Part shown: positions 1 to 58,615 of the stretch, piece by piece
Layout: each line of letters starts with the position of its first letter
Numbering within the stretch: the stretch's first letter is position 1
Virus record (IMG/VR): IMGVR_UViG_3300024255_000031
Span: 1 to 58,615 of that record
DNA from: a virus
Reading direction: 5' to 3' (one strand)
DNA length: 58,615 nt
Position numbers and translations under genes: made by a program
The notes under the pieces: generated by a model
The model's database searches: none
What the model was told of the DNA's origin: nothing
What the model saw: only the letters and a program-made list of their open reading frames with translations

Positions 1-21
1 ACTTTTTATAGGAGAAAACAA

Positions 22-486
22 ATGGGAAGACCACTAAACAAAAGATTATTCGCTGTACCAAACGTAGGCCCTGGTGCTGCAACTGGAAACGAAATCAAAG
101 TAAACTTTCATAACGGCACAGCAGTTAAAGAAGGTTATATCGTAAAGCAAGTAGGATCAAAGAAATTTGTATGTGAAGAAATTGGAACGCCAGGGCAATT
201 TACTTGTACGCTAACAACTGGTAAACTACCAGCGGCATTAGCGGCAGGTGAAATGGCTATTTCATTCAAAATGGACGACGAAGAAACATACACAGTAAGT
301 AAAATTGCTGGTCGTAAAGTTACTTTGTCAGCACCAAGTGCAACAGGCAGTAATGCTTATGATGGCAAGAGTGTTCCATGGAACTTTGCAACATCACTAG
401 TAGATGGCGCAGCACAAGTTGAAGAAGCTGGTATCAACAACGTGCTAGTTGGAACCGATGACGACGACTTCACAGAAGACGCATAA
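22..486 (+). CDS. Putative virion structural protein (MGRPLNK-type)
   Basis: A 154-residue protein with a good ribosome binding site (AGGAG, about 9 bases upstream). It begins MGRPLNKRLF, a start I associate with small virion proteins of T4-like cyanophages, but I know no defined function. The body alternates short beta-strand-like stretches and ends in a very acidic tail (DDDDFTEDA). The next gene looks like a diverged paralogue: both share the pattern of a glycine-aromatic strand, a K-[TK]-F-x-V/C strand, a C-T-L segment and then N/G-E-M-[SA]-I. It is the first gene visible here and leads into the fibre cluster on the same strand, which supports a virion role. A late promoter, if it has one, lies outside the window. 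The coding call is firm; the function is unknown. Confidence 0.85.
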   Translation: MGRPLNKRLFAVPNVGPGAATGNEIKVNFHNGTAVKEGYIVKQVGSKKFVCEEIGTPGQFTCTLTTGKLPAALAAGEMAISFKMDDEETYTVSKIAGRKVTLSAPSATGSNAYDGKSVPWNFATSLVDGAAQVEEAGINNVLVGTDDDDFTEDA

Positions 487-497
487 GGACTAATTTA

Positions 498-863
498 ATG
501 GAACGTCCTATTAACATCTTTTACGATTTATTACAGTCATTAAAGGACTTAGTAGTTTCAGTTAAAATAGGAAACGCTAAGGCAACTCTTTACGGGGTTG
601 TCTTGGCGCAACTATCTGAAAAAACTTTTAAAGTCAAAGATGATCATGGCAATGAAGGTGTTTGTACACTTGTTAATAAACAAGTAAATGAGTTAAACAA
701 CAATGAAATGTCTATTATGGGATATGTTTTAAAAAGTACAACATTTATTTTTATCTCTCAAATAGCACAAGGATTGATAACAGATTTTAAAAACAACGTA
801 TATACATACGAAGTTGATAATGATTCAACATCTAGTATCTTATTGTTAACGGAGACAACATAA
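498..863 (+). CDS. Small putative structural protein, paralogue of the preceding gene
   Basis: A 121-residue protein starting 11 bases after the previous stop. It aligns by eye with the upstream 154-residue protein: GVVLAQLSEKTFKVKDDHG matches GYIVKQVGSKKFVCEEIG, followed by C-T-L and by NEMSI against GEMAI. It lacks the acidic C-terminal tail and is more diverged, so it looks like a tandem duplicate. There are no membrane or enzyme motifs. The ribosome binding site is weak (AAGGA a few bases upstream), so translation may be coupled to the upstream gene. Function unknown; a virion component is the likely role from context. Confidence 0.75.
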   Translation: MERPINIFYDLLQSLKDLVVSVKIGNAKATLYGVVLAQLSEKTFKVKDDHGNEGVCTLVNKQVNELNNNEMSIMGYVLKSTTFIFISQIAQGLITDFKNNVYTYEVDNDSTSSILLLTETT

Positions 864-866
864 CAC

Positions 867-2165
867 ATGTCTAAGATAATTAGAACAACTGACTCCGACT
901 ATCGAATTATAACGGGTCAAAACGGTACAATAACATTAGACACTACTAATGCCACAGGGGACGACAGCGGAAGAGTTGTTATTACCGGTGACTTAGAAGT
1001 TAATGGCGGCACAACTACAATTGAATCAACTATTACAACAATAGAAGATGGTATGATTGTATTAGCGTCGGGAACTACTACCGCTGGACTCCCTGCAACT
1101 GGATTAGATAGACCGTATAGTGCTGGTATCGAAATTGAAAGAGGATCGTTAGGAAATTCGCGTTGGATTTATGACGATAATATTACTTGGGACTTAGGAG
1201 TAACTGGTAGAGGCGCTTGGATAGGAACACAAGGTGATATCGGCAGCGAACAACAACTACCAATAAAAACATTTGGTATTATATCTGACGCTGATTTGTA
1301 TATTGATACTAATGACGGTGTTATTACAGTATCAGGCACAAATAACTACGAAAATAAAATTTGGAATTATGTAGACGGCGCAATTACTCCAGATCCGATT
1401 ACTAACCAAATCACACAAGATGACGACTATATTCCAAATGCAAAAGCTGTAAAAGACTTAGTAGATTTTACAGTTGAAACTATTTCAATTGATAAAATTG
1501 AAGAAGACAATTCTTCAATTGAAATTATTGACAAAAATAACACTATTGCTTCTATACTTGAAGTAGGTTCTAGAACTATTATATCAACCCAAAACAGTCA
1601 CGGCTATGCAATTAATGATACTATTGTAATTAACGGAATACAATCTGTTCCAAATGATGCTATAATACAATCTTTAAATAATGTAGGATTATCTTCTTGG
1701 ACCGTTACTGGTATTCCGTCAAGTAATTCAATAGAAATAAACGCAAACACACTTGGTGGCAACAAATCATTTTATATTACAAACAGTGGTAGAACTATAT
1801 CATCTGAATCAGGCATTAATGTAATTGTAGAAAGTTCTAACATTGCAAACTTTTATAATAATAGAGTAAATCTTGCAGATATAGAATTTCAAGGAACTGA
1901 AATATTTACAGCATCAAGTAATGATGATTTGATATTAAATGCTAACGGATCAGGTAGTGTAAAAATTAAAGACACACTAGAACTTACTAAAACTCCTGGA
2001 GATGATGACATTTTAGTAGACCCCAATGCGCCAACTGACGGTATTAAGATTTATTCTAAAACACAAGGGTCGGGCAAAACAGGACTTTACTTCGTAAATG
2101 AAAATGACTACCAAGATGAAATTATAAGTAAGAATAGAGCTTTGCTGTACAGTATAATTTTTTAA
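867..2165 (+). CDS. Fibre-like virion structural protein, 432 aa
   Basis: A 432-residue protein rich in Thr, Asn, Ile and Asp with alternating beta-strand periodicity. Residues 30-60 contain the VVITGDLEVNGGTTTIES element typical of phage fibre repeats. Around residue 350 is a copy of the DLILNANGSGSVKIKD element, the same L-x-L-x-A-N-G-x-G-x-[VI] motif repeated about ten times in each of the two large fibres downstream, so it shares their building blocks. A segment near residues 80-110 (ATGLDRPYSAGIEIERG, then W-I-Y-D) resembles a conserved structural-protein domain of T4-like marine phages, from memory only. The start follows the previous stop by a few bases. Its exact place in the virion (baseplate fibre or whisker) cannot be told from sequence. 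Confidence 0.85.
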   Translation: MSKIIRTTDSDYRIITGQNGTITLDTTNATGDDSGRVVITGDLEVNGGTTTIESTITTIEDGMIVLASGTTTAGLPATGLDRPYSAGIEIERGSLGNSRWIYDDNITWDLGVTGRGAWIGTQGDIGSEQQLPIKTFGIISDADLYIDTNDGVITVSGTNNYENKIWNYVDGAITPDPITNQITQDDDYIPNAKAVKDLVDFTVETISIDKIEEDNSSIEIIDKNNTIASILEVGSRTIISTQNSHGYAINDTIVINGIQSVPNDAIIQSLNNVGLSSWTVTGIPSSNSIEINANTLGGNKSFYITNSGRTISSESGINVIVESSNIANFYNNRVNLADIEFQGTEIFTASSNDDLILNANGSGSVKIKDTLELTKTPGDDDILVDPNAPTDGIKIYSKTQGSGKTGLYFVNENDYQDEIISKNRALLYSIIF

Positions 2166-2174
2166 GGAAATAAG

Positions 2175-2522
2175 ATGGCTATAGAAAACGCAACACTAAC
2201 TAACACACAGCAGGATATTCTTGTAGTTCCTACAGGAAAAAGTTATGCAATTACAAGTATAATGGTATGTAACACATATTCACCAAGCGGAGCATCTCCA
2301 ATAAATGAGACTGCAAACTTTGACATGCACTTTTTAAAAGATAACCAAAGTTTAGACAATGCTGTTACTTGTGTTGTTAGAGAATTAGAGTTACCCGCTG
2401 GGGAAACATTTACATTTGATTCAGAAAAAATCATTTTATCACAAGGCGAAAAATTAAGTTTTGTCGGTGATGCCACAAATGCAGCAAATTTAGCAGTATC
2501 AGTAAGCTACTTGGAAGTGTAA
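2175..2522 (+). CDS. Small beta-sandwich-like protein of the fibre cluster, 115 aa
   Basis: A 115-residue protein with a clear beta pattern: an N-terminal strand with a VPTGKSYAITSIMVCNT turn, then LELPAGETFTFDSEKIIL and LSQGEKLSFVG, then a C-terminal strand. Two further small proteins in the window (13179-13508 and 33950-34270) share this plan of N-terminal strand, an A-[IR]-[TV]-[SV] strand, an I-[IL]-P-x-[GN] turn and a final G-x-x-[LI]-x strand, so they form a family of capping or decorating proteins set beside the giant fibres. The start has a good ribosome binding site (AAGGA). Its stop overlaps the next start (TAATG), which implies translational coupling. Function unknown; a fibre-associated cap or attachment domain is an inference. 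Confidence 0.8.
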   Translation: MAIENATLTNTQQDILVVPTGKSYAITSIMVCNTYSPSGASPINETANFDMHFLKDNQSLDNAVTCVVRELELPAGETFTFDSEKIILSQGEKLSFVGDATNAANLAVSVSYLEV

Positions 2523-3052
2523 TGAGATTATTAAAAGCGCAAAATACAAATTTACGAAACATTTATGGTAAAGGTGTTAAGTATGATGTAAACGGTCAAG
2601 TTGTAATGGATACTACTAATGTTATGCTTGTGCCCAAAGGCACTACTGACGAGTTTGTTTCATCTCCGGTGTCTGGGCATATGAGATACAATACAGACTT
2701 AAACGAAATACAAGTTTATTCAGAGTCAGAATGGCGCAGTGTGCGCTACAAAGAACCAAACAATGATCCGGGTATTGTGCAACAAAACTTAGGTAACGGT
2801 GATGCAAGCGAAGTATTGTTTGGTCCGCTAAATAGCCAAGACCCAAATACTACTTACACTGCTCCAGCAGCAGCACAAAACATTTTAGTATTTGTCGAAA
2901 ACGTCTTTCAAGTGGCCAACAATAACTATACTCTAGTACAAAATCCAACTGTTGGCGATAATGCTCCGTACGCACTTGGTTACTATTTACAATTTACATC
3001 AGCACCTGACTTAGCAAAGCCTATTACGGTACTACACAACTTCGACAAATAA
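2522..3052 (+). CDS. Fibre-cluster protein with C-terminal-type domain, 176 aa
   Basis: A 176-residue protein whose ATG overlaps the previous stop. Residues 35-75 (VPKGTTDEFVSSPVSGHMRYNT, then W-R-S-V) match the element that ends the two large fibres downstream, where the same P-x-G-T, A/G-x-x-R-[YW]-N-T and W-x-x-[VA] pattern appears. That element is common near the C-termini of phage tail fibres. The second half has FVENVFQVANNNYTLVQ and YYLQFTSAP, beta-rich, resembling domains found beside fibre tips. It reads like a stand-alone fibre tip or connector. It closes the first short operon: a late promoter follows immediately. Confidence 0.8.
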   Translation: MRLLKAQNTNLRNIYGKGVKYDVNGQVVMDTTNVMLVPKGTTDEFVSSPVSGHMRYNTDLNEIQVYSESEWRSVRYKEPNNDPGIVQQNLGNGDASEVLFGPLNSQDPNTTYTAPAAAQNILVFVENVFQVANNNYTLVQNPTVGDNAPYALGYYLQFTSAPDLAKPITVLHNFDK

Positions 3053-3054
3053 CC

Positions 3055-3062
3055 GATAAATA
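3055..3062 (+). promoter_or_regulatory. T4-type late promoter (GATAAATA)
   Basis: GATAAATACTG lies 21 bases upstream of the GTG start of the 1738-residue fibre gene, with GAGGAG in between. It fits the T4 late consensus TATAAATA apart from the first base, and it matches about ten other intergenic copies in this window. Confidence 0.75.
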
Positions 3063-3082
3063 CTGTGTCGAGGAGAATATAA

Positions 3083-6000
3083 GTGGCACAAGTAGGTAGA
3101 ATATCCGGTCCTTTATTACAAGCTAATCTAGAACGTAATGGTATAGATTTAGCATTTCGTAATGACTTAAACACTTCACAACTAATATATTTAGACGTAA
3201 TTAACGGCAAAATTGCTATTAATCACAATGCACCATCAGCAGAACTAGACGTATTAGGCACTATTCAAACTACAAACTTAATATCGGACTTTTCTAATAT
3301 TGCAGGTTACACTGTTACTGATTCGACATTAAGTACGATTGGTAATTTGAATCTAAATGCTGCAACAGCTATTGTATTTACTACATTAGAAAATGGAACT
3401 ATTCGTATTAATGATAATATTGTTAGTACAATAGAATCAAATGCAGACATTGACATAACTCCTAATGGAACTGGTACTACTGAAGTACTAAAAGATCTAA
3501 ATGTTTTCGGAGACATGTACACTCCGGGAAATATTACATTTGACGGTACTATTACATTAGGTGATGCTGATACTGATAACGTAACATTTGAAAGCGATAT
3601 TAGTAGTGATATTATTCCTGACTCAAATAATACGTATGATTTAGGATCTGAAAGTAAACGCTGGGAAACACTTTATACTAATCTTCTAAATGGTCGTGCA
3701 GCTGAAGTAGACGGATATACACTAAACGGAGTAGATTTACTTACACGCCACGGCGGCATAATTTACGTTGCCCAAGAAGGTAATGACGCAAACAGCGGCG
3801 ATCACATCCTTGATCCGTTAGCAACTATTTCTGAAGCACTTTCACGTGCAGATGCAAGTGGTGAACAACCTTTTACAATTTTAGTTGCAGCTGGCGAATA
3901 TCAAGAAGCACTGCCATTAGTTGTTCCTGCTAATGTTAGTGTTATAGGACAAGACATTCGTAACACAGTAATTACACCAGATACAAGTAGTCAAAGTGCA
4001 GACGTTTTTCACCTAAACGATAAAACTACTATTGCAAACTTAACAATTAAGAATCACTACTATGATAGTGTAAACAATACAGGTTACGCTTTCCGCTTTG
4101 CACCTAACGCTGTAATGAGCGAACGCTCGCCATATATTCAAAATGTAACTGTTTTAACACAAGAAACTGCACTCGGAACAGGAGATGCAGGACGCGGTGC
4201 CTGGATCGACGGCGACGAGCTAAACGCAGCAACAGTTAATAAAACAATGTTGTTCCATAGTTGTACATTTATATCACCTGGTGCTGATGTAATTAATATG
4301 ACAAACAATGTTAGAGTAGAATGGCTCAACTCGTTTACATATTATGCTAATAGAGGATTGTATGCTTTTGCAGGCACAGGCGGAGGTGCAGAACTGCGCT
4401 CAATTGGTTCAGCTAACGTATACGGTAACTACGGCGCTGTAGCAGACGGTGCTGATACATTAATGTATCTAATACAACATAACTTTGGATATATTGGTGC
4501 AGGAAACAAAAACGATAATAATGAAGCTGATGTAATACAAGCAAATGAAGTTGTTGAACTTAATTCAGGCCAAATACACTTTGTAAGTACAGACCAAAAA
4601 GGTAACTTTAGAGTAGGCGATAATTTCTTTGTAGATCTAGAAACAGGAAATTCTAGTATTAGTATTGATACTGCCGACATTGACAGTTTAAGTGGTTTAA
4701 ATATTACTAGCCCAGGCGGCACTACTGTAATAGCAGGATCTAATATACAAACTGGAAATATTATTATTACAGGTAATAATATTAGCACACCTGTAGGAGA
4801 TCTAAATCTTGAAGGTGCTACTAATACTATTAATATTACTAGTGGCACTAATGTATTTGGTAACTTGGATATACGAGACGATTTTAGTTTCGGAGGCACA
4901 CTAACAGTTGCAGGGAATCAGCCAGGCAGAAACACCGATTCCGATACACTTACTTTTAATGTAGACTTAGAACAAGACTTTAAGCCACACGTTACACTAA
5001 CACATAGTTTAGGTGAAGCAGTACGTCCCTGGCTAAATGTTAATCTAGATCGTGCAGAAATTGATGACATTATAATTGACGAAAATTATATTACTACTGA
5101 TATTTCAAATGCAAACTTAGATTTGCGTTCAACAAACAGAATATATGTTCCAAACAATAATTTACAAATTGATAACAATCTAACAGTCGACGGCACAATT
5201 AACATACAAGGTACTGATTTGTCAGGTACAATTAATTATGTAGGCGACAGAACACAAACTGGTAATTATAGTATTTTTGGTGAGATTTCAAATGGCACTA
5301 TAGAAATTGAAGACAATTTCATTCATACAACTGATTCAAATGCAGATTTAGAATTACGTGCAAGCGGCACAGGTGAAGTATTAATATCAGATAGTATTCA
5401 AATAGACAATAATTTAACAGTTAGTACTCTAACAGATTTACAAGATACTATAATTACTGGAACACTAACACATACTAGCAATAGAGTTCAGACAGGTGAC
5501 TATACTCTCGCTAATTATAATATCGACGGCAACATTGACATTAGTAGTCAAGCACAGTTTGAGGAAATTTTGTTTGATGGTAATTTTATTACTACAACTA
5601 CATCTAACACAGATTTAGAACTTATTGCAAACGGAACTGGCAGAATTTTAGTTCCAACTGAAAATGTACAAGTTAATAACAATCTAAGTGCAGATAATAT
5701 TTTTAACAATAACAATGTTAATATTACTCTACAAACAGAATTTGTAAGTGCTGACGTTGGTGATTTTGATATTGTTGGCAACTATATTTCTACAAATAAT
5801 AGCAATACAGATTTAGAATTACGTGCAAGCGGCACAGGCAATGTTAACGTAGAAGACAGTACATTACTGAATCAAAATTTAACTGTTAATAAAAAAACAT
5901 TTTTACAAAACGGAACTACAACATATGAATATGGTCCTGAATTAGTTGTTAACGGAACTTTTGATACAAACGTTAATGGATGGGCTCAAGCAGGCGGCGG

Positions 6001-8299
6001 TAGTGCTAATGATGTAAACGGTAATTTACAAATTAACTCTACAGGAGCTGCAAGAAACGTATCACAAGAAATTACTGTTGTTGCAGGCAAAGCATATGAC
6101 TTTGAAGCACAGTTTAGAAGTGTATCAAATGGAAATCCATTTTATTTAAGAATATTTGAATCAGGAGTAGGTACACTTCAAGAATGGAACGAAACAAGTG
6201 GCTTAACAGCAGATCAACTTTTAACTTATAGTTTTGTACCACAAAGTACAGAAATTGATATTATTTTCCGTTCAGTTGATAACATTGTTGAATGGGACAA
6301 TGTTAGTATGTTTGAAGACATTGGGCTTGTTACAGAATTTACTCCAGTTCAGGTTAATATAACCGGAACAAACACACAAACTGGTAATACTGTACAAACT
6401 GGTAATATTACTCAAACTGGTAATATTAATGCTATTGGTAACTTAACTGTAAGCAACGAGTTTACAAAAAGTAACATTAATATTAACGAAAATATAATTC
6501 AAAATACTGGTGAAGGATTAAGAACTGCAAGAGAGCCAAACGATCCTAATAGTATTCCTGCAATTGTTCAAGCAATTGCAGCAGGATCTACAGCTGACGA
6601 TTATGCAAGTCAAACAGAAAAGAATTTAATTAACTTTTTAGTAGACAATGATTATGCAGACATTAACAACAACGGTTCGGTTACTACTAGTGATTACCTT
6701 GCATATCTTCAATACATTGCAAATGGCACTTCTGGTAATGCAGGAATTGATATTAAAATTGCATCAATATTAGAAGAAATGATAATATTAGAGAATGCAA
6801 CTCCTGGATATTTTAATAACATTATTTTTGACGGCGACTATTTTAATCCGAATCTAGAACTAAGGGCAGCCGGAACAGGCAATGTTGTCTTTTCAAATCC
6901 GACTGTAAATATTGCAAACAACTTGTTAGTATCGGATACGTTATTTGCAGACACTATTGTTGCACCAAGCAATGCTGCCATTTCATCAACTAACTTTACA
7001 ACATCTAATACTACAACCTTAGATGACAACTTTATCTCTACAATAATATCAAATGCAAATTTAGAATTACGTGCTTTTGAAGACAACCTGGTGTATGTTC
7101 CTAGTGCGAACGTTACAGTTGATAACAACTTAACAGTAAGTAGAATAACTGACATTGACGACACAACTATTGTAGGCAATATTACACAAACTGGTAATAG
7201 AACACAACTAGGTAACATAAGTGTTACAGGTAACGTTACAGTTAGTACTTCGAATATTCAAGATGATTTGCAGTTAGATGACATATTAATTGATAGAAAT
7301 ATTATTGAATCGCAAGACAGTAATGCTAATTTAGAACTATCGGCACAAGGTGCAGGAGCAATTGAAGTTCCTGGTAATAATGTTCAAGTTGATACAAACT
7401 TAAACGTTAGCGATATTATTGCACCTAACATTAATATTAATAATAATTTTAGTTTTGAAGACTTTGAGTTAAGTTCTAATATTACAATTTTTGATAATGT
7501 AATAACCACAACAGATTCTAACTCAAACTTAGAATTAAGAACTATAGATAACAGTAATATAGAATTACAAAATATATTAGTTAATAGCAATTCTATTAGT
7601 ACTAGCATAGCAGATATTAATATTGCTTCTAATAGTTTAGTAAACATAGATTCGTCTAACGCAGTTAAAATTCCAGTAGGCGACACTGCCCAAAGACAAG
7701 TAGTTAATAACAGTATACGCTTTAATACAACTAGCAACGTTTTTGAAGGCTACAACGATAACAGTAACATTGTCTCCTTTAATGGTGTTTATTCAAGTAA
7801 CAGACGCACAAATGTTTTAGCAAACAGTGATTCGATTGAATTTACAAATACCAATATTATTACAGGCGAAGTTAATAATCTAGGTCTTAGCATCCACGGT
7901 CTAGAAGTTGACGATATAAAAATACAAACTAATAATATTCTAGCTACTACTTTAAACTCAGACATAGATCTACGAACTAACGGCAATGGCAATTTAGTAA
8001 TAGACGACATTGAAATTGCAGGAAATACAATAATAAACAATAGCAACGGCGCCTTAATTATTAGGAATACGCAATATGGTAATACAAAATTTATTGGTCC
8101 TGCTGTAAAAATTCCAAGTGGTTCTACAGCAGATCAGCCAGTTGCTCCGGAAGTTGGCACTGCACGATGGAACACAGACGAAGTAGTTCTTGAAGTTTGG
8201 GATGGTAGTACATTTACAACAGCAGCTGGATCGACAGCAACTATTAACCAAGCAGAGATGGACGATCTCATCTTAGAATACACTCTAATCTTTGGGTAA
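3083..8299 (+). CDS. Giant modular fibre/adhesin, 1738 aa, with beta-helix, galactose-binding-like and dockerin-like modules
   Basis: The GTG start is set by GAGGAG at 3070-3075 and by the N-terminus MAQVGRISGPLL, which matches MAVGRISGPLL in the next giant. Domains in order: N-terminal fibre head (1-220); a right-handed beta-helix of the pectate-lyase type beginning IIYVAQEGNDANSGD (about 226-475); the shared TDQKGNFRVGD module near 503; then about ten copies of the L-E-L-R-A-x-G-T-G / N-N-L-T-V element to the C-terminus. Two inserted modules stand out. Residues 950-1081 look like a CBM4/9-type galactose-binding fold (ELVVNGTFD, G-W, ending EWDNVSMFED). Residues 1191-1215 carry one dockerin/EF-hand-like calcium loop (DINNNGSVTTSDYLAYLQYI). 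The C-terminal WNTDEVVLEVWDG element is shared with other fibres here. It probably forms an extended trimeric fibre or baseplate adhesin that binds host polysaccharide. Confidence 0.92.
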   Translation: MAQVGRISGPLLQANLERNGIDLAFRNDLNTSQLIYLDVINGKIAINHNAPSAELDVLGTIQTTNLISDFSNIAGYTVTDSTLSTIGNLNLNAATAIVFTTLENGTIRINDNIVSTIESNADIDITPNGTGTTEVLKDLNVFGDMYTPGNITFDGTITLGDADTDNVTFESDISSDIIPDSNNTYDLGSESKRWETLYTNLLNGRAAEVDGYTLNGVDLLTRHGGIIYVAQEGNDANSGDHILDPLATISEALSRADASGEQPFTILVAAGEYQEALPLVVPANVSVIGQDIRNTVITPDTSSQSADVFHLNDKTTIANLTIKNHYYDSVNNTGYAFRFAPNAVMSERSPYIQNVTVLTQETALGTGDAGRGAWIDGDELNAATVNKTMLFHSCTFISPGADVINMTNNVRVEWLNSFTYYANRGLYAFAGTGGGAELRSIGSANVYGNYGAVADGADTLMYLIQHNFGYIGAGNKNDNNEADVIQANEVVELNSGQIHFVSTDQKGNFRVGDNFFVDLETGNSSISIDTADIDSLSGLNITSPGGTTVIAGSNIQTGNIIITGNNISTPVGDLNLEGATNTINITSGTNVFGNLDIRDDFSFGGTLTVAGNQPGRNTDSDTLTFNVDLEQDFKPHVTLTHSLGEAVRPWLNVNLDRAEIDDIIIDENYITTDISNANLDLRSTNRIYVPNNNLQIDNNLTVDGTINIQGTDLSGTINYVGDRTQTGNYSIFGEISNGTIEIEDNFIHTTDSNADLELRASGTGEVLISDSIQIDNNLTVSTLTDLQDTIITGTLTHTSNRVQTGDYTLANYNIDGNIDISSQAQFEEILFDGNFITTTTSNTDLELIANGTGRILVPTENVQVNNNLSADNIFNNNNVNITLQTEFVSADVGDFDIVGNYISTNNSNTDLELRASGTGNVNVEDSTLLNQNLTVNKKTFLQNGTTTYEYGPELVVNGTFDTNVNGWAQAGGGSANDVNGNLQINSTGAARNVSQEITVVAGKAYDFEAQFRSVSNGNPFYLRIFESGVGTLQEWNETSGLTADQLLTYSFVPQSTEIDIIFRSVDNIVEWDNVSMFEDIGLVTEFTPVQVNITGTNTQTGNTVQTGNITQTGNINAIGNLTVSNEFTKSNININENIIQNTGEGLRTAREPNDPNSIPAIVQAIAAGSTADDYASQTEKNLINFLVDNDYADINNNGSVTTSDYLAYLQYIANGTSGNAGIDIKIASILEEMIILENATPGYFNNIIFDGDYFNPNLELRAAGTGNVVFSNPTVNIANNLLVSDTLFADTIVAPSNAAISSTNFTTSNTTTLDDNFISTIISNANLELRAFEDNLVYVPSANVTVDNNLTVSRITDIDDTTIVGNITQTGNRTQLGNISVTGNVTVSTSNIQDDLQLDDILIDRNIIESQDSNANLELSAQGAGAIEVPGNNVQVDTNLNVSDIIAPNININNNFSFEDFELSSNITIFDNVITTTDSNSNLELRTIDNSNIELQNILVNSNSISTSIADINIASNSLVNIDSSNAVKIPVGDTAQRQVVNNSIRFNTTSNVFEGYNDNSNIVSFNGVYSSNRRTNVLANSDSIEFTNTNIITGEVNNLGLSIHGLEVDDIKIQTNNILATTLNSDIDLRTNGNGNLVIDDIEIAGNTIINNSNGALIIRNTQYGNTKFIGPAVKIPSGSTADQPVAPEVGTARWNTDEVVLEVWDGSTFTTAAGSTATINQAEMDDLILEYTLIFG

Positions 8300-8321
8300 G
8301 TAACCCCTTTTTTCTATAAAC

Positions 8322-8329
8322 GATAAATA
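8322..8329 (+). promoter_or_regulatory. T4-type late promoter (GATAAATA)
   Basis: CGATAAATACTATT lies 23 bases after the stop of the 1738-residue gene and 123 bases before the next start. It is identical over ten or more bases to the promoters before gp13 and gp19. Confidence 0.75.
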
Positions 8330-8335
8330 CTATTA

Positions 8336-8452
8336 ATGCAAAGTAAGACCAGTGTCTTAGGCACACTTTGCAGGACGAACTGTGAGCACCAGCAAAGAGC
8401 GTAAGCTGAAAATTTGGTGAGAGGGACAGGATCCCCGTATTGAGGAGAAGAG
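8336..8452 (+). promoter_or_regulatory. Unusually long structured 5' leader
   Basis: If transcription starts about 6 bases after the late promoter, the leader is about 118 nt, against about 10-30 nt for other late genes here. It can form three stems in a row: AGTGT/ACACT (8351-8355 with 8363-8367), CACCA/TGGTG (8387-8391 with 8415-8419, with a possible AGC/GCT inside), and GGGA/TCCC (8423-8426 with 8432-8435). The GAGGAG ribosome binding site follows at about 8442. The minus-strand reading frames across this stretch lack support. The function is unknown; mRNA stabilisation or translational control is possible. Confidence 0.4.
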
Positions 8453-11400
8453 ATGGCTGTTGGTCGCATATCAGGTCCACTCTTAAAGTCAAATCTCATT
8501 CGTAATGGGATTGATTTGGCTTTTGAGACGGATCTCTTATATTTAGATGTTAATAATCAGCGTGTCGGCATCCAAACCGCAACGCCTCAATACGAGCTAG
8601 ATGTTTCCGGAAATACAAGAACTACAAATTTAATTGTTACTGATAGAGCAGATCTAGCAGATATTACTGTTGAAGGTAATACTATCAGTACTACGCAACC
8701 ATTCCTTAATTTAGCAACACTAGACACTGTTGTAGCACTTAACAAAATTAGAATTGACAGCATTGACATTGAAGGCAATGCTATTACAACAAACGATTCA
8801 AATGCTAACTTAGAATTACGTCCAAACGGAACTGGCGCAGTAAACGTACACAGCGACCTAAATGTTGACGGAAATATTTACGCAAGCGGTAATATTACAG
8901 CAGACGGTAATATTACAATTGGTGATGCAGACACTGACAACGTCATTTTTAATGCTGATGTTTCTTCTAACATTATTCCAGACGTAGACGATGTATACGC
9001 ACTTGGTAGTGACCCGGAAGCAGGCGGTAAACAGTGGAACGATGTATGGGTTAATAATTTACGTGCATCAAGTCTTGTTGTTAGTGATAGTCTAGATGTA
9101 GGTAATATTGACTTTACACTAACACATGGTAACACATATTATGTTGCTGAAAACGGCGATGACACGCATGTAGGCGATCACTTTTTTGATCCTTTCGCAA
9201 GTGTTAAACATGCTCTAAGTGTAGCAGTTGCCGGCGACACCATTCTTATTAGTCCAGGTGTATACACTGAAGAATTTCCACTAACTGTTCCTGCAGGAGT
9301 TACAGTTAGAGGCGAAGGTATTCGTGCTGTAACAATCGAACCAACAGTTGCAACAAACACAAATGATGCATTTTTACTCGATGGCGAAACAACTGTTGAA
9401 GAATTAACAATTACAGGTTTTTACAGCCCGGGTTATGCATTTAAGTATGCAACAGGTTATACAGCAACAAGTCGTTCACCATACATTAGAAACGTTACAG
9501 TAATTACTGAAGGCAGTGTAACAAGTCCAACAGATCCAAGAGGATTTAACGAAGGTGATGCAGGTAGCGGTGTTTTCTTAGACGGTTCTGTAGCATCAAG
9601 CAGCTCAGTAAATACTGCATTACTATTTCACTCAGTAACATTTATTACTCCGGGTGTTGACGCAGTAGTGCTAACTAACGGTGCAAGGGTTGAATGGCTA
9701 AACAGCTTTACATACTTTGCAAACCGTTCTATGTATGCATATGACGGAACAACAGGACGCAGAGGAACAGGTAAAACTAAGCTAACACTAAGTGGTATTA
9801 CAGGAACCTTTACACAAGGTAATACATTAACTATCACTAGTGCTGATGCTTCTACAGTGCTTACAGGCACCATTGATAGTGTAGATGGCAGTGATGTTTA
9901 TGTAAGTAATTACTTAGACTTAGATGGATTTGATTTAACACCACAAAGCATTACAGACGGCACTGCTACAGCAACAACTATTGATAGTTTTGACTTACGT
10001 GACTTTGGTGCAGAAGTGCGTTTGATTGCAAGTGCAAGTGTATACGGTAACTTTGGTTTAGTAGGTCAAGGTCCTGGCGTTATTATGTACGCTATTGGAC
10101 ACAATTTAGCATACATTGGTAACGGTAAAGAAGTAACTAACGATCCAAATACTGTTATTCAAGCAAACGAAATTGTTGAAACTGAAAGTGCAAAAATTCG
10201 TTACAACTCAGTAGACCATAAAGGCGACTTCCGTATAGGCGATTTGTTCTACGTTAATCAAGAAACAGGTAACGTACAATTTGCTGTAAGTGACTTTGAA
10301 ATTAATACAGAAAACGGTGTTACATTTAATACTAATGGTGATACTACATTTATCGACGGCACAAAAGTTGAAACTGGTGATTGGCGCTTTAGCGGAAACA
10401 CAGTTGAAACGCTTACACAAGATGCTAACTTCGCAGGCGGCAGCGGCACAGTTAACTTAAACTCAGACGTTAATGTAACTGGTAGTTTAGATGTAACAGG
10501 TAATGTTACTATTGGCGGCAATGTTACAATTGGTGATGAAGCAACTGATACTATTCAAATTGTTGCAGGAATTGATTCAGATATCAACCCTAAAGATGCA
10601 AGTACTTATTCACTAGGTACAAGTTCTAAAACTTGGAAGAATTTGTTTGTTGATACTATTAACTTAGATAACATTACAATCACTGACAACTATATTGCAA
10701 CTACACAATCAAACAGTGATTTAGAATTGCGTGCTAATGGTACTGGTGAAATTTATGTTTCGAGCAACAATGTACAGATTGATAACAATTTAACTGTAAG
10801 CGGTGTAACAACACTAGCAAACACAAATATTACAGGAACAATTGCACACGTTGGAGATTATGTACAAACTGGAAATTACACAATTGCAGGTACAATTAGC
10901 AACGGTGATATTCAAATTGCTGGTAACGTAATTGAAACTACTACATCTAATAGTGACTTAGAGCTACGTGCTAATGGCACTGGTGAAATTTATGTTCCTA
11001 CTAATGATGTACAAGTTGACAACAATCTAACTGTAAGCGGTGTTACTGATTTACAGAATACAAATATTACAGGAACAATTACACACGTTGGAGATGCTGT
11101 ACAAACTGGCGACACAAGCATTACCGGTAATGTAACAGTAACACAGGATTTAGATGTTACTGGTACAGCACAGTTTGAAGAAATCTTAGTCGACGACAAT
11201 TATATTACTACAACTACATCAAACGCAGACTTGGAACTACGTGCTACTGGCACTGGCGAAATTCTAATTCCAAATAATGATGTACAAATTGTTAACGATT
11301 TAACAGTTGACAACGATATTAACGCAAATAACTTAACAACTCCTGGATTAATTACAGCTAACAGTTTTACAACTGGTGACATTGTTATTGATGACAATTT

Positions 11401-13174
11401 CATTCAAACAACACAATCAAATAGCAATTTAGAATTACGTGCTAACGGCACAGGTGTAGTATATATTCCTAGCAATAATGTTGTAATTGACGAAGACTTA
11501 ACTGTTGCAGGATCTACAAGTTTACAAGATGTAGCCATTCAAGGCACACTAACACAAGTTGGTAATACAACACAAACTGGTAATATTAATTTAACTGGCG
11601 ACTTTGGCATTACAGGTAATATTACAGTTTCGAGTACAGCGCAGTTTGAAGATATTAAAATTGAAGATAACTTTATTACTACTACCGAATCAAACAGCGA
11701 CTTAGATTTACGTGCTACAGAGTACGGTGTTATATCTATTCCAAATAACGATGTACAAATTAATAACAACTTAAATGTTGTAGGTACAACTACAGTAAAT
11801 AATTTAATCGTTAACGAAACTGTAACATCAAACACATACACAACAGGCGATTTATTACTAGATGACAACTTCATTACAACAACACAAAGTAATTCAAACT
11901 TAGAATTGCGTGCTAATGGTGTTGGTGAAGTTTACGTACCAACAAACGATGTTGTAATTGAACAAAACTTAACAGTTAACGGTAGCACAACATTAAAAGA
12001 TACTAACATTGTTGGTAATATTACACATACTGGCGATGTAACACAAGTAGGTGATATTACACTGACAGGGAACTTAGATGTTGACGGCGATGTAATTATT
12101 AGTGCAACTGTTGTTCAGTTTGAAGATATTCAAGTTAGTGGTAACAAAATTACTACTTCGCTGTCTGATTCAAATCTAGAACTTCGTGCTAACGGATTAG
12201 GTAAAATTTACGTTCCGTCTAATGATGTTGTAATTGAACAAAATTTAACAGTTAACGGAACAATTACAGTTAATAATATCACTAGCACTGGAACAATTTC
12301 GGCAAACAGTTTCACAACTGGCGATATCTTAATAGATGATAATTTTATCACAACAACAACTAGTAACAGTGATTTAGAATTGCGTGCTAATGGCACCGGT
12401 AATATTATTGTTGATGAGTTTAGTATTAATAACAACACTATTACTAGCCAAAATGACTTTGTTATTCAGCCAGGCAGTGGAATTTTAAACATTACTGCTA
12501 CAGGAGCATTAAAACTTCCAACAGGCACAACATTAGATCGCCCGACTGCTGTTGCAGGACAAATTCGTTACAATACAGATTTATCACGCTTTGAAGGGTA
12601 CAACGGAACTAACTGGATTAACTTAAAGGGCGTAGAAGATCTAGACGGAGATACTAAAGTAACTGCTGAATTATCAGAAGGATCTAATGACGGAGTAATA
12701 CGCTTCGACGTACAAGGATCGACTGTTGTTACAATAAATGGTACAGCCCTTACAGCACCTAGGGCTGATGTAGGCAATATTCGTATCGACAACAACGTTA
12801 TTGAAACTACAACAGCAGACACCGATTTAAATCTAAGAGCAAATGGAACAGGAAGTGTTAAGTTTGATAACTTTGCATTCAGCGAAAACACAATAACTAA
12901 CACAGTTACTGACAGCGTAACAGTTTTTCAAAATACAGGTGACGGATATGTTAAATTTGACGGACCTTATGGTATTGTGTTACCGTCAGGCGGCACAGGA
13001 TCTAGACCGCCATTTGGACTTACTGAAATAGGTCAGACAAGATATAATACTGACGACGAACGTGTAGAAATTTGGGACGGGTCAAACTGGGTTTCAGTTG
13101 CTGGAGCAGCATCAGGCATTACACGAAGTGACGCAGAAGAAATTGCACTATCAACAGTGCTAGTATTAGGATAA
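8453..13174 (+). CDS. Giant modular fibre/adhesin, 1573 aa, paralogue of the preceding giant
   Basis: A paralogue of the 1738-residue protein. It has the same head (MAVGRISGPLLKSNLIRNG), the same order of parts and the same C-terminal R-Y-N-T / V-E-I-W-D-G element. A right-handed beta-helix starts at about residue 228 (TYYVAENGDDTHVGD, then a PGVYTEEFPLTVPAGV rung) and runs to about 555, with an inserted segment near 440-510 (LSGITGTFTQGNTLTI onwards). The VDHKGDFRIGDLFYVNQETG module follows at about 586. The rest (about 650-1500) is a regular array of fibre repeats, each with an L-E-L-R-A-N-G-T-G element, a V-P-x-N-[DN]-V strand and N-L-T-V-[SN]-G. It lacks the galactose-binding and dockerin-like inserts of its neighbour. 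AGGAG precedes the ATG. It is likely a trimeric repetitive fibre; duplication within the cluster explains the similarity. Confidence 0.92.
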   Translation: MAVGRISGPLLKSNLIRNGIDLAFETDLLYLDVNNQRVGIQTATPQYELDVSGNTRTTNLIVTDRADLADITVEGNTISTTQPFLNLATLDTVVALNKIRIDSIDIEGNAITTNDSNANLELRPNGTGAVNVHSDLNVDGNIYASGNITADGNITIGDADTDNVIFNADVSSNIIPDVDDVYALGSDPEAGGKQWNDVWVNNLRASSLVVSDSLDVGNIDFTLTHGNTYYVAENGDDTHVGDHFFDPFASVKHALSVAVAGDTILISPGVYTEEFPLTVPAGVTVRGEGIRAVTIEPTVATNTNDAFLLDGETTVEELTITGFYSPGYAFKYATGYTATSRSPYIRNVTVITEGSVTSPTDPRGFNEGDAGSGVFLDGSVASSSSVNTALLFHSVTFITPGVDAVVLTNGARVEWLNSFTYFANRSMYAYDGTTGRRGTGKTKLTLSGITGTFTQGNTLTITSADASTVLTGTIDSVDGSDVYVSNYLDLDGFDLTPQSITDGTATATTIDSFDLRDFGAEVRLIASASVYGNFGLVGQGPGVIMYAIGHNLAYIGNGKEVTNDPNTVIQANEIVETESAKIRYNSVDHKGDFRIGDLFYVNQETGNVQFAVSDFEINTENGVTFNTNGDTTFIDGTKVETGDWRFSGNTVETLTQDANFAGGSGTVNLNSDVNVTGSLDVTGNVTIGGNVTIGDEATDTIQIVAGIDSDINPKDASTYSLGTSSKTWKNLFVDTINLDNITITDNYIATTQSNSDLELRANGTGEIYVSSNNVQIDNNLTVSGVTTLANTNITGTIAHVGDYVQTGNYTIAGTISNGDIQIAGNVIETTTSNSDLELRANGTGEIYVPTNDVQVDNNLTVSGVTDLQNTNITGTITHVGDAVQTGDTSITGNVTVTQDLDVTGTAQFEEILVDDNYITTTTSNADLELRATGTGEILIPNNDVQIVNDLTVDNDINANNLTTPGLITANSFTTGDIVIDDNFIQTTQSNSNLELRANGTGVVYIPSNNVVIDEDLTVAGSTSLQDVAIQGTLTQVGNTTQTGNINLTGDFGITGNITVSSTAQFEDIKIEDNFITTTESNSDLDLRATEYGVISIPNNDVQINNNLNVVGTTTVNNLIVNETVTSNTYTTGDLLLDDNFITTTQSNSNLELRANGVGEVYVPTNDVVIEQNLTVNGSTTLKDTNIVGNITHTGDVTQVGDITLTGNLDVDGDVIISATVVQFEDIQVSGNKITTSLSDSNLELRANGLGKIYVPSNDVVIEQNLTVNGTITVNNITSTGTISANSFTTGDILIDDNFITTTTSNSDLELRANGTGNIIVDEFSINNNTITSQNDFVIQPGSGILNITATGALKLPTGTTLDRPTAVAGQIRYNTDLSRFEGYNGTNWINLKGVEDLDGDTKVTAELSEGSNDGVIRFDVQGSTVVTINGTALTAPRADVGNIRIDNNVIETTTADTDLNLRANGTGSVKFDNFAFSENTITNTVTDSVTVFQNTGDGYVKFDGPYGIVLPSGGTGSRPPFGLTEIGQTRYNTDDERVEIWDGSNWVSVAGAASGITRSDAEEIALSTVLVLG
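10680..12420 (+). repeat. Tandem coding repeats in the 1573-aa fibre
   Basis: About eight successive units, each roughly 200-250 bases, encode D-D-N-[FY]-I-[QT]-T-T, then N-S-[DN]-L-E-L-R-A-N-G-x-G, then V-P-[TS]-N-[DN]-V, then N-L-T-V-x-G. Some units are close to identical at the DNA level, for example those around 10,720-10,810 and 10,960-11,050. The array is continuous with the reading frame and is a protein repeat, not a CRISPR. Confidence 0.85.
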
Positions 13175-13178
13175 AAAC

Positions 13179-13508
13179 ATGGCAACAACATTTAAAAATA
13201 GAGTAGTGCCGCAAGTAGGCATAGCAAGAACAGAAGTACTAGCAACTAATGAAAACGCTAGAGTTACTGTAGTTGGATTTAGTTTAGCTAATTTAACTGA
13301 AGGTGTTATATTAGTTGACATTGAATTACAAGACGAAGACAGTGCAATAGGATATTATGCAAAAGAAATGATTATTCCGCCAAATACAAGTTTGCGTGTA
13401 TTAAACGGCGGCGAAAAATTAATCTTAACTCCGCGAAATAATTTATATGTGTCGGCAAATGTCGACAACAGTGTAGATTGTATCTTAAGTACAGTAGAAA
13501 TATTATAA
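13179..13508 (+). CDS. Small beta-sandwich-like fibre-cluster protein, 109 aa
   Basis: A 109-residue protein starting 4 bases after the giant fibre stop, with AGGAT overlapping that stop as the likely ribosome binding site, so probably translationally coupled. The pattern is beta: TEVLATNENARVTVVGFSLA, then EMIIPPNTSLRVLNGGEKLIL, then NLYVSANVD and a C-terminal strand. It shares its plan, including the IIPPN/G turn followed by G-G-x-x-[LI]-x, with the small proteins at 2175-2522 and 33950-34270. Each of the three follows a fibre-type gene. This suggests a partner that caps or attaches the fibre; there is no direct evidence for the role. Confidence 0.82.
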   Translation: MATTFKNRVVPQVGIARTEVLATNENARVTVVGFSLANLTEGVILVDIELQDEDSAIGYYAKEMIIPPNTSLRVLNGGEKLILTPRNNLYVSANVDNSVDCILSTVEIL

Positions 13509-13518
13509 GGAAAAGCTA

Positions 13519-13962
13519 ATGGCATCAACACATTATGTAGGACAAACTCCAAGCATTACCGAATTACTAGGTACAGGTCAACCTAGATATTTCTACGCAC
13601 TTCGTAGAACAGATGACGGTACACTATTTTTTGCTAAAATTGATCAGTTAAAAGATGCTGACTCGATTACAGTAAACAACCCAGGTGCATCAGCAGACGA
13701 CTTTGTAGAATTTGAATATGGTGTTAACTTTTTCGACGGGCGTTTAGAAGAAGATCATAGTCGCCCATTTACAAACTTACAGTGGGATCAGTACCGCTGG
13801 GATAATAAAAATATGTATTACTATGTAAACGATAACGGCGAGCTTGTAGTTAGAATTAATCAATCATTTACTTACGATCCAACTCAGATTGTTATAAATT
13901 CTGACACTGGAGAAACACAGGCAGATGCCGATAATGGAAATAATAATGGTGGCAGCTATTAA
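13519..13962 (+). CDS. Uncharacterised fibre-cluster protein, 147 aa
   Basis: A 147-residue protein with a good ribosome binding site (AAGGA). It begins MASTHYVGQTPSITELLGTGQPRY and contains FYALRRTDDGTLFFAKIDQL and FEYGVNFFDGRLEEDHSRPF, followed by a W/Y-rich stretch (QWDQYRWDNKNMYYYVND) and an acidic, Asn/Gly-rich tail. There are no enzyme motifs. I recognise it only as the sort of small conserved virion protein found near fibre genes of T4-like marine phages. It sits between the 109-residue protein and a late promoter that starts the next giant. Function unknown. Confidence 0.82.
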   Translation: MASTHYVGQTPSITELLGTGQPRYFYALRRTDDGTLFFAKIDQLKDADSITVNNPGASADDFVEFEYGVNFFDGRLEEDHSRPFTNLQWDQYRWDNKNMYYYVNDNGELVVRINQSFTYDPTQIVINSDTGETQADADNGNNNGGSY

Positions 13963-13970
13963 AATAAATA
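13963..13970 (+). promoter_or_regulatory. T4-type late promoter (AATAAATA)
   Basis: AATAAATATG lies directly after the stop of the preceding gene and 24 bases before the ATG of the 2616-residue gene, with GAGGA between. It differs by one base from the usual GATAAATA of this phage. Confidence 0.65.
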
Positions 13971-13994
13971 TGTTAGATAATCGAGGAACGCATA

Positions 13995-16900
13995 ATGTCA
14001 GAATTTAAAATTAGTAGATTGCGCTTTAGCTGGGCAGGCCCATGGAGAGATCAAACTTTCTTCAACAAAGACGAAATTATTCAGTTTAACGGTAAAGCGT
14101 ATGTTTGCTTAATCCCCCATACATCAAATAATTTTTATAACGATTTAGGTGCAGCAGAACCTAGATGGGAATTGATGATGACTGGCCAAACATGGAAAGG
14201 CCCATGGGAACCGTTAACACAGTATGCATTAGATAACATTGTAATTTTTGGTGGTATTGTGTACAAATGTAACGAACAACACCTTAGCGGAGCAGTGCTT
14301 GATTTAGATATTGACAAGTGGGACGTTTATGCGGAGTCTAAAACTTGGGCAAGTGAATGGACATCAAGTACTACATACGGTGTAGGTAGCATTGTGAACT
14401 ACGGCGGCTCTGTTTACGAATGTATTGTATCACACGTATCAGCTGCTACTGACTTAGAAGGGTTAGAAGCAGATTACACAGATGTAGAAGACAGTACAGA
14501 AAAATATTGGAAATTATTACAATACGGTGTATCTTGGAGAGGCGTGTATGCTACTGACTCAGAAGATAGCAGTCAGCTTCGTTATAAACTAAATGACATT
14601 GTAAAATACGGACCAAGTTTGTACCGTTGTATTTGGGGTCATGCTCCAAGTGCTGAATTTGTAGACTTTGCAGACAGTACAGAGTTATACGAAACATTTA
14701 TTAGTGAATATTGGGAAGAATGGCTACCTGGTTTAGACTTTGACGGCGTATACGATGCTAATGCAATTTACCAACCAGGCGATGTTGTACAGTACGGTGG
14801 ATACTTATTCCAATCTAAAGTTATTAACAATATCGGAAATACTCCGTCAACAAATTACGGCGATGATTCTACCGATGCTTGGGAACTAATTACAGAAGCA
14901 TATGAAATTTCAGGACAATGGTCAACTGATAACGAATATAAAGTAGGTAATGTAGTCAGATACGGTGGCGACTTATATGTTGCACTTATTGACAGCATTA
15001 GCGAAAATCCTGGTAACTTTACAGTACAAGCACCGTATGAAGCAGAAGATTCAAGCGGTACACGTATACAAATTAACTTAGGCGATTCAGTTGCATCAGA
15101 TTTAATTACAGTTGGTATGACTGTTACTGGCGAAGGATTTAGTAGAGGTCAGACTGTTGAGTCAGTTAGCTATGACGATGACTCAACTAATGCAACAATG
15201 TATGCTACAATTATTCTTAACGAAGCACCAGACGGTCCTATTTCAGATGAAGCAGTATTAACGTTCTCAGGTGCAAGAACTGGAATTTGGGAACTATTAA
15301 TTCCTGGATTCAATTGGGAAGGACAATGGAGCGAAAGTACACTTTATAACCTCGATGATATAATTTATTGGAAAAATGCAACATATAAGTGTGTTTTAGA
15401 ACATACATCGTCTCTAGTATCTAGACCAGATAATGATTTACAAAATGCATATTGGGTAATCTATTTACAACACGATCAAAGAAACAGTTTAAACTCTTTT
15501 GGGCAAACAATTGTGTTTGACGGCGAAAATAATTCCCCTTTAGAAACTGGTGCTGACGGCAACGTTCTTAAAGTTGTTGACGGTCTTCCTACTTGGAGCG
15601 ACATTGACTTTACACCAAACGTGTATTATGTTGCAACAAACGGCGAAGACTTACCAACTAACGGTACTACGCCTGATACAGCATGGAAATCGATTAAGTA
15701 TGCATGTGAGCGTGTTAAGCTAGGCACATTGCGCCAAAATGCAAAACTACTACTTGAGAATAATAAAGATTGGGTTGTTGAGCAAACATTTTATTGGTTC
15801 TTATATCAGCAAAATCAAAATGTTGCTCCATTTGATAGCTCCTACAATTTTGATAATGATAAAACAATACGTGATTCGCAACTAGTTATAGATGCTGTTG
15901 TCCGTGACTTAAAGCGCGGAGGCAACGCACAAACTGTTAGAGCAGCACTATCTTACTTTAACACAGAAAGCACAAATAGATTTACTAATGATACAGTTGC
16001 AGAGCAAGCAGAGTTTTTTGCATCATTCTTTGTTGAATTATTTAATAACATTGAATTGGCACTTACAAATACGGCTCCTGCACAAGACTACCGAATATTA
16101 GAAAATGTTGAAAATCCTATTCCTCAGTACTTTAACAGTGGTTTAGTACTTGAAGATGATGCACTTACATTTACTGGTGCTTTAGAAAATATTTTAGTTC
16201 GTCCATTCTTAGACGGATCGCCTTCAAGCATTCCTCCTGAAAATCAAGGAACTTACTCGACAATTAATATTAAATCAGGTACTTATAACGAACGTCTACC
16301 TATTAAAATGCCACCTAACACTGCACTAAACGGCGACGAACTACGTGGTACAACTGTACAACCTGCTGCGCCAATTAATACATTATGTACAAGAACGTTT
16401 GGATTTATTAATCAATTTGTAGTTGGTTCAACACTTAATATGGAACACAACTCTCCAGTACAGTTTGTATCACTTAATCCAGTTGAAGAAATTAGTACAG
16501 TGATCGGTGATGTGATTCCTGGCAAGACATACTATGTAGTCGGAAGCAGTATTACAGAGACTACAATCAGTGTAGCAGAAGAACTAGACGGCGAAGTAGT
16601 TGCACTAACAACTAACATCGGTGCAATGTATGTATACGGCGGTGAAGCACTTGGAGATATGATTCAAGTAACTAACGACTGCGGTGTACGTAATATGACA
16701 CTTAAAGGGTTACTAGGTACACTATCTGTAGAAAATGAATTTTTAACAAGACGTCCAACAGGTGGTGCATATGTAGGTTTTGATCCAGGCACTGGACCGG
16801 ACGATACTACTACTTGGATTACAGCACGTTCTCCGTATATTCAAAACGTTACTACATTTGGTAAAGGTTGTACTGGTTGTAAAATTGATAGTACAATACA

Positions 16901-19900
16901 CAATGGTGGTAACCGCTCAATGGTGTCAAACGACTTTACACAAATTATATCTGACGGTATTGGTATTTGGTGTACAGGCGGCGATTCATTAACAGAATGT
17001 GTATCTGTGTTCTCATACTACAACTATGCAGGTTACTTTGCAGAAGACGGTGGACGTATTCGTGCTACAAATGGTAACTCATCTTATGGTACATTTGGTT
17101 GTGTTGCAGAAGGTTTTGCTATTGACGAAATTCCAGCAACTGGTAACGTAGACAACAGAGACAATGATGCTATTGCATTACCTGTATCTGCACTTGGTGC
17201 AAACTCAGAAGTATTAAAACTACAATACAAACATGCAGGTGAAGAATATTATACTGATACAACTAATTTGCTAAAGCATTCAAACAGTTTATTGTCATCA
17301 AATTTACCAGACGAGTATTGGCAAACAGACAGTAACGTCAGTATTGTACGTGCAAATACAACTCCGTACGAAGGAGAATTTGCCTGGAAAATTACAGCAA
17401 ATACGTCATTAACAGATAGTTCGTATATCTTCCAAGACATCGAAGTGTCACCGCAAGGTAGAACTTATACTAATATTGCAGGTACCAATGTTAGTGGTTC
17501 TGGTATTGATGCTACTTTTAACGTTACTGTAACTAGTACAGCGTACGAAGTTACTATAAATAATTCAGGTTCAGGCTATGTTATTGGAAACGAAATACAG
17601 TTAGATGGTAGAAACTTTGGTGGTAGAAGTCCAGAAAACGATATTACCATTCAAGTAGACAATCTAAGTATTACTGCAATTTCTCAGATAAGTCACTCGG
17701 GCACAGTACCTGCAGGGTCGGATTTAGAATACACAGTAAGTTTACATGTAAAGCAAGGCAATACAAGTTATATTGACTTATATAATATCTTTTCAGGGTT
17801 TAGTGAAGAAACAACATCTGTAAGATTTAATTTTGCTACTGAAGAAATTACAACTCCATTAAATTTAGCAGGTGATGCACTAGTATCAAATTTACAAGCA
17901 AACTTCTTAGACGACGGGTGGTGGAGATTACAGTATACAATACATGACACAAGTGCGCAAAATACTCAGCTAGAATTTAGGATATATCCACGTGGTATTG
18001 ACGGCCTTACTGGGTATACTAACATATACGGAGCACAGGTAGAAATTAGCAATACTATGTCATTTTTCTTAGAAACTTTTGAGAATACTCCGACAGCGCA
18101 TGCAAACATAAACATACAAGGCGCAGGACAAGGTGCAAGTATAAATGCCGACGAATTACGATCAGGTTCTATCTATCAAACAAGAATATTAGAAAGTAAT
18201 GTTATCAGAAAAGGCGGATTAGGTTATAATTTCCAATCAAACAACGCTCAGGGCGGCAATACCGAATACTTAGTTTTAGCACAATCAGAAGTTTCTACAG
18301 CGGCAGAATACGAAGGCATGCGCTTAACTGTTTCGTCAGGTAAAGGTGCTGGACAATACGGCATTGTTTCTAGTTACAACGAAATAACTAAATTTGCTAA
18401 CGTAACTAAAGAATCATTTGGACAGCAAGAAGTTGTTGCAGCTGATTCAACAACAAATAGACTGTTGCTAGGCTCAGGTGCAGATTTCCACAGACTGTAT
18501 GAAAATCAAGTAATTACATTTACTCCAACAGTTTATAATATCGATGTACTATCCAGTTCACAAAGTCAAATACAAGTACTTGGAACACGTGGCGATCAAA
18601 ATAATCGTATGATTGTTGAGAGTACAGAACGATTGCGTGTAGGACAAAAAATTAACTTTAGCGGACCGGTATTTGGCGGAGTTATTGAAAACTTTGATTA
18701 CTATATCATTGATGTAGTTGATGATGCAGAAATACAAATTTCTACATCCTTAGGCGGCGGAGTTTGGCCACTATCTAATGTTAACATTGAAGATGCAGTC
18801 GAAGAATTTCAAGGATACGATCTGTTTACGTTAAACTATCCAGACGGTACATCTTTCCTTGAAGCAAGTACAACTGATAACATGCAAGTTACATTGCCCA
18901 TTCAGTTCACTGGTAGAAGTATTGGCGGAATTGAATTAGGTGACACATACTATATTCACGATGTTTATGATAATAATAAGTTTTCAATATCAACGGCAAT
19001 ACGAAATGTAACAGTAACAGAAACAGACCCGGCAAATAATTCATTACTAATATCAGATACTTCTGTATTAACGCCACTTGACGCAATTATTTTTAAGTCA
19101 GGTACATTAGGCGGTATACAAGAAAAAAGAAGATACTACATCAATGACATTATTGACGGCACTAAGTTTACATTATCAAGTGATGTAATTTTAAGAACTG
19201 CAACTACTACCGAAGCAATTACAAACCTAATTACAGTTGATAGTACTGCTGGATTTACTGTTGGTAGTCCAATTATGTTTACTGGTATTACTTTTGGTGA
19301 AATTGAGAATGACACAGTTTACTTTATTCAGGTTATCAACGATGCTACATCGTTTACAATCTCTGCTACAGAAGGCGGTGCAGCAGTACCGTTAACTACA
19401 GCAACTGGCGAAGTAATTGTAAGAACAGCAATAGACGAAGTTATTGTTACTAGCGAAGTAGGAACATCGCTAGGAACATTGCCGGGCGGAAAAGAAGATC
19501 TTGAAGCAGGGCGCGATATAATGGAAGCTTCTTTCTTTACTGAAGTGTTTGGCGGAATTGAGCTAGGTACTAACTATTATGTTCTTGAAACTATCGATCT
19601 TGGGTCAATATATGAAGTAACAATTACGGACAGTGACGGAGGAGTTGTAGAATTTGCACTCGATAATGAAACTGGTTCTATGCAAATTAATGCAGTAGGT
19701 TGGGATCATATTAACCCAGGCACACCGCCAGTGGGAGCATTTGACTCTACATCTGTATATCAAATTACTCCTAGAATAGAATTTGACGCACCTCCATTTT
19801 ATCAAGAAGAAATGACAGGTATTCCAACTGAGGGATTCAATGCAATAACTATTATTTCAAACGGATTTCTACCACTCGCAATACCAAGATACGGAGAAGA

Positions 19901-21845
19901 GCTATATTCGACAACAGAGTACACTGCATGGGATTTATCAATTAATTTGCCTATAAATGGCGAAGCGGTTACTTTAGAAAATCCAGATGCAAACGGCGGC
20001 TGGGTTGATGGTACATACGGTAACGGTTGCTGGTTTATACTTTCAGAAACTGGCAAAGATTGTTTATATTCAGTATCAGATGGACTAACATGGTTAAGTG
20101 TTGATTTACCGCCACTTGGCGCAGGAACTTATCAAAAAGTACAGTACGGTAATGGTGTGTTTATTGCTATTGCCAACGGCGAACAAGAATTTGCATATTC
20201 GACTAATAATTGCTCAACTTGGACAACAGTAAACGTAACAGTAGCACCTGCTAATGACTATAGAGATATTGCATACGGAAAAGAAATATTTGTTGCAATT
20301 GACGGCTCTAGTAATGGGGCAGTTGTGTCAACTGATAACGGCGAAACTTGGCTAGAAACTGAGATAGACCCTAGCGAAGATTCAACAGCCAACAACTGGA
20401 GAACAGTTAAGTATGGTAACGGACGCTTTGTTGCAGTTTCTGAAGATGATCGTCCAGCAGCATACAGCTTTGACGGAGTTACTTGGTACAGCTCAACTAC
20501 TAATGTTAGCGGTACTGCACTAGAATACGGACAGGGTGTTTTTGTTGTAATTAACAACGAAGCTGGCATTTGTTGCACATCGTATGACGGACTGCAATGG
20601 GATGTACAACCTCTAATTACAGAATCAAACTACCAGAGAATTGGATTTACATTCTCTGCAGATACTAAACAAGGTTGGTTCTTGACACTAGACGAAACTG
20701 GACAAATAGCTAACAAAATTTCAGCAGGTGCTAAAGCACAAGCATTTGCAAGTGTAACTAACCAATCGCTGACAGAAATTAATATGTTCGAACCAGGATC
20801 AGGGTATACAGACGACAGTTTTGGTCCAGAAATTACAATTACTGACCCTAATAACTCAGAAGAAGCAATTACTGATTTGCGTATAGGCAACGGTACATTA
20901 GGTGCTCCGAGCTTTATAAACTTTGGTACTGGATATAATACAACGTCTACTGGCATATCGTTACGTGGTAGCGGCTTCTCAGATCAATTCCAAGAAGGGC
21001 TGCGATTAATTGCAAAAAATATTACACGTTTCCCTGCACCGGGTGATAACTTACAATTTGAAGGTAATCCTGAAGTATATCGTGTTGCAACTGCAACACC
21101 GCTAAGAGGCACAACAACACCAAATTTAGAAGCAGTGATTCAACTGAGTCCATCAGTTGCTCAAGCAGATTCGCCAATCCACGATACACCATTTACTATA
21201 CGTAGTAAATTTAGTCAAGTACGATTAACAAATCATGACTTCCTAAACATTGGTTTTGGTAACGAACAACAGTCTAACTATCCTGACTTACCTGAAACTA
21301 CAGGGCTTGAACCGCAAGATGAAATTCAAGAAACAAACAACGGGCGAGTGTTCTACTCAAGTACAGACCAAGATGGTAACTTCCGTGTTGGTGACTTGTT
21401 TGCGGTTGAACAGGCAACTGGTATTGTTACGTTGAGTGCAGATGAATTTGGACTAGATGGACTAACAGAACTAGCAATTGGTGGTGTTGCACTTGGTGGC
21501 TCACCAGTAACAATTAATGCTTTCTCTACAGACGGAACGTTTGTTGCTAACTCAAATAACTTAGTTCCGACACAGAGAGCAATTAGAACATACTTGGCAA
21601 GTAGATTGAGCCAAGGTGGTGCAGATACGTTTACAGGCTTGCTACAAGCAGGTACTATTAAAGTAGGTGGACCAGATATTATTACATCCTCAGTACAAGA
21701 AGGTGGCGAAGGGTGGCAAGTTAAAATACCTACACTTGCTAACTTTGATGGACCATTTGGTAATAGCGGATGGGCCGGCGACGGGGTGGCATTATCTTAT
21801 TTCTTTAAGACACTTGTCGATCCTACACGCGGCGGACAACAATAA
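13995..21845 (+). CDS. Giant multidomain adhesin, 2616 aa: CBM-like array, beta-helix, lectin-like and propeller domains
   Basis: Start MSEFKISRLRFSW follows GAGGA. Domains in order: seven CBM5/12-like modules (about 10-475), each with an initial W, Y-x-x-[GN]-D-x-V-x-[YF]-x-G-x-[VL]-Y-x-C/A and often H-T-S/H-A-S; a YYVATNGEDLP start of a beta-helix (about 542); one helical R-D-x-x-x-[VI]-[VI]-D-A module (about 620-720); beta-helix rungs (about 757-1040); a lectin-like region (about 1086-1370) ending YTNIYGAQVEISN, itself interrupted by a G-S-G-Y module; several [FL]-x-G-G-[IV]-E-x-G-x-x-Y-Y-[IV] domains (about 1480-1900); an Asp-box (BNR-like) propeller (about 1960-2245) with repeated S-x-D-x-[GN]-x-x-W; the STDQDGNFRVGDLF module (about 2454); and a conserved C-terminus. 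No catalytic residues can be assigned. It probably binds or degrades surface polysaccharide as part of the baseplate or fibres. Confidence 0.93.
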   Translation: MSEFKISRLRFSWAGPWRDQTFFNKDEIIQFNGKAYVCLIPHTSNNFYNDLGAAEPRWELMMTGQTWKGPWEPLTQYALDNIVIFGGIVYKCNEQHLSGAVLDLDIDKWDVYAESKTWASEWTSSTTYGVGSIVNYGGSVYECIVSHVSAATDLEGLEADYTDVEDSTEKYWKLLQYGVSWRGVYATDSEDSSQLRYKLNDIVKYGPSLYRCIWGHAPSAEFVDFADSTELYETFISEYWEEWLPGLDFDGVYDANAIYQPGDVVQYGGYLFQSKVINNIGNTPSTNYGDDSTDAWELITEAYEISGQWSTDNEYKVGNVVRYGGDLYVALIDSISENPGNFTVQAPYEAEDSSGTRIQINLGDSVASDLITVGMTVTGEGFSRGQTVESVSYDDDSTNATMYATIILNEAPDGPISDEAVLTFSGARTGIWELLIPGFNWEGQWSESTLYNLDDIIYWKNATYKCVLEHTSSLVSRPDNDLQNAYWVIYLQHDQRNSLNSFGQTIVFDGENNSPLETGADGNVLKVVDGLPTWSDIDFTPNVYYVATNGEDLPTNGTTPDTAWKSIKYACERVKLGTLRQNAKLLLENNKDWVVEQTFYWFLYQQNQNVAPFDSSYNFDNDKTIRDSQLVIDAVVRDLKRGGNAQTVRAALSYFNTESTNRFTNDTVAEQAEFFASFFVELFNNIELALTNTAPAQDYRILENVENPIPQYFNSGLVLEDDALTFTGALENILVRPFLDGSPSSIPPENQGTYSTINIKSGTYNERLPIKMPPNTALNGDELRGTTVQPAAPINTLCTRTFGFINQFVVGSTLNMEHNSPVQFVSLNPVEEISTVIGDVIPGKTYYVVGSSITETTISVAEELDGEVVALTTNIGAMYVYGGEALGDMIQVTNDCGVRNMTLKGLLGTLSVENEFLTRRPTGGAYVGFDPGTGPDDTTTWITARSPYIQNVTTFGKGCTGCKIDSTIHNGGNRSMVSNDFTQIISDGIGIWCTGGDSLTECVSVFSYYNYAGYFAEDGGRIRATNGNSSYGTFGCVAEGFAIDEIPATGNVDNRDNDAIALPVSALGANSEVLKLQYKHAGEEYYTDTTNLLKHSNSLLSSNLPDEYWQTDSNVSIVRANTTPYEGEFAWKITANTSLTDSSYIFQDIEVSPQGRTYTNIAGTNVSGSGIDATFNVTVTSTAYEVTINNSGSGYVIGNEIQLDGRNFGGRSPENDITIQVDNLSITAISQISHSGTVPAGSDLEYTVSLHVKQGNTSYIDLYNIFSGFSEETTSVRFNFATEEITTPLNLAGDALVSNLQANFLDDGWWRLQYTIHDTSAQNTQLEFRIYPRGIDGLTGYTNIYGAQVEISNTMSFFLETFENTPTAHANINIQGAGQGASINADELRSGSIYQTRILESNVIRKGGLGYNFQSNNAQGGNTEYLVLAQSEVSTAAEYEGMRLTVSSGKGAGQYGIVSSYNEITKFANVTKESFGQQEVVAADSTTNRLLLGSGADFHRLYENQVITFTPTVYNIDVLSSSQSQIQVLGTRGDQNNRMIVESTERLRVGQKINFSGPVFGGVIENFDYYIIDVVDDAEIQISTSLGGGVWPLSNVNIEDAVEEFQGYDLFTLNYPDGTSFLEASTTDNMQVTLPIQFTGRSIGGIELGDTYYIHDVYDNNKFSISTAIRNVTVTETDPANNSLLISDTSVLTPLDAIIFKSGTLGGIQEKRRYYINDIIDGTKFTLSSDVILRTATTTEAITNLITVDSTAGFTVGSPIMFTGITFGEIENDTVYFIQVINDATSFTISATEGGAAVPLTTATGEVIVRTAIDEVIVTSEVGTSLGTLPGGKEDLEAGRDIMEASFFTEVFGGIELGTNYYVLETIDLGSIYEVTITDSDGGVVEFALDNETGSMQINAVGWDHINPGTPPVGAFDSTSVYQITPRIEFDAPPFYQEEMTGIPTEGFNAITIISNGFLPLAIPRYGEELYSTTEYTAWDLSINLPINGEAVTLENPDANGGWVDGTYGNGCWFILSETGKDCLYSVSDGLTWLSVDLPPLGAGTYQKVQYGNGVFIAIANGEQEFAYSTNNCSTWTTVNVTVAPANDYRDIAYGKEIFVAIDGSSNGAVVSTDNGETWLETEIDPSEDSTANNWRTVKYGNGRFVAVSEDDRPAAYSFDGVTWYSSTTNVSGTALEYGQGVFVVINNEAGICCTSYDGLQWDVQPLITESNYQRIGFTFSADTKQGWFLTLDETGQIANKISAGAKAQAFASVTNQSLTEINMFEPGSGYTDDSFGPEITITDPNNSEEAITDLRIGNGTLGAPSFINFGTGYNTTSTGISLRGSGFSDQFQEGLRLIAKNITRFPAPGDNLQFEGNPEVYRVATATPLRGTTTPNLEAVIQLSPSVAQADSPIHDTPFTIRSKFSQVRLTNHDFLNIGFGNEQQSNYPDLPETTGLEPQDEIQETNNGRVFYSSTDQDGNFRVGDLFAVEQATGIVTLSADEFGLDGLTELAIGGVALGGSPVTINAFSTDGTFVANSNNLVPTQRAIRTYLASRLSQGGADTFTGLLQAGTIKVGGPDIITSSVQEGGEGWQVKIPTLANFDGPFGNSGWAGDGVALSYFFKTLVDPTRGGQQ
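17052..17099 (+). repeat. 48-bp tract identical to 30356-30403
   Basis: A 48-base stretch inside the beta-helix coding region of the 2616-residue gene is identical to one in the same position of the 4017-residue gene. It encodes GRIRATNGNSSYGTFG. Surrounding sequence is similar but not identical, which points to duplication followed by local gene conversion or strong constraint. Confidence 0.85.
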
Positions 21846-21853
21846 GATAAATA
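21846..21853 (+). promoter_or_regulatory. T4-type late promoter (GATAAATA)
   Basis: GATAAATACATT starts on the base after the stop codon of the 2616-residue gene, 27 bases before the ATG of the 4017-residue gene, with CGGAG at 21865-21869. Confidence 0.75.
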
Positions 21854-21880
21854 CATTAACAATACGGAGTTATAACAAAA

Positions 21881-24800
21881 ATGGCAGAGTTTAAACTAGG
21901 ACGAATTAGGTTTGTATGGCAGGGCAACTGGTCGTCAGACAGGGCATACGTTGCAGATGACGTAATTAGCTTTGGTGGTAAATCATACATTTGTATTAGA
22001 AACCACACATCATCAGATACTTTTAATACTGATTTTGACAACGAAATACCTAAATGGGAAATAGTTTCAGACGGTACTAAATGGAGAGGCGAATGGGAGC
22101 CTGAAGTTGAATATGCACCAGGCGATGTTGTTAAGTACGGTTCACTTGTTTATATTTGTGAAATTGGCCACACATCAGCTACATTTGGAGCACCAGACTT
22201 TTTAGGTCTCGAAGAAGACTTAGGCAACTGGACACCGTTTGCTACATCTTTTGATTGGAAAGGTGATTGGACTACAGACACAAGATTTAAAATTAACGAC
22301 CTAGTGCGTTACGGAGGATTTGTATACCTTTGTAATACTGCTCACATCTCTGCTGCAACTGAAGAATTAGGACTAGAAAACGACCAAAGTAACTGGGAGC
22401 TATTTAGTGACGGTTTAGTTTACTTAGGCGAATGGGTAACTGCTACACGCTATAAAGTTAACGATGTTGTTAAGTATGGCGGCAACGTGTTTATTTGTAC
22501 TGCTCCGCATACATCAAATGACTTCCTAACAGACGAAACAAATTGGGACGTATTTATTGAGGGCTTCCAGTTTGAGGATAGCTGGAATAACTCTAATGTT
22601 TATCAAATTGGCGATACAGTTACATACGGTGGATATGTATATGTTGCTAAAACAAATAACTCTGCTGCTCAACCAACTGCAAGTCCTGCAGATTGGGAAG
22701 TATTTACAACTGGTTTTGCATTCCAAGGCGATTGGAGTTCGATAGATTCATATAAAGTAGGTGATGTTGTACGTGTAGGTGGCACAACTTATGTTGCTGT
22801 TGCTGATAGTACTGATCAAAATCCGCCAAACGATACTTACTGGAGTAAATTAAACTCGGGTATTAACTGGACTAATAGTACAGAAACTTTCTTACAAGTA
22901 CAAGGTACTAATGATGTAAGTTCAGGAAGCGGTGCCCGTTTTGACGTTGTTAAATCTAAAACTGTTTACACTGTAAGCGTATCTACAGGATTTGCTGGTA
23001 CAGGATATGCTCAAGACGATACTATTTTAATCACAGGTGACAATACTGGCGGCACAACTCCTGCTAACGATATTGTTGTAACAATAACAGGTGTTACAGC
23101 TGGCGCAGTTGATTCGGTAACACACACTGGTTATTCTTCAACTTGGACAGCAACTACAGAATATGTTGTCGGTGACGTTGTTATCTACGGTGCAAGTTCA
23201 TTTATTTGTACAGCTACTCACGTAGCACAAACATCAAATCGTCCAGACAACGATCTAGAAGCAGATTACTGGAACTTATTAACACTTGGTAGTGAAGCAC
23301 TTTCTCTTACTACCGAAGGCGACATGGTTTACTATGGTAACCAAGGTCCAACAAGACTTCCGATCGGAGTTGACGGTCAGATTTTGCGTGCTACAGACGG
23401 CAAGCCAGACTGGGCTAACTACGGTCTAGTTGACAACGTTGTATATGTAGGACCACTAGGTACAGACGAACCTGCTCCGCGTTCAGGTCTATCTATTGAT
23501 AAACCTTGGAGAAGTGTACGCTATGCACTAGAGCAAGTACGTGATGGTTACTTGAATCCACAAGCAAAACAAATTTTAAAGAACAACAAGCAGTTCTTTA
23601 AGAAAGAAATTACTTCTTGGTTAGATTATACATACGGTGTAACTGTTACTGAGACAACAGCTGGGTCACGTGTGTTTACAACTTTCGACACTAGCAACTT
23701 AAGAGACGGAATGCCAATTGAGTTCGACGGTGTTAACGTATTTGGCGGAGTTGTTGAAGGACAAACTTATTATGTTGACAGTGTTATAAGCTCGACTACA
23801 TTTAGAATCGCAGAAACACAGGGCGGCATTTCGTTTATTCCAACTGACGCAACTGGTGTTATGAAAGGTAAACTTTCTTACAATGCAGCAAAATGTGAAA
23901 GAGACACAGGCTATATTGTTGATGCAATGATTTATGATATTGGCCGCGGCGGCACATTAAGAACTACCGAAGCAGCTAGATCATATTATACAGAAGCAGG
24001 AAACGAATATATTACTGACGTATTCGGATACCAGCGCACACAAACAATCGAAGCATACGAACAGCTTAAAGCTCTTGTTGCAGAAGTACTAAACAACGAA
24101 AAACCAGTTAGTTATCAATCTCTAATGGGAATTCTAATTGAAGAACGTGCATCACAGTTTATTGACTTGAGTTTAGTATCTGAAAATAATGCAAAGGTAA
24201 AAGCAGACGACCTAATTGATATTGTTACAATTGGCTTAGAAGCAGAATCAAACACAGCAATTCCGTTGCCGCAATTACCTAACACAACAGTATTCATTAA
24301 AACTGGTACATATAACGAAATTCTTCCAATTATTATTCCAGAATATACTGCTATTGTCGGTGACGAATTGCGTACTTCTGTTATACAACCACAGCCTGCA
24401 ATTCCGTTGCTAGCTAAAGACAAAGACAAAACTACTAGCGCACTAAACAGAATCAAAGAAGTATCTGAGCAAGTGATTCAGAATATTACAATTGACGCAA
24501 CTACTGGTAATACTACTCCTCAGAGATACTTAAATGGCTATGGTGGCGCAACTGAATCTACACAGCGTTTAGATATGTCAATTGTTAAAACTCTTAATGT
24601 ATTAGAAAAAGGTGTTGGCGAGGTTGCTCTAGTACCAGAAGTTGGACCAACTCCGACTGGTGGAACAAATAATGCAAGTGATTCAGGATTTGCAAATGCA
24701 ATTGCACAAATTGAAGCTAACATAGACTTTATTGTAGCAGAGCAAACTGCTTGGATACAAGCACAAGTAGACGGCGTAATTGCACCCTTTGCAGCAGACT

Positions 24801-27800
24801 TTACATTTGATACTGCAAACTGCGAAAGAGATACACGCTTCATTCTAAATGCACTACGTTATGATTTAACATACGGCGGCAACTTCCAAACAACTGTAGC
24901 TGCAAGAAGTTACTTTGTAAACGGCAATCCTGTATATGGCACAGGTAAGAAAGAAGAAACTCTTGCAACATATACACATTTAAAATCAATTGTTGGTGAT
25001 GTAATTATTGAAGCAGCAATTACACCAACACCTGCAAATACCGAAGTACAAGATACTGATGGCGATGCAGGTAGTGCGGCAGCAGAAACATTTGCAGATA
25101 CACGCCTCCAAGAAATTTTCGACACAATAGATACTGACGGGACACTACCGACAGCAGTTGCTCCTGATACAACTTGGGTATCTAATTCAATATCATCTAT
25201 TGTTACTGATTTTACTAGCGAAAAGGATACATTAAGAACCTCGGTAATTGATTTTATTAATAGTAATTATGGTAAATTTACTTATGATAGTGCAAAATGT
25301 CGTAGAGATTCTACTATCTTACAAGACGGCTCAGCATACGATGTTGCATTAGGAACAAATTATAATTCTATTCGTAACGGTGTAGCTTATCGAAGAAGTG
25401 CTGGAGAAAAGGTACTAGAAGATCAACTAACTGAAACACTAGGAGCAATTACTGAGCAAAAATCATTAGTTGCAGCTTTAATTAGTGACACAACTGCAAT
25501 TACTAGAAGTGATGCATATTGGGACGAATTACTTGATATTATTGAAAATAATACTCCTAATGCTATAACATGGAGTGACCCAGGTGTTGCGGCAAAAACT
25601 ACTGCACGTTCGGACTTACAAACAAATAGAACAGCTATTATTGCAGATGTAATTTCTTGGATAGGCACAAATTATCCTAACTTCACATACGACCAAACTT
25701 TATTAGAGTTAGAAATGGGATACATGATTGACGCTATATCATATGACGTACAATATGGCGGTAATAGTGCAACACGTGAAGTAACAAGTGCATTCCTTAC
25801 AAACTATATTGGTATATTGCCGAGTAGTCAAATAGAAGTTACTAACGAAGCAATTGACGAAATTACAACAATTGCAGCAACTTATATGACAGGAGCAACT
25901 GAAGAAGCAGAAGTTGCAACACTAGTACAAATTATTTCAAATGCTATTTCAGCAGATGATATAATTGCATTACCAGCAGCAACTTACCCAGATATTACTT
26001 GGGCAACAGCTCCAATTCAAGCAGATACAAATGCAATAATAGATGATACTACTGTTGTTCCTGAAGTAATACAATATATTACAAATACATATAGTGGATT
26101 TGTATACGATCATACTAAATGTTCTCGTGATACTGGTTATATTATAGACGGTTTAGAATACGATATCCTATTTAATTCTAAGTTTAATGGTACAAAATCA
26201 GGAATGGCTTATCGTAGAGCTATTAGCTCTGCAGAAATTGTAATTGAAGAACAACTAGAAGCCACACTAGGTGCTGTTGATCACTTGAGAAGAGAGATTA
26301 GAGATATTACTAGTCGTACTGATAAGATTGTTGCAAGTACTACAACACTCAAAGATATTGTAGTTAATAATAATGTTCCAGTATCTTACACAATTACCGA
26401 TCCTACAGGATACGACACAGGATTCTTTAATGCAAGAAGACTTGTTGTTGCAAACCAGCAGTTTATTTTAGACGAAGCATCTGCATACTTAAACACTAAT
26501 TACAATGCACTGTGGACTGGGTTAACTGTAGATGAACAGAATTCCTGGATTGACGACATTGACGAATTAGTTGAAGCACTACGTTATGATCTAACATATC
26601 GCGGAAACTTAGAAACAACAGTAAGAGCAAGGTCTTACTATGTTGACGGAGTATTTGTACGTCCAGCAAATCAAAAAGCAGCTTCGATTGCACTTAAAGA
26701 AAGACTTGCAGCAATTATCGATGATATAACTACTGGTGTAAGTATTACACCGAGCGCAGGAAATGTTACTGCACAAGTTACAAGCGGAACAGCAGGATCA
26801 GCAGGAGCAGCAGCATTTGCACTTGATCGATTCACAGAAGTTAAAAATACTGTTGATACTGGAATTTTACCAGCTGCAATTGATCCAAACATTACATGGG
26901 TTGATGCAGGACTACAAGAGCTTAAATCAGTTGTTGATGAACGTAAATCACTAATCCAAGCTGGCTCTATTGATTACATTAACAAAATGTATCCGACACT
27001 TGTATATGATGAAACAAAATGTTCTCGAGATGTAGGTTACATGATTGATGCAGTTATATACGATGTAATTTTTAACAGTAACTTCCGTAGCACTACAGCA
27101 GGCAAATCTTATCAAAGAGGTATTACTTCGACTAACGTAGTATTAGCAGATCAGTTAAGTCCGTCAGTTGACACTATTGATTATGTTAATGAAGCACTAA
27201 CTGAACTAACAATTGGTGTAGACACTACAATTGGTCAAGATAATGCAGCACAAGAAGCATACAATTTAGTTAAGGATATGACAACAGTTATCCAAAACGG
27301 TCTAAACAGTGTGCCTCCTATTAAGTTGCTAGCACCAACAGGCTACAATACAAGTGACCTAGTTGACGTAGCATATGCTACTACAACAAACACTACTGGT
27401 GATAGCAGCACTTATGGAAATGCGGCAGATCAATTGTTAGCTAACAGAGACTTTATATCAGACGAACTACAGCAATGGTTAGTTGATCCAACTAACGGGT
27501 TTGACAGCATTTGGGGCGGACTATCGGCTAATGCACAGGAACGTTGTATTCGTGATGCACAGTTTATTGTCGATGCTATTCGTTACGATATAACATACGG
27601 TGGTAACACACAAACTAACGTTGCAGGCGCAGCTTACTTCTCAAACTTTGTACTAACTATTCAAAATAATGAATTGGCAGCAACACTAGCATCATATGCA
27701 AGACTGCGTGAAATCATCGGTCAAATTATTGCTGAAACAAGTGTTACTACAAGCCCAGGAGTAACTGAAACACAAGACACTTCGGGCACAGTTGGCAATG

Positions 27801-30800
27801 CAGCAGCAATTGAATTTGCACAAGAACGTGTAGACGATATTACATACTGGTTAAACAACTCAACGTTTGAAGAAAAAGTAGAAGTTGCAACCGAATGGCA
27901 GTTACAAGAAAGAAAAACAGCATATGCTAGACTTGTAGATCGTAAAGACGAGATTGTCGATGATGTTGTTTACTGGGTAGAGAAAAATCATCAAGATTTA
28001 GAATATAATCAGGCAACTTGCAAAAGAGATGCAGGTTTAATTGTTGACGCTCTTGCACGTGATGTTGTTACAGGTTCTAACTTTGCAACAATTAAAGCAG
28101 GAATGTCGTACTATAGAGCTATTCCGTCAGCACTTAAGACATTAAAGGGCGAATTAAATGCTACTGTTGGTGCTATGAACTTCTTAGCTGAAAAAGCAAG
28201 ACGTGTTGCATTAACTGCACCAAACGAAGCAATCAAGCAACTAGTTACAGATATTACTAGCTACATCGACGGCGGCGCATTACCTACTCCGAAATGGAGA
28301 GATACTAATTTAGAAGACAATCCAGACATTTGCGGCGCTTCTACAATTTGGGAAAACAAGGCATATATTCAAGAAGAAGTTATTGAACACATTACGCAAG
28401 AATTCCCAGAAATTGAATACGACGAAGCTAAATGTCGCAGAGATGTTGGATATATTGTAGATGCATTACGTTATGACTTATCGTTCGGCGGAGAGTACGC
28501 AACATACAAAATGTTCGAATATTATTACTATAATAATTCTGTCCAGCTAGGCGATAACGAATTAGAAGCAACATTAGCAGCATATGATTATGTTAAGTTT
28601 GTTGCAATGAGTCTTGCTATAAATAGCGTAAGCAGTCCTGGAGCATTGCAAACTCGTGTAGAACCTAAATTGAGAGACGAAAGTCAGTTAACAGGTGATG
28701 CAGGAACATTTGCTCGTGTTGAAGAATTAATGACAGCGCTTTATAATAATTTAAGTATTGGCGAGTATATTAACAGAGTTACAGTAACAGATGTTGCTTC
28801 TAACGCTCTTACAACTTCAGAAGTTCATAACTTTACTATAGGTACTGAGTTAATAGTAGATTCAATTAATGGTGAATTAGATACTGGAACATATTATGTT
28901 AAAACTGTTCCTACTAGTACAACGTTTACACTATCTACATTCTTTAATGGTCCTGAAGCAGCGTTGTCAGATGCTACTGGACTTGAAGACATTATCAATG
29001 TAGTTAGAACTCCGGATTTAAGCAACGTAACTGCTAACTTTAAACAGCAATTTACAAACATTCAAGGTTCTAAATCTTTAATACAAGAAAAAGTTACAGA
29101 TTACATTGTTGAAAAATTCCCAACACTGGTTTACAATCAAGCTAAGTGCGAAAGAGATGTAGGTTTAATTATCGACGCAGTTGGCAAAGACATGCTTCTT
29201 GATACTAACTACTTAACTACTATAGCTGCATTATCTTACTACAGAGGTACACAAGCAGACGTAGTAATTAAAGAACAGCGTTTAGCAACTGTACAAGCAT
29301 ATAGAGAACTTAAAAACTTCATTACTACATATGTATCTGGCGAAGGCAGTAGTGTTAACTACGGTGGACGCAACGACAATAGTAGTGTAAAAGTTCGCGT
29401 TAATAACTTAATGAATATTGTTATTAACATAATTGAAAAGGGTGCTAAAGTAACCCCAGAAATGCAAGGCACAGTTACGTACTTCAACGATAGAGAAACT
29501 ATTAATGCAGTAGATGCGTTGAAAGTTAACAAAGACTTCTTAGGCAGCGAAGCAACTGCTTGGATTAAAGCTAACTTTGGTGGAGAAGTAACTGACATAG
29601 TCGGATCTCCAGGTGCATTATCGTTTAGTGCGCCACACAACTTAGAAGTTAATGATCCAGTTGTGTTCTCAGGCACAGTATTTGGGGGCATTGAAGTAGG
29701 AGTTACATACTATGTATCAGCGGTTCCTTCAGCCAATGACATACAATTAACAACAGCACCTGGCGAGGAAAGTATTAACACATTTACCGGCGGCAGCGGA
29801 TCAATGACTGCAAGTTATGCATTTGATGAAACTGCATGTAAACGTGATATGGCATCATACATCGATTCAATTATATACGATTTACAGTATCCAGGCAACT
29901 ACCACTCGCTAAGAGCAGCAAGACTATATGTTAATGCTGTAGAAGGATCGCAGTACAGTGATATGTTCTATGTACGTAATGCAACCGGTGCTCGTAACAT
30001 GACATTTAATGGATTGTTAGGAAACTTGAGCGAGAAGAATCAGTTCGGCACAAGACGTCCGACAGGTGGTGCATATGTGTCACTTGATCCAGGATTTGGA
30101 CCATGGGATACAGAAGCATGGGTAACTAATAAATCATGTTATGTACAAAACGTGTCAACATTTGGTACAGGATGTATTGGTAACAAGATTGATGGTTCTT
30201 TACACGCAGGCGGTAACAGATCTGTTGTTAGTAACGACTTTACGCAAATCCTGTCAGATGGTATTGGTGTATGGTGTAGCGGTAACAACTCACTAACAGA
30301 GCTTGTATCTGTGTTCGCATATTACAACTATGCAGGATACATTGCAGACTTTGGCGGACGTATTCGTGCTACAAATGGTAACTCATCTTATGGTACATTT
30401 GGTGTTATTGCTGAAGGTACAGATTTAGGCGAAGAACCAATTGTTGCAGACGTAGATAACTTGTCACAGAACGCACTGGTATACAGTGTATCAACTGATG
30501 GCGAAGAAGAAGTACTTGCAATGGAATACAGTAATGCTGGTACAGGCTATACTAACGCACAATACGCAATTAGTGGTAACGGATTTAACGCAGCTACAGT
30601 TGGTGACGAATTCCGTGATCAAGCTGTTGTTGAAGCACGCATTATTGATGTAGACGACGGCAATGGCACAGGCGGCGAAGATTATGTAATTGCACAAAAC
30701 GTTGCACAAGGTGGTGACAAAGTATCAATTACACTTGCAGCAACAGACTTTGCACTAGGTGACGCATACAATGGTATGCGAGCACAAGTTACAGCAGGTA

Positions 30801-33800
30801 CAGGCGTTGGGCAATATGGTAACATTATTAACTTCAACAACGGTACTAAGAAATGTACAGTATTTAGACCAAGTTTTGATAACTTAACTGTAACAGCAAC
30901 TAGTGCAACTGGCAATGTAATTACAGTAGCAGATACTACTACACTTTACGTTGACATGCCAGTTTACTTTGATGCAGCTATAGGCGGATTAGACCGAGGC
31001 GATAGTCCAAGTGATGTATACTATATTACTAACATTCTGTCAAGCACTACATTTACAGTAAGTGATAGTGTAGGCGGTGTTAATATTACATTAACAAATA
31101 CTACAGGACAAAGTGTTACAATGTACGCAGCAGGATTTGATAACATTATTCCAGGAAAACCTAGCGAAGACTCACTAGACTTAACAACTGGTTATACTGT
31201 TGAGCCAGCAATTGTTTACGCTAAGCCAGGATTTACAGCAGCAAGCATATCAACTGCTGATGCAATCGACTTTGGGCCAGGTACATTTGCAGATGGAAGA
31301 TTTATTGCAATTGAAGGCGGCGCAGGAGCGTCGACTAACTACTCACTAGACGGTGAAACTTGGGCAACAGGCGGAGCACTTCCTGCAAGTGCTAACTGGA
31401 GCGATGTAGTATTCGGCGGTGGACAAGGTGCAACTGCAAGAGCAGTAATTGGCGGATTAGGCGGCACTGGTGCAGTACTTGAGGCAGAACTAGGCGAACT
31501 AAACAGCATTGGATTACCTGGACCTACACAGATTGCAAGAGTAAATGTAATCCAAGGCGGTACTGGTTATATTACACCTCCGACTATTGTGTTTACATCA
31601 ACACTAGGCGGTGGCGGTGCTACTGCGGTAGCAACTGTTAAAGACGGTGCTATCCAAAACATTATTATTACAAGTACTGGTGCTGGTTATGCACAAGCAC
31701 CGACTGTTGCTGCTGCTACAGACAAACTTACAGAAGTAATTGTCCAAACACGTGGCAGAGGATATCAGAGCTCACCAACTGTAACAATTACAGGCGGCGG
31801 AGCATCAACTCAAGCACAAGTAATTGCAAACTTAGAAAACGAAGGTGTTACAGCTATTAGATTAGACACTGATGTAGACGATAATCCACTATTTGGTGAA
31901 GGTTATACAACTACGCCAACTGTGACAATTGTAGATGATGACGCTAAATGGGTAGCTATTGCAGATGGTTCAACTACTAATGCATACTTACCAACAAGTG
32001 GAGCATTAAATGCTAACTGGACAGCAGGCAATCCGTTTACTGCTTCGCATTACGTAGGAATTACACATGGTACTAATACATTTGTTGCAGTAGGTAGTGC
32101 TGGCAGCGTTGACGCAGCACAAACATCAACAGACGGTATTAGTTGGACACCGCGTACAATGACTACTCCGGCAAGCGGCACATTTAGTGCTGTGAGATAC
32201 GGCGCAGGACGTTTTGTTGCAATTAATACTGACGGGTTTACGGCAGTTAGTGTAAACGGTATTCTATGGGAAGAAGGCGGAAATATGCCAAGTGCCTTAG
32301 GTGATTGGATAAGTCTAGCATGGGGTAACGGACGTTTTGTTGCAATATCTAGTATAGGCGAATATGCAATTAGTTACGACTTTGGTGCAAATTGGTACAG
32401 CGAAAGTGATACACTGAATAATATCAGTGCAACTGGCTGGACACGAGTAGCATACGGACAAGGCTTGTTTATGGCAGTATGCGATGGTGCATCTAGCTGT
32501 GCAATTAGCTCAGATGGATTAACTTGGAACGAAGGCGCACTAAGTGGAACAGCAAGCTGGTCAACTCCAATTTTTGGTAACCCGAATAGTGTTCCAGTTT
32601 GGGTAGCACTAACAAGCGATGCAGCTACAACTGCTAACAAGATCAAAACTGGTGCAAGAGCACACGGTAGATGTTATGCAGAAGACGGTGCACTTATTGC
32701 TACTACATTGTTAGAGCCAGGCTCAGGTTATCCAGAAGGAAGCATTGTATCTATTACTTCACCAAATACAATTGCGCTTGATTCTACAGATAATATGTAT
32801 GTAGGACAGCCGATCACATTTGAAGGCGCTGATCTTGCAATAGCAGCACTTAATTCAGAAACACTTTACTACGTATCGGACGTTACAGGTAACACTATCG
32901 AAGTAAGTCTAATAAGTGGCGGAGCAAGTTACGATGTTGAAACTATTGTTGCACAAGACATAGCCGGATCAACCTTCCAAGCAGGACCACTAGTTACAGT
33001 TACTGATCCAAGTTCGACAGTTGATGCTAATGTTAATCCAAGAATTAGAAATGGTGTGCTAGGACAGCCAACGTTTACTAACAGAGGTTCGGGTTATAGT
33101 TCAGCAACAACAGAACTAGGCGGAGATGGTAACGCAGACTTGTATCAACCAAGTACGTTCATTGCTGTACGTAACTTGTTTGAATTACCAGAACCTGGAT
33201 CAAACGTTGAGTTTGCAAATATTCCAGAGAAGTACTACAAACTAGTAACAATCAGTAATGTTATTGGTCAAGAAGGTAGCTACACTGCTACATTCCAGAT
33301 CAGTCCAGGACTAGATGTGCTAACTGCACCAAAAGACGGTACAGTAATTACAACTACTAACAAGTACTCGCAAGTACGTCTAACAGGACATGACTTCTTG
33401 TACATTGGCACTGGTAACAAAGCAAAAACTAACTATCCGTTTGTAGATATTACAACGGCGTACATTGAATCACAGCAATTAGGTAGTGGCGGCGGACGAG
33501 TGTTCTACACAAGTACTGACCAAGACGGTAACTTTAACGTTGGCGGACTATTTGGTGTACAACAGTCGACTGGTACAGCGACATTGGATGCAGATGCATT
33601 TAACTTAGCAGGTCTACAGTCACTACAAATTAACGGTCTTGGACTAGGCATTGGCTCAGCTATTGTTACACAGTTCAGTACAGATCCATTCTTTACTGAA
33701 AACAGTGACAATATTGTACCGACGCAACGTGCAATTAGAAGCTACATTACAGCACAGATTGGTGGTGGTCAAAGTAGCTTGAACGTTAACACACTAACAG

Positions 33801-33934
33801 CTGGTACAGTATTCATTGCAAACGATGAAATAACAACAACCAGTGGAGGACAGCTAAATATTAAAGCGAAGATGAACTTCACAGGCGGTGTTGACGGTGC
33901 ACCAGTAGCACTAGGCTATTTCTTAAGCAGATAA
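21881..33934 (+). CDS. 4017-aa adhesin with expanded helical repeat array inserted in a beta-helix
   Basis: A 12-kb single reading frame, paralogous to the 2616-residue neighbour from end to end. Start MAEFKLGRIRFVWQGNW follows CGGAG. Parts: seven CBM5/12-like modules (about 12-450) with one G-T-G-Y insert before the last; VVYVGPLGTDEPA (about 519) and a first helical R-D module (about 670); the first beta-helix rungs (FIKTGTYNEILPIIIPEY, about 805-840). The helix is then broken by about 1850 residues of further helical modules (about 845-2690), each with [YF]-x-x-x-x-C-x-R-D-x-x-x-[IL]-[IV]-D-[AG]-x-x-[YR]-D. Beta-helix rungs resume at MFYVRNATGARNMTF (about 2695-2840). Next come an Asp-box propeller (about 3120-3590) itself split by a G-G-T-G-Y module, STDQDGNFNVGGLFGV (about 3880), and the C-terminus. 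It is among the largest gene products one would expect in a phage and presumably forms an extended adhesive appendage. Confidence 0.93.
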   Translation: MAEFKLGRIRFVWQGNWSSDRAYVADDVISFGGKSYICIRNHTSSDTFNTDFDNEIPKWEIVSDGTKWRGEWEPEVEYAPGDVVKYGSLVYICEIGHTSATFGAPDFLGLEEDLGNWTPFATSFDWKGDWTTDTRFKINDLVRYGGFVYLCNTAHISAATEELGLENDQSNWELFSDGLVYLGEWVTATRYKVNDVVKYGGNVFICTAPHTSNDFLTDETNWDVFIEGFQFEDSWNNSNVYQIGDTVTYGGYVYVAKTNNSAAQPTASPADWEVFTTGFAFQGDWSSIDSYKVGDVVRVGGTTYVAVADSTDQNPPNDTYWSKLNSGINWTNSTETFLQVQGTNDVSSGSGARFDVVKSKTVYTVSVSTGFAGTGYAQDDTILITGDNTGGTTPANDIVVTITGVTAGAVDSVTHTGYSSTWTATTEYVVGDVVIYGASSFICTATHVAQTSNRPDNDLEADYWNLLTLGSEALSLTTEGDMVYYGNQGPTRLPIGVDGQILRATDGKPDWANYGLVDNVVYVGPLGTDEPAPRSGLSIDKPWRSVRYALEQVRDGYLNPQAKQILKNNKQFFKKEITSWLDYTYGVTVTETTAGSRVFTTFDTSNLRDGMPIEFDGVNVFGGVVEGQTYYVDSVISSTTFRIAETQGGISFIPTDATGVMKGKLSYNAAKCERDTGYIVDAMIYDIGRGGTLRTTEAARSYYTEAGNEYITDVFGYQRTQTIEAYEQLKALVAEVLNNEKPVSYQSLMGILIEERASQFIDLSLVSENNAKVKADDLIDIVTIGLEAESNTAIPLPQLPNTTVFIKTGTYNEILPIIIPEYTAIVGDELRTSVIQPQPAIPLLAKDKDKTTSALNRIKEVSEQVIQNITIDATTGNTTPQRYLNGYGGATESTQRLDMSIVKTLNVLEKGVGEVALVPEVGPTPTGGTNNASDSGFANAIAQIEANIDFIVAEQTAWIQAQVDGVIAPFAADFTFDTANCERDTRFILNALRYDLTYGGNFQTTVAARSYFVNGNPVYGTGKKEETLATYTHLKSIVGDVIIEAAITPTPANTEVQDTDGDAGSAAAETFADTRLQEIFDTIDTDGTLPTAVAPDTTWVSNSISSIVTDFTSEKDTLRTSVIDFINSNYGKFTYDSAKCRRDSTILQDGSAYDVALGTNYNSIRNGVAYRRSAGEKVLEDQLTETLGAITEQKSLVAALISDTTAITRSDAYWDELLDIIENNTPNAITWSDPGVAAKTTARSDLQTNRTAIIADVISWIGTNYPNFTYDQTLLELEMGYMIDAISYDVQYGGNSATREVTSAFLTNYIGILPSSQIEVTNEAIDEITTIAATYMTGATEEAEVATLVQIISNAISADDIIALPAATYPDITWATAPIQADTNAIIDDTTVVPEVIQYITNTYSGFVYDHTKCSRDTGYIIDGLEYDILFNSKFNGTKSGMAYRRAISSAEIVIEEQLEATLGAVDHLRREIRDITSRTDKIVASTTTLKDIVVNNNVPVSYTITDPTGYDTGFFNARRLVVANQQFILDEASAYLNTNYNALWTGLTVDEQNSWIDDIDELVEALRYDLTYRGNLETTVRARSYYVDGVFVRPANQKAASIALKERLAAIIDDITTGVSITPSAGNVTAQVTSGTAGSAGAAAFALDRFTEVKNTVDTGILPAAIDPNITWVDAGLQELKSVVDERKSLIQAGSIDYINKMYPTLVYDETKCSRDVGYMIDAVIYDVIFNSNFRSTTAGKSYQRGITSTNVVLADQLSPSVDTIDYVNEALTELTIGVDTTIGQDNAAQEAYNLVKDMTTVIQNGLNSVPPIKLLAPTGYNTSDLVDVAYATTTNTTGDSSTYGNAADQLLANRDFISDELQQWLVDPTNGFDSIWGGLSANAQERCIRDAQFIVDAIRYDITYGGNTQTNVAGAAYFSNFVLTIQNNELAATLASYARLREIIGQIIAETSVTTSPGVTETQDTSGTVGNAAAIEFAQERVDDITYWLNNSTFEEKVEVATEWQLQERKTAYARLVDRKDEIVDDVVYWVEKNHQDLEYNQATCKRDAGLIVDALARDVVTGSNFATIKAGMSYYRAIPSALKTLKGELNATVGAMNFLAEKARRVALTAPNEAIKQLVTDITSYIDGGALPTPKWRDTNLEDNPDICGASTIWENKAYIQEEVIEHITQEFPEIEYDEAKCRRDVGYIVDALRYDLSFGGEYATYKMFEYYYYNNSVQLGDNELEATLAAYDYVKFVAMSLAINSVSSPGALQTRVEPKLRDESQLTGDAGTFARVEELMTALYNNLSIGEYINRVTVTDVASNALTTSEVHNFTIGTELIVDSINGELDTGTYYVKTVPTSTTFTLSTFFNGPEAALSDATGLEDIINVVRTPDLSNVTANFKQQFTNIQGSKSLIQEKVTDYIVEKFPTLVYNQAKCERDVGLIIDAVGKDMLLDTNYLTTIAALSYYRGTQADVVIKEQRLATVQAYRELKNFITTYVSGEGSSVNYGGRNDNSSVKVRVNNLMNIVINIIEKGAKVTPEMQGTVTYFNDRETINAVDALKVNKDFLGSEATAWIKANFGGEVTDIVGSPGALSFSAPHNLEVNDPVVFSGTVFGGIEVGVTYYVSAVPSANDIQLTTAPGEESINTFTGGSGSMTASYAFDETACKRDMASYIDSIIYDLQYPGNYHSLRAARLYVNAVEGSQYSDMFYVRNATGARNMTFNGLLGNLSEKNQFGTRRPTGGAYVSLDPGFGPWDTEAWVTNKSCYVQNVSTFGTGCIGNKIDGSLHAGGNRSVVSNDFTQILSDGIGVWCSGNNSLTELVSVFAYYNYAGYIADFGGRIRATNGNSSYGTFGVIAEGTDLGEEPIVADVDNLSQNALVYSVSTDGEEEVLAMEYSNAGTGYTNAQYAISGNGFNAATVGDEFRDQAVVEARIIDVDDGNGTGGEDYVIAQNVAQGGDKVSITLAATDFALGDAYNGMRAQVTAGTGVGQYGNIINFNNGTKKCTVFRPSFDNLTVTATSATGNVITVADTTTLYVDMPVYFDAAIGGLDRGDSPSDVYYITNILSSTTFTVSDSVGGVNITLTNTTGQSVTMYAAGFDNIIPGKPSEDSLDLTTGYTVEPAIVYAKPGFTAASISTADAIDFGPGTFADGRFIAIEGGAGASTNYSLDGETWATGGALPASANWSDVVFGGGQGATARAVIGGLGGTGAVLEAELGELNSIGLPGPTQIARVNVIQGGTGYITPPTIVFTSTLGGGGATAVATVKDGAIQNIIITSTGAGYAQAPTVAAATDKLTEVIVQTRGRGYQSSPTVTITGGGASTQAQVIANLENEGVTAIRLDTDVDDNPLFGEGYTTTPTVTIVDDDAKWVAIADGSTTNAYLPTSGALNANWTAGNPFTASHYVGITHGTNTFVAVGSAGSVDAAQTSTDGISWTPRTMTTPASGTFSAVRYGAGRFVAINTDGFTAVSVNGILWEEGGNMPSALGDWISLAWGNGRFVAISSIGEYAISYDFGANWYSESDTLNNISATGWTRVAYGQGLFMAVCDGASSCAISSDGLTWNEGALSGTASWSTPIFGNPNSVPVWVALTSDAATTANKIKTGARAHGRCYAEDGALIATTLLEPGSGYPEGSIVSITSPNTIALDSTDNMYVGQPITFEGADLAIAALNSETLYYVSDVTGNTIEVSLISGGASYDVETIVAQDIAGSTFQAGPLVTVTDPSSTVDANVNPRIRNGVLGQPTFTNRGSGYSSATTELGGDGNADLYQPSTFIAVRNLFELPEPGSNVEFANIPEKYYKLVTISNVIGQEGSYTATFQISPGLDVLTAPKDGTVITTTNKYSQVRLTGHDFLYIGTGNKAKTNYPFVDITTAYIESQQLGSGGGRVFYTSTDQDGNFNVGGLFGVQQSTGTATLDADAFNLAGLQSLQINGLGLGIGSAIVTQFSTDPFFTENSDNIVPTQRAIRSYITAQIGGGQSSLNVNTLTAGTVFIANDEITTTSGGQLNIKAKMNFTGGVDGAPVALGYFLSR
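23880..29990 (+). repeat. Twelve-copy helical protein module array
   Basis: The C-x-R-D…[IV]-D-[AG]-x-x-[YR]-D signature appears about 12 times, beginning near 23,890, 24,812, 25,293, 25,690, 26,114, 26,560, 27,015, 27,540, 28,010, 28,425, 29,140 and 29,830. Spacing is mostly 400-520 bases, with a few longer units. Two copies (near 25,690 and 26,560) have lost the C-x-R-D part. Modules end with G-x-x-Y-x-R-x or S-Y-[YF] and are rich in Ala, Asp, Glu and Leu, as expected for alpha-helical repeats. The 2616-residue paralogue has a single copy. Confidence 0.85.
30356..30403 (+). repeat. 48-bp tract identical to 17052-17099
   Basis: Second copy of the identical 48-base stretch in the beta-helix coding region, here in the 4017-residue gene. 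Confidence 0.85.
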
Positions 33935-33949
33935 ACGGAGAAAAATAAA

Positions 33950-34270
33950 ATGGCAACAGGAAGATTAGGAGTACAGGATTTAACGGCGGACACAGATACT
34001 ACTGTGTACACCGTTCCTGTAGGCACGTATGCGATTGCAAACGTGTCTATAACAAACAGAAACCAAACATCAATTACATTGAGATTGGCGATGGCAACAA
34101 CATCTACACCAAACCCAGAGGAATTTATAGAATATGAAACTGTAATTATTCCAAATGGTGTTTTTGAGCGTACAGGACTTGTGATGCAGGGCGGACTAAA
34201 TATAGTAGCAAGAACAAATCAAAGTAACGTTGGTGTAACTGTATACGGCATCGAAACATCGACAACGTAA
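33950..34270 (+). CDS. Small beta-sandwich-like fibre-cluster protein, 106 aa
   Basis: A 106-residue protein beginning MATGRLGVQDLTADTDTTVY, with a VPVGTYAIANVSITN strand pair, EYETVIIPNGVFERTG, LVMQGGLNIVA and a C-terminal VTVYGIE strand. The order and turns match the small proteins at 2175-2522 and 13179-13508 (VPTG/VPVG near the start, then IIP-x-[NG], then G-G/Q-G). It starts 15 bases after the giant adhesin stop behind CGGAG, so it is probably co-transcribed. It is likely a structural partner placed beside the fibre; function not known. Confidence 0.83.
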   Translation: MATGRLGVQDLTADTDTTVYTVPVGTYAIANVSITNRNQTSITLRLAMATTSTPNPEEFIEYETVIIPNGVFERTGLVMQGGLNIVARTNQSNVGVTVYGIETSTT

Positions 34271-34290
34271 TTTGACAGGGGAATTAAAAA

Positions 34291-36393
34291 ATGGCACGTT
34301 ATAATACAGCACCACAGACACTGGAAGTGACAGGAGAAACAGAATTCACCTATGCGTTCACAGGCGGAATTATTAGTTTAACTGGTACAACAGGTTATAC
34401 TGTGACAATGGTAAGTCCAGTATTTTTCCCTGGCAGTAGGCAAACATTCTATAATGCTACTGATGGAATGATTACACTAGAAACAGCAGCAGGACAAATT
34501 ACAGGTAACGGTGTTACACTTGGAACATCAGTAGATATTCCAACTAACTCAACATACCAAATAACATCAGATGGTGCAGATTACGTACTAACAAGTGCGT
34601 TAGCTGGTACAACAGTATTTGAACTTCCAGTTACATTTAACGATGTACTAAACGCTGATGCTAAAGTTGAATTAAATCCGTTAGACAATAATGTAGAAAT
34701 TAAACCAACCGGCTCTGGCATAGTTGACATTAGTCCTCAATCCTCCGTCTCAATTCAACCAGGGGCACAGGCAACTATCCGTCCTACAGGCGATTTAACA
34801 CTAGCATCTGCATCGGGCTCAGTAAGCTTAGGTGAAGCCGGCAAGGCAACAAGCTTTCCGGGTAACATTAGCTTCACAGCAGATAACCAAACTATTAATA
34901 TGTCACCAACTGGAACCGGATCGGTAACAATAGATCCAGGTGGCAATGTTACTATTGGTGCAGGCGGAACTTTAAATATTAGTTCTGACACACTCGGTGG
35001 CATTACTAATATGAGTATCGGTGCGTCAAATCCAAGTACAGGCGCATTTACTTCAATAACAGCAGGCGGATCTGCTACATTTACTGCAAACGCTGCATCG
35101 ACTAGTACTACATCAGGAACGATTATTGTTACAGGTGGCGCAGGTATTAGTGGTGACATTTATGCAGGAAGTTTACAAGGTACTCCAATTGGTAGTTCTT
35201 CTCGTAGTACAGCATTATTTACTAATTTAGGCTCAAATGGCGATGTAGCGTTTACTAAAAATGTAGCATCAACTAACACTACAACTGGTACACTAGTTGT
35301 AGCAGGTGGTGTTGGTATAGCAGGAGCACTACACGCAGGCAGTATTCAAAATACTGCAATTGGTAGCTCAACACGCAGTTCAGGTGCATTTACAACACTA
35401 ACATCAAACTCTACAGTAGATTTTACAGCAACAACTGAAGCAACTGACGCTACTGGTGATACAGGTACACTTAGAGTAGAAGGTGGTGCAAGTATTGCTA
35501 AACGTGTTTACTCCGGTGGTGGCTTCCAAGGTGCAATTGGTAATGTTTCACGTAGCACAGGTGCATTTACAACACTAACAGCTAACAGCACAGTTACACT
35601 AAGCCCAGGCGCTAACGTAACACTAAGTCCAACAGGATCAGGTACAGTTACACTATCACCAGCAGGTGGTGGATCAATTAACAATATGTCAATTGGTGCT
35701 ACTACTAGAAGTACTGCTCAATTTACGTCTATTAATGCAAATAGTACAGTAACATTTAGTAGCGTACTTGACTTGACAGCTACAACAGATTCTAATGGAA
35801 CAAACGGCGATAACGGCACATTGCGCTGTGAAGGTGGTGCAAGTATTGCTAAACGTGTTTACTCCGGTGGTGGTTTCTTTGGTAGCCTAAGTGGTAACGT
35901 AAGTGGTAACTTAACCGGTAATGTAACTTCAACTGGCACTTCAACTTTTAGTGTTGTTAACGTAGGCAGTCGAGTAGATATTACAAACACTACAGACGCA
36001 ACTGATAGTTCAGGCGATACAGGTGCATTGCGTGTTGAAGGCGGTGTAAGTGTTGCTAAAAGAATCTTTGCTGGTGGTACTATTGTTGCCAATGGCGGTA
36101 CACAAGGTATTATCGGGTACTCACCGCAAAACAGTTCAACAACTCTTGCAGACAGTGACAGGAAATACATTGTATCTAACACTGGTTCTATTACACTAAC
36201 GTTGCCAGCAACAGGTACAGATGGCAGAACTATTGTACTAGTAGACGGAAATAACTGGGGATCGTTTAACTGCACACTTGCAAGAAACGGTAAAAACATA
36301 GGCGGCGTAGCAGAAAACTTAGTTTTGAACGTATCTAATTCTAAAGTAGAATTAGTTTACAGAGGCGGCGACTGGAAGGTATTCTTATCATAA
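34291..36393 (+). CDS. Tail-fibre-like repetitive protein, 700 aa
   Basis: A 700-residue fibre protein. Residues 1-115 form a compact N-terminal domain (TLEVTGETEFTYAFTGG, then FFPGSRQTFYN). Residues 120-600 are repeats built from I-G-x-x-[ST]-[RP]-S-T-[GA]-x-F-T-[ST]-[IL] and G-T-L-[RV]-[VC]-[EA]-G-G-[AV]-[SG]-[IV]-[AS] elements, which are common in phage tail-fibre shafts. Residues 605-700 form a terminal domain (SDRKYIVSNTGSITLTLP, LARNGKNIGG, ending LVYRGGDWKVFLS) of the type found at the end of many phage fibres that carry a glycine-rich tip or need one supplied by a separate protein. The three Cys/Gly-rich proteins directly downstream would suit that adhesin role. The start follows an AGGGG ribosome binding site. 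Confidence 0.9.
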   Translation: MARYNTAPQTLEVTGETEFTYAFTGGIISLTGTTGYTVTMVSPVFFPGSRQTFYNATDGMITLETAAGQITGNGVTLGTSVDIPTNSTYQITSDGADYVLTSALAGTTVFELPVTFNDVLNADAKVELNPLDNNVEIKPTGSGIVDISPQSSVSIQPGAQATIRPTGDLTLASASGSVSLGEAGKATSFPGNISFTADNQTINMSPTGTGSVTIDPGGNVTIGAGGTLNISSDTLGGITNMSIGASNPSTGAFTSITAGGSATFTANAASTSTTSGTIIVTGGAGISGDIYAGSLQGTPIGSSSRSTALFTNLGSNGDVAFTKNVASTNTTTGTLVVAGGVGIAGALHAGSIQNTAIGSSTRSSGAFTTLTSNSTVDFTATTEATDATGDTGTLRVEGGASIAKRVYSGGGFQGAIGNVSRSTGAFTTLTANSTVTLSPGANVTLSPTGSGTVTLSPAGGGSINNMSIGATTRSTAQFTSINANSTVTFSSVLDLTATTDSNGTNGDNGTLRCEGGASIAKRVYSGGGFFGSLSGNVSGNLTGNVTSTGTSTFSVVNVGSRVDITNTTDATDSSGDTGALRVEGGVSVAKRIFAGGTIVANGGTQGIIGYSPQNSSTTLADSDRKYIVSNTGSITLTLPATGTDGRTIVLVDGNNWGSFNCTLARNGKNIGGVAENLVLNVSNSKVELVYRGGDWKVFLS
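35479..35522 (+). repeat. 44-bp direct repeat within the 700-aa fibre gene (copy 1)
   Basis: Identical over 44 bases to 35830-35873. It encodes EGGASIAKRVYSGGG in both copies, which lie 351 bases apart (exactly 117 codons), so recombination between them would add or remove shaft repeats in frame. Confidence 0.85.
35830..35873 (+). repeat. 44-bp direct repeat within the 700-aa fibre gene (copy 2)
   Basis: Second copy of the 44-base exact repeat at 35479-35522. Confidence 0.85.
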
Positions 36394-36409
36394 AGAGTAA
36401 GGTAATTAA

Positions 36410-37375
36410 ATGGCTAATTTAAACAGACTTTTAAACGACAGAGCCCAGGTATTTCGTCGAGGCGAGGAAGATACCAAAGGCGGTCAAACATATTATTATG
36501 CTTTTACTGATACTGCTACTGGTCGTTGTCAATTTTGTTGGAAGTCACCGGGTACTGGCTGTGCAGTAGTAGAAGTTTGGGGAAGTTCAGGCGGTGGCGG
36601 CAGAATGTGTTGCTGTTCCGGTCCAGGCGTTCCTGGTAATCCAGGTGCCTATAGTAGAAAGTATACCAGAGTCTGTAGCGGAACATATATATGCGGATGG
36701 GGCGGTTGTTCGCAACAGCCTACTAATTTGTGCTACGGCGGACGTGGCAATTGCTCAGTAGCATGTGTGTTTAACTCAGGTAATAACGGATGTGCAAGAT
36801 CAGAAGCAGGCTTTGGCGGATTTAGTCGTTGTACAACTAGTACATCACAATTCCGTTGTTTAAGAATCCAATGTAATTTTTGCTCAACTTGTATTGGTAC
36901 ATACTGTGGTATTGTTTGTAACTATCGAGGTCCAAACACTGCTGTGGCTGCAAATGCATCTAGTGGAGATTTAAATATTCCAGGTGGTATTTCTTGTACT
37001 AGATTCTGTACGTGTTACAACTGTAGATCGTGTGGTTATGAATACACCTTAGCTCTATCGCCAGGAGTACACGGACAAGAATGTTCACCGTGTGTAAGAA
37101 TGAAAACTGCCGGCGAGCCAATGAACTGGTGTAACTGTGCTACACATTCAGGACGTATGTCAGCACAATTGGGAGTTAAAGCATTTACTAAAACGTTACC
37201 TCAAATGTACCCATGCTGGAGTAGCGGCAACAGAGAATGTGCTTGTTACGAATTTGTATCGTGTTATTACAATGGTACTGGAGTTCCGGGACTAGGAGGT
37301 ATACCTTGTGCCGGCGTCAGAGCAAACCCAACACGTGGCGGTCATGGCGGCATCAAAGTAACATTTTATTCATGA
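36410..37375 (+). CDS. Cysteine- and glycine-rich fibre-tip-like protein A, 321 aa
   Basis: First of three tandem paralogues. I count 34 cysteines in 321 residues. The N-terminus MANLNRLLNDRAQVFRRGE looks helical. It is followed by the conserved block FTDTATGRCQFCWKSPGTGC, then E-V-W-G-S-x-G-x-G-G-R-x-C-C-C, then V-C-S-G-T-Y-I-C-G-W, then ACVFNSGNNGCAR, and the end P-C-A-G-V-R-x…R-G-G-H-G-G-I-K-V-T-F-Y-S. There is no signal peptide or membrane segment. The C-terminal [GC]-x-G-V-R…G-G-H-G-x-[IV]-K-[VI]-T-F-Y pattern resembles glycine-rich phage adhesin ends. Coming straight after a fibre gene, it is most likely a receptor-binding tip or virion surface protein. The cysteines could form disulfides after release or bind metal; the sequence cannot say which. 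Confidence 0.88.
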   Translation: MANLNRLLNDRAQVFRRGEEDTKGGQTYYYAFTDTATGRCQFCWKSPGTGCAVVEVWGSSGGGGRMCCCSGPGVPGNPGAYSRKYTRVCSGTYICGWGGCSQQPTNLCYGGRGNCSVACVFNSGNNGCARSEAGFGGFSRCTTSTSQFRCLRIQCNFCSTCIGTYCGIVCNYRGPNTAVAANASSGDLNIPGGISCTRFCTCYNCRSCGYEYTLALSPGVHGQECSPCVRMKTAGEPMNWCNCATHSGRMSAQLGVKAFTKTLPQMYPCWSSGNRECACYEFVSCYYNGTGVPGLGGIPCAGVRANPTRGGHGGIKVTFYS

Positions 37376-37390
37376 GGAAACAGGCATAAT

Positions 37391-38353
37391 ATGGCAAATT
37401 TACAGAAACTATTAAATGATAGAGCAAATGTCAACTTACGAAGTGTTGAAACTTTAGCAGCTGGTCCGGTATATTATTATACCTTTACAGATACACAAAT
37501 TGGCAGATGCCAATTTTGTTACAAAGCACCTGGTACAGGATGTGTTGCACTAGAAGTATGGGGGTCAGCAGGTTCGGGCGGACGTCAGTGTTGTTGCACT
37601 ATGGCAGGCTTGCCTGGAAATGCTCCGGGATATAGTAAAAAATTTATTAGAGTATGTAGTGGAACATATATATGCGGATGGGCAGGATGCTCGCATCATG
37701 GTTTAAACTTGTGTACTGGTTGTCGAGGTAACTGTACAGTGGCATGTGTGTTTAACTCGGGTAACAACGGATGCGCTAGAGGCGAAGGCGGATATGGCGG
37801 CTGGACTAGATGTATTACTAGTGGTACACCGTATTGTTGTTTAAGAGCTTGTAACTTTTGTGCAACTCAGGAAGGCAGTAGCGGTTGTGGTATTATTTGT
37901 AACTATAGAGGGCCGCAAGGTGCTGTACCTGCAAATGGTTCTAGTGGAGATGTAAATTATAATGGCTGCTTTTCATGTACTAGATATTGGTGCTGCTGTA
38001 GAGGCTATCAACTTTGTGGAGTTGAGCATCGTGTATCAATAGCCGCAGGCATACATTCGTCAGATGGTCCAAGTAGTTTACAATTCCAAAGAAACCAAGC
38101 ACCAACAAACAACGGCAGCGGCGGCTCAACAGGTCGTGCTGAAATGCAAATTGCTCACGCTGGATTTGGACAAACAATGCCTCAGATGGATTTTTGTTGG
38201 CAAGGTACAAGAGAGTGTGGCTGTTATGATGCTTTAGGATGTTATTTTGGAACTCCTGGCATTCCCGGAACAAGCGGTGTTGGCTGTGCTGGTGTTAGAT
38301 CACAAGGCATGCGTGGCGGACACGGTGCTGTTAAAGTAACATTCTATTCATAA
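37391..38353 (+). CDS. Cysteine- and glycine-rich fibre-tip-like protein B, 320 aa
   Basis: Second paralogue, 320 residues with 32 cysteines by count. It starts 15 bases after the previous stop behind AGGAAA. The conserved framework is intact (FTDTQIGRCQFCYKAPGTGC; RQCCC; VCSGTYICGW; ACVFNSGNNGCARGE; RGGHGAVKVTFYS). Differences cluster in the middle: GTPYCCLRAC, then TRYWCCCRGYQLC, then the loop around residues 225-250 (FQRNQAPTNNGSGGSTG). A conserved frame with variable inner segments is what one expects of alternative receptor-binding tips, but this is inference. It lies in one transcription unit with its two paralogues. Confidence 0.88.
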   Translation: MANLQKLLNDRANVNLRSVETLAAGPVYYYTFTDTQIGRCQFCYKAPGTGCVALEVWGSAGSGGRQCCCTMAGLPGNAPGYSKKFIRVCSGTYICGWAGCSHHGLNLCTGCRGNCTVACVFNSGNNGCARGEGGYGGWTRCITSGTPYCCLRACNFCATQEGSSGCGIICNYRGPQGAVPANGSSGDVNYNGCFSCTRYWCCCRGYQLCGVEHRVSIAAGIHSSDGPSSLQFQRNQAPTNNGSGGSTGRAEMQIAHAGFGQTMPQMDFCWQGTRECGCYDALGCYFGTPGIPGTSGVGCAGVRSQGMRGGHGAVKVTFYS

Positions 38354-38368
38354 GGAAATAAACGTAAT

Positions 38369-39328
38369 ATGGCAAATTTAAGTACACTTATTACTGATAG
38401 AAATCGACAAAGGCAAAGCGGAGCTGACAAAGGAAGTTCTGGCACAGTATTTTACTGGACACATACACAAACAGGTGGCGGAGCTTGTCAATTCTGTTGG
38501 AATTCTCCAGGTACTGGTTGTGCTGTATTAGAAGTGTGGGGGTCGTCAGGCGGCGGCGGCAGAATGTGTTGTTGTTCAAAAAGCGGCCTTCCAGGCAACT
38601 CAGGAGGATATAGTAAAAAATATATCCGTGTATGTAGTGGTAGTTATATATGCGGATGGGCAGGGTGCGCAACACAATCAACTAATCTTTGTTGTGGCGG
38701 CCGAGGAAATTGTTCAGTAGCATGTGTGTTTAACTCAGGTAATAATGGGTGTGCTAGAGCAGAAGCTGGGTATGCCGGAAACACTAATTGTACAACAAGT
38801 ACAGCGCAATTCCGTTGTTTAGCATGTAGATGCGGTTATTGTAGTACAGCATGCGGTACATACTGCGGTACTGTTTGTAATAGAGCCGGACAATTTAGTG
38901 CTGTTCCTGCACCAGCATCAAGCGGAGATATAAACCTCGAAGGAGGGATATCGTGCACCTTTTTTCACTGTTGCTGTAATCAAATTTGTAAATCAAACGA
39001 TACAGTAACACTAGCAATTTCCGCAGGAATTTTTGCTGAAGGTCTTACTTGTTTATCATACAATAGAAACTGGTACCCATCGGCCCAAAACCAAGCATCA
39101 AATGGCCGCGCAGAACTAGATATAGCACTATCAGGATTAGCAAAACAGTTTCACACCTCGAATTGGAGATGCTGGCAAAGTTGGAGCCCGTGCGGTTGCT
39201 ACGAAGCTTCGGGATGTCACTACGGTGCAGTAGGAGTACCGGGCACTAGCGGACAACCGTGCGCCGGCGTTAGATCAAATGGTCTACGTGGCGGACACGG
39301 CGGAATTAAGATAACATTTTATAATTAA
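38369..39328 (+). CDS. Cysteine- and glycine-rich fibre-tip-like protein C, 319 aa
   Basis: Third paralogue, 319 residues with 33 cysteines by count. It starts 15 bases after the previous stop behind AAGGAAA, the same spacing as the first junction, as expected of tandem duplication. The framework is conserved (GGGACQFCWNSPGTGC; RMCCC; VCSGSYICGW; ACVFNSGNNGCARAE; LRGGHGGIKITFYN). Its N-terminal 35 residues and the central CTFFHCCCNQIC and SYNRNWYPSAQNQ regions differ from A and B. Copies A and C are closer to each other in the block GSSGGGGRMCCC and in the TTST-[SA]-QFRCL segment. It is likely a virion adhesin; not an enzyme by any motif I can see. Confidence 0.88.
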   Translation: MANLSTLITDRNRQRQSGADKGSSGTVFYWTHTQTGGGACQFCWNSPGTGCAVLEVWGSSGGGGRMCCCSKSGLPGNSGGYSKKYIRVCSGSYICGWAGCATQSTNLCCGGRGNCSVACVFNSGNNGCARAEAGYAGNTNCTTSTAQFRCLACRCGYCSTACGTYCGTVCNRAGQFSAVPAPASSGDINLEGGISCTFFHCCCNQICKSNDTVTLAISAGIFAEGLTCLSYNRNWYPSAQNQASNGRAELDIALSGLAKQFHTSNWRCWQSWSPCGCYEASGCHYGAVGVPGTSGQPCAGVRSNGLRGGHGGIKITFYN

Positions 39329-39346
39329 ATACAAAAGGATAAGAAA

Positions 39347-40006
39347 ATGAAAAAGACAGTTACATTTTATATAAACGATGAACCATTATCGCCAACTGCA
39401 ACTGAACAGCGTCAAGCTACTATTAAGTACGATGGTCCTAGATATTTATATTTAGAATATTGTACAGATGAAGAATGTATAATGGCACCAGTGCATTGGT
39501 CAGACGAGCAGGAACCTGAAGTAGCAGAAGAACGTAGGACTATTGATGATTGTCGCGTAATTCTTGAATTAGATGCCCAAGACACTATATTTCCAATTGC
39601 CGTTATGCTTAATACAACGTATAAGATGACTATTGATAATTATACAGAAACACTTCCAGACGGCGAAGTATATACGTATGAGTATCCAGAAGATCCGGAT
39701 TTAGACTCTATTTACGATATTAAAAATATGCGATTTAATCCAGAAACAAAGGATTATGACGAATGGTTATATGATGTTAACGATGTAACCGATGAAGAGT
39801 TTCTTGAAAGCATCGACGGCGCATTACAGTCTGTTAATGACGACATAGACGAAGGCGAATTCACAGAAGAAGAAATGGTAGCTGTTAATGCTTATAAAGC
39901 TGAATTAAATCAGTTAAAGATAGACTATGTTACCGGCATATACGGTCCTGTACCACACTGGAAACTTGGATTTCCGTCATTAGATCTAGATTCAAAAATT
40001 TATTAA
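39347..40006 (+). CDS. Acidic uncharacterised protein after the fibre-tip genes, 219 aa
   Basis: A 219-residue, strongly acidic protein with AAGGA before the ATG. The N-terminal half looks beta (MKKTVTFYINDEPLSP, then YDGPRYLYLEYC). The second half is acidic and helical (DVTDEEFLESIDGALQSVNDD, then FTEEEMVAVNAYKAELNQL) and ends in PVPHWKLGFPSLDLDSKIY. Its place immediately after fibre and tip genes, its size and its acidity fit a fibre-assembly chaperone, which in T4-like phages usually follows the fibre gene. No specific family motif is recognised, so this remains a positional guess. It closes the fibre cluster; a late promoter follows. Confidence 0.82.
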   Translation: MKKTVTFYINDEPLSPTATEQRQATIKYDGPRYLYLEYCTDEECIMAPVHWSDEQEPEVAEERRTIDDCRVILELDAQDTIFPIAVMLNTTYKMTIDNYTETLPDGEVYTYEYPEDPDLDSIYDIKNMRFNPETKDYDEWLYDVNDVTDEEFLESIDGALQSVNDDIDEGEFTEEEMVAVNAYKAELNQLKIDYVTGIYGPVPHWKLGFPSLDLDSKIY

Positions 40007-40034
40007 CAACCACTTTCGATAACTTGTATTTAAC

Positions 40035-40083
40035 AGGTCCTATAAATATCTAGTAATATACACTATTAGACTTTATAGGACCT
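40035..40083 (+). promoter_or_regulatory. 12-bp perfect inverted repeat over late promoter and ribosome binding site
   Basis: AGGTCCTATAAA (40035-40046) and TTTATAGGACCT (40072-40083) are perfect complements with a 25-base loop. The left arm contains most of the late promoter. The right arm contains the TAGGA ribosome binding site of the gene starting at 40088. Only transcripts entering from upstream contain both arms. Confidence 0.75.
40041..40048 (+). promoter_or_regulatory. T4-type late promoter (perfect TATAAATA)
   Basis: TATAAATATC is the only copy in the window that matches the T4 late consensus exactly. It lies 39 bases before the ATG of the glycosyltransferase gene. Confidence 0.8.
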
Positions 40084-40087
40084 ATCA

Positions 40088-41065
40088 ATGAGCACAACAC
40101 GATCAAAAGCATTCTTTATGAATGGCGGAGCAGGAAGAGTTATCTGTTCTATTCCTGCTTTAGAAAAATACGCAGAAGAATCTGGTGATAAAGATTTTAT
40201 TATTGTTTGTGAAGGCGGCACCGAATTCTACAAAGGACACCCCTTACTAGATTCTAAAGCATATGATTCTTGGCAAAAAAATATCTTTCAAGATAAGTTA
40301 AAAAACATGGACTTAATAAGTCCAGAACCATACCGTGTATGGGAGTACTTTAATCAAAAATGCAGCCTTGCCCAAGCATTTGATATTGAAATAAACAACG
40401 CATCAGTAAGAGAATTGCCTTTACCTAGCTTAATGCTCTCGAGAGAAGAGCAATTATCAGGAAAGAAAATTATTAATGAAGTTAAGACAGCACTTAAAAA
40501 AGATAAGACTGTTGTTTTTCAGCCTTTTGGCAGAGGTATCGGCGACCAAAACGGCATATTATCTGATCCGTCGGGACGAAGTGTAGAACACGATTCGGTT
40601 ATTAATTTAATTCAAAAACTTCAAAAAGACGATTGGGGTGTTATATTAATGAGCGAGTTAAAGATAGACACTAAACAAACAGAATTACAAGAAGATATAG
40701 CACAGCCTGAAGGAGCAACGTTGAGAGACTGGGCTGCAATAATTGCTGGAGCAGATTTATTTCTTGGATGCGATAGTGTAGGTCAGCATATATCGCATTC
40801 GCTAGGTGTTCCTACAGTTTCAATTTTAGGATCAACTTATCCTATTAACGTATCATATCCGGAAACTGACAGATTTAAAGTTATTGATTTAGGAGAAGGT
40901 GGAAGACAATATTCGCCAATTCGAATTGTACAAGACGAATCAGTTGACCGAGCAAATGAACGTCTTATGTACATGACTCCTGAAATTGAAGACTTTGTGA
41001 TCGAAGAAATTAAAAACTTGTATAAAACTACAAAGCCTTCTACAGCTAAACTATTACTCAAGTAG
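40088..41065 (+). CDS. GT9-type (heptosyltransferase-like) glycosyltransferase
   Basis: A 325-residue GT-B-fold protein. Residues 12-27 (NGGAGRVICSIPALEKY) match the N-terminal loop of family GT9, and residues 237-264 (ADLFLGCDSVGQHISHSLGVP, then TVSILGSTYP) match the GT9 nucleotide-sugar site (A-D-L-x-x-x-x-D-S-x-x-x-H-x-x-x-x-L-G-V-P-T). GT9 enzymes, such as the WaaC/WaaF heptosyltransferases and the TibC/AAH autotransporter heptosyltransferases, use ADP-heptose, and this window encodes HldE and HldD. The acceptor is unknown: host LPS core or the phage's own fibres. It heads a four-gene operon with 7 bases to the carbamoyltransferase. Its ribosome binding site (TAGGA) lies in the inverted repeat described separately. 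GT9 assignment is fairly sure; sugar and acceptor are inference. Confidence 0.85.
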   Translation: MSTTRSKAFFMNGGAGRVICSIPALEKYAEESGDKDFIIVCEGGTEFYKGHPLLDSKAYDSWQKNIFQDKLKNMDLISPEPYRVWEYFNQKCSLAQAFDIEINNASVRELPLPSLMLSREEQLSGKKIINEVKTALKKDKTVVFQPFGRGIGDQNGILSDPSGRSVEHDSVINLIQKLQKDDWGVILMSELKIDTKQTELQEDIAQPEGATLRDWAAIIAGADLFLGCDSVGQHISHSLGVPTVSILGSTYPINVSYPETDRFKVIDLGEGGRQYSPIRIVQDESVDRANERLMYMTPEIEDFVIEEIKNLYKTTKPSTAKLLLK

Positions 41066-41072
41066 GATTATT

Positions 41073-42887
41073 ATGAAAACTAAAAAAACAGGCTGGATCG
41101 CAGCAATTACACGAGGACATAACTCAGGAGTTTGTCTCCTTAAAGATGGTAAAATTGTATTTGCTATAGAAGAAGAGCGTATTAGCAGACACAAATATGA
41201 CGGTGGCCCGCTCGCTGCTATGATTAAAATTCTCGATTATACAGATAAAATAGATTATTTAATGATAGCACATACACAGGCTTTAGAAGGAACAGCTGGC
41301 CGCATAGACTTCACAGGTGACGATGTCTATACTGGCCTTGCTAGAAAATTAGGTTTAATTGATCGAAATGCTGATATTTACAATCATCCACAAGTTGTTG
41401 ATTTAAGTAGTGTTCATCACAAGTTACATGCAGCATGTGCGTTTTATCGTTCTGGATTTGATAGTGCAACTTCTGTAATTGTTGACGGAGCAGGCACATT
41501 TATTAGTTTAAATATTGGCGGGGTTGACGAAACTGTTTGGGAATTAGAGTCTATTTTTAACTGCGAATATCCTGCAGAGATCAATACAGTGTACAAACAT
41601 TTAGGAGGTCGAGGACCGTTTGTAAGTGCTAGAATTCCAGATCAAGATGCCGCAAGAGAGATGGAAGACGGTACTTACGAATTAGTACTCGACGATACTG
41701 CGGGTATTACAAAAGCGTACGAAGCTGTAACACAGTACTGCGGATGGCAGCCTATCGAAGCAGGTAAGACTATGGGTCTGTTTCCTTACGGTAAACCTAA
41801 TGATTCTATTCCTCCAATATATACTGACGGCAACGGTGGCTCCTGGACAACTAGTGACAGGAACATAATTGTCCCTACGTATCCTAATGGTGCACTAGTT
41901 AACGAAGGTAGATACGAATATTTAGATACCGACATGGATTCTACAGAATCGGATATTACTAAACATCAGAACAGACGAGACATGGCATATGCAGTACAAA
42001 CGCAAAGTCAAGAACAGGTTGCTAGACTAATAGAAAAAGCAGTCGAAACAACAGGAAATAAAAATGTAGTGTTATCAGGCGGATATGCACTTAACTGTGT
42101 AGCAAACTATTTTTACCTCGAAAGGCTTAAAGACCTCGGTATTAACTTATATGTTGAACCGATTAGTTCTGATGCAGGAACATCGATCGGCGCAGCATTA
42201 TTAGGATATTATTCACTAGAAGGCGTAACGGAAAGAGTGTATCAGGACGACACATTATATTTAGGTCCTAAAACAACATACACTGACATTCAAATTAACG
42301 AAGCAGTAGAAAAGTATGAAGGCGAAATACAAGATAACGTAACTAATGCAGATGTTATTAACTTAATAACAAATAAGAATATTGTAACAGTATTTCAAGG
42401 TAGCTCAGAAGCAGGACCTCGTGCATTAGGTAACAGAAGTATCATGTATGACCCTACAGACCCTAATGGTAAAGACTTTGTTAACCAAGTAAAGCGTAGA
42501 GAATACTTTCGTCCGTTTGCAGGGTCAATTCTTGCAGAACACGCACACGAATGGTTTGACATGCGCGGATTAGAAGAATCACCTCATATGATGTATGCTA
42601 TGAATTGTCAAGAAGGCGTAGCAGAAAAGATTCCAAGTATTATTCACGTAGACGGTACGTGTCGAATTCAAACTGTTACTAGAGAGCAGAATCCGCACTA
42701 TTATGATCTAATTAACGAGTTTTATAAGAAAACTGGCGTTCCGATTATCTTTAATACAAGTTTTAATTTAGGTGGCGAACCTCTTGTAGAAACACTTGAC
42801 GATGCTGTTAGAACGTTGTATAGTAGTGATATAGAATTCTTGTACTTGCCGGAGCATGGAAAACTAATAACAGTTAAAAATTTGTAA
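41073..42887 (+). CDS. O-carbamoyltransferase, NodU/CmcH/TobZ family
   Basis: A 604-residue protein of normal length for the family, which transfers a carbamoyl group from carbamoyl phosphate, via carbamoyl-adenylate, to a sugar hydroxyl. The N-terminal ASKHA-like half begins GWIAAITRGHNSGVCLLKDG with I-E-E-E-R (typical of NodU) and has the HHKLHAACAFY metal-binding motif at about 115-125, followed by V-D-G-A-G. A second Y-x-L-N-C-V-A-N block lies near 340. The C-terminal YrdC-like half has GSSEAGPRALGNRSIM (about 443), YFRPFAGSI and PIIFNTSFNLGGEPL (about 557), all conserved. It lies 7 bases after the GT9 gene and 4 bases before the next, so the pair probably act on one glycan. Confidence 0.92.
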   Translation: MKTKKTGWIAAITRGHNSGVCLLKDGKIVFAIEEERISRHKYDGGPLAAMIKILDYTDKIDYLMIAHTQALEGTAGRIDFTGDDVYTGLARKLGLIDRNADIYNHPQVVDLSSVHHKLHAACAFYRSGFDSATSVIVDGAGTFISLNIGGVDETVWELESIFNCEYPAEINTVYKHLGGRGPFVSARIPDQDAAREMEDGTYELVLDDTAGITKAYEAVTQYCGWQPIEAGKTMGLFPYGKPNDSIPPIYTDGNGGSWTTSDRNIIVPTYPNGALVNEGRYEYLDTDMDSTESDITKHQNRRDMAYAVQTQSQEQVARLIEKAVETTGNKNVVLSGGYALNCVANYFYLERLKDLGINLYVEPISSDAGTSIGAALLGYYSLEGVTERVYQDDTLYLGPKTTYTDIQINEAVEKYEGEIQDNVTNADVINLITNKNIVTVFQGSSEAGPRALGNRSIMYDPTDPNGKDFVNQVKRREYFRPFAGSILAEHAHEWFDMRGLEESPHMMYAMNCQEGVAEKIPSIIHVDGTCRIQTVTREQNPHYYDLINEFYKKTGVPIIFNTSFNLGGEPLVETLDDAVRTLYSSDIEFLYLPEHGKLITVKNL

Positions 42888-42891
42888 ATCA

Positions 42892-43401
42892 ATGCATAAT
42901 AAAAGTTCGTTAGACAATTTAGAAACTTGGATAGAAAACTGGATACATCGTTTAAACAGCCGATATATTGATCCTAACGGACAAAAGTGTCCATATGCTA
43001 AGTCTGTATTAGACAACAATCGTTTAAAAATTGTTAAGATGCTAAATGCAGCACCAATCGACTTTTGGTCAAAAATAACTGTTGAGGCAGATAATCTTAA
43101 CGATGATATTGACGTTATTGTTGTTGCTACAGAAGCAAATAAAGAATTGTACGGGCATTATTTTGTTACTAACGGAGGAGTTGATGCTTTAAATTGTGCA
43201 TTTAATGTGCAAAATAAAGATGTTTGGTTATTGTCAGCAACTAATGATTTATACACAGTTGTTTTTATTCAGAGAATAACTGACATAGACGATGCAAGTA
43301 AATCTTTAGAACAAGATACTAATTATTATAACAAAATGACTTCAGAATACTTTGATAGATTTATTTTACAAAGACGAATATTAAGAGAACGTTTGAACTA
43401 G
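42892..43401 (+). CDS. Uncharacterised protein of the sugar operon, 169 aa
   Basis: A 169-residue protein starting 4 bases after the carbamoyltransferase stop without a strong ribosome binding site, so it is likely coupled to that gene. The N-terminal part (LETWIENWIHRLNSRYIDP, then KCPYAKSVLDNNRLKIVKML) vaguely recalls DUF1415-type proteins, which start with a W-x-x-x-x-I segment and a C-P-[FY]-A-K motif. The rest (VIVVATEANKELYGHY, then FVTNGGVDALNCAFNVQNK) does not confirm this. There are single Cys residues at the C-P-Y-A-K site and in LNCAF. No function is proposed; location ties it to sugar transfer or carbamoylation. Confidence 0.8.
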   Translation: MHNKSSLDNLETWIENWIHRLNSRYIDPNGQKCPYAKSVLDNNRLKIVKMLNAAPIDFWSKITVEADNLNDDIDVIVVATEANKELYGHYFVTNGGVDALNCAFNVQNKDVWLLSATNDLYTVVFIQRITDIDDASKSLEQDTNYYNKMTSEYFDRFILQRRILRERLN

Positions 43402-43413
43402 AAGGAATAGGTA

Positions 43414-43983
43414 ATGATATATCAAACAACAATTGGCTTAGACAGAGACGGAACTATCAATAAAGACATTGGTACATATGTAACTAGTCCTAAAGATTTT
43501 ATACCTATTCCAGGAAGTTTAGAAGCAGTTGCTATGATCCGTGACAAAGGATACAATGTTGTAATTCTTACTAATCAAGCAGGGATTATGAAAAATATTA
43601 TGACGGCTGAACAAGTTGACGAAGTAAACGATCATATGATGGAATTACTAGGTGAAGTTGGTTGTCGATCTATTAACGGGTTATACTATAGCACTACTAA
43701 TCTTAAAGAAGATATATACGCTAAACCTAATGTAGGAATGTTTAAAAAAGCTGAAAAAGAATTAGGCTTGAGATTTAAGAATGGATATTATGTAGGAGAT
43801 AAAATCTCAGATCTAAAATGTGCAATTAAAACTAAATCAACACCGGTTCTTGTTAAATCAGGTTACGGAAACGAAACGTTAACTAAATTAAATACTTTTG
43901 CAAATCGTCCTCTCAAGAAAAAGACCCAAGTGTTTAATAACCTTTGGGCCTTTGCTGAATCATTACCTACTGCGTCAAAATAA
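43414..43983 (+). CDS. gmhB: GmhB-like HAD phosphatase (heptose bisphosphate phosphatase type), zinc loop missing
   Basis: A 189-residue HAD-IIIA phosphatase, the size of GmhB (about 190). GmhB removes the C7 phosphate of D,D-heptose 1,7-bisphosphate between the two HldE reactions. Visible motifs: GLDRDGTIN (D10 nucleophile, D12 acid/base), VVILTNQAGI (motif II), Y-A-K-P-N-V-G-M-F (the lysine segment) and VGDKISDLKCAI (motif IV acidic residues). The odd point is the loop before A-K-P. In GmhB and related HisB phosphatases it holds a C-x-H…C-x-C zinc site; here (YYSTTNLKEDIYAKP) it has no Cys or His. The ATG follows GAAGGAA. The neighbouring hldE and hldD make the heptose role likely; another sugar phosphate is possible. 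Confidence 0.82.
   Translation: MIYQTTIGLDRDGTINKDIGTYVTSPKDFIPIPGSLEAVAMIRDKGYNVVILTNQAGIMKNIMTAEQVDEVNDHMMELLGEVGCRSINGLYYSTTNLKEDIYAKPNVGMFKKAEKELGLRFKNGYYVGDKISDLKCAIKTKSTPVLVKSGYGNETLTKLNTFANRPLKKKTQVFNNLWAFAESLPTASK
43920..43953 (-). terminator. Rho-independent terminator for the minus-strand sugar operon, inside the gmhB 3' end
   Basis: Read on the minus strand, AAAGGCCCAA and TTGGGTCTTT (43953-43944 and 43929-43920) pair over 10 positions with one G-U, with a 14-base loop. A T-rich tail continues (TCTTTTTCTT). It sits 33-66 bases past the cupin stop, inside the opposing gmhB reading frame. Confidence 0.65.
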
Positions 43984-43994
43984 TACTATTTTGA
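43975..43994. terminator. Short dyad at the convergent stop codons
   Basis: TCAAAATA and TATTTTGA are perfect 8-base arms around ATAC, covering both stop codons of the convergent gmhB and cupin genes. It is AT-rich and weak, so it may help end transcription or may only reflect composition. Confidence 0.35.
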
Positions 43995-44381
43995 TTGTTG
44001 CTTATCGGCAATTTGACTATCACCTGGACCGATGCGATAATTATCTTCTACACTATCAGGTGTACTAACTTCTGTAACACTACCTTCTTTAGACAAGCAA
44101 ACTAATTGATGAGGTTGCAACGGCGGATTGCGCCATACATCGCCTTCTTTAAGATCCTTTTCAAACATCATACTATTTGATGTATCAATATAACGAACTT
44201 TAAATTTACCTGCATTTACAAACCAAGTCTCATCTTTTTCTTTGTGAAAGTGCATACTTGTAGTTGCGCCTTCTCTAGTAAATGCCATAATTTTACCACA
44301 GTACTTGTCATTTGTTGCCCAAATCATTTCGTACCCCCATCCTTTTTGATCGACGCCTGTTTTCCTAGTTGGTTGATTCAT
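43986..44381 (-). CDS. Cupin-fold protein (sugar-phosphate isomerase/epimerase-like)
   Basis: A 131-residue single-domain cupin. The metal-binding set is visible: H44, H46 and E51 in TSMHFHKEKDETWFV, and H91 in PPLQPHQLV. The start (VDQKGWGYEMIWATN) resembles the G-W-G-x-E segment of type II phosphomannose isomerase cupin domains. It starts inside the end of hldD (17-base overlap) and ends 2 bases from the convergent gmhB stop. By context it may act on the heptose, for example as an isomerase or epimerase in place of a missing step. It lacks the SIS fold of GmhA, so it is not an obvious GmhA. The reaction is unknown. Confidence 0.82.
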   Translation of the reverse strand: MNQPTRKTGVDQKGWGYEMIWATNDKYCGKIMAFTREGATTSMHFHKEKDETWFVNAGKFKVRYIDTSNSMMFEKDLKEGDVWRNPPLQPHQLVCLSKEGSVTEVSTPDSVEDNYRIGPGDSQIADKQQSK

Positions 44382-45183
44382 TTACGTGTTCCTTTACTGA
44401 TGTAAAATTTATATTTGTAACAGTACTTAATTTATTTGTATCTGCACAAGTGTATTCTTGATACTGGCTTTTTAATTGTTCTGGCATTGGAATTTCTACA
44501 ATTTTAGCATTATGTTTTTCAGCAATTGTTTCTGCTACTTCTTTAAAACTAGTTGCTACACCAGACCCTACATTATATAATCCAGGTGTTTTATTTTCAA
44601 ATAATTGCTGATGCACTTCGCATACATCGCCTACAAATACAAAATCTCGCAAGTATTTGTCGCTATTTTCAAACAATTTAATTCTACCAGATTTAGTTGC
44701 TTGTTCGGTAAATTTAGTAATAGGACTTGCTTGATTGCCTTTATGTTCTTCTAAAGGTCCGTAAACGTTAAAGTAACGTAGGCCCTGCACAACAATGTTA
44801 TGTCGAGATAATCCCCAGACCCATCGATCAAACAAGTATTTGCTCCATGCATACGGACTTTGCGGTTGCTTAGGTGAATCCTCATTAAACTCTGTATTTG
44901 TTCCGTATACACTTGCGCTTGACGCATATTGTAGATTAACACCTTTAGAATTACATTCATTAAACAGCCATTTACTAAATTCATAGTTTTGTAACATAAC
45001 TTTATCTACGTCTGTTTCAGTAGTGCTACTAATAGCACCTGTATGAATAACCCAATCAAACCCTTCTACTTCTGGTAAACTATCTTCCTGCCATTCGTAG
45101 CCGAACAAATCGTGTTCGTTTTGCAAATACAATGTTAGATTTTGTCCAATAAACCCTTTATGTCCTGTAATTAATATTTTCAT
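44365..45183 (-). CDS. hldD: ADP-L-glycero-D-manno-heptose 6-epimerase (HldD/RfaD-like)
   Basis: A 272-residue short-chain NAD(P)-dependent epimerase, a little shorter than E. coli HldD (310). The Rossmann motif is GHKGFIG (G7, G10, G13). The GAISSTTETD segment at 49-58 matches the G-A-[CI]-S-S-T-T-E signature that separates HldD from other sugar epimerases. The catalytic Y111-x-x-x-K115 is in SPYAWSKYLFD, after YASSASVYG. Further matches are GLRYFNVYGPLEEHKG and RDFVFVGDV. It converts ADP-D,D-heptose to ADP-L,D-heptose, the donor for GT9 heptosyltransferases. Its ATG overlaps the hldE stop by 4 bases (ATGA), so the two are translationally coupled. Confidence 0.9.
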   Translation of the reverse strand: MKILITGHKGFIGQNLTLYLQNEHDLFGYEWQEDSLPEVEGFDWVIHTGAISSTTETDVDKVMLQNYEFSKWLFNECNSKGVNLQYASSASVYGTNTEFNEDSPKQPQSPYAWSKYLFDRWVWGLSRHNIVVQGLRYFNVYGPLEEHKGNQASPITKFTEQATKSGRIKLFENSDKYLRDFVFVGDVCEVHQQLFENKTPGLYNVGSGVATSFKEVAETIAEKHNAKIVEIPMPEQLKSQYQEYTCADTNKLSTVTNINFTSVKEHVNESTN

Positions 45184-46319
45184 TTACTTGCCTCTATAAT
45201 CTGTGTTGTTGAATACCCTTTAACTGTCGGTACTAAATGTACATCTGCTAAATCGTGTCCAACAACCGTTTCTACTGTATAGTCACCGCCTTTTACAATT
45301 AGATGCGGCCTTAATTCTTTAATTAATTCGTACGGTGTATCTTCGTCAAATACAACTACTTCGTCTACCCACGGTAATATTTCTAATTGACTAATGCGTT
45401 TCATTTGATCGTTAATAGGGCGTGTTTCGCCTTTGAGACGTTTAACGCTTGCATCTGAATTGACACCTACAATTAGTTTTTTACCGAGTGTTTTTGCTTC
45501 TGCTAAGAGCTCAAAATGACCCTTGTGTAGTATATCAAACACTCCGTTAGTAAACACTACACGATCTTCTAAGTCGCTTATAGCAAGCTTATATGTGCCT
45601 ACATGTGTAACAGCTTCCGTAGAACCCTTAATAGCAAGTTCGATACAATGTTTATAATTATAACCTTTTGTAAGTCCATATACAAATGCTGCTAAAAAAC
45701 AGTCTCCAGCGCCTGTAACATCGTTTACTTCTACAGCGTCAACTGGTATATCATATACTACATTTTCTATATTAGCAACTACATTAGCGCCAGCATTAGT
45801 TGTAATGATATTATCTTGCCAGTTAGTAAATCCAAAGTCTCCAAACTCTTTGTGGTTGGGTTTTACAAGCCAAGCACCTTTGTAGTGATTTGCATGTTCT
45901 TTAGGATCTACAATTACTTTACACCCAAACATGTTTAGATGTTTGATAATTTCAACACTTTCGTCCAGTGTGCCTTTATTATAGTCACTTAGAATAACAT
46001 AATCATACTCGTCAAAATCTTGTGATAAAATATATGTAAGAAACGCATTACCATCTGCAATATAATCATCATCAATGCGTGTAACATAATGCCCGTCACA
46101 TATTACTCTAGTCTTTACACTAGCTTTATCAAAGAAGTCAATAAGTTTAACATCTACATCTAAACTTTTAAGATTTTCGTATACAAGTCCGGCACCGCCG
46201 AGTGTTTCAACTTCACGTTTGTATGTAATTACCGGAACAGGAGCCTCAGGACTTATCCGAGTGCTCGTACCGTAAATATATTTGTCGATTATTATGTCGC
46301 CGAGAACTAATACTTTCAT
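45180..46319 (-). CDS. hldE: Bifunctional heptose kinase / heptose 1-phosphate adenylyltransferase (HldE/RfaE-like)
   Basis: A 379-residue two-domain enzyme, compact beside E. coli HldE (477). Residues 1-245 are a PfkB/ribokinase domain: GDIIIDKYIYG, then RISPEAPVPV and TLGGAGLVYEN (typical HldE substrate loops), KPNHKEF, and the anion hole with catalytic Asp in DVTGAGDCF (G203-D206). Residues 254-379 are a nucleotidyltransferase: FTNGVFDILHKGHFELL with H265-x-x-H268, then VGVNSDASVKRLKG and IVKGGDY. It phosphorylates D,D-heptose 7-phosphate at C1 and later adds AMP. The kinase domain is shortened mainly between the substrate loop and the KPN segment. A sigma70-like promoter lies just upstream. 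The identification is strong. Confidence 0.93.
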   Translation of the reverse strand: MKVLVLGDIIIDKYIYGTSTRISPEAPVPVITYKREVETLGGAGLVYENLKSLDVDVKLIDFFDKASVKTRVICDGHYVTRIDDDYIADGNAFLTYILSQDFDEYDYVILSDYNKGTLDESVEIIKHLNMFGCKVIVDPKEHANHYKGAWLVKPNHKEFGDFGFTNWQDNIITTNAGANVVANIENVVYDIPVDAVEVNDVTGAGDCFLAAFVYGLTKGYNYKHCIELAIKGSTEAVTHVGTYKLAISDLEDRVVFTNGVFDILHKGHFELLAEAKTLGKKLIVGVNSDASVKRLKGETRPINDQMKRISQLEILPWVDEVVVFDEDTPYELIKELRPHLIVKGGDYTVETVVGHDLADVHLVPTVKGYSTTQIIEASK

Positions 46320-46325
46320 CTTTAT

Positions 46326-46354
46326 ATGATACTACATTAATTGTAATTAGTCAA
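46326..46354 (-). promoter_or_regulatory. Possible sigma70-type promoter before hldE
   Basis: On the minus strand, TTGACT (46354-46349), a 17-base spacer and TATCAT (46331-46326) lie just before the hldE ATG (46319). The -35 overlaps the NUDIX stop codon. The resulting leader would be only a few bases, and no clear ribosome binding site is visible, so this is tentative. Confidence 0.4.
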
Positions 46355-46778
46355 GTAAATTAATCACCTCAATAACTGTTTTAAGTTTGGTAATATTACT
46401 TTTTCTATTGAGGGTGTTTTGTAAGCCTTGATGTAAGGGCTTAGGCCATTTACCGAAAGATACCCAGGCAAAACCGTTATGTTCGTCGTTGAGCTGAGGA
46501 GTGAAAGTTTCATCTACAACGCATAGATAAGTATGGAATTGAAATTTACTATCATTACTGATAAATGTTTCAAGTGGAATAGTTTTCTTTATATCAATGT
46601 GTCCAACTTCTTCGTTAATTTCTCTGCGTAATCCTTCCCAAGGAGTTTCGCAGTCTTCATTAGTGCCACCTACTAATCCCCAAACGTTATTACGTTTGCC
46701 ATTAGCACGATGTAGAAATAAAAACATTTTAGATTTTAGCGAGTAAACTAACGCACCGCTACAGATAATATCTTTCAT
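46347..46778 (-). CDS. NUDIX hydrolase
   Basis: A 143-residue NUDIX protein. The Nudix box is complete at about residues 38-60: G-T-N-E-D-C-E, seven residues, then R-E-I-N-E-E-V-G. Preceding NVWGLVGG and the N-terminal strand SGALVYSLKSKMFLFLHR are typical of the fold. It cleaves a nucleoside diphosphate linked to another group; the substrate cannot be read from the motif. Lying between gp15 and hldE on one strand, it could act on ADP-sugars or nucleotides made by the module, or be a housekeeping phage NUDIX. It starts 13 bases after the gp15 stop with a poor ribosome binding site. Confidence 0.88.
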   Translation of the reverse strand: MKDIICSGALVYSLKSKMFLFLHRANGKRNNVWGLVGGTNEDCETPWEGLRREINEEVGHIDIKKTIPLETFISNDSKFQFHTYLCVVDETFTPQLNDEHNGFAWVSFGKWPKPLHQGLQNTLNRKSNITKLKTVIEVINLLD

Positions 46779-46791
46779 ACTAATAATTATC

Positions 46792-48225
46792 TTAGTATGC
46801 TATACGCCATGTTCCATTTGGATATTCTCCTTCATAAGAAAGTATCCAGTAATCGCCTGTCCATTTATATTGAGTTTGTGTGTTTATATTAGTAACAAAC
46901 ATCTCATTAGGTTGGTTACTTGCGTCAAATACAATATGCCAGTTTAATCCGTCCCATTCAATAATATCATTTTCGCTAGCAATAAAATTGCTGTTATCGG
47001 AATTTTTCCAGGCTTCTGCGCCCTCAGTGTTATCTGCATCACCGATATTACCTAATAATAATAGTCGAGTGTTGCTTGAAGAATCTTGTGTAGTTCTTGG
47101 ATCGAATCTTGTAGGATCTATAATAAAATCTACATATGTTGCATCACCACTTGGGCCTGTAATTACGCTATCAGCTGGCAATGTTTCTGGGTCTGGAGAA
47201 TTTAGTATTAATCTCGTTTCGTCTGTTGTATCTATACTATCAATAACAAATACAATTTCTAAATCATTTGCTCGTTGCAATCGTAATTGTGTAATGCCCG
47301 GTTCAAATAATTCAGGCTGCGCAATAAACCAACCAGTCCATTTGTCTTTACCAACGACACCATTTTTAACTAATCTAGCTATACCGTCAACGACTTCTAG
47401 ATCATAATCTTGATAACTAGTAACAATTAATGCACTTTCATTAGTAAGTGATGCATCTGGTTGACTATTAACTTTCTCAGTTTCGTTGTTGACTTTAATT
47501 TTTTGTTGTACTAAACTCTGTGCATATGCATCTTCGTCAATATTAACTTCTAATCCATTGTCGGCAAACATTGCTGTGATAATCTTTGTAATTACACCTA
47601 GTTTTTTAACTTTAGCAGGAGGACTAATAAAGATTGGAGTATTTAGAGTTAATGACGCAACATCAATTTCACTTTCAGTGCCAGTAGGTATACTTCTACT
47701 ACTAAAATTAATATTTTCGATATTTACTACACTTAGACTTGTCCAATCGATATAGTTGTCTGTAGTTTGTATTTCTAAACTAGGATTAAACAACATAAAA
47801 ATTTGTTCAAGTATTTGTAGCTTTTGATCTGTATTAGTTGTCCAAATATCTATGTTAACAGTTAGTTTATACGGTGTAGGCATTATACGTTCTACAGTAT
47901 AATTTTTGCCTGCCTTATTTAAATACTCGTTACCGTCTGCATCGTATGCACGCTCTCTTATATTCATTTTATTAACATAACTTGAATCTGATAAACGGGC
48001 AGTATCCATTTCTAAACCAGTAATATAAATAGCCATTCTCGGAGCACTTGGTATTTTATTTTCCGAGTTGTCTCTTAAAATACTACCAACTTGTCTAGTT
48101 AAATCACCGTAAGTTACCGGAACTTGTACGAGACTTCCTTTACCGTCTTTGTAACTAAATTGTCCAAACAGTCTTACTATTTGTGTAAGATACCTGCGTA
48201 TTTGTCCGTCATAAAAATGTTGCAT
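46792..48225 (-). CDS. 15: Tail sheath stabiliser / tail completion protein gp15
   Basis: A 477-residue protein homologous in its first 210 residues to T4 gp15 (272 residues), which forms a ring at the top of the tail and joins it to the neck. The start MQHFYDGQIRRYLTQIVRLF corresponds to the F-Y-x-x-x-x-R-R-Y start of T4 gp15; VQVPVTYGDLTRQV and PTPYKLTVNIDIWTTNTDQKLQILEQIFMLF match its conserved core. The C-terminal extension (about 260-477) contains W-x-G-x-N-W-H-I-V-F-D and QYKWTGDYWILSYEGEYP, an extra module I recall from marine T4-like phages. Its ATG overlaps the gp14 stop (TAATG). It is unusual that gp14 and gp15 run opposite to gp13. Confidence 0.88.
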   Translation of the reverse strand: MQHFYDGQIRRYLTQIVRLFGQFSYKDGKGSLVQVPVTYGDLTRQVGSILRDNSENKIPSAPRMAIYITGLEMDTARLSDSSYVNKMNIRERAYDADGNEYLNKAGKNYTVERIMPTPYKLTVNIDIWTTNTDQKLQILEQIFMLFNPSLEIQTTDNYIDWTSLSVVNIENINFSSRSIPTGTESEIDVASLTLNTPIFISPPAKVKKLGVITKIITAMFADNGLEVNIDEDAYAQSLVQQKIKVNNETEKVNSQPDASLTNESALIVTSYQDYDLEVVDGIARLVKNGVVGKDKWTGWFIAQPELFEPGITQLRLQRANDLEIVFVIDSIDTTDETRLILNSPDPETLPADSVITGPSGDATYVDFIIDPTRFDPRTTQDSSSNTRLLLLGNIGDADNTEGAEAWKNSDNSNFIASENDIIEWDGLNWHIVFDASNQPNEMFVTNINTQTQYKWTGDYWILSYEGEYPNGTWRIAY

Positions 48226-49352
48226 TAGTTGTCCGCCTTGGGTCTAAGTGCTTTTGATAATGCCTGTTTTTCTGCAACTTGTTCGTCGCCAATAATATTA
48301 GTATTAGTATTATTAATAAAGTTTCCACGCTGTGTGTTTGTATCATCGTCACCGTAAACGAATGCACGTTTTACATCATAAACTTTATTCCATTTATTAT
48401 TTTTAAATTGAAATAGCCTGTTCGGTAAAAAATCTGTTCTTAAGAAATAATCATTAGTTTCTGGAGCACCTGGAAATTGTACACCAAAACCAAATGTGTC
48501 ACCGTTAGGCGTAAATGAATCGCCTATAATATAACCTTGATATCCAACCCGATCGGGAGGAGCCATTGCTGATAAACCGTCAGTGTCTTTGCTTGCTGTT
48601 AATTCTACGATTCCGTCTTCGTCAGTAGTTAACGAAAAGTAATGAGATACATCATACCCACTTTTCTGTACTTCTGTAGTAGCTTCTGAAATTACAGCAT
48701 TATTAAGCTGCATCTCTCTTTCGTAAGTAGATAAAATATCTCTTAGAGTGTCTCCGCCCGGATCTTCTTCGCTTGCAGGCAAGTCTAAAATTTCTTTGTA
48801 TTCTTGACCGTCGTATATTTGTTTTAGTTTTAAACGATATAAATGTGGATACCATGTGTGACTAAATCCTTCAGCAGCACGATTAATATCTTCAACAACA
48901 TAAAATCTTTTTAAAGCAACTGATGCATCATTCTCTGCATATTCGTCAATAAGATGAGGCAACTCAAATACATCGCCAGGCATTATTTTCCTGCCAATGG
49001 TCTTTACGCTACTACGAATGTGTATGGTCATAAACAATGTATCATTACTTAAGAACAATCCAAATTGACTTAAATCAAAATCTTGATCTTGTACATTATA
49101 AATGCCCCTCATTCTGTAAATATCAGGGTCGTATGTTCTGTCTCTATTTTCAAGAAACATTACATCTTGTATTTGAGTATGATCTTTTACTGTTGTGCCG
49201 TCGTCTGTGCCTATGTATTTGTATACATGTAGGTCAGTACCGCCAATAGTAAACATTTCTAGAATTTGTTTGTCTAGAAATTCGTAATCATTACCGCGTT
49301 CTGGTTTGTATAAGCTTAGGCGTGGAATAGCTATTCTCCTATTGTTATACAT
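48225..49352 (-). CDS. 14: Neck protein gp14
   Basis: A homologue of T4 gp14 (256 residues), one of the two neck ring proteins joining head and tail. Conserved parts are IPRLSLYKPERGNDYEFLDKQI, TDLHVYKYIG, then QDVMFLENRDRTYDPDIYRMRG and HTWYPHLYRLKLK. A C-terminal extension includes RLFQFKNNKWNKVYDV. The start is in doubt. The only ATG (49352) lies inside the minus-strand late promoter, so a transcript starting about 6 bases after the motif would not contain it. Within that transcript, AGGAG (49340-49336) is 7 bases before an ATT codon (49328-49326) in frame. I give the ATG as the formal start. gp15 follows with a one-base overlap. Confidence 0.85.
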   Translation of the reverse strand: MYNNRRIAIPRLSLYKPERGNDYEFLDKQILEMFTIGGTDLHVYKYIGTDDGTTVKDHTQIQDVMFLENRDRTYDPDIYRMRGIYNVQDQDFDLSQFGLFLSNDTLFMTIHIRSSVKTIGRKIMPGDVFELPHLIDEYAENDASVALKRFYVVEDINRAAEGFSHTWYPHLYRLKLKQIYDGQEYKEILDLPASEEDPGGDTLRDILSTYEREMQLNNAVISEATTEVQKSGYDVSHYFSLTTDEDGIVELTASKDTDGLSAMAPPDRVGYQGYIIGDSFTPNGDTFGFGVQFPGAPETNDYFLRTDFLPNRLFQFKNNKWNKVYDVKRAFVYGDDDTNTQRGNFINNTNTNIIGDEQVAEKQALSKALRPKADN

Positions 49353-49359
49353 ATTTATC
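49352..49359 (-). promoter_or_regulatory. T4-type late promoter for gp14-gp15 (minus strand)
   Basis: GATAAATA on the minus strand; its last A is the A of the only gp14 ATG. It is the mirror image of the plus-strand promoter for gp13: TATTTATCG (49352-49360), TTCA, CGATAAATA (49365-49373). Confidence 0.7.
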
Positions 49360-49365
49360 GTTCAC

Positions 49366-49373
49366 GATAAATA
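49366..49373 (+). promoter_or_regulatory. T4-type late promoter for gp13
   Basis: CGATAAATACTATT lies 16 bases before the gp13 ATG, with GGAG at 49379-49382. It forms one half of a divergent promoter pair. Confidence 0.8.
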
Positions 49374-49389
49374 CTATTGGAGAACTTCT

Positions 49390-50142
49390 ATGGCAATTAC
49401 ACAAAAACAAGAAATATTTGATTACGTTACTGCATTTTTAGGCGGAGGCATGGTGGATGTTGAATTAGATCCAATACATTACGAAACAGCCCTTGCAAAA
49501 GCTCTTTCAAAATTTAGACAACGTTCAGATAACTCGGTTGAAGAGTCGTATGTGTTTTTAGAAACAAGTGAAGATCAAAATGAATATACTCTTCCAAAAG
49601 AGGTTATAGAAGTTCGTAAAATATTCCGTAGAAGCATTGGGTCGCGCACAGGCGGCGGCGATGGCGGAACGATGTTCGAACCGTTTAATATGGCATACAC
49701 AAATACATACTTGTTATCGGGTAGTAATATGGGCGGACTTGCAACGTATGATATGTTTAGTCAATATCAAGAACTAGTAGGCAGAATGTTTGGTTCATTT
49801 ATTGAATTTAAATGGAATAGTGCTACTAAAAAAATAACACTACTACAGCGTCCAAGAACAAACGAAAATCTTTTGCTAATGTGTTACAATTATAGACCCG
49901 ACGAACAACTACTTGTTGACTATCAAGCACAGCAGTGGATTAAAGATTATACCCTTGCAAGTTGCAAATATATGCTAGGCGAAGCACGTAGTAAGTTTGC
50001 TACAATTGCTGGACCACAAGGCGGATCTACTCTCAACGGTAACGATCTTAAAAACGAAGCAATGCAAGAAATGGAAAAACTTGAACAAGATGTTATTCAA
50101 CAAGTTGCAGGCGGAGTAGGTTACGGATTTACTATTGGCTAA
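49390..50142 (+). CDS. 13: Neck protein gp13
   Basis: A 250-residue homologue of T4 gp13 (309 residues), the neck protein that with gp14 closes the filled head and accepts the tail. The start MAITQKQEIFDYVTAFLGGG is chosen over an upstream in-frame codon because GGAG and the late promoter lie directly before it. Conserved stretches include ETALAKALSKFRQRS, YTLPKEVIEVRKIFRR, MFGSFIEFKWNSATKKI and YRPDEQLLVDYQAQQWIKDY followed by T-L-A-x-C-K-x-M-L-G-x-A-R. It runs divergently from gp14, whereas in T4 both lie in one rightward cluster. A stable hairpin follows its stop. Confidence 0.92.
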   Translation: MAITQKQEIFDYVTAFLGGGMVDVELDPIHYETALAKALSKFRQRSDNSVEESYVFLETSEDQNEYTLPKEVIEVRKIFRRSIGSRTGGGDGGTMFEPFNMAYTNTYLLSGSNMGGLATYDMFSQYQELVGRMFGSFIEFKWNSATKKITLLQRPRTNENLLLMCYNYRPDEQLLVDYQAQQWIKDYTLASCKYMLGEARSKFATIAGPQGGSTLNGNDLKNEAMQEMEKLEQDVIQQVAGGVGYGFTIG

Positions 50143-50146
50143 CTCA

Positions 50147-50183
50147 TTGAAATCATTGAAGAAAAATAATCCAATGATTTCAA
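50147..50183 (+). terminator. Strong inverted repeat after gp13
   Basis: TTGAAATCATTG (50147-50158) and CAATGATTTCAA (50172-50183) are perfect 12-base complements with a 13-base loop, starting 5 bases after the gp13 stop. No long T run follows, so it may be an mRNA 3'-end stabiliser rather than an efficient intrinsic terminator. Confidence 0.55.
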
Positions 50184-50219
50184 AGACTTAAAAAACACCA
50201 ACGTTAGCGCCAACATTTT

Positions 50220-50243
50220 GTTATATTGTAAATACAATATAAC
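50220..50243. promoter_or_regulatory. 24-bp palindrome upstream of a small gene (operator-like)
   Basis: GTTATATTGTA, AA, TACAATATAAC: two perfect 11-base arms with a 2-base centre, directly before CGGAGG and the ATG at 50257. The tiny centre suits a dimeric DNA-binding protein better than an RNA hairpin, although a slightly shorter RNA stem is possible. Confidence 0.6.
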
Positions 50244-50256
50244 ACGGAGGTACATA

Positions 50257-50502
50257 ATGTGTAGTCCATTTGTGCGCAAAGAAGCCAATCGACTTAACTG
50301 GTTAGTCAAAGGCCAATTAATTGACAGAAGCGAATCAGATGCTACTGTTGAAAAATTATACGATTCATATTTTAAAAGACTTTGGAATAATACTGAAAGA
50401 GCAGAATATGGTGCTATAGGATTTGAAGCAGCATACAAGGCTCGAGAAGCTGAACTATTATCTGAAGAAATGACATATGTTGCTAATCTAGGATACAATT
50501 AA
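50257..50502 (+). CDS. Small uncharacterised protein, 81 aa
   Basis: An 81-residue protein starting MCSPFVRKEANRLNWLVKG, chosen because CGGAGG lies 6 bases upstream. It is charged and mostly helical (ESDATVEKLYDSYFKRLWNN, then FEAAYKAREAELLSEEM), with no membrane segment. The opposite strand has a 119-residue reading frame with no ribosome binding site, judged a shadow. It lies between gp13 and the kinase-like gene, apart from the late structural units. The palindrome in front suggests its own control. Function unknown; the small size, charge and individual regulation would suit an accessory or host-directed protein, but nothing specific supports that. Confidence 0.75.
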   Translation: MCSPFVRKEANRLNWLVKGQLIDRSESDATVEKLYDSYFKRLWNNTERAEYGAIGFEAAYKAREAELLSEEMTYVANLGYN

Positions 50503-50504
50503 GG

Positions 50505-50532
50505 TTGACAAATATATATTTTCTGTTATAAT
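50505..50532 (+). promoter_or_regulatory. Sigma70-type promoter for the dNMP-kinase-like gene
   Basis: TTGACA (50505-50510), a 16-base spacer and TATAAT (50527-50532): both hexamers match the bacterial consensus exactly. AGGAG (50544-50548) and the ATG (50555) follow. This is not a late promoter, so the gene is probably transcribed early by the host polymerase. Confidence 0.85.
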
Positions 50533-50554
50533 TGTATAATTATAGGAGAACAAT

Positions 50555-51079
50555 ATGAAACTAAAACTACTAGTCATTGGACACGGCAGACACGGTAAAG
50601 ATACGGTGTGTGAAATTCTCCGTGATAAGTATGGTTATAGTTTTGAAAGCAGCAGCAAGTTCTGTAGTAAATTGTTTATCTATAATGATCTAAAAGACAA
50701 GTACAGATACATCGACGAAGAACAGTGCTATGCTGATAGACATAACCATCGTCAAGAATGGTATGAAGCTATTTGTGATTACAATGTACCTGATGCTGGC
50801 ACACTTGGTAGAGAAATATTCAAAGCACATGATATCTACTGCGGCTTACGTAACAAGCGTGAATTTAATGCAATGAAGAATACTGGAGTTTTTGATAAAG
50901 CTATTTGGGTAGATCGTAGTGATCATCTTCCTCCTGAAAGCAAAAACTCTATGAGCTTAGAGCAATGGATGGCAGATTATACTATTGACAACAACGGAAC
51001 ACTCGAAGAATTGGAATTTAACTTAGCTCAACTTATTGAACACATTGATCCTTACAGTGCATCAGAAGTCGGGGATTAA
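50555..51079 (+). CDS. Deoxynucleoside monophosphate kinase-like P-loop protein
   Basis: A 174-residue P-loop kinase. The Walker A motif is GHGRHGKDT (G9-T17), of the G-x-x-x-x-G-K-D-T form found in T4 gp1 dNMP kinase (241 residues) and related proteins. YADRHNHRQEWYEAICDYN and TLGREIFKAHDIYCGLRNKREF fit the substrate-binding and lid regions of such kinases; VFDKAIWVDRSD is the usual strand before the C-terminal helix. It would phosphorylate dNMPs for phage DNA synthesis. It has its own consensus sigma70 promoter, apart from the late genes around it. Its stop overlaps the end of the convergent HNH gene by 18 bases. The exact substrate is unproven. Confidence 0.82.
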   Translation: MKLKLLVIGHGRHGKDTVCEILRDKYGYSFESSSKFCSKLFIYNDLKDKYRYIDEEQCYADRHNHRQEWYEAICDYNVPDAGTLGREIFKAHDIYCGLRNKREFNAMKNTGVFDKAIWVDRSDHLPPESKNSMSLEQWMADYTIDNNGTLEELEFNLAQLIEHIDPYSASEVGD

Positions 51080-51397
51080 GTCTCCCTGTTTCCACTTCAC
51101 ACCACTTTTTTGAATTATTCGTTGACAGTTAGCACATATAGTTTTTAAATTACTGAAACGACAGTTGTCTAAATTACCGTCAACATGAAACACATTAAAC
51201 TGTTCAGAATGATTTGACTTATAGCCACATTTCTCACAAGTGTCTTTTTTCTCATAACCTTTTTGTTTCCATTTAGGAATACCGTGACCGATACCGTTAC
51301 GTGAACAACGCTCACATAGCTTTCGATAATATATTTTGCCGTTTTTTTTATAATTTATAGCAGCTGGACGGTGGCCGCACTTGCATAATGGTCTCAT
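51062..51397 (-). CDS. HNH homing-type endonuclease
   Basis: A 111-residue HNH protein. Residues 5-35 hold Cys pairs (CKCGHRP, CERC); a second zinc ribbon is C-E-K-C-G-Y-K-S-N, and the catalytic ββα segment is FNVFHVDGNLDNCRFSNLKTICANCQR. It is preceded on the minus strand by an AGGTGAGG ribosome binding site. It sits on the opposite strand between the kinase-like gene and gp18, overlapping the kinase end by 18 bases. This is how free-standing homing endonucleases settle in T4-like genomes. It may cut cognate DNA in related phages and spread by repair; no intron is visible. Confidence 0.88.
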   Translation of the reverse strand: MRPLCKCGHRPAAINYKKNGKIYYRKLCERCSRNGIGHGIPKWKQKGYEKKDTCEKCGYKSNHSEQFNVFHVDGNLDNCRFSNLKTICANCQRIIQKSGVKWKQGDLIPDF

Positions 51398-51464
51398 ACT
51401 GTATTTACCTCACCTTTCCGGCCCCTTTTTCAGAGGTATTACTGCTATGATTTTTAGAGTAGAT

Positions 51465-51472
51465 GCTAAATA
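51465..51472 (+). promoter_or_regulatory. Likely late promoter for gp18 (GCTAAATA)
   Basis: GCTAAATAC lies 35 bases before the gp18 ATG. It departs from GATAAATAC at one base but is in the expected place and no better match is near. Confidence 0.55.
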
Positions 51473-51507
51473 CAAGTAATACAAATACATCCAACAGGGA
51501 GATAAAC

Positions 51508-54500
51508 ATGGCATTAGTATCACCAGGTGTACAGGTTAGCGTAATAGACGAAAGTTTTTACACACCGGCAGAACCAGGCACCGTACCAGTAATTTTTGTT
51601 GCATCGCAAGAAAACAAACTAAATGCTTCGGGCACAGGCACAGCAGTAGGAACGCTAGCAGCAAATGCTGGTAAGCCATACTTGTTAACATCACAACGTG
51701 ACCTAGCTGAAACATTTGGCGATCCACTTTTCCAAACAGACGCAAGCAACAACGCAATTCATGGCTCAGAACTTAACGAATACGGGCTACACGCTGCATA
51801 TTCATATTTAGGCGTAAGTAACAGAGCATGGGTTGTTAGAGCCGACTTAGACTTAGGACAGCTTGTTCCGAGAGTAGAAGTACCAACAGCAGATCCTGAT
51901 GCAGGAACTTATTGGTTAGATACTACAGCTTCAGTGTATGGCATCCAAGAATGGAATAATGCACCTGAGTCAGTAACACGCGGACAGACGTTTACTAACA
52001 AAATTCCACTTGTTATTACAGACGAGACATTAGTACAAGACTTTGATAACGCAAATTATACTCCAAAAGGTTCAGTAGGAGCAGTAGGCGACTACGCTGT
52101 AGTTTCTGTAACTACACTAAAAACTATTTGGTATAGAGCTACAACTGGTTGGGTAGAATTAGGAACCGACGCTTGGAAAGAAACAATTCCAAGTGTAGTA
52201 AGTTCTAAAATTGGCGCTACATTTGGTGAAGATTCGTCAGAACAAGGCTCAAGTACATTTGTACTTAATGGCACTGTAGTTACTGTTACTACCGGCGATA
52301 CTATTGCAGACATTGTTACTACTATTAATAACTTAGTAATTTCGGGCGTAACTGCTACTGAATTAAATGGTGAACTAGCACTTTATAATGACGGAGTTAA
52401 TGTTGATAGATTAACATTTGCAGCAGGTACTAACGCAGACACAGCAGTACTTGATTTTTTAGCTATTGATGCAGAAGAATATTTACTTCCAGCTGTACAG
52501 ATTAGCAAGCACACACAAATTCCAGATACATATAAAAGTAGCACTAGTTACAATGGACGTCCTACAGGAAGTGTATGGTTAAAAACTACAACACCAAATG
52601 CAGGAGCACGTTGGAGAGTCAAGATTTGGAATGACGAAACAAAACTTTGGGATTCTGTTGATGCACCAATTTACGATTCTGCACAATCAGCTTTAGTTGA
52701 ATTAGATAGAACGGGCGGCGGAGCAAACTTAGCAATTGGCGATTTATATGTTCTAAGCAATGTTGCTAACGACGACGATCCACTAGGAACATTTAAAATC
52801 TTTAAAAGAGCGTCAGTTGGATCAACTACTATTACAACATCTGACATTACGCTAGCAAACTTTCCAGATGGTAACGCATTTGAATTAGTTATTGAGTCAT
52901 CGACTCCAGGTTCTGCTACTTTTAGTAGTGATGTATCTGGCTTAATTCAGTTTACAGGACAAGGCGCCGCTGCAGATACTGCAACTAGTATTGCAAGTGC
53001 AATTACAAGTGCAAATATCCCGTACATTAGTGCAAGCGTTAGCGGAAGTAAAGTTATAATTACTCACAGCCAAGGCGGTGAAATTCGATTAACTGATACC
53101 ATTTCTAGTTCTACTCCTGCACTAACAGCATTAGGCATTTCACCATATGTTATGTCAAGTGGAGCAGGAACACGTTTTGTATCATACGAACCTGGCACAT
53201 CTAGCGACACAACGCCGCAACAATTACGTGCAAGCAATTGGGAAGTACTAAACCACAAAGCATCACCAAACGCACCGACTGAAACAGCCGAGCAGGGTGC
53301 ATTATGGTATAATTCAATTGTTGACGAAGTTGACATTATGGTTAATAATGGCAGTATTTGGGTAGGTTATAAAGATTCAACAAGTCCTGCTTATAATGCA
53401 GTAAACGGTACAGATACTAACGGTCCAATCGTAAGTGCAAGTCGACCAACAAAACAAACAGACGGTACAGATCTTGTAGCAGGTGATTTATGGATTGATA
53501 CTTCGGATTTAGATAATTATCCTGTAATTTACAAATACAAAGGCCCAATACTAGATCGTTGGGACTTAATTGACAACAGTGATCAAACAACTGAAAATGG
53601 TATTGTATTTGCTGATGCACGATATGGTTCAACAGGAGCAACAGGAGCAACAGCAGCAAAAATTAGTACTTTACTTACAACTAACTATGTAGACTCAGAT
53701 TGTCCAGATCCTGCATTATATCCAAAAGGCACATTGCTGTTTAACACTCGCAGAAGCGGATTTAATGTTAAGCGTTACGAAGTTAATTATATTGACAATA
53801 CTGATGTTAACGTAAGATTCGGCGACGAATCAATGGCTAACTATGCACGTAACCGTTGGGTTACTGAAAGTGCTAACCAAGAAGACGGTGCAGGAACATT
53901 TGGGCGTAAAGCACAAAGAAAAGTTGTTGTACAAAAACTACAAGCAATTGTCAATTCAAACGATGAAATTCGTAATGAAGATGCACGTAGATTTAACTTA
54001 ATTGCATGTCCAGGATATTCAGAACTTATTGGCGAAATGGTTATATTAAACGCTGACAGAGGACTAACAGGATTTGTTGTTGGTGATAGTCCAGCAAGGC
54101 TAACACCAGATGCAACTAGCTTGAACAATTGGGCAACTAACGTTCGTGTTGCAGTAGAAGACAACGAAAACGGTCTAGTTACTAATGACGAATATCTAGG
54201 TATGTTTTATCCATGGGGATTTACAAGCGACAACTTTGGCAACAACGTTGTAGTTCCACCAAGTCACATGATGTTACGTACTATTGCACTAAGTGATCAA
54301 GTTAGCTATCCATGGTTTGCACCAGCAGGTACAAGACGTGGCGGAGTTAACAATGCAAGTTCAACAGGCTATATTAATAGCGAAGGCGAATTTGTAAGTG
54401 TAGCACTTAACGAAGGACAAAGAGATACATTATATGCACAAGGCGTTAACCCAATTACGTTTATTACAGGTGCAGGACTTGTTAACTTTGGACAGAAAAC

Positions 54501-54849
54501 TCGTGCAAGAGGAGCAAGCTCGCTAGACAGAATTAACGTTGCACGTTTGGTAATTTACTTACGTTCACAACTTAATCAGCTTGCTAAACCATATATCTTT
54601 GAACCTAATGATAAAATCACTAGAGACGAGATGAAACAGCAAGTAGAAAGTTTACTGCTAGAACTTGTTGGGCAGAGAGCACTTTATGACTTCCTAGTAG
54701 TGTGTGACGAAACAAACAACACACCTGCAAGAGTTGATCGTAACGAGCTTTATGTAGACATTGCCATTGAACCAGTTAAGTCAATTGAATTTATTTACAT
54801 TCCATTAAGACTTAAGAATACTGGCGAGATAGGTGGAACAGCAGGATGA
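51508..54849 (+). CDS. 18: Tail sheath protein gp18 (enlarged)
   Basis: A 1113-residue contractile sheath protein, far longer than T4 gp18 (659). The start MALVSPGVQVSVIDESFY is chosen because CAGGGAG lies just upstream; an ATG 15 codons earlier has no ribosome binding site and lies within the promoter region. The N-terminal 120 residues and the C-terminal third (from NLIACPGYSELIGEMV to the end, with LDRINVARLVIYLRSQL and VDIAIEPVKSIEFIYIP) are typical sheath. The middle (about 130-780) holds extra modules built on a G-x-x-W-[LYI]…Y-x-W/W-x-x-[VL] pattern: GTYWLDTTASVYGIQEWNN, GSVWLKTTTPNAGARWRVK, GALWYNSIVDEVDIMV and DLWIDTSDLDNYPVIYKYK. These probably decorate the sheath surface. Confidence 0.93.
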   Translation: MALVSPGVQVSVIDESFYTPAEPGTVPVIFVASQENKLNASGTGTAVGTLAANAGKPYLLTSQRDLAETFGDPLFQTDASNNAIHGSELNEYGLHAAYSYLGVSNRAWVVRADLDLGQLVPRVEVPTADPDAGTYWLDTTASVYGIQEWNNAPESVTRGQTFTNKIPLVITDETLVQDFDNANYTPKGSVGAVGDYAVVSVTTLKTIWYRATTGWVELGTDAWKETIPSVVSSKIGATFGEDSSEQGSSTFVLNGTVVTVTTGDTIADIVTTINNLVISGVTATELNGELALYNDGVNVDRLTFAAGTNADTAVLDFLAIDAEEYLLPAVQISKHTQIPDTYKSSTSYNGRPTGSVWLKTTTPNAGARWRVKIWNDETKLWDSVDAPIYDSAQSALVELDRTGGGANLAIGDLYVLSNVANDDDPLGTFKIFKRASVGSTTITTSDITLANFPDGNAFELVIESSTPGSATFSSDVSGLIQFTGQGAAADTATSIASAITSANIPYISASVSGSKVIITHSQGGEIRLTDTISSSTPALTALGISPYVMSSGAGTRFVSYEPGTSSDTTPQQLRASNWEVLNHKASPNAPTETAEQGALWYNSIVDEVDIMVNNGSIWVGYKDSTSPAYNAVNGTDTNGPIVSASRPTKQTDGTDLVAGDLWIDTSDLDNYPVIYKYKGPILDRWDLIDNSDQTTENGIVFADARYGSTGATGATAAKISTLLTTNYVDSDCPDPALYPKGTLLFNTRRSGFNVKRYEVNYIDNTDVNVRFGDESMANYARNRWVTESANQEDGAGTFGRKAQRKVVVQKLQAIVNSNDEIRNEDARRFNLIACPGYSELIGEMVILNADRGLTGFVVGDSPARLTPDATSLNNWATNVRVAVEDNENGLVTNDEYLGMFYPWGFTSDNFGNNVVVPPSHMMLRTIALSDQVSYPWFAPAGTRRGGVNNASSTGYINSEGEFVSVALNEGQRDTLYAQGVNPITFITGAGLVNFGQKTRARGASSLDRINVARLVIYLRSQLNQLAKPYIFEPNDKITRDEMKQQVESLLLELVGQRALYDFLVVCDETNNTPARVDRNELYVDIAIEPVKSIEFIYIPLRLKNTGEIGGTAG

Positions 54850-54855
54850 TAAATA
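54848..54855 (+). promoter_or_regulatory. T4-type late promoter for gp19
   Basis: GATAAATACTATT overlaps the gp18 stop codon (TGATAA) and lies 23 bases before the gp19 ATG, with AGGAG at 54866-54870. Confidence 0.78.
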
Positions 54856-54878
54856 CTATTGAACTAGGAGCAAACTAA

Positions 54879-55505
54879 ATGGCAATCTCATCATTATCAA
54901 AAATAACAGTTCCTTTAGCTAGCGGCGATTCTGCTGCTAGCCAAGGCTTGTTGATGCCGAAGCTCCAGTATCGCTTTCGAGTGTCGCTGGAAAACTTTGG
55001 TGTGTCAACACCAACAACGGAACTAACAAAACAAGTTGTAGACGTTACACGTCCGACGGTTGCATTCGAACCGATGGAAATACATGCATACAACTCAAAA
55101 GCATACTTAGCAGGCAAGCATACTTGGTCACCAATTACACTTAACTTACGTGAAGATGTAAACAATGCAGTACAAAAACTTGTAGGCGAACAGCTACAGA
55201 AGCAATTCGACTTTATGGAACAATCAAGTCCAGTATCTGGTCAAGATTATAAGTTTGTAACACGTATTGAAATCTTAGACGGTGGCAATGGCGTATACGA
55301 ACCAAACGTACTTGAAACATTTGAATTATATGGTTGCTTTATTACAAATGCAAACTATAACTCACTTGCTTATCAAAACAATGAACCAGTAACTGTTACA
55401 TTAGAAATCCAATATGATAACGCAGTGCAAACTGATTCATCAGGTGGTATTGGAGTAAGTGTACCAAGAGGCAACGGCAGTTTAATTACTGGCGGCGGCT
55501 CGTAA
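54879..55505 (+). CDS. 19: Tail tube protein gp19
   Basis: A 208-residue tail tube subunit (T4 gp19: 163). Recognisable parts: LMPKLQYRFRVSLENFGV near the start, ELTKQVVDVTRPTVAFEPMEIHAYN (the typical strand and hairpin with P-x-[VL]-x-x-E), KHTWSPITLNLRED, and YGCFITNANYNSLAYQNNEPVTVTLEIQYDNA near the end. It polymerises inside the gp18 sheath to form the DNA channel. The N-terminal 25 residues and the glycine-rich C-terminal 20 residues are extensions. It has its own late promoter and a strong terminator, giving a single-gene unit fitting a protein needed in many copies. Confidence 0.92.
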   Translation: MAISSLSKITVPLASGDSAASQGLLMPKLQYRFRVSLENFGVSTPTTELTKQVVDVTRPTVAFEPMEIHAYNSKAYLAGKHTWSPITLNLREDVNNAVQKLVGEQLQKQFDFMEQSSPVSGQDYKFVTRIEILDGGNGVYEPNVLETFELYGCFITNANYNSLAYQNNEPVTVTLEIQYDNAVQTDSSGGIGVSVPRGNGSLITGGGS

Positions 55506-55524
55506 GAGTAATTAACAAACTAAC

Positions 55525-55551
55525 AAAAAGGAGCCTTAGGGCTCCTTTTTT
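55525..55551 (+). terminator. Rho-independent terminator after gp19
   Basis: AAAAAGGAGCC, TTAG, GGCTCCTTTTTT: GC-rich stem of six pairs extended by A-T pairs, a 4-base loop and a T run, starting 19 bases after the gp19 stop. It is the clearest intrinsic terminator in the window. Confidence 0.92.
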
Positions 55552-55576
55552 ATTATCTACGCACATTATATTATTG

Positions 55577-55584
55577 GATAAATA
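55577..55584 (+). promoter_or_regulatory. T4-type late promoter placed 5 bases before a start codon
   Basis: GATAAATATTTGTATG: with T4 geometry (start about 6 bases after the motif) the first transcribed base would be the A of the ATG at 55590, giving a leaderless mRNA. The terminator upstream makes read-through an unlikely sole source of message. Confidence 0.7.
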
Positions 55585-55589
55585 TTTGT

Positions 55590-56801
55590 ATGACTACTAA
55601 TGCATATTCAGATAATTTAAACGCAAATCGAGATTCTGTAACTCTACGAGATTACAATCATGCTCAGCGTCTTTATCTAAATAATAATCTTAAATTTACA
55701 CCTAAAACTAAGTTTCTTTATCATACATTTTTTGCACTAGATCCTAGTGTAGGCGATATAGTTCAATCTTTAACTGAAAAATACGGTATTGAAATTGGCA
55801 TGTTAGTTAAAAGTGCCGACTTGCCTAAGTTTACAGCTAATGTAGAAACTAAAAACAAATATAATCGTAAAAAGAATATACAAACTAACATTGTTTACGA
55901 TCCTATTACTATAACCTTTCATGATGATAATCATGGTGTAACTACTGCTTTATTAGAAGCATATTATAGATTTTATTATGCAGACGCTTGGTATGGCGAT
56001 ACTCCGGGTGCTTATAGCAAACTAGATGGTGATACAACATATAAAGGTTCTGCTAGAAATCAATACAGGTATGGTTTAGATAATAATCTCAGTGTTCCGT
56101 TTTTTAGAAACATACAGATAAGTCAAATGGCTAGGTCTTTGTATACAACTTATACCTTAGTAAATCCTATTATTACTAACTGGCAACATGATTCTGTAGA
56201 TAGCGAAGGCGGATCAACTTTCATGCAAAATACTATTACAGTACAATACGAAGCAGTGCATTATGATAGAGGAACTGTTGAAGTTGGGTCTGACGGAAAT
56301 CCTGTAGGGTACGGAACTGTGTTCTATGACACTAGACCTAGTCCAATTGCAGTTACAGATCCAGAATCTTTGAGTACTGATATTAATGTAACTGATAACA
56401 GATCTAGTAGCAACAATGTAGAGTTTAATGATAACTTACCATTACAGAGCGCAAACTCATTGTTTAGTAATCTTAATAGGTCGACAGAGCAAGCAAGCGA
56501 AGTTGTTGGAGGATTAGACAATATTTCTATACCTATAAACGGTTCAGGAACACAACAAATTACACAATCTGTGCCGTCAACGGCAACTACAAGTAATAAC
56601 ACGTCTACTAGTTTATATCTATATAAAGATGATTTACAAAATAATTTTAAAAAATTAGACTTGTTAGCATTACAATTATTTAAAGATCAGTTCTTGCAAA
56701 ATGGCGGTTCTGGCATAAACAACTTATTTAACGCTTGGGATACTCTTCCAGAAACACAAAAAGAAGAGTATAGAAAACAAATATTAGAAGGTGCATTATG
56801 A
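55590..56801 (+). CDS. Tail-tube-fold structural protein (gp19/gp54-like), 403 aa
   Basis: A 403-residue protein. Its first 240 residues have the plan of tube-fold proteins: LYHTFFALDPS, then GMLVKSADLPKFTANVETKNKYNRKKNIQ, YDPITITFHDD, EAYYRFYYAD, and later TFMQNTITVQYEAVHYDRG. The L-P-K-[FY]-x-x-x-x-E-x-x-N-x-Y-N-R-K and Y-D-P-[IV]-x-[IV]-x-F-x-D-D motifs are common in tail tube and tube-initiator proteins. It may be a baseplate tube initiator (gp54/gp48 role) or a second tube protein. The C-terminal 150 residues are Ser/Asn-rich linker plus a helical end (DDLQNNFKKLDLLALQLFKDQ). It appears to be translated from a leaderless or nearly leaderless message. Its stop overlaps the next start (ATGA). 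Confidence 0.82.
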   Translation: MTTNAYSDNLNANRDSVTLRDYNHAQRLYLNNNLKFTPKTKFLYHTFFALDPSVGDIVQSLTEKYGIEIGMLVKSADLPKFTANVETKNKYNRKKNIQTNIVYDPITITFHDDNHGVTTALLEAYYRFYYADAWYGDTPGAYSKLDGDTTYKGSARNQYRYGLDNNLSVPFFRNIQISQMARSLYTTYTLVNPIITNWQHDSVDSEGGSTFMQNTITVQYEAVHYDRGTVEVGSDGNPVGYGTVFYDTRPSPIAVTDPESLSTDINVTDNRSSSNNVEFNDNLPLQSANSLFSNLNRSTEQASEVVGGLDNISIPINGSGTQQITQSVPSTATTSNNTSTSLYLYKDDLQNNFKKLDLLALQLFKDQFLQNGGSGINNLFNAWDTLPETQKEEYRKQILEGAL

Positions 56802-57169
56802 GCAGTTTACCTATTCCAAATATATCAAAGAGATCAGATCAAGGCGTACAGCTATTTTTTGACACGTATTATAATAAGCCTATCAATTTTGCTGATAACG
56901 ACTTAACAGCAATTATATCATTTTTTGAATCAAGAGGGTTTGACAACAGTGCTGCGGTTTCGGTTAGTACTGCTTTGCTATCTCAATCAAAAGCAGAAAA
57001 GATTCCAGTTTTTAAATTAATCGATACCTTAAAGACATACACAGGAATACAACTAAGCAGTATAGTTGCTGAAATTTTAAATTATAATAGACGTCGAACA
57101 AGTGCTGTTGGATTTAAACGAGTGAGAAATGTTTCGACAATTGAATCTCGAAATATTATCACAGATTAA
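56798..57169 (+). CDS. Uncharacterised protein of the tail/head gene cluster, 123 aa
   Basis: A 123-residue protein whose ATG overlaps the previous stop by 4 bases, so it is translationally coupled to the tube-fold gene. It is mostly helical (LTAIISFFESRGFDNSAAVSVSTALLSQ, partly quoted here as the hydrophobic core), with a basic end (YNRRRTSAVGFKRVRN). I see no known domain. Tight coupling to a tail gene and the following head-completion gene suggests a structural or assembly partner of the tube-fold protein. Confidence 0.8.
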   Translation: MSSLPIPNISKRSDQGVQLFFDTYYNKPINFADNDLTAIISFFESRGFDNSAAVSVSTALLSQSKAEKIPVFKLIDTLKTYTGIQLSSIVAEILNYNRRRTSAVGFKRVRNVSTIESRNIITD

Positions 57170-57181
57170 TTTTACGTTAAT

Positions 57182-57622
57182 ATGTCTAGGTTTGCACAAG
57201 GAAAATTTACATTAAAAAATCCTGCCAAATATGTAGGAAATAAAACTCCTACATATCGAAGTAGCTGGGAATTTACCTTTATGAAGTTCTGTGACGAGCA
57301 TCCGAGTATCGAGCAATGGGCAAGTGAAGCAATTCGTATTCCTTACAGAAATCCATTAACAGGTAAGCAAACTATATACGTGCCAGATTTCTTTATTACA
57401 TACGGTGATAAGACTGGTAAACAGCGTGTAGAACTGATCGAAGTCAAACCTGCAAATCAAACTATAAAAGAAAAATTAGGCAAGAGCCGAGCTAATCAAG
57501 CACATTGGATAGTTAATCAAGCTAAGTGGGAAGCAGCAAGAATCTGGTGTAAACAGAAGGGCATTTTTTTTAGAGTTATAAATGAAGGTGATATGTTTCA
57601 CCAAGGTAGCCGCAGACGATAA
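57182..57622 (+). CDS. 4: Head completion protein gp4 (PD-(D/E)xK-like)
   Basis: A 146-residue homologue of T4 gp4 (150 residues), needed to finish filled heads before tail joining. The conserved N-terminus is KNPAKYVGNKTPTYRSSWEF followed by T-F-M-K-F-C-D. Next come SIEQWASEAIRIPYRNPLTGK, then Y-V-P-D-F-F-I-T-Y and E-L-I-E-V-K-P, then RANQAHWIVNQAKWEAARIWCKQKG. The P-D and E-V-K pair plus the conserved E in the helix give the outline of a PD-(D/E)xK nuclease. The start ATG at 57182 lies 12 bases after the previous stop with little ribosome binding site. Its stop lies inside the next late promoter. Confidence 0.92.
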   Translation: MSRFAQGKFTLKNPAKYVGNKTPTYRSSWEFTFMKFCDEHPSIEQWASEAIRIPYRNPLTGKQTIYVPDFFITYGDKTGKQRVELIEVKPANQTIKEKLGKSRANQAHWIVNQAKWEAARIWCKQKGIFFRVINEGDMFHQGSRRR

Positions 57623-57625
57623 ATA
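57618..57625 (+). promoter_or_regulatory. T4-type late promoter for gp16
   Basis: CGATAAATAATAG contains the gp4 stop codon and lies 26 bases before the gp16 ATG. Confidence 0.7.
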
Positions 57626-57651
57626 ATAGTAGCATATAATGGAAAGTTACT

Positions 57652-58158
57652 ATGACTAAAAAATTAGAAGATATTTTAAACTTGCCTGAATCTAAAGATA
57701 TTATAGACAAAGCAGAGAAACAAGAAGAAGATCAAAAAGCGCATGAAATAGAGCGCCAAGACGACACTCTGCGTGATATAGCCGAGTTTGATAAAATTAC
57801 CGCAGCTTTGCCTCAAGTAAAAGGCTTAGGTGAAATGGCTGATAAAGAGCTTAATGAAGTTGCAGAAAAAGCAATGTCAGCATATGATGATTTAATGGAC
57901 CTAGGCATGAATGTAGAAAGTCGTTATGCTAGTAGAGTGTTTGAAGTCGCCGGAGGAATGCTAAAGACGTCATTAGATGCTAAAGTAGCCAAACTAGACA
58001 AGAAATTAAAAATGGTAGATCTACAACTTAAAAAACAAAAGATGGACAGTAACGGCAAAGGCCCGGGTGACGGTGGTTTTACTGAAGGGCAGGGCTATGT
58101 TGTCACTGACAGAAACAGTCTATTAGAGAAGCTTAAAGGCTTAGATAAAGATAAATAA
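57652..58158 (+). CDS. 16: Terminase small subunit gp16
   Basis: A 168-residue protein (T4 gp16: 164) that recognises DNA for packaging and regulates the gp17 motor. The plan matches gp16: an N-terminal L-x-x-I-L-N-L-P-E-S segment, an acidic linker, a central helical hairpin (SRYASRVFEVAGGMLKTSLD, then KVAKLDKKLKMVDLQLKKQK) that would form the oligomeric ring, and a C-terminal YVVTDRNSLLEKLKGL, like the short C-terminal peptide of T4 gp16 that contacts the large subunit. The ATG follows the late promoter by 26 bases with a GGAAAG site. The large subunit is not in the window. Confidence 0.85.
   Translation: MTKKLEDILNLPESKDIIDKAEKQEEDQKAHEIERQDDTLRDIAEFDKITAALPQVKGLGEMADKELNEVAEKAMSAYDDLMDLGMNVESRYASRVFEVAGGMLKTSLDAKVAKLDKKLKMVDLQLKKQKMDSNGKGPGDGGFTEGQGYVVTDRNSLLEKLKGLDKDK
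58150..58157 (+). promoter_or_regulatory. T4-type late promoter at the gp16 stop
   Basis: GATAAATAATAT overlaps the gp16 stop codon and lies 21 bases before the next ATG, with TAGGA between. Confidence 0.7.
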
Positions 58159-58178
58159 TATATAATAGGACAATTGAC

Positions 58179-58615
58179 ATGCGCAAATTTACAGAAATAT
58201 TAATAGAATCTAAAAAGGTTTATGAATTTAAAATAGGCATTGCTGGCGAGCTACCAGATAGTTGCGAACAAACTATGCGTTCTGCGCTTGAAAAGTTTCA
58301 AATAGACAATATGTCTGCAGGCAAAAAAACACCGATACAAGAACGTCCTTTAGATTTTCCACAGCTACAAAACATGGAAGTTACATACTTTGAAGTTGCT
58401 GTTAATTATCCTACAACTACTCAAATACTACAAGAATATTTAGGAAAATGCTGCGGCATTGATCAAAGCTATATTATTGTACGTAAACCCGGCGAACCGC
58501 AAGAACAGTATCAGCAAGAACCAGAACAAACAGAATATGATGTTCTTTTAACTAAAGAAGACTTAGGTGGCGAAAGTGCTCAAGAATCGGTTGCAGGTAA
58601 TAGAGTAATGGACTT
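58179..58615 (+). CDS. Uncharacterised protein, truncated by the window end
   Basis: An open frame of at least 145 codons with no stop before the window ends. The ATG follows TAGGA and a late promoter. The protein starts MRKFTEILIESKKVYEFKIG, then has DSCEQTMRSALEKFQIDN and MEVTYFEVAVNYPTTTQILQ, followed by CCGIDQSYIIVRKPGEP and an acidic Gln/Glu-rich stretch. Alternating strands and helices suggest a small alpha/beta domain with a flexible tail. I do not recognise the family. By position (after gp16, before the expected packaging and portal genes) it is likely a head or assembly gene. Confidence 0.75.
   Translation, partial: MRKFTEILIESKKVYEFKIGIAGELPDSCEQTMRSALEKFQIDNMSAGKKTPIQERPLDFPQLQNMEVTYFEVAVNYPTTTQILQEYLGKCCGIDQSYIIVRKPGEPQEQYQQEPEQTEYDVLLTKEDLGGESAQESVAGNRVMD

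Follow-up and report, generated by a model that had tools for sequence, protein, structure and literature searches.

The 4,017-residue tail-fibre protein P0001, encoded in a viral record of 58,615 nucleotides (IMG/VR IMGVR_UViG_3300024255_000031; this whole stretch is referred to here as the window), contains an insert of about 1,854 residues that parts two stretches of one beta-helix, and the modules filling this insert are almost certainly homologues of phycobiliproteins (bilin-binding globins). The explanation we prefer, with a probability of roughly 60%, is that P0001 serves as a structural fibre in a T4-like aquatic myovirus and combines CBM5/12-like repeats with a pectate-lyase-type beta-helix and a giant arm, where the arm would exit the helix between one rung and the next and then return, would consist of a chain of phycobiliprotein domains that grew in pairs, and would bind bilins. 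Known phycobiliproteins serve as antenna pigments or as bilin-binding globins of bacteria. No description of them as parts of virus particles was found in the open-access literature searched.

Two insertion sites in a beta-helix

The collinearity of P0001 with the 2,616-residue protein P0002, put forward in an initial annotation of the window, was borne out by three BLASTP pieces (P0001/P0002 residues 1-844/1-797, 2365-2890/547-1085 and 3001-4014/1671-2603). The presence of about 5.5 kb with 11 helical modules between two helix segments was also confirmed (Table 1). The counterpart of the T-V-Q-P segment of the short protein (residue 787) is V-I-Q-P at residue 834 of P0001, and R-N-M-T is found at residue 899 of P0002 and residue 2705 of P0001. 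P0002 had been read as an uninterrupted helix, but its site 2 is occupied by a different insert of about 95 residues, and true empty sites of 6-7 residues occur in other paralogues. These empty-site paralogues, together with copy numbers of up to 11, support the claim that a helical module was inserted in the helix and amplified. Each protein was also said to have one module before the helix; the number is correct, but the P0001 module lies between h0 (residues 518-559) and h1 (799-839), which makes it an insert too, one that paralogues lack.

A structural model of L038, a relative with three modules, places the segments flanking the insert in one right-handed parallel beta-helix, as the initial annotation had assumed for P0001. 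The helix parts of this model superimpose on single pectate-lyase-type helices (Z 15-16), and comparison with the single beta-helix enzymes 8jaz, 7w1d and 2pyh covered model residues 13..1004, with 208 residues at 3.3 Å. No Pfam beta-helix family was detected in the window's own h2 segment or in empty-site helices from other loci, and a PDB search with P0002 gave only weak chitinase similarity. The right-handed beta-helix core is shared with pectate-lyase-type tail fibres and tailspikes (DUF1565 was matched in a paralogue), whereas P0001 differs in that globin-fold domains occupy two insertion sites.

Table 1. Positions of P0001, its segments and modules, and its paralogues in the window
Feature	Position	Strand	Basis
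Giant tail-fibre protein P0001, 4017 aa	21881..33934	+	ORF; PHROG 9851 tail fiber protein, E 9e-173
P0001 N-terminal CBM5/12-like repeats, 7 matched stretches	21881..23320 (bounds approximate)	+	Pfam PF02839, E 6.5e-33
Beta-helix segment h0	23432..23557	+	Kept in paralogues with empty sites
Site-1 insert holding a single phycobiliprotein-like module with C-E-R-D at residue 672	23558..24274	+	Empty site in paralogues
Nested beta domain splitting site-1 module	near 23645-23872	+	Module profile matches 511-609 and 624-746
Beta-helix segment h1, ending ...TSVIQPQP	24275..24397	+	Paralogue comparison
Site-2 insert, residues 840-2693, leader and 11 modules	24398..29959	+	Paralogue comparison
Module 1 (odd), NCERD at 981	24527..25033	+	Module profile
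Module 2 (even), KCRRD at 1140	25052..25510	+	Module profile
Module 3 (odd), Cys lost (LELE)	25487..25906	+	Module profile
Module 4 (even), KCSRD at 1414	25877..26338	+	Module profile
Module 5 (odd), Cys lost (WIDD)	26312..26758	+	Module profile
Module 6 (even), KCSRD at 1714	26777..27238	+	Module profile
Module 7 (odd), RCIRD at 1889	27218..27757	+	Module profile
Module 8 (even), TCKRD at 2047	27776..28222	+	Module profile
Module 9 (odd), KCRRD at 2185	28190..28645	+	Module profile
Module 10 (even), KCERD at 2423	28943..29362	+	Module profile
Module 11 (last class), ACKRD at 2653	29357..29986	+	Module profile
Beta-helix segment h2, residues 2694-2846	29960..30418	+	Paralogue comparison; fold from structure comparison
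Paralogue P0002, 2616 aa, collinear, same helix, one site-1 module (15603-16091)	13995..21845	+	ORF, alignment, module profile
Paralogue, 1738 aa, same helix, without module	3083..8299	+	Baseplate wedge PHROGs
Paralogue, 1573 aa, same helix, without module	8453..13174	+	Pfam DUF1565 7.7e-7; Pel9A-like beta helix 0.0014

Kinship of the modules with phycobiliproteins

The identity of the modules as phycobiliprotein domains, the recognition of C-x-R-D as the bilin-attachment motif and the pairwise growth described below had all been missed in the first reading. A single-sequence PDB search with the insert returned nothing meaningful, and the relation surfaced only with a profile. When a profile of 66 modules was searched against all PDB sequences, the best 60 matches were all phycobiliproteins (top 3e-5), and the C-x-R-D of the modules was aligned onto their KCARD bilin site; CXRD has been described as the chromophore motif (PMC10151467). 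Pfam family PF00502 (Phycobilisome) matched nine of the 66 modules (best 1.5e-7, next family 0.017), as well as the nine-copy relative L007 (2.3e-4) and five isolate cyanophages. An AlphaFold model of modules 1-7 (pLDDT 80, pTM 0.66) matched phycobiliproteins with a Foldseek probability of 1.00 and allophycocyanin 9i1r_A with a VIA Z of 16.5 (2.0 Å over 120 residues), and the VIA rows listed for it were essentially all biliproteins. Module 3 (model residues 404-526) was among the best VIA matches to allophycocyanin, and module 5 (655-828) matched phycoerythrin and phycocyanin beta chains. The independent L038 model (pLDDT 82) matched the same family.

The phage modules resemble phycocyanin, allophycocyanin and phycoerythrin (PF00502) in their globin-like fold, domain size of about 150 residues, C-x-R-D motif and significant profile match, but are only 10-20% identical to them and are arranged head-to-tail in one fibre protein rather than as separate antenna subunits. 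Moreover, phycobiliproteins bind chromophore, whereas bilin binding by the phage modules is predicted. A further comparison is offered by the bilin biosynthesis-associated globins (BBAGs; PMC10151467), which are also non-antenna relatives of phycobiliproteins, some with CXRD, and bind bilins without a lyase, although they are single-domain bacterial proteins encoded beside bilin reductase genes and not arrays in a virion protein.

Predicted bilin binding and the cyanophage connection

At least part of the modules are predicted to bind bilins, a reading that we somewhat favour. The Cys-x-Arg-Asp of the arm would hold linear tetrapyrroles that come either from the host or from the activity of phage haem oxygenase and bilin reductase. 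In an unselected set of 347 modules, Cys is conserved in 83%, Arg in 88% and Asp in 96%; invariance of these residues in the profile alignment is no evidence, because its members were picked for that motif. Alternatively, the modules may descend from bilin-binding globins and have lost pigment binding, leaving an arm that has become longer to display receptor-binding parts and serves as a structural spacer or adhesin scaffold. The variable length of the arm beside a constant helix, the failure to detect bilin genes in the window lineage and the loss of Cys in some modules (2/12 in the window, about 17% overall; the other 10 retain C-x-R-D with its Cys) fit a spacer, which we nevertheless regard as rather unlikely. 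The pigment-site Cys, Arg and Asp are among the most conserved positions, with most others at 20-35% identity, and nearly all arm cysteines are motif cysteines (291/347 across long inserts, 9/10 in the window), none of which a spacer would need.

Giant virion proteins of cyanophages also contain such modules. The virion proteome of S-SZBM1 yielded 71 peptides from its 6,619-aa protein (PMC9146016), and this protein carries modules. Giant short tail fibre/baseplate wedge proteins of S-PM2, S-RSM4, S-SZBM1 and P-HM1 contain the same modules, several per protein, but in an array and with flanks unlike those of the P0001 site-2 arm; their phycobiliprotein likeness was not recognised in the literature searched. 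Across a published panel of 16 cyanophages (PMC3037559), modules were present in 13/13 with cpeT and 0/3 without it (P = 0.0018, a value overstated by the relatedness of the panel phages; in two of the module-bearing phages, cpeT is by annotation only). Furthermore, cpeT was located just upstream of the module gene in ten cyanophage loci examined. CpeT-type proteins may act on phage module proteins rather than, or not only, on host antennae. A point against this is that Cys-153, and not Cys-84, is the known site of T-type lyases (PMC10452541).

Weighing against bilin binding, no haem oxygenase was found in the window, a fragment of 58 kb, or in its near relatives up to 169 kb, and these relatives also had no bilin reductase or CpeT. 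Among large IMG contigs, haem oxygenase and bilin reductase occurred together only in G005 and G007. P-SSM2, S-SSM7 and Mosig have a bilin reductase and no modules, and no module was found in S-CREM2, a member of a group in which an S-type lyase has been reported. Bilin genes must therefore also have other roles.

What pcyA, pebS and cpeT do in cyanophages has been described as a mystery or as unresolved (PMC3037559), and there is continuing debate about what phage hemO/pcyX/pcyA/alaS cassettes are for, bilin-binding globins being among the suggestions (PMC11480375). Should the modules take up bilins, those genes would gain a phage target, and the light-dependent adsorption reported in several cyanomyoviruses (PMC2984593) would gain a candidate sensor. 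We tentatively suggest, at slightly less than even odds, that many T4-like aquatic phages have pigmented virions, in which giant fibre/baseplate proteins carry chains of bilin-loaded phycobiliprotein domains, and that phage cpeT, haem oxygenase and bilin reductase serve these at least in part; this would explain the puzzling bilin genes and perhaps also the light-dependent adsorption of cyanomyoviruses. Most speculatively, a pigmented arm could have an extracellular function such as photoprotection, host recognition or light-dependent adsorption, although the last of these is an unlikely role for the arm. A virion protein such as P0001 is not expected to feed a photosystem, and we claim no light-harvesting phycobilisome role. 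Given their kinship in fold and sequence with antenna proteins, the modules could instead ride on a virion protein and, once in the host cell, imitate or bind components of its phycobilisomes, e.g., diverting antenna proteins. This is very improbable: antenna proteins are cytoplasmic, a module protein is found in virions (PMC9146016), and the 22 IMG contigs, the window among them, lack the host marker psbA and may not infect cyanobacteria.

Growth of the arm

Copy number at site 2 ranges among relatives over 0, 1, 3, 5, 7, 9 and 11, and every filled array is odd (90/90). Odd and even modules are different classes, separated on the tree, where site-1 modules, last site-2 modules and even site-2 modules each stand on one side of a branch (bootstrap/aLRT support of 100/95, 100/96 and 100/98, respectively). 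Very probably, the loop grew by pairs, an odd and an even type being duplicated together: the array would have started as a leader with one domain, and its count is always odd because pair duplications followed. L117 was considered as an even array on the basis of four matches and rejected, its last module being split by a nested beta domain. Whether or not it is pigmented, the arm clearly exemplifies how a globular domain of host type can enter a beta-helix and be multiplied, two copies at a time, until it reaches about 200 kDa.

The homology among all modules is consistent with the initial proposal, in which the module before the helix gave rise to a copy inside it that was then amplified, but such an origin is very unlikely. 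Modules fall in separate clades by position, 25 proteins have a site-2 module and no site-1 module, and site 1 itself lies within the helix. The site-2 modules belong to clades other than that of the site-1 module, so they are not recent copies of it.

The profile search found the 11 copies of the P0001 insert consecutively (E 4e-18 to 8e-49, values flattered by the inclusion of some of the window's own modules in the profile alignment), and 200 shuffled inserts gave nothing comparable, with five marginal matches at E ≤ 0.01. Solenoid or generic helical repeats were ruled out, the unit being a globin-type domain. Middling structural scores are common for helical models, but ordinary alpha-helical repeats with a generic helix-bundle resemblance to phycobiliproteins are an extremely improbable explanation when the sequence-only profile ranks phycobiliproteins alone highest and aligns their pigment motif with that of the modules, and Pfam and two independent models agree. 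Module 11 contains a nested beta domain near 29597-29812 and is followed by the helix with no gap.

One beta-helix with two insertion sites

The window, a 58.6-kb virus record, derives from a T4-like myovirus, with genes for the tail sheath and tail sheath stabilizer at 46-55 kb and four large fibre or baseplate genes in a row at 3-34 kb. Sequence comparison upheld the collinearity of the 2616-aa and 4017-aa proteins proposed in the initial annotation, as well as the presence in the longer one of 11 helical modules (~150 residues each, most with a C-x-R-D motif). These modules lie between two conserved helix pieces, h1 and h2 (site 2), and a further single module lies between h0 and h1 (site 1). 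In the short protein, h1 and h2 are ~95 residues apart, and a different, beta-rich insert occupies the interval.

We scanned the ORFs of related loci (50 viral loci from a first search, ~140 after further scans) for h0, h1, h2, and the module. Paralogues with both sites empty exist, with h0-h1 distances of 0-9 residues and an h1-h2 distance of 7 residues (e.g., locus L044, '...ACDFAI-GP-ATIFVKAGVYSEILP...RSTIIEPA-VGYELS-DMFYVNNGCGIRNMTL'). Hence, the first module, previously described as preceding the helix, also sits within it, at site 1. L038 (1070 aa), a relative that carries one module at site 1 and three at site 2, gave an AlphaFold model (pLDDT 81.6) that aligned with the right-handed beta-helix enzyme alginate epimerase (8jaz; Z 16.3, 208 residues, 3.3 A), with K1 capsule lyase (7w1d; Z 16.2), and with pectate lyases. 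Alignments to single enzymes of this kind spanned model residues 13 to 1004 (the first and last aligned residues only), and 208 aligned residues with this reach require that the helix continue on either side of the inserts. The predicted structure therefore places the flanks in one beta-helix, as the initial annotation had supposed. A further window paralogue (8453-13174) matched DUF1565 (7.7e-7) and a Pel9A-like beta-helix (0.0014).

Beta domains of the 'FGGI..G.TYYV' type are nested within helical modules at two places, and one also fills site 2 of the short protein, a layering of insert inside insert inside beta-helix. The helix of the fibres recurs in the two proteins encoded upstream, whose PHROGs carry the annotation 'baseplate wedge subunit'. 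This suggests that the fibres may have derived from a wedge-type protein by tandem duplication. Beyond the fibre genes are three tandem paralogues (~320 aa) very rich in Cys and Gly, possibly tip adhesins; the one tested had no PHROG match. These are followed by a glycan or heptose cassette, and a similar cassette adjoins the fibre genes in P-SSM2, S-CAM1, and S-SSM7.

Positions of features in the window and in related loci
Feature	Position	Description
Upstream helix proteins	3083-13174	two proteins
Short protein	13995-21845 (+)	2616 aa
Long protein	21881-33934 (+)	4017 aa
h0	residues 518-559 of 4017-aa protein	conserved helix piece
h1	residues 799-839 of 4017-aa protein	conserved helix piece
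h2	residues 2694-2846 of 4017-aa protein	conserved helix piece
Site-2 insert, long protein	24398-29959	1854 residues
Modelled modules 1-7	24374-27919	1182 aa
Nested beta domains	23645-23872; 29597-29812	approximate
Cys/Gly-rich paralogues	36410-39328	
Glycan/heptose cassette	40088-46319	carbamoyltransferase, sugar-phosphate phosphatase, epimerase, bifunctional kinase/nucleotidyltransferase (names by reading of sequences)
Extra module ORFs	L050:24213-25751; L047:31467-32924; L105:27851-29641	one to three modules each
Giant module CDS with tRNA genes, S-PM2 (L055)	4860-16199	16 tRNA genes annotated inside

A phycobiliprotein domain and its pigment-attachment motif

The modules are homologs of phycobiliproteins. 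The model of window modules 1-7 (pLDDT 80.3, pTM 0.66) was entirely helical, and a Foldseek comparison with the PDB returned phycobiliproteins almost throughout (probability ~1.00; E-values 0.2 and above, because each domain makes up little of the query). A second structure comparison, VIA, matched it to allophycocyanin (Z 16.5, 2.0 A over 120 residues), above the caution level of ~13 for helical bundles. The best VIA rows covered modules 3 and 5; as neither retains the Cys, the fold match is independent of the motif, and the L038 model independently gave the same family. In a search based purely on sequence, a profile of 66 modules had 95 matches to PDB sequences at E<=10 (best 3e-5), the best 60 of which were all phycobiliproteins or smURFP, and its alignment placed C-x-R-D on the bilin site (KCARD). 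Pfam Phycobilisome matched 9 of the 66 modules (best 1.5e-7); no other Pfam family matched more than one of them or did better than 0.017. Matches to PF00502 were also found in a 9-copy relative (L007, 2.3e-4) and in S-CAM1, S-RSM4, S-SM1, S-PM2, and S-SZBM1.

CXRD is a chromophore-binding motif, in which Cys bonds the bilin covalently and the other two residues hydrogen-bond it (PMC10151467). Among 347 modules unselected for the motif, Cys was present in 83%, Arg in 88%, and Asp in 96%; the motif also accounts for 291 of 347 cysteines in the long inserts and 9 of 10 in the window insert. Such conservation is the pattern predicted by bilin binding and not by a mere spacer, although it falls short of proof. 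We infer that at least some of the modules probably bind bilin.

Growth of the array by pairs

Site-2 module counts in the enlarged set were 0, 1 (38 proteins), 3 (24), 5 (1), 7 (7), 9 (8), and 11 (12). Filled arrays were thus odd in 90/90 cases, which, as the proteins are related, are not 90 independent events. One apparent array of four proved to be three, its last module interrupted by a beta domain, and the module spacings are too short to conceal further modules, save at the nested beta domains. In a tree of 112 modules (71 core columns), single branches set apart all site-1 modules (19/19, support 100/95), all last modules, including the sole module of one-copy proteins (19/19, 100/96), and all even modules (37/37, 100/98); odd modules required three changes. 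Together, the odd counts and separate tree classes indicate that the site-2 insert is a leader followed by (odd, even)n and a last module, with n = 0 to 5. The leader (~100 residues) is kept even in one-copy proteins.

In the first tree, modules 5, 7, 8, 10, and 11 of 11 corresponded by position to modules 3, 5, 6, 8, and 9 of 9 and to modules 1, 3, 4, 6, and 7 of 7. This correspondence lends moderate support, from a tree with few columns, to additions having occurred toward the N-terminal side of the array. Average identity among modules of the window protein is ~22-36%, so the duplications are old.

Cyanophages, bilin genes, and the virion

A profile search found modules in most of the isolate cyanophages examined, at 3-15 per genome; every one lay in an ORF of ~2900-7300 aa. 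In a panel not of our choosing (the 16 cyanophages of Sullivan et al. 2010, PMC3037559), cpeT occurred in 13/16, and modules were present in 13/13 of these; neither was found in P-SSM2, S-SM2, or S-SSM7 (Fisher 1/560, ignoring relatedness of the phages). Eleven cpeT calls were made here by PF06206, including Syn1, which is blank in the published table, and those for P-SSM7 and S-ShM2 came from that table. With further phages chosen through matches, modules were present in 24/24 genomes with cpeT versus 0/4 without. The cpeT gene immediately precedes the giant module gene, usually at a distance of less than 2 kb, in ten phages (S-PM2, S-RIM32, S-RSM4, S-H9-1, S-CAM1, Syn1, ACG-2014h, ACG-2014i, S-WAM2, and AG-345-P14); modules are located away from cpeT in P-HM1, P-HM2, MED4-213, and S-SCSM2R.

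As counter-evidence to a link with bilin genes, P-SSM2, S-SSM7, and Mosig carry a bilin reductase but lack modules. No module was found in S-CREM2 (OR473000), which belongs to the Cluster C cyanophages, a group in which an S-type bilin lyase, cpcV, has been reported (PMC10665884). Neither cpeT, bilin reductase, nor haem oxygenase was detected in the module-bearing window lineage (contigs up to 169 kb). Two large IMG contigs (G005 and G007) encode adjoining haem oxygenase and bilin reductase genes, resembling freshwater cassettes discussed in PMC11480375, as well as modules. A search for psbA in 22 IMG contigs gave no match; these phages may therefore infect hosts other than cyanobacteria.

Bilin would presumably be supplied to the fibre modules by host or phage enzymes, and CpeT may act on phage proteins. 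What purpose a pigmented fibre might serve is speculative: it would fit the light-dependent adsorption reported for several marine cyanomyoviruses (PMC2984593), and photoprotection or host recognition likewise. We found no description of phycobiliprotein domains in phage particles in the open-access literature, although earlier notice elsewhere is possible. All seven S-SZBM1 modules lie in one 6619-aa protein, which was identified, under the name 'baseplate wedge initiator', by 71 peptides in purified virions (PMC9146016). The 4017-aa window protein is probably also located in the virion, given PHROG 9851 ('tail fiber protein').

Three related loci encode extra module-bearing ORFs downstream of the fibre genes, and these phages hence have more than one module-bearing protein. 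In S-PM2, 16 tRNA genes are annotated inside the giant module protein CDS, on the same strand, and an uninterrupted reading frame of 3792 codons runs through them.

Follow-up and report, generated by a model that had tools for sequence, protein, structure and literature searches.

Genes for ADP-heptose synthesis, a GT9-like transferase and a carbamoyltransferase beside tail-fibre tip genes of a marine T4-like phage: a putative fibre-tailoring locus

The closest described relatives of the locus analysed here are found in the cultured cyanophages P-SSM2, S-CAM1 and S-SSM7, in which a block of genes between the tail-fibre and neck genes (T4-GC 302-308) encodes a GT9-like protein (not named there), a NodU/TobZ-type O-carbamoyltransferase (CT), HldE, a HAD protein, a cupin and HldD. 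T4-GC 304, 305, 307 and 308 were filed as LPS genes (Sullivan 2010), and a cluster of S-SSM6a, whose sister phage S-SSM7 has the GT9-CT core and heptose genes, has been read as a secondary-metabolite or capsule-decoration cluster, the consulted part of that paper making no mention of a link to Cys-rich fibre tips (Iyer 2021). The bacterial GT9 enzymes TibC and AAH, which also have ADP-heptose genes nearby, act on autotransporter adhesins. In mycobacteriophages, a phage glycosyltransferase acts on virion proteins, with other transferase families and sugars; we know of no dedicated heptose supply or carbamoylation in that system. The Pseudomonas LPS core combines heptose with a carbamoyltransferase, WapO, that acts on it (PMC8005017), the target of these enzymes being LPS and not a virion protein. 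Neither heptose nor Kdo is part of cyanobacterial LPS (PMC4390846), so that heptose has no known host-LPS use there. The preliminary description of the present locus knew of no earlier phage with a dedicated virion-heptosylation system; the gene set itself is not new, having been present in cultured cyanophages since P-SSM2 under the name of LPS or secondary-metabolite genes. What is added here is the recognition of a GT9-CT core and of its tie to Cys-rich fibre tips (CYS proteins) and a gene resembling tail-assembly chaperones (P2).

The window (58,615 nucleotides, the whole stretch of DNA analysed) comes from a marine T4-like phage that belongs, by its sheath, to a different lineage of the T4 superfamily from the cyanophages that carry the block. 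The island at 40088-46319 (Table 1) lies between upstream fibre genes, among them the CYS triad (36410-39328), and downstream genes for gp15, gp14, gp13, sheath and tube. Its plus-strand group (40088-43983) comprises the GT9-like, CT, 169-aa and GmhB-like genes, and converges with a minus-strand group of cupin, HldD and fused short HldE genes, which overlap one another and share their run and strand with gp14 and gp15. Profiles, folds and gene order thus bear out the earlier account of hldE, hldD, gmhB-like, GT9 and NodU-type genes in two convergent groups within the late structural region; the cupin, 169-aa and NUDIX genes of the same runs had been missed. The T4 late-promoter octamer TATAAATA was matched 5 times against 9.2 expected, and gives no support.

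Table 1. Genes of the island and its immediate neighbours in the source phage
Feature	Coordinates	Strand	Evidence or remark
CYS-1, Cys-rich (10.6%), Gly-rich tail-fibre tip, first of tandem triad	36410..37375	+	candidate acceptor
CYS-2, second of tandem triad	37391..38353	+	
CYS-3, third of triad, modelled copy (pLDDT 78.9)	38369..39328	+	
P2, tail-assembly-chaperone-like, directly upstream of GT9	39347..40006	+	phrog_9740 sole match
GT9-like glycosyltransferase, phage-specific clade	40088..41065	+	PF01075, fold, motifs
NodU/TobZ-type O-carbamoyltransferase (CT)	41073..42887	+	PF16861, PF02543
169-aa protein, closest relatives only	42892..43401	+	phrog_28122
GmhB-like HAD phosphatase (D,D-heptose-1,7-bisphosphate 7-phosphatase family)	43414..43983	+	NF006506 2e-37
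Cupin, candidate sugar isomerase	43986..44381	-	phrog_7851
HldD, ADP-glyceromanno-heptose 6-epimerase	44365..45183	-	TIGR02197 3e-74; PDB 1eq2 4e-47
HldE, fused heptose-7-phosphate kinase / heptose-1-phosphate adenylyltransferase, kinase domain shortened	45180..46319	-	NF008454
NUDIX hydrolase, same run as HldE and gp15	46347..46778	-	PF00293 3e-15; synteny
Tail sheath stabiliser (gp15-like), same run	46792..48225	-	phrog_227 4e-23
Virion structural protein, gp14 position, heads minus-strand run	48225..49352	-	phrog_11591 5e-81

HldE (379 aa, 34% identity to the E. coli enzyme) joins kinase and adenylyltransferase in a shortened fusion that keeps the key motifs (NF008454, 4e-83), with all scores under the NCBI equivalog cut-offs. 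HldD, about 40% identical to its E. coli counterpart, scores 250 bits against the TIGR02197 cut-off of 274.6 and conserves the catalytic residues Y140, K144 and K178, with Y140 and K178 invariant. The GmhB-like HAD falls under its model cut-off and is missing the Cys/His loop of E. coli GmhB; it matches D,D-heptose bisphosphate phosphatase in the PDB (4e-18). In the cyanophage block, by comparison, HldE is split in two and a HAD of 107-114 aa replaces GmhB; this short HAD is labelled phosphoheptose isomerase, yet those genomes contain no GmhA. Indeed, no TIGR00441 match to GmhA (sedoheptulose-7-phosphate isomerase) was found in 68 related records, including five complete cyanophage genomes, nor in the source phage, so ADP-heptose could be made by the phage only if the GmhA step is supplied from elsewhere. 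The ADP-heptose supply that had been claimed stands as to HldE and HldD, tentatively as to the GmhB-like HAD, and not as a complete pathway. The cupin could be an isomerase standing in for GmhA: its family profile matches D-lyxose isomerase (2y0o, 2e-6), although oxalate decarboxylases match better.

The GT9-like protein matches the Pfam GT9 family (3.6e-6, 26.9 bits against a cut-off of 22). Since comparison of its profile with the PDB by sequence gave nothing real, a fold search was used: the AF2 model (pLDDT 87.8) has the GT-B fold, all top Foldseek matches are GT9 enzymes, and the best PDB matches are 3tov (GT9), WaaF, WaaC and TibC, the last three being the structures with which comparison had been proposed. 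The clade is phage-specific, with the signature motifs NGGxGRV and GCDSxGxH; a cellular origin was considered and rejected, as a genome scan gave 8 matches, mostly on phage-like contigs binned in MAGs. Unlike TibC and AAH, with which it shares 12% identity, the phage protein has no extra N-terminal domain, its Rossmann strand starting from residue 7. Where WaaC has its catalytic Asp (D13, following the first strand), 58 of 58 aligned phage GT9 proteins have an invariant Arg17, and the WaaC/TibC-type mechanism that had served as the model for heptosyl transfer thus cannot be assumed. WaaC's donor-side Asp and His are apparently retained as the invariant D229 and H234 (GCDSxGQH), which hhalign pairs with WaaC D261 and H266 at an alignment probability of just 35%. 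Distant GT9-like genes that share the signature (as DGGLGRV in D505) and the Arg occur in Vibrio phage D505, immediately ahead of a tail-tip gene (PF09327), and within a tail operon of Aeromonas phage HJ05, in both cases without CT or HldE. The CT scores over the cut-off for both NodU/TobZ family domains (PF16861, 9.5e-60; PF02543, 1e-24) and has TobZ and GdmN as relatives in the PDB.

GT9, CT and ADP-heptose genes travel with CYS genes across hundreds of related viral contigs. Among 87 loci compared in a GT9-anchored search, GT9 was present in 84, CT in 82, P2 in 75 and CYS in 70, with a prevailing gene order of CYS-CYS-CYS-P2-GT9-CT whose neighbours remain together when inverted. Reciprocally, the survey of relatives for co-occurrence with fibre genes that had been suggested found GT9 in 68 of 79 CYS-anchored loci; of the 11 loci without it, six lie on contigs that stop right after CYS, and five have a single CYS and no GT9. 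A CT-anchored search found GT9 in 71 of 80 loci, most misses being contigs cut at or just before CT. The core of the module is GT9-CT, the ADP-heptose genes being found in only part of the loci: HldE accompanies GT9 in all 23 annotated GT9-positive cyanophage-type records and, together with HldD, in 10 of 12 large contigs (110-365 kb), and neither was seen in several long GT9-CT contigs (165, 223, 160 and 139 kb), although a fragment is no proof of absence. Such contigs, and the missing canonical Asp, would fit a transferase that tailors fibres with a sugar other than heptose, the heptose genes serving something else; the strong co-occurrence of GT9 with HldE and HldD and the apparent retention of the donor-side residues make this quite improbable. 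The marker psbA was found in five cyanophages and is absent from 20 IMG/VR records, so the non-cyanophage lineage probably has hosts other than those of cyanophages.

The neighbours of GT9-CT are fibre, chaperone, neck and tailoring genes, and not other LPS transferases or export genes. This bears on the possibility that (carbamoyl-)heptose is placed on the LPS or capsule of the infected host, for instance as a means of excluding other phages, as the LPS filing of the cyanophage genes would imply. O-chain modification has likewise been proposed for glycosyltransferases of the pelagimyophage host-recognition region (Zaragoza-Solas 2020, PMC7029224), and P-TIM68 and S-T4 carry HldE, cupin and short HAD genes in LPS-like glycosyltransferase clusters without GT9-CT. 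We nonetheless regard host-surface remodelling as unlikely, as GT9-CT is tied to fibre tips and a tail chaperone in nearly all loci, late structural runs would leave little time for remodelling, cyanobacterial LPS offers no heptose core to extend, and the distant GT9-like genes adjoin tail-tip genes. Modification of phage DNA bases with the sugar and carbamoyl groups was also weighed, phage carbamoyltransferases and glycosyltransferases being known to act on TET-made hydroxymethylcytosine; it is very improbable, given TET/JBP in 1 of 21 GT9-positive records and linkage to tail genes instead of DNA metabolism.

The CYS proteins are tandem, glycine-rich and about 10% cysteine. A structure model of the third copy, from a 69-sequence alignment, matches the cyanophage Pam3 fibre (4e-7) and the Bxb1 tail tip (1e-5) among solved structures and proteins of S-CAM3 and P-SSM2 in BFVD, and predicts a fold like that of the Pam3 fibre. 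A tblastn search of the annotated phage collection with CYS of the source phage gave no match, so cyanophage CYS and P2 served as queries, both of which match S-CAM1 and S-CAM3 only; the P2 alignment was too divergent for the collection scan. The Phage_tail_APC domain (PF16778) is matched by 20 of 54 P2 family members, the source-phage copy not being among them. No correlation was found between HldE presence and the Ser or Thr content of CYS.

In relatives, the island also includes 2OG oxygenases, proteins of SGNH-like type and a Trp halogenase. In line with prior expectation, CYS tryptophan content tracks the halogenase (tree-corrected p 0.009, before any correction for the 20 residues), and among the control proteins GT9 gave a weak effect in the opposite direction; a link between the two is suggested by these sequence comparisons. 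The recurrence of halogenase, 2OG oxygenases and carbamoyltransferases, which resemble antibiotic-tailoring enzymes, could instead mean that the island makes a small molecule derived from sugar or amino acid, or decorates a capsule, along the lines put forward for S-SSM6a (Iyer 2021). This is rather improbable: the scanned loci yielded neither a recognisable exporter nor an enzyme known to build scaffolds (NRPS, PKS), the source phage has the sugar and carbamoyl part only, the constant neighbours are structural genes, and a CYS Trp content that follows the halogenase fits a protein substrate.

With modest confidence, we favour late tailoring of the tail-fibre tips, probably by (carbamoyl-)heptose. 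HldE, the GmhB-like HAD and HldD would make ADP-heptose, the first step being provided by host GmhA or perhaps the cupin; the phage-specific GT9 would move heptose onto a fibre protein of the virion, of which the tandem CYS tips are the likeliest, P2 with its likeness to chaperones being coupled to assembly; CT would then carbamoylate the sugar, and fibre binding or stability might be altered. A fibre is a likelier target than host LPS because of the reciprocal CYS linkage, the fibre-like CYS fold and the GT9-like genes in tail operons of unrelated phages. The fibre target of the preliminary description is thus retained, with the Cys-/Gly-rich tips, and not the long beta-helical fibres, as the best-linked candidates, and its carbamoylation of the fibre is retained as to enzyme family, the carbamoyl group being more likely on heptose, by analogy with Pseudomonas Hep II, than directly on the fibre. 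Counting against fibre tailoring are the invariant Arg, the absence of GmhA from all records searched, the GT9-CT contigs without HldE/HldD, the five single-CYS loci without GT9, the lack of a Ser/Thr tie of CYS with HldE, and the LPS-like clusters of P-TIM68 and S-T4.

More tentatively, this may be a system, widespread among marine phages, in which CYS adhesins are tailored post-translationally, like a peptide natural product, before virion assembly, GT9 adding (carbamoyl-)heptose and many relatives also contributing 2OG hydroxylation, SGNH-like/radical-SAM modification and Trp halogenation. The cultured phages S-CAM1, S-CAM3, P-SSM2 and S-SSM7 are already at hand for testing tip decoration, and heptose on their virions would be diagnostic because their hosts lack LPS heptose of their own. 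If true, the proposal would give a function to cyanophage genes that for well over a decade have been filed under LPS or metabolite synthesis, including the carbamoyltransferase, the rfaE-like genes, the tryptophan halogenase and part of the 2OG oxygenases, and would mean that phages abundant in the sea make adhesins carrying chemical modifications, with a bearing on host range and co-evolution.

The structural genes of the 58.6-kb viral record are T4-type, and its tail sheath has its nearest relatives in Sinorhizobium, Agrobacterium and Pseudomonas jumbo phages, not in cyanophages. Upstream of the GT9-HldE block lie very large fibre genes and a triad of Cys-rich, Gly-rich proteins (CYS), with P2, a protein of 219 aa, following the triad. 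The plus-strand run encodes a GT9-like glycosyltransferase (GT9), a NodU/TobZ-type carbamoyltransferase (CT), a 169-aa unknown protein and a GmhB-like HAD protein, separated by 4-12 bases; it meets a minus-strand run of gp14, gp15, NUDIX, HldE, HldD and cupin genes, in which the HldE/HldD and HldD/cupin pairs overlap. With gp14 and gp15 at the head of the run that holds HldE, HldD and cupin, late structural genes and heptose genes are coupled. Gene families and positions confirm the preliminary description of ADP-heptose genes, GT9 and a carbamoyltransferase in the late structural region. The gp14-gp15-gp13-sheath-tube order is co-directional in cyanophages S-CAM1 and S-SSM7, unlike in the window phage.

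Coordinates of features in the window and in related loci (L) and contigs (G)
Feature	Position	Remarks
Giant fibre-like ORFs	window 13995-21845 (2616 aa), 21881-33934 (4017 aa)	segments repeated internally
CYS, three tandem proteins	window 36410-39328	~320 aa each, 10-10.6% cysteine
gp14-/gp15-position genes	window 46792-50142	opposite in direction to gp13, sheath, tube
Deoxynucleoside monophosphate kinase-like gene	window 50555-51079	amid tail genes
Tail sheath	window 51463-54849	unusually long at 1128 aa; most closely related to sheaths of Rhizobiales and Pseudomonas jumbo phages
Cyanophage proteins annotated phosphoheptose isomerase	L003:16113-16457, L002:16086-16409	HAD proteins, 107-114 aa
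Tailoring island	L237:4711-13824	four 2OG oxygenases (two weak matches), one DUF6445 protein, Trp halogenase, GmhB-like HAD
TET/JBP-like domain	G026:C1:140082-140519	one GT9-positive contig of 161 kb

HldE shares 34% identity with its E. coli counterpart and has the motifs of both halves, although the kinase half is short; HldD keeps Y140, K144 and K178. The Cys/His loop seen in E. coli GmhB is missing from the GmhB-like HAD protein, so the substrate of this protein is assigned mostly by context. Profile searches found no GmhA in any of 68 GT9/HldE-type records, nor in the cyanophage genomes with a "phosphoheptose isomerase" HAD protein, a label that therefore looks wrong. The cupin, whose profile touches D-lyxose isomerases, might conceivably replace GmhA.

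A GT9-alignment search of IMG/VR confirmed 497 relatives, of which 80 loci were fetched. Among 87 loci in a GT9-anchored comparison, GT9 was present in 84, CT in 82, P2 in 75 and CYS in 70, in the order CYS-CYS-CYS-P2-GT9-CT or in an inverted arrangement. Searches anchored on CYS and CT, sharing some contigs with the GT9-anchored set, found GT9 in 68/79 and 71/80 loci, respectively; six of the 11 CYS loci without GT9 end right after CYS and five represent a different single-CYS context, while most of the other CT loci are cut contigs. Loci L139, L140, L152, L165 and L175 have a lone CYS gene in a different setting, with no GT9, CT or P2. A flank census covered 156 non-redundant GT9 loci, 126 of which extend at least 5.5 kb downstream; these contain CT (126, a count inflated by the many loci anchored on CT), P2 (116), CYS (108), 2OG oxygenases (53, about three each), SGNH-like proteins (44, labelled from sequence appearance, the representative having no Pfam match), halogenase (27), GmhB-like HAD (27) and HldE (24), heptose genes often lying outside the flank. 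Two phage-like contigs (L087, 335 kb; L091, 153 kb) with a full CYS-P2-GT9-SGNH-CT block were binned into a Neomarinimicrobiota MAG that also contains fused HldE matches.

P2 relatives match a tail assembly chaperone family, and four of 13 diverse CYS members match the glycine-rich domain PF21722. The third-copy CYS model matches the cyanophage Pam3 fibre (7ypx, 4e-7) and the Bxb1 tail tip; in a viral structure library its top two matches are S-CAM3 and P-SSM2 proteins, with Syn9 gp38 also matched. CYS is read as a fibre tip. The GT9 model (pLDDT 87.8) best matches 3tov, WaaF, WaaC and TibC. Throughout the phage GT9 family, Arg occupies the position of the WaaC catalytic Asp and the donor-side Asp and His appear to be kept; the further invariant acidic residues E42, D99, D160 and E190 are candidates for an alternative base.

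In relatives, the same slot is occupied by 2OG-Fe(II) oxygenases, a radical SAM protein or a tryptophan halogenase; the L237 island is flanked by CYS-P2-GT9 and, at its end, a gp9/10-like baseplate gene. The Trp content of CYS is 3.58% with halogenase versus 2.47% without (p = 1e-8 ignoring relatedness, 0.009 when the GT9 tree is taken into account); of the 20 residues, Trp ranks first, and the same test of P2 and CT showed no effect. This excess is suggestive of CYS as the substrate.

Sullivan 2010 (PMC3037559) counted T4-GC 304, 305, 307 and 308 among the LPS genes, with their use unknown, and Iyer 2021 (PMC7824862) proposed that the S-SSM6a cluster makes a metabolite or decorates the capsule. 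In two papers on cyanophages (PMC9146016, PMC10436341) the carbamoyltransferase is considered in terms of pyrimidine synthesis, a role that would not suit the genes of those papers if they belong to the NodU/TobZ family. No fibre-tip link for the gene set was found in a literature search of partial coverage. Virion-directed tailoring is the best-supported reading, with slightly better than even confidence; the transferred sugar is likely heptose, and gene order and fold are the grounds for the proposed acceptor.

Vibrio phage D505 and Aeromonas phage HJ05 have a GT9-like gene in a tail operon without HldE or CT, and their hosts are expected to make ADP-heptose. HldE is present in 23/23 GT9-positive cyanophage-type records of the annotated collection, where its query matches 49 of 50,697 records in total. 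HldE adenylyltransferase and HldD occur together in 10 of 12 large contigs (110-365 kb) and in about half of 50 shorter or mixed IMG/VR records, counts that take in related contigs and strains and are not independent events. The LPS of cyanobacteria contains neither heptose nor Kdo (PMC4390846). The presence of HldE with GT9 in cyanophages, and of GT9-like genes without it in D505 and HJ05, fits the idea of phages supplying the pathway in hosts that do not have it.
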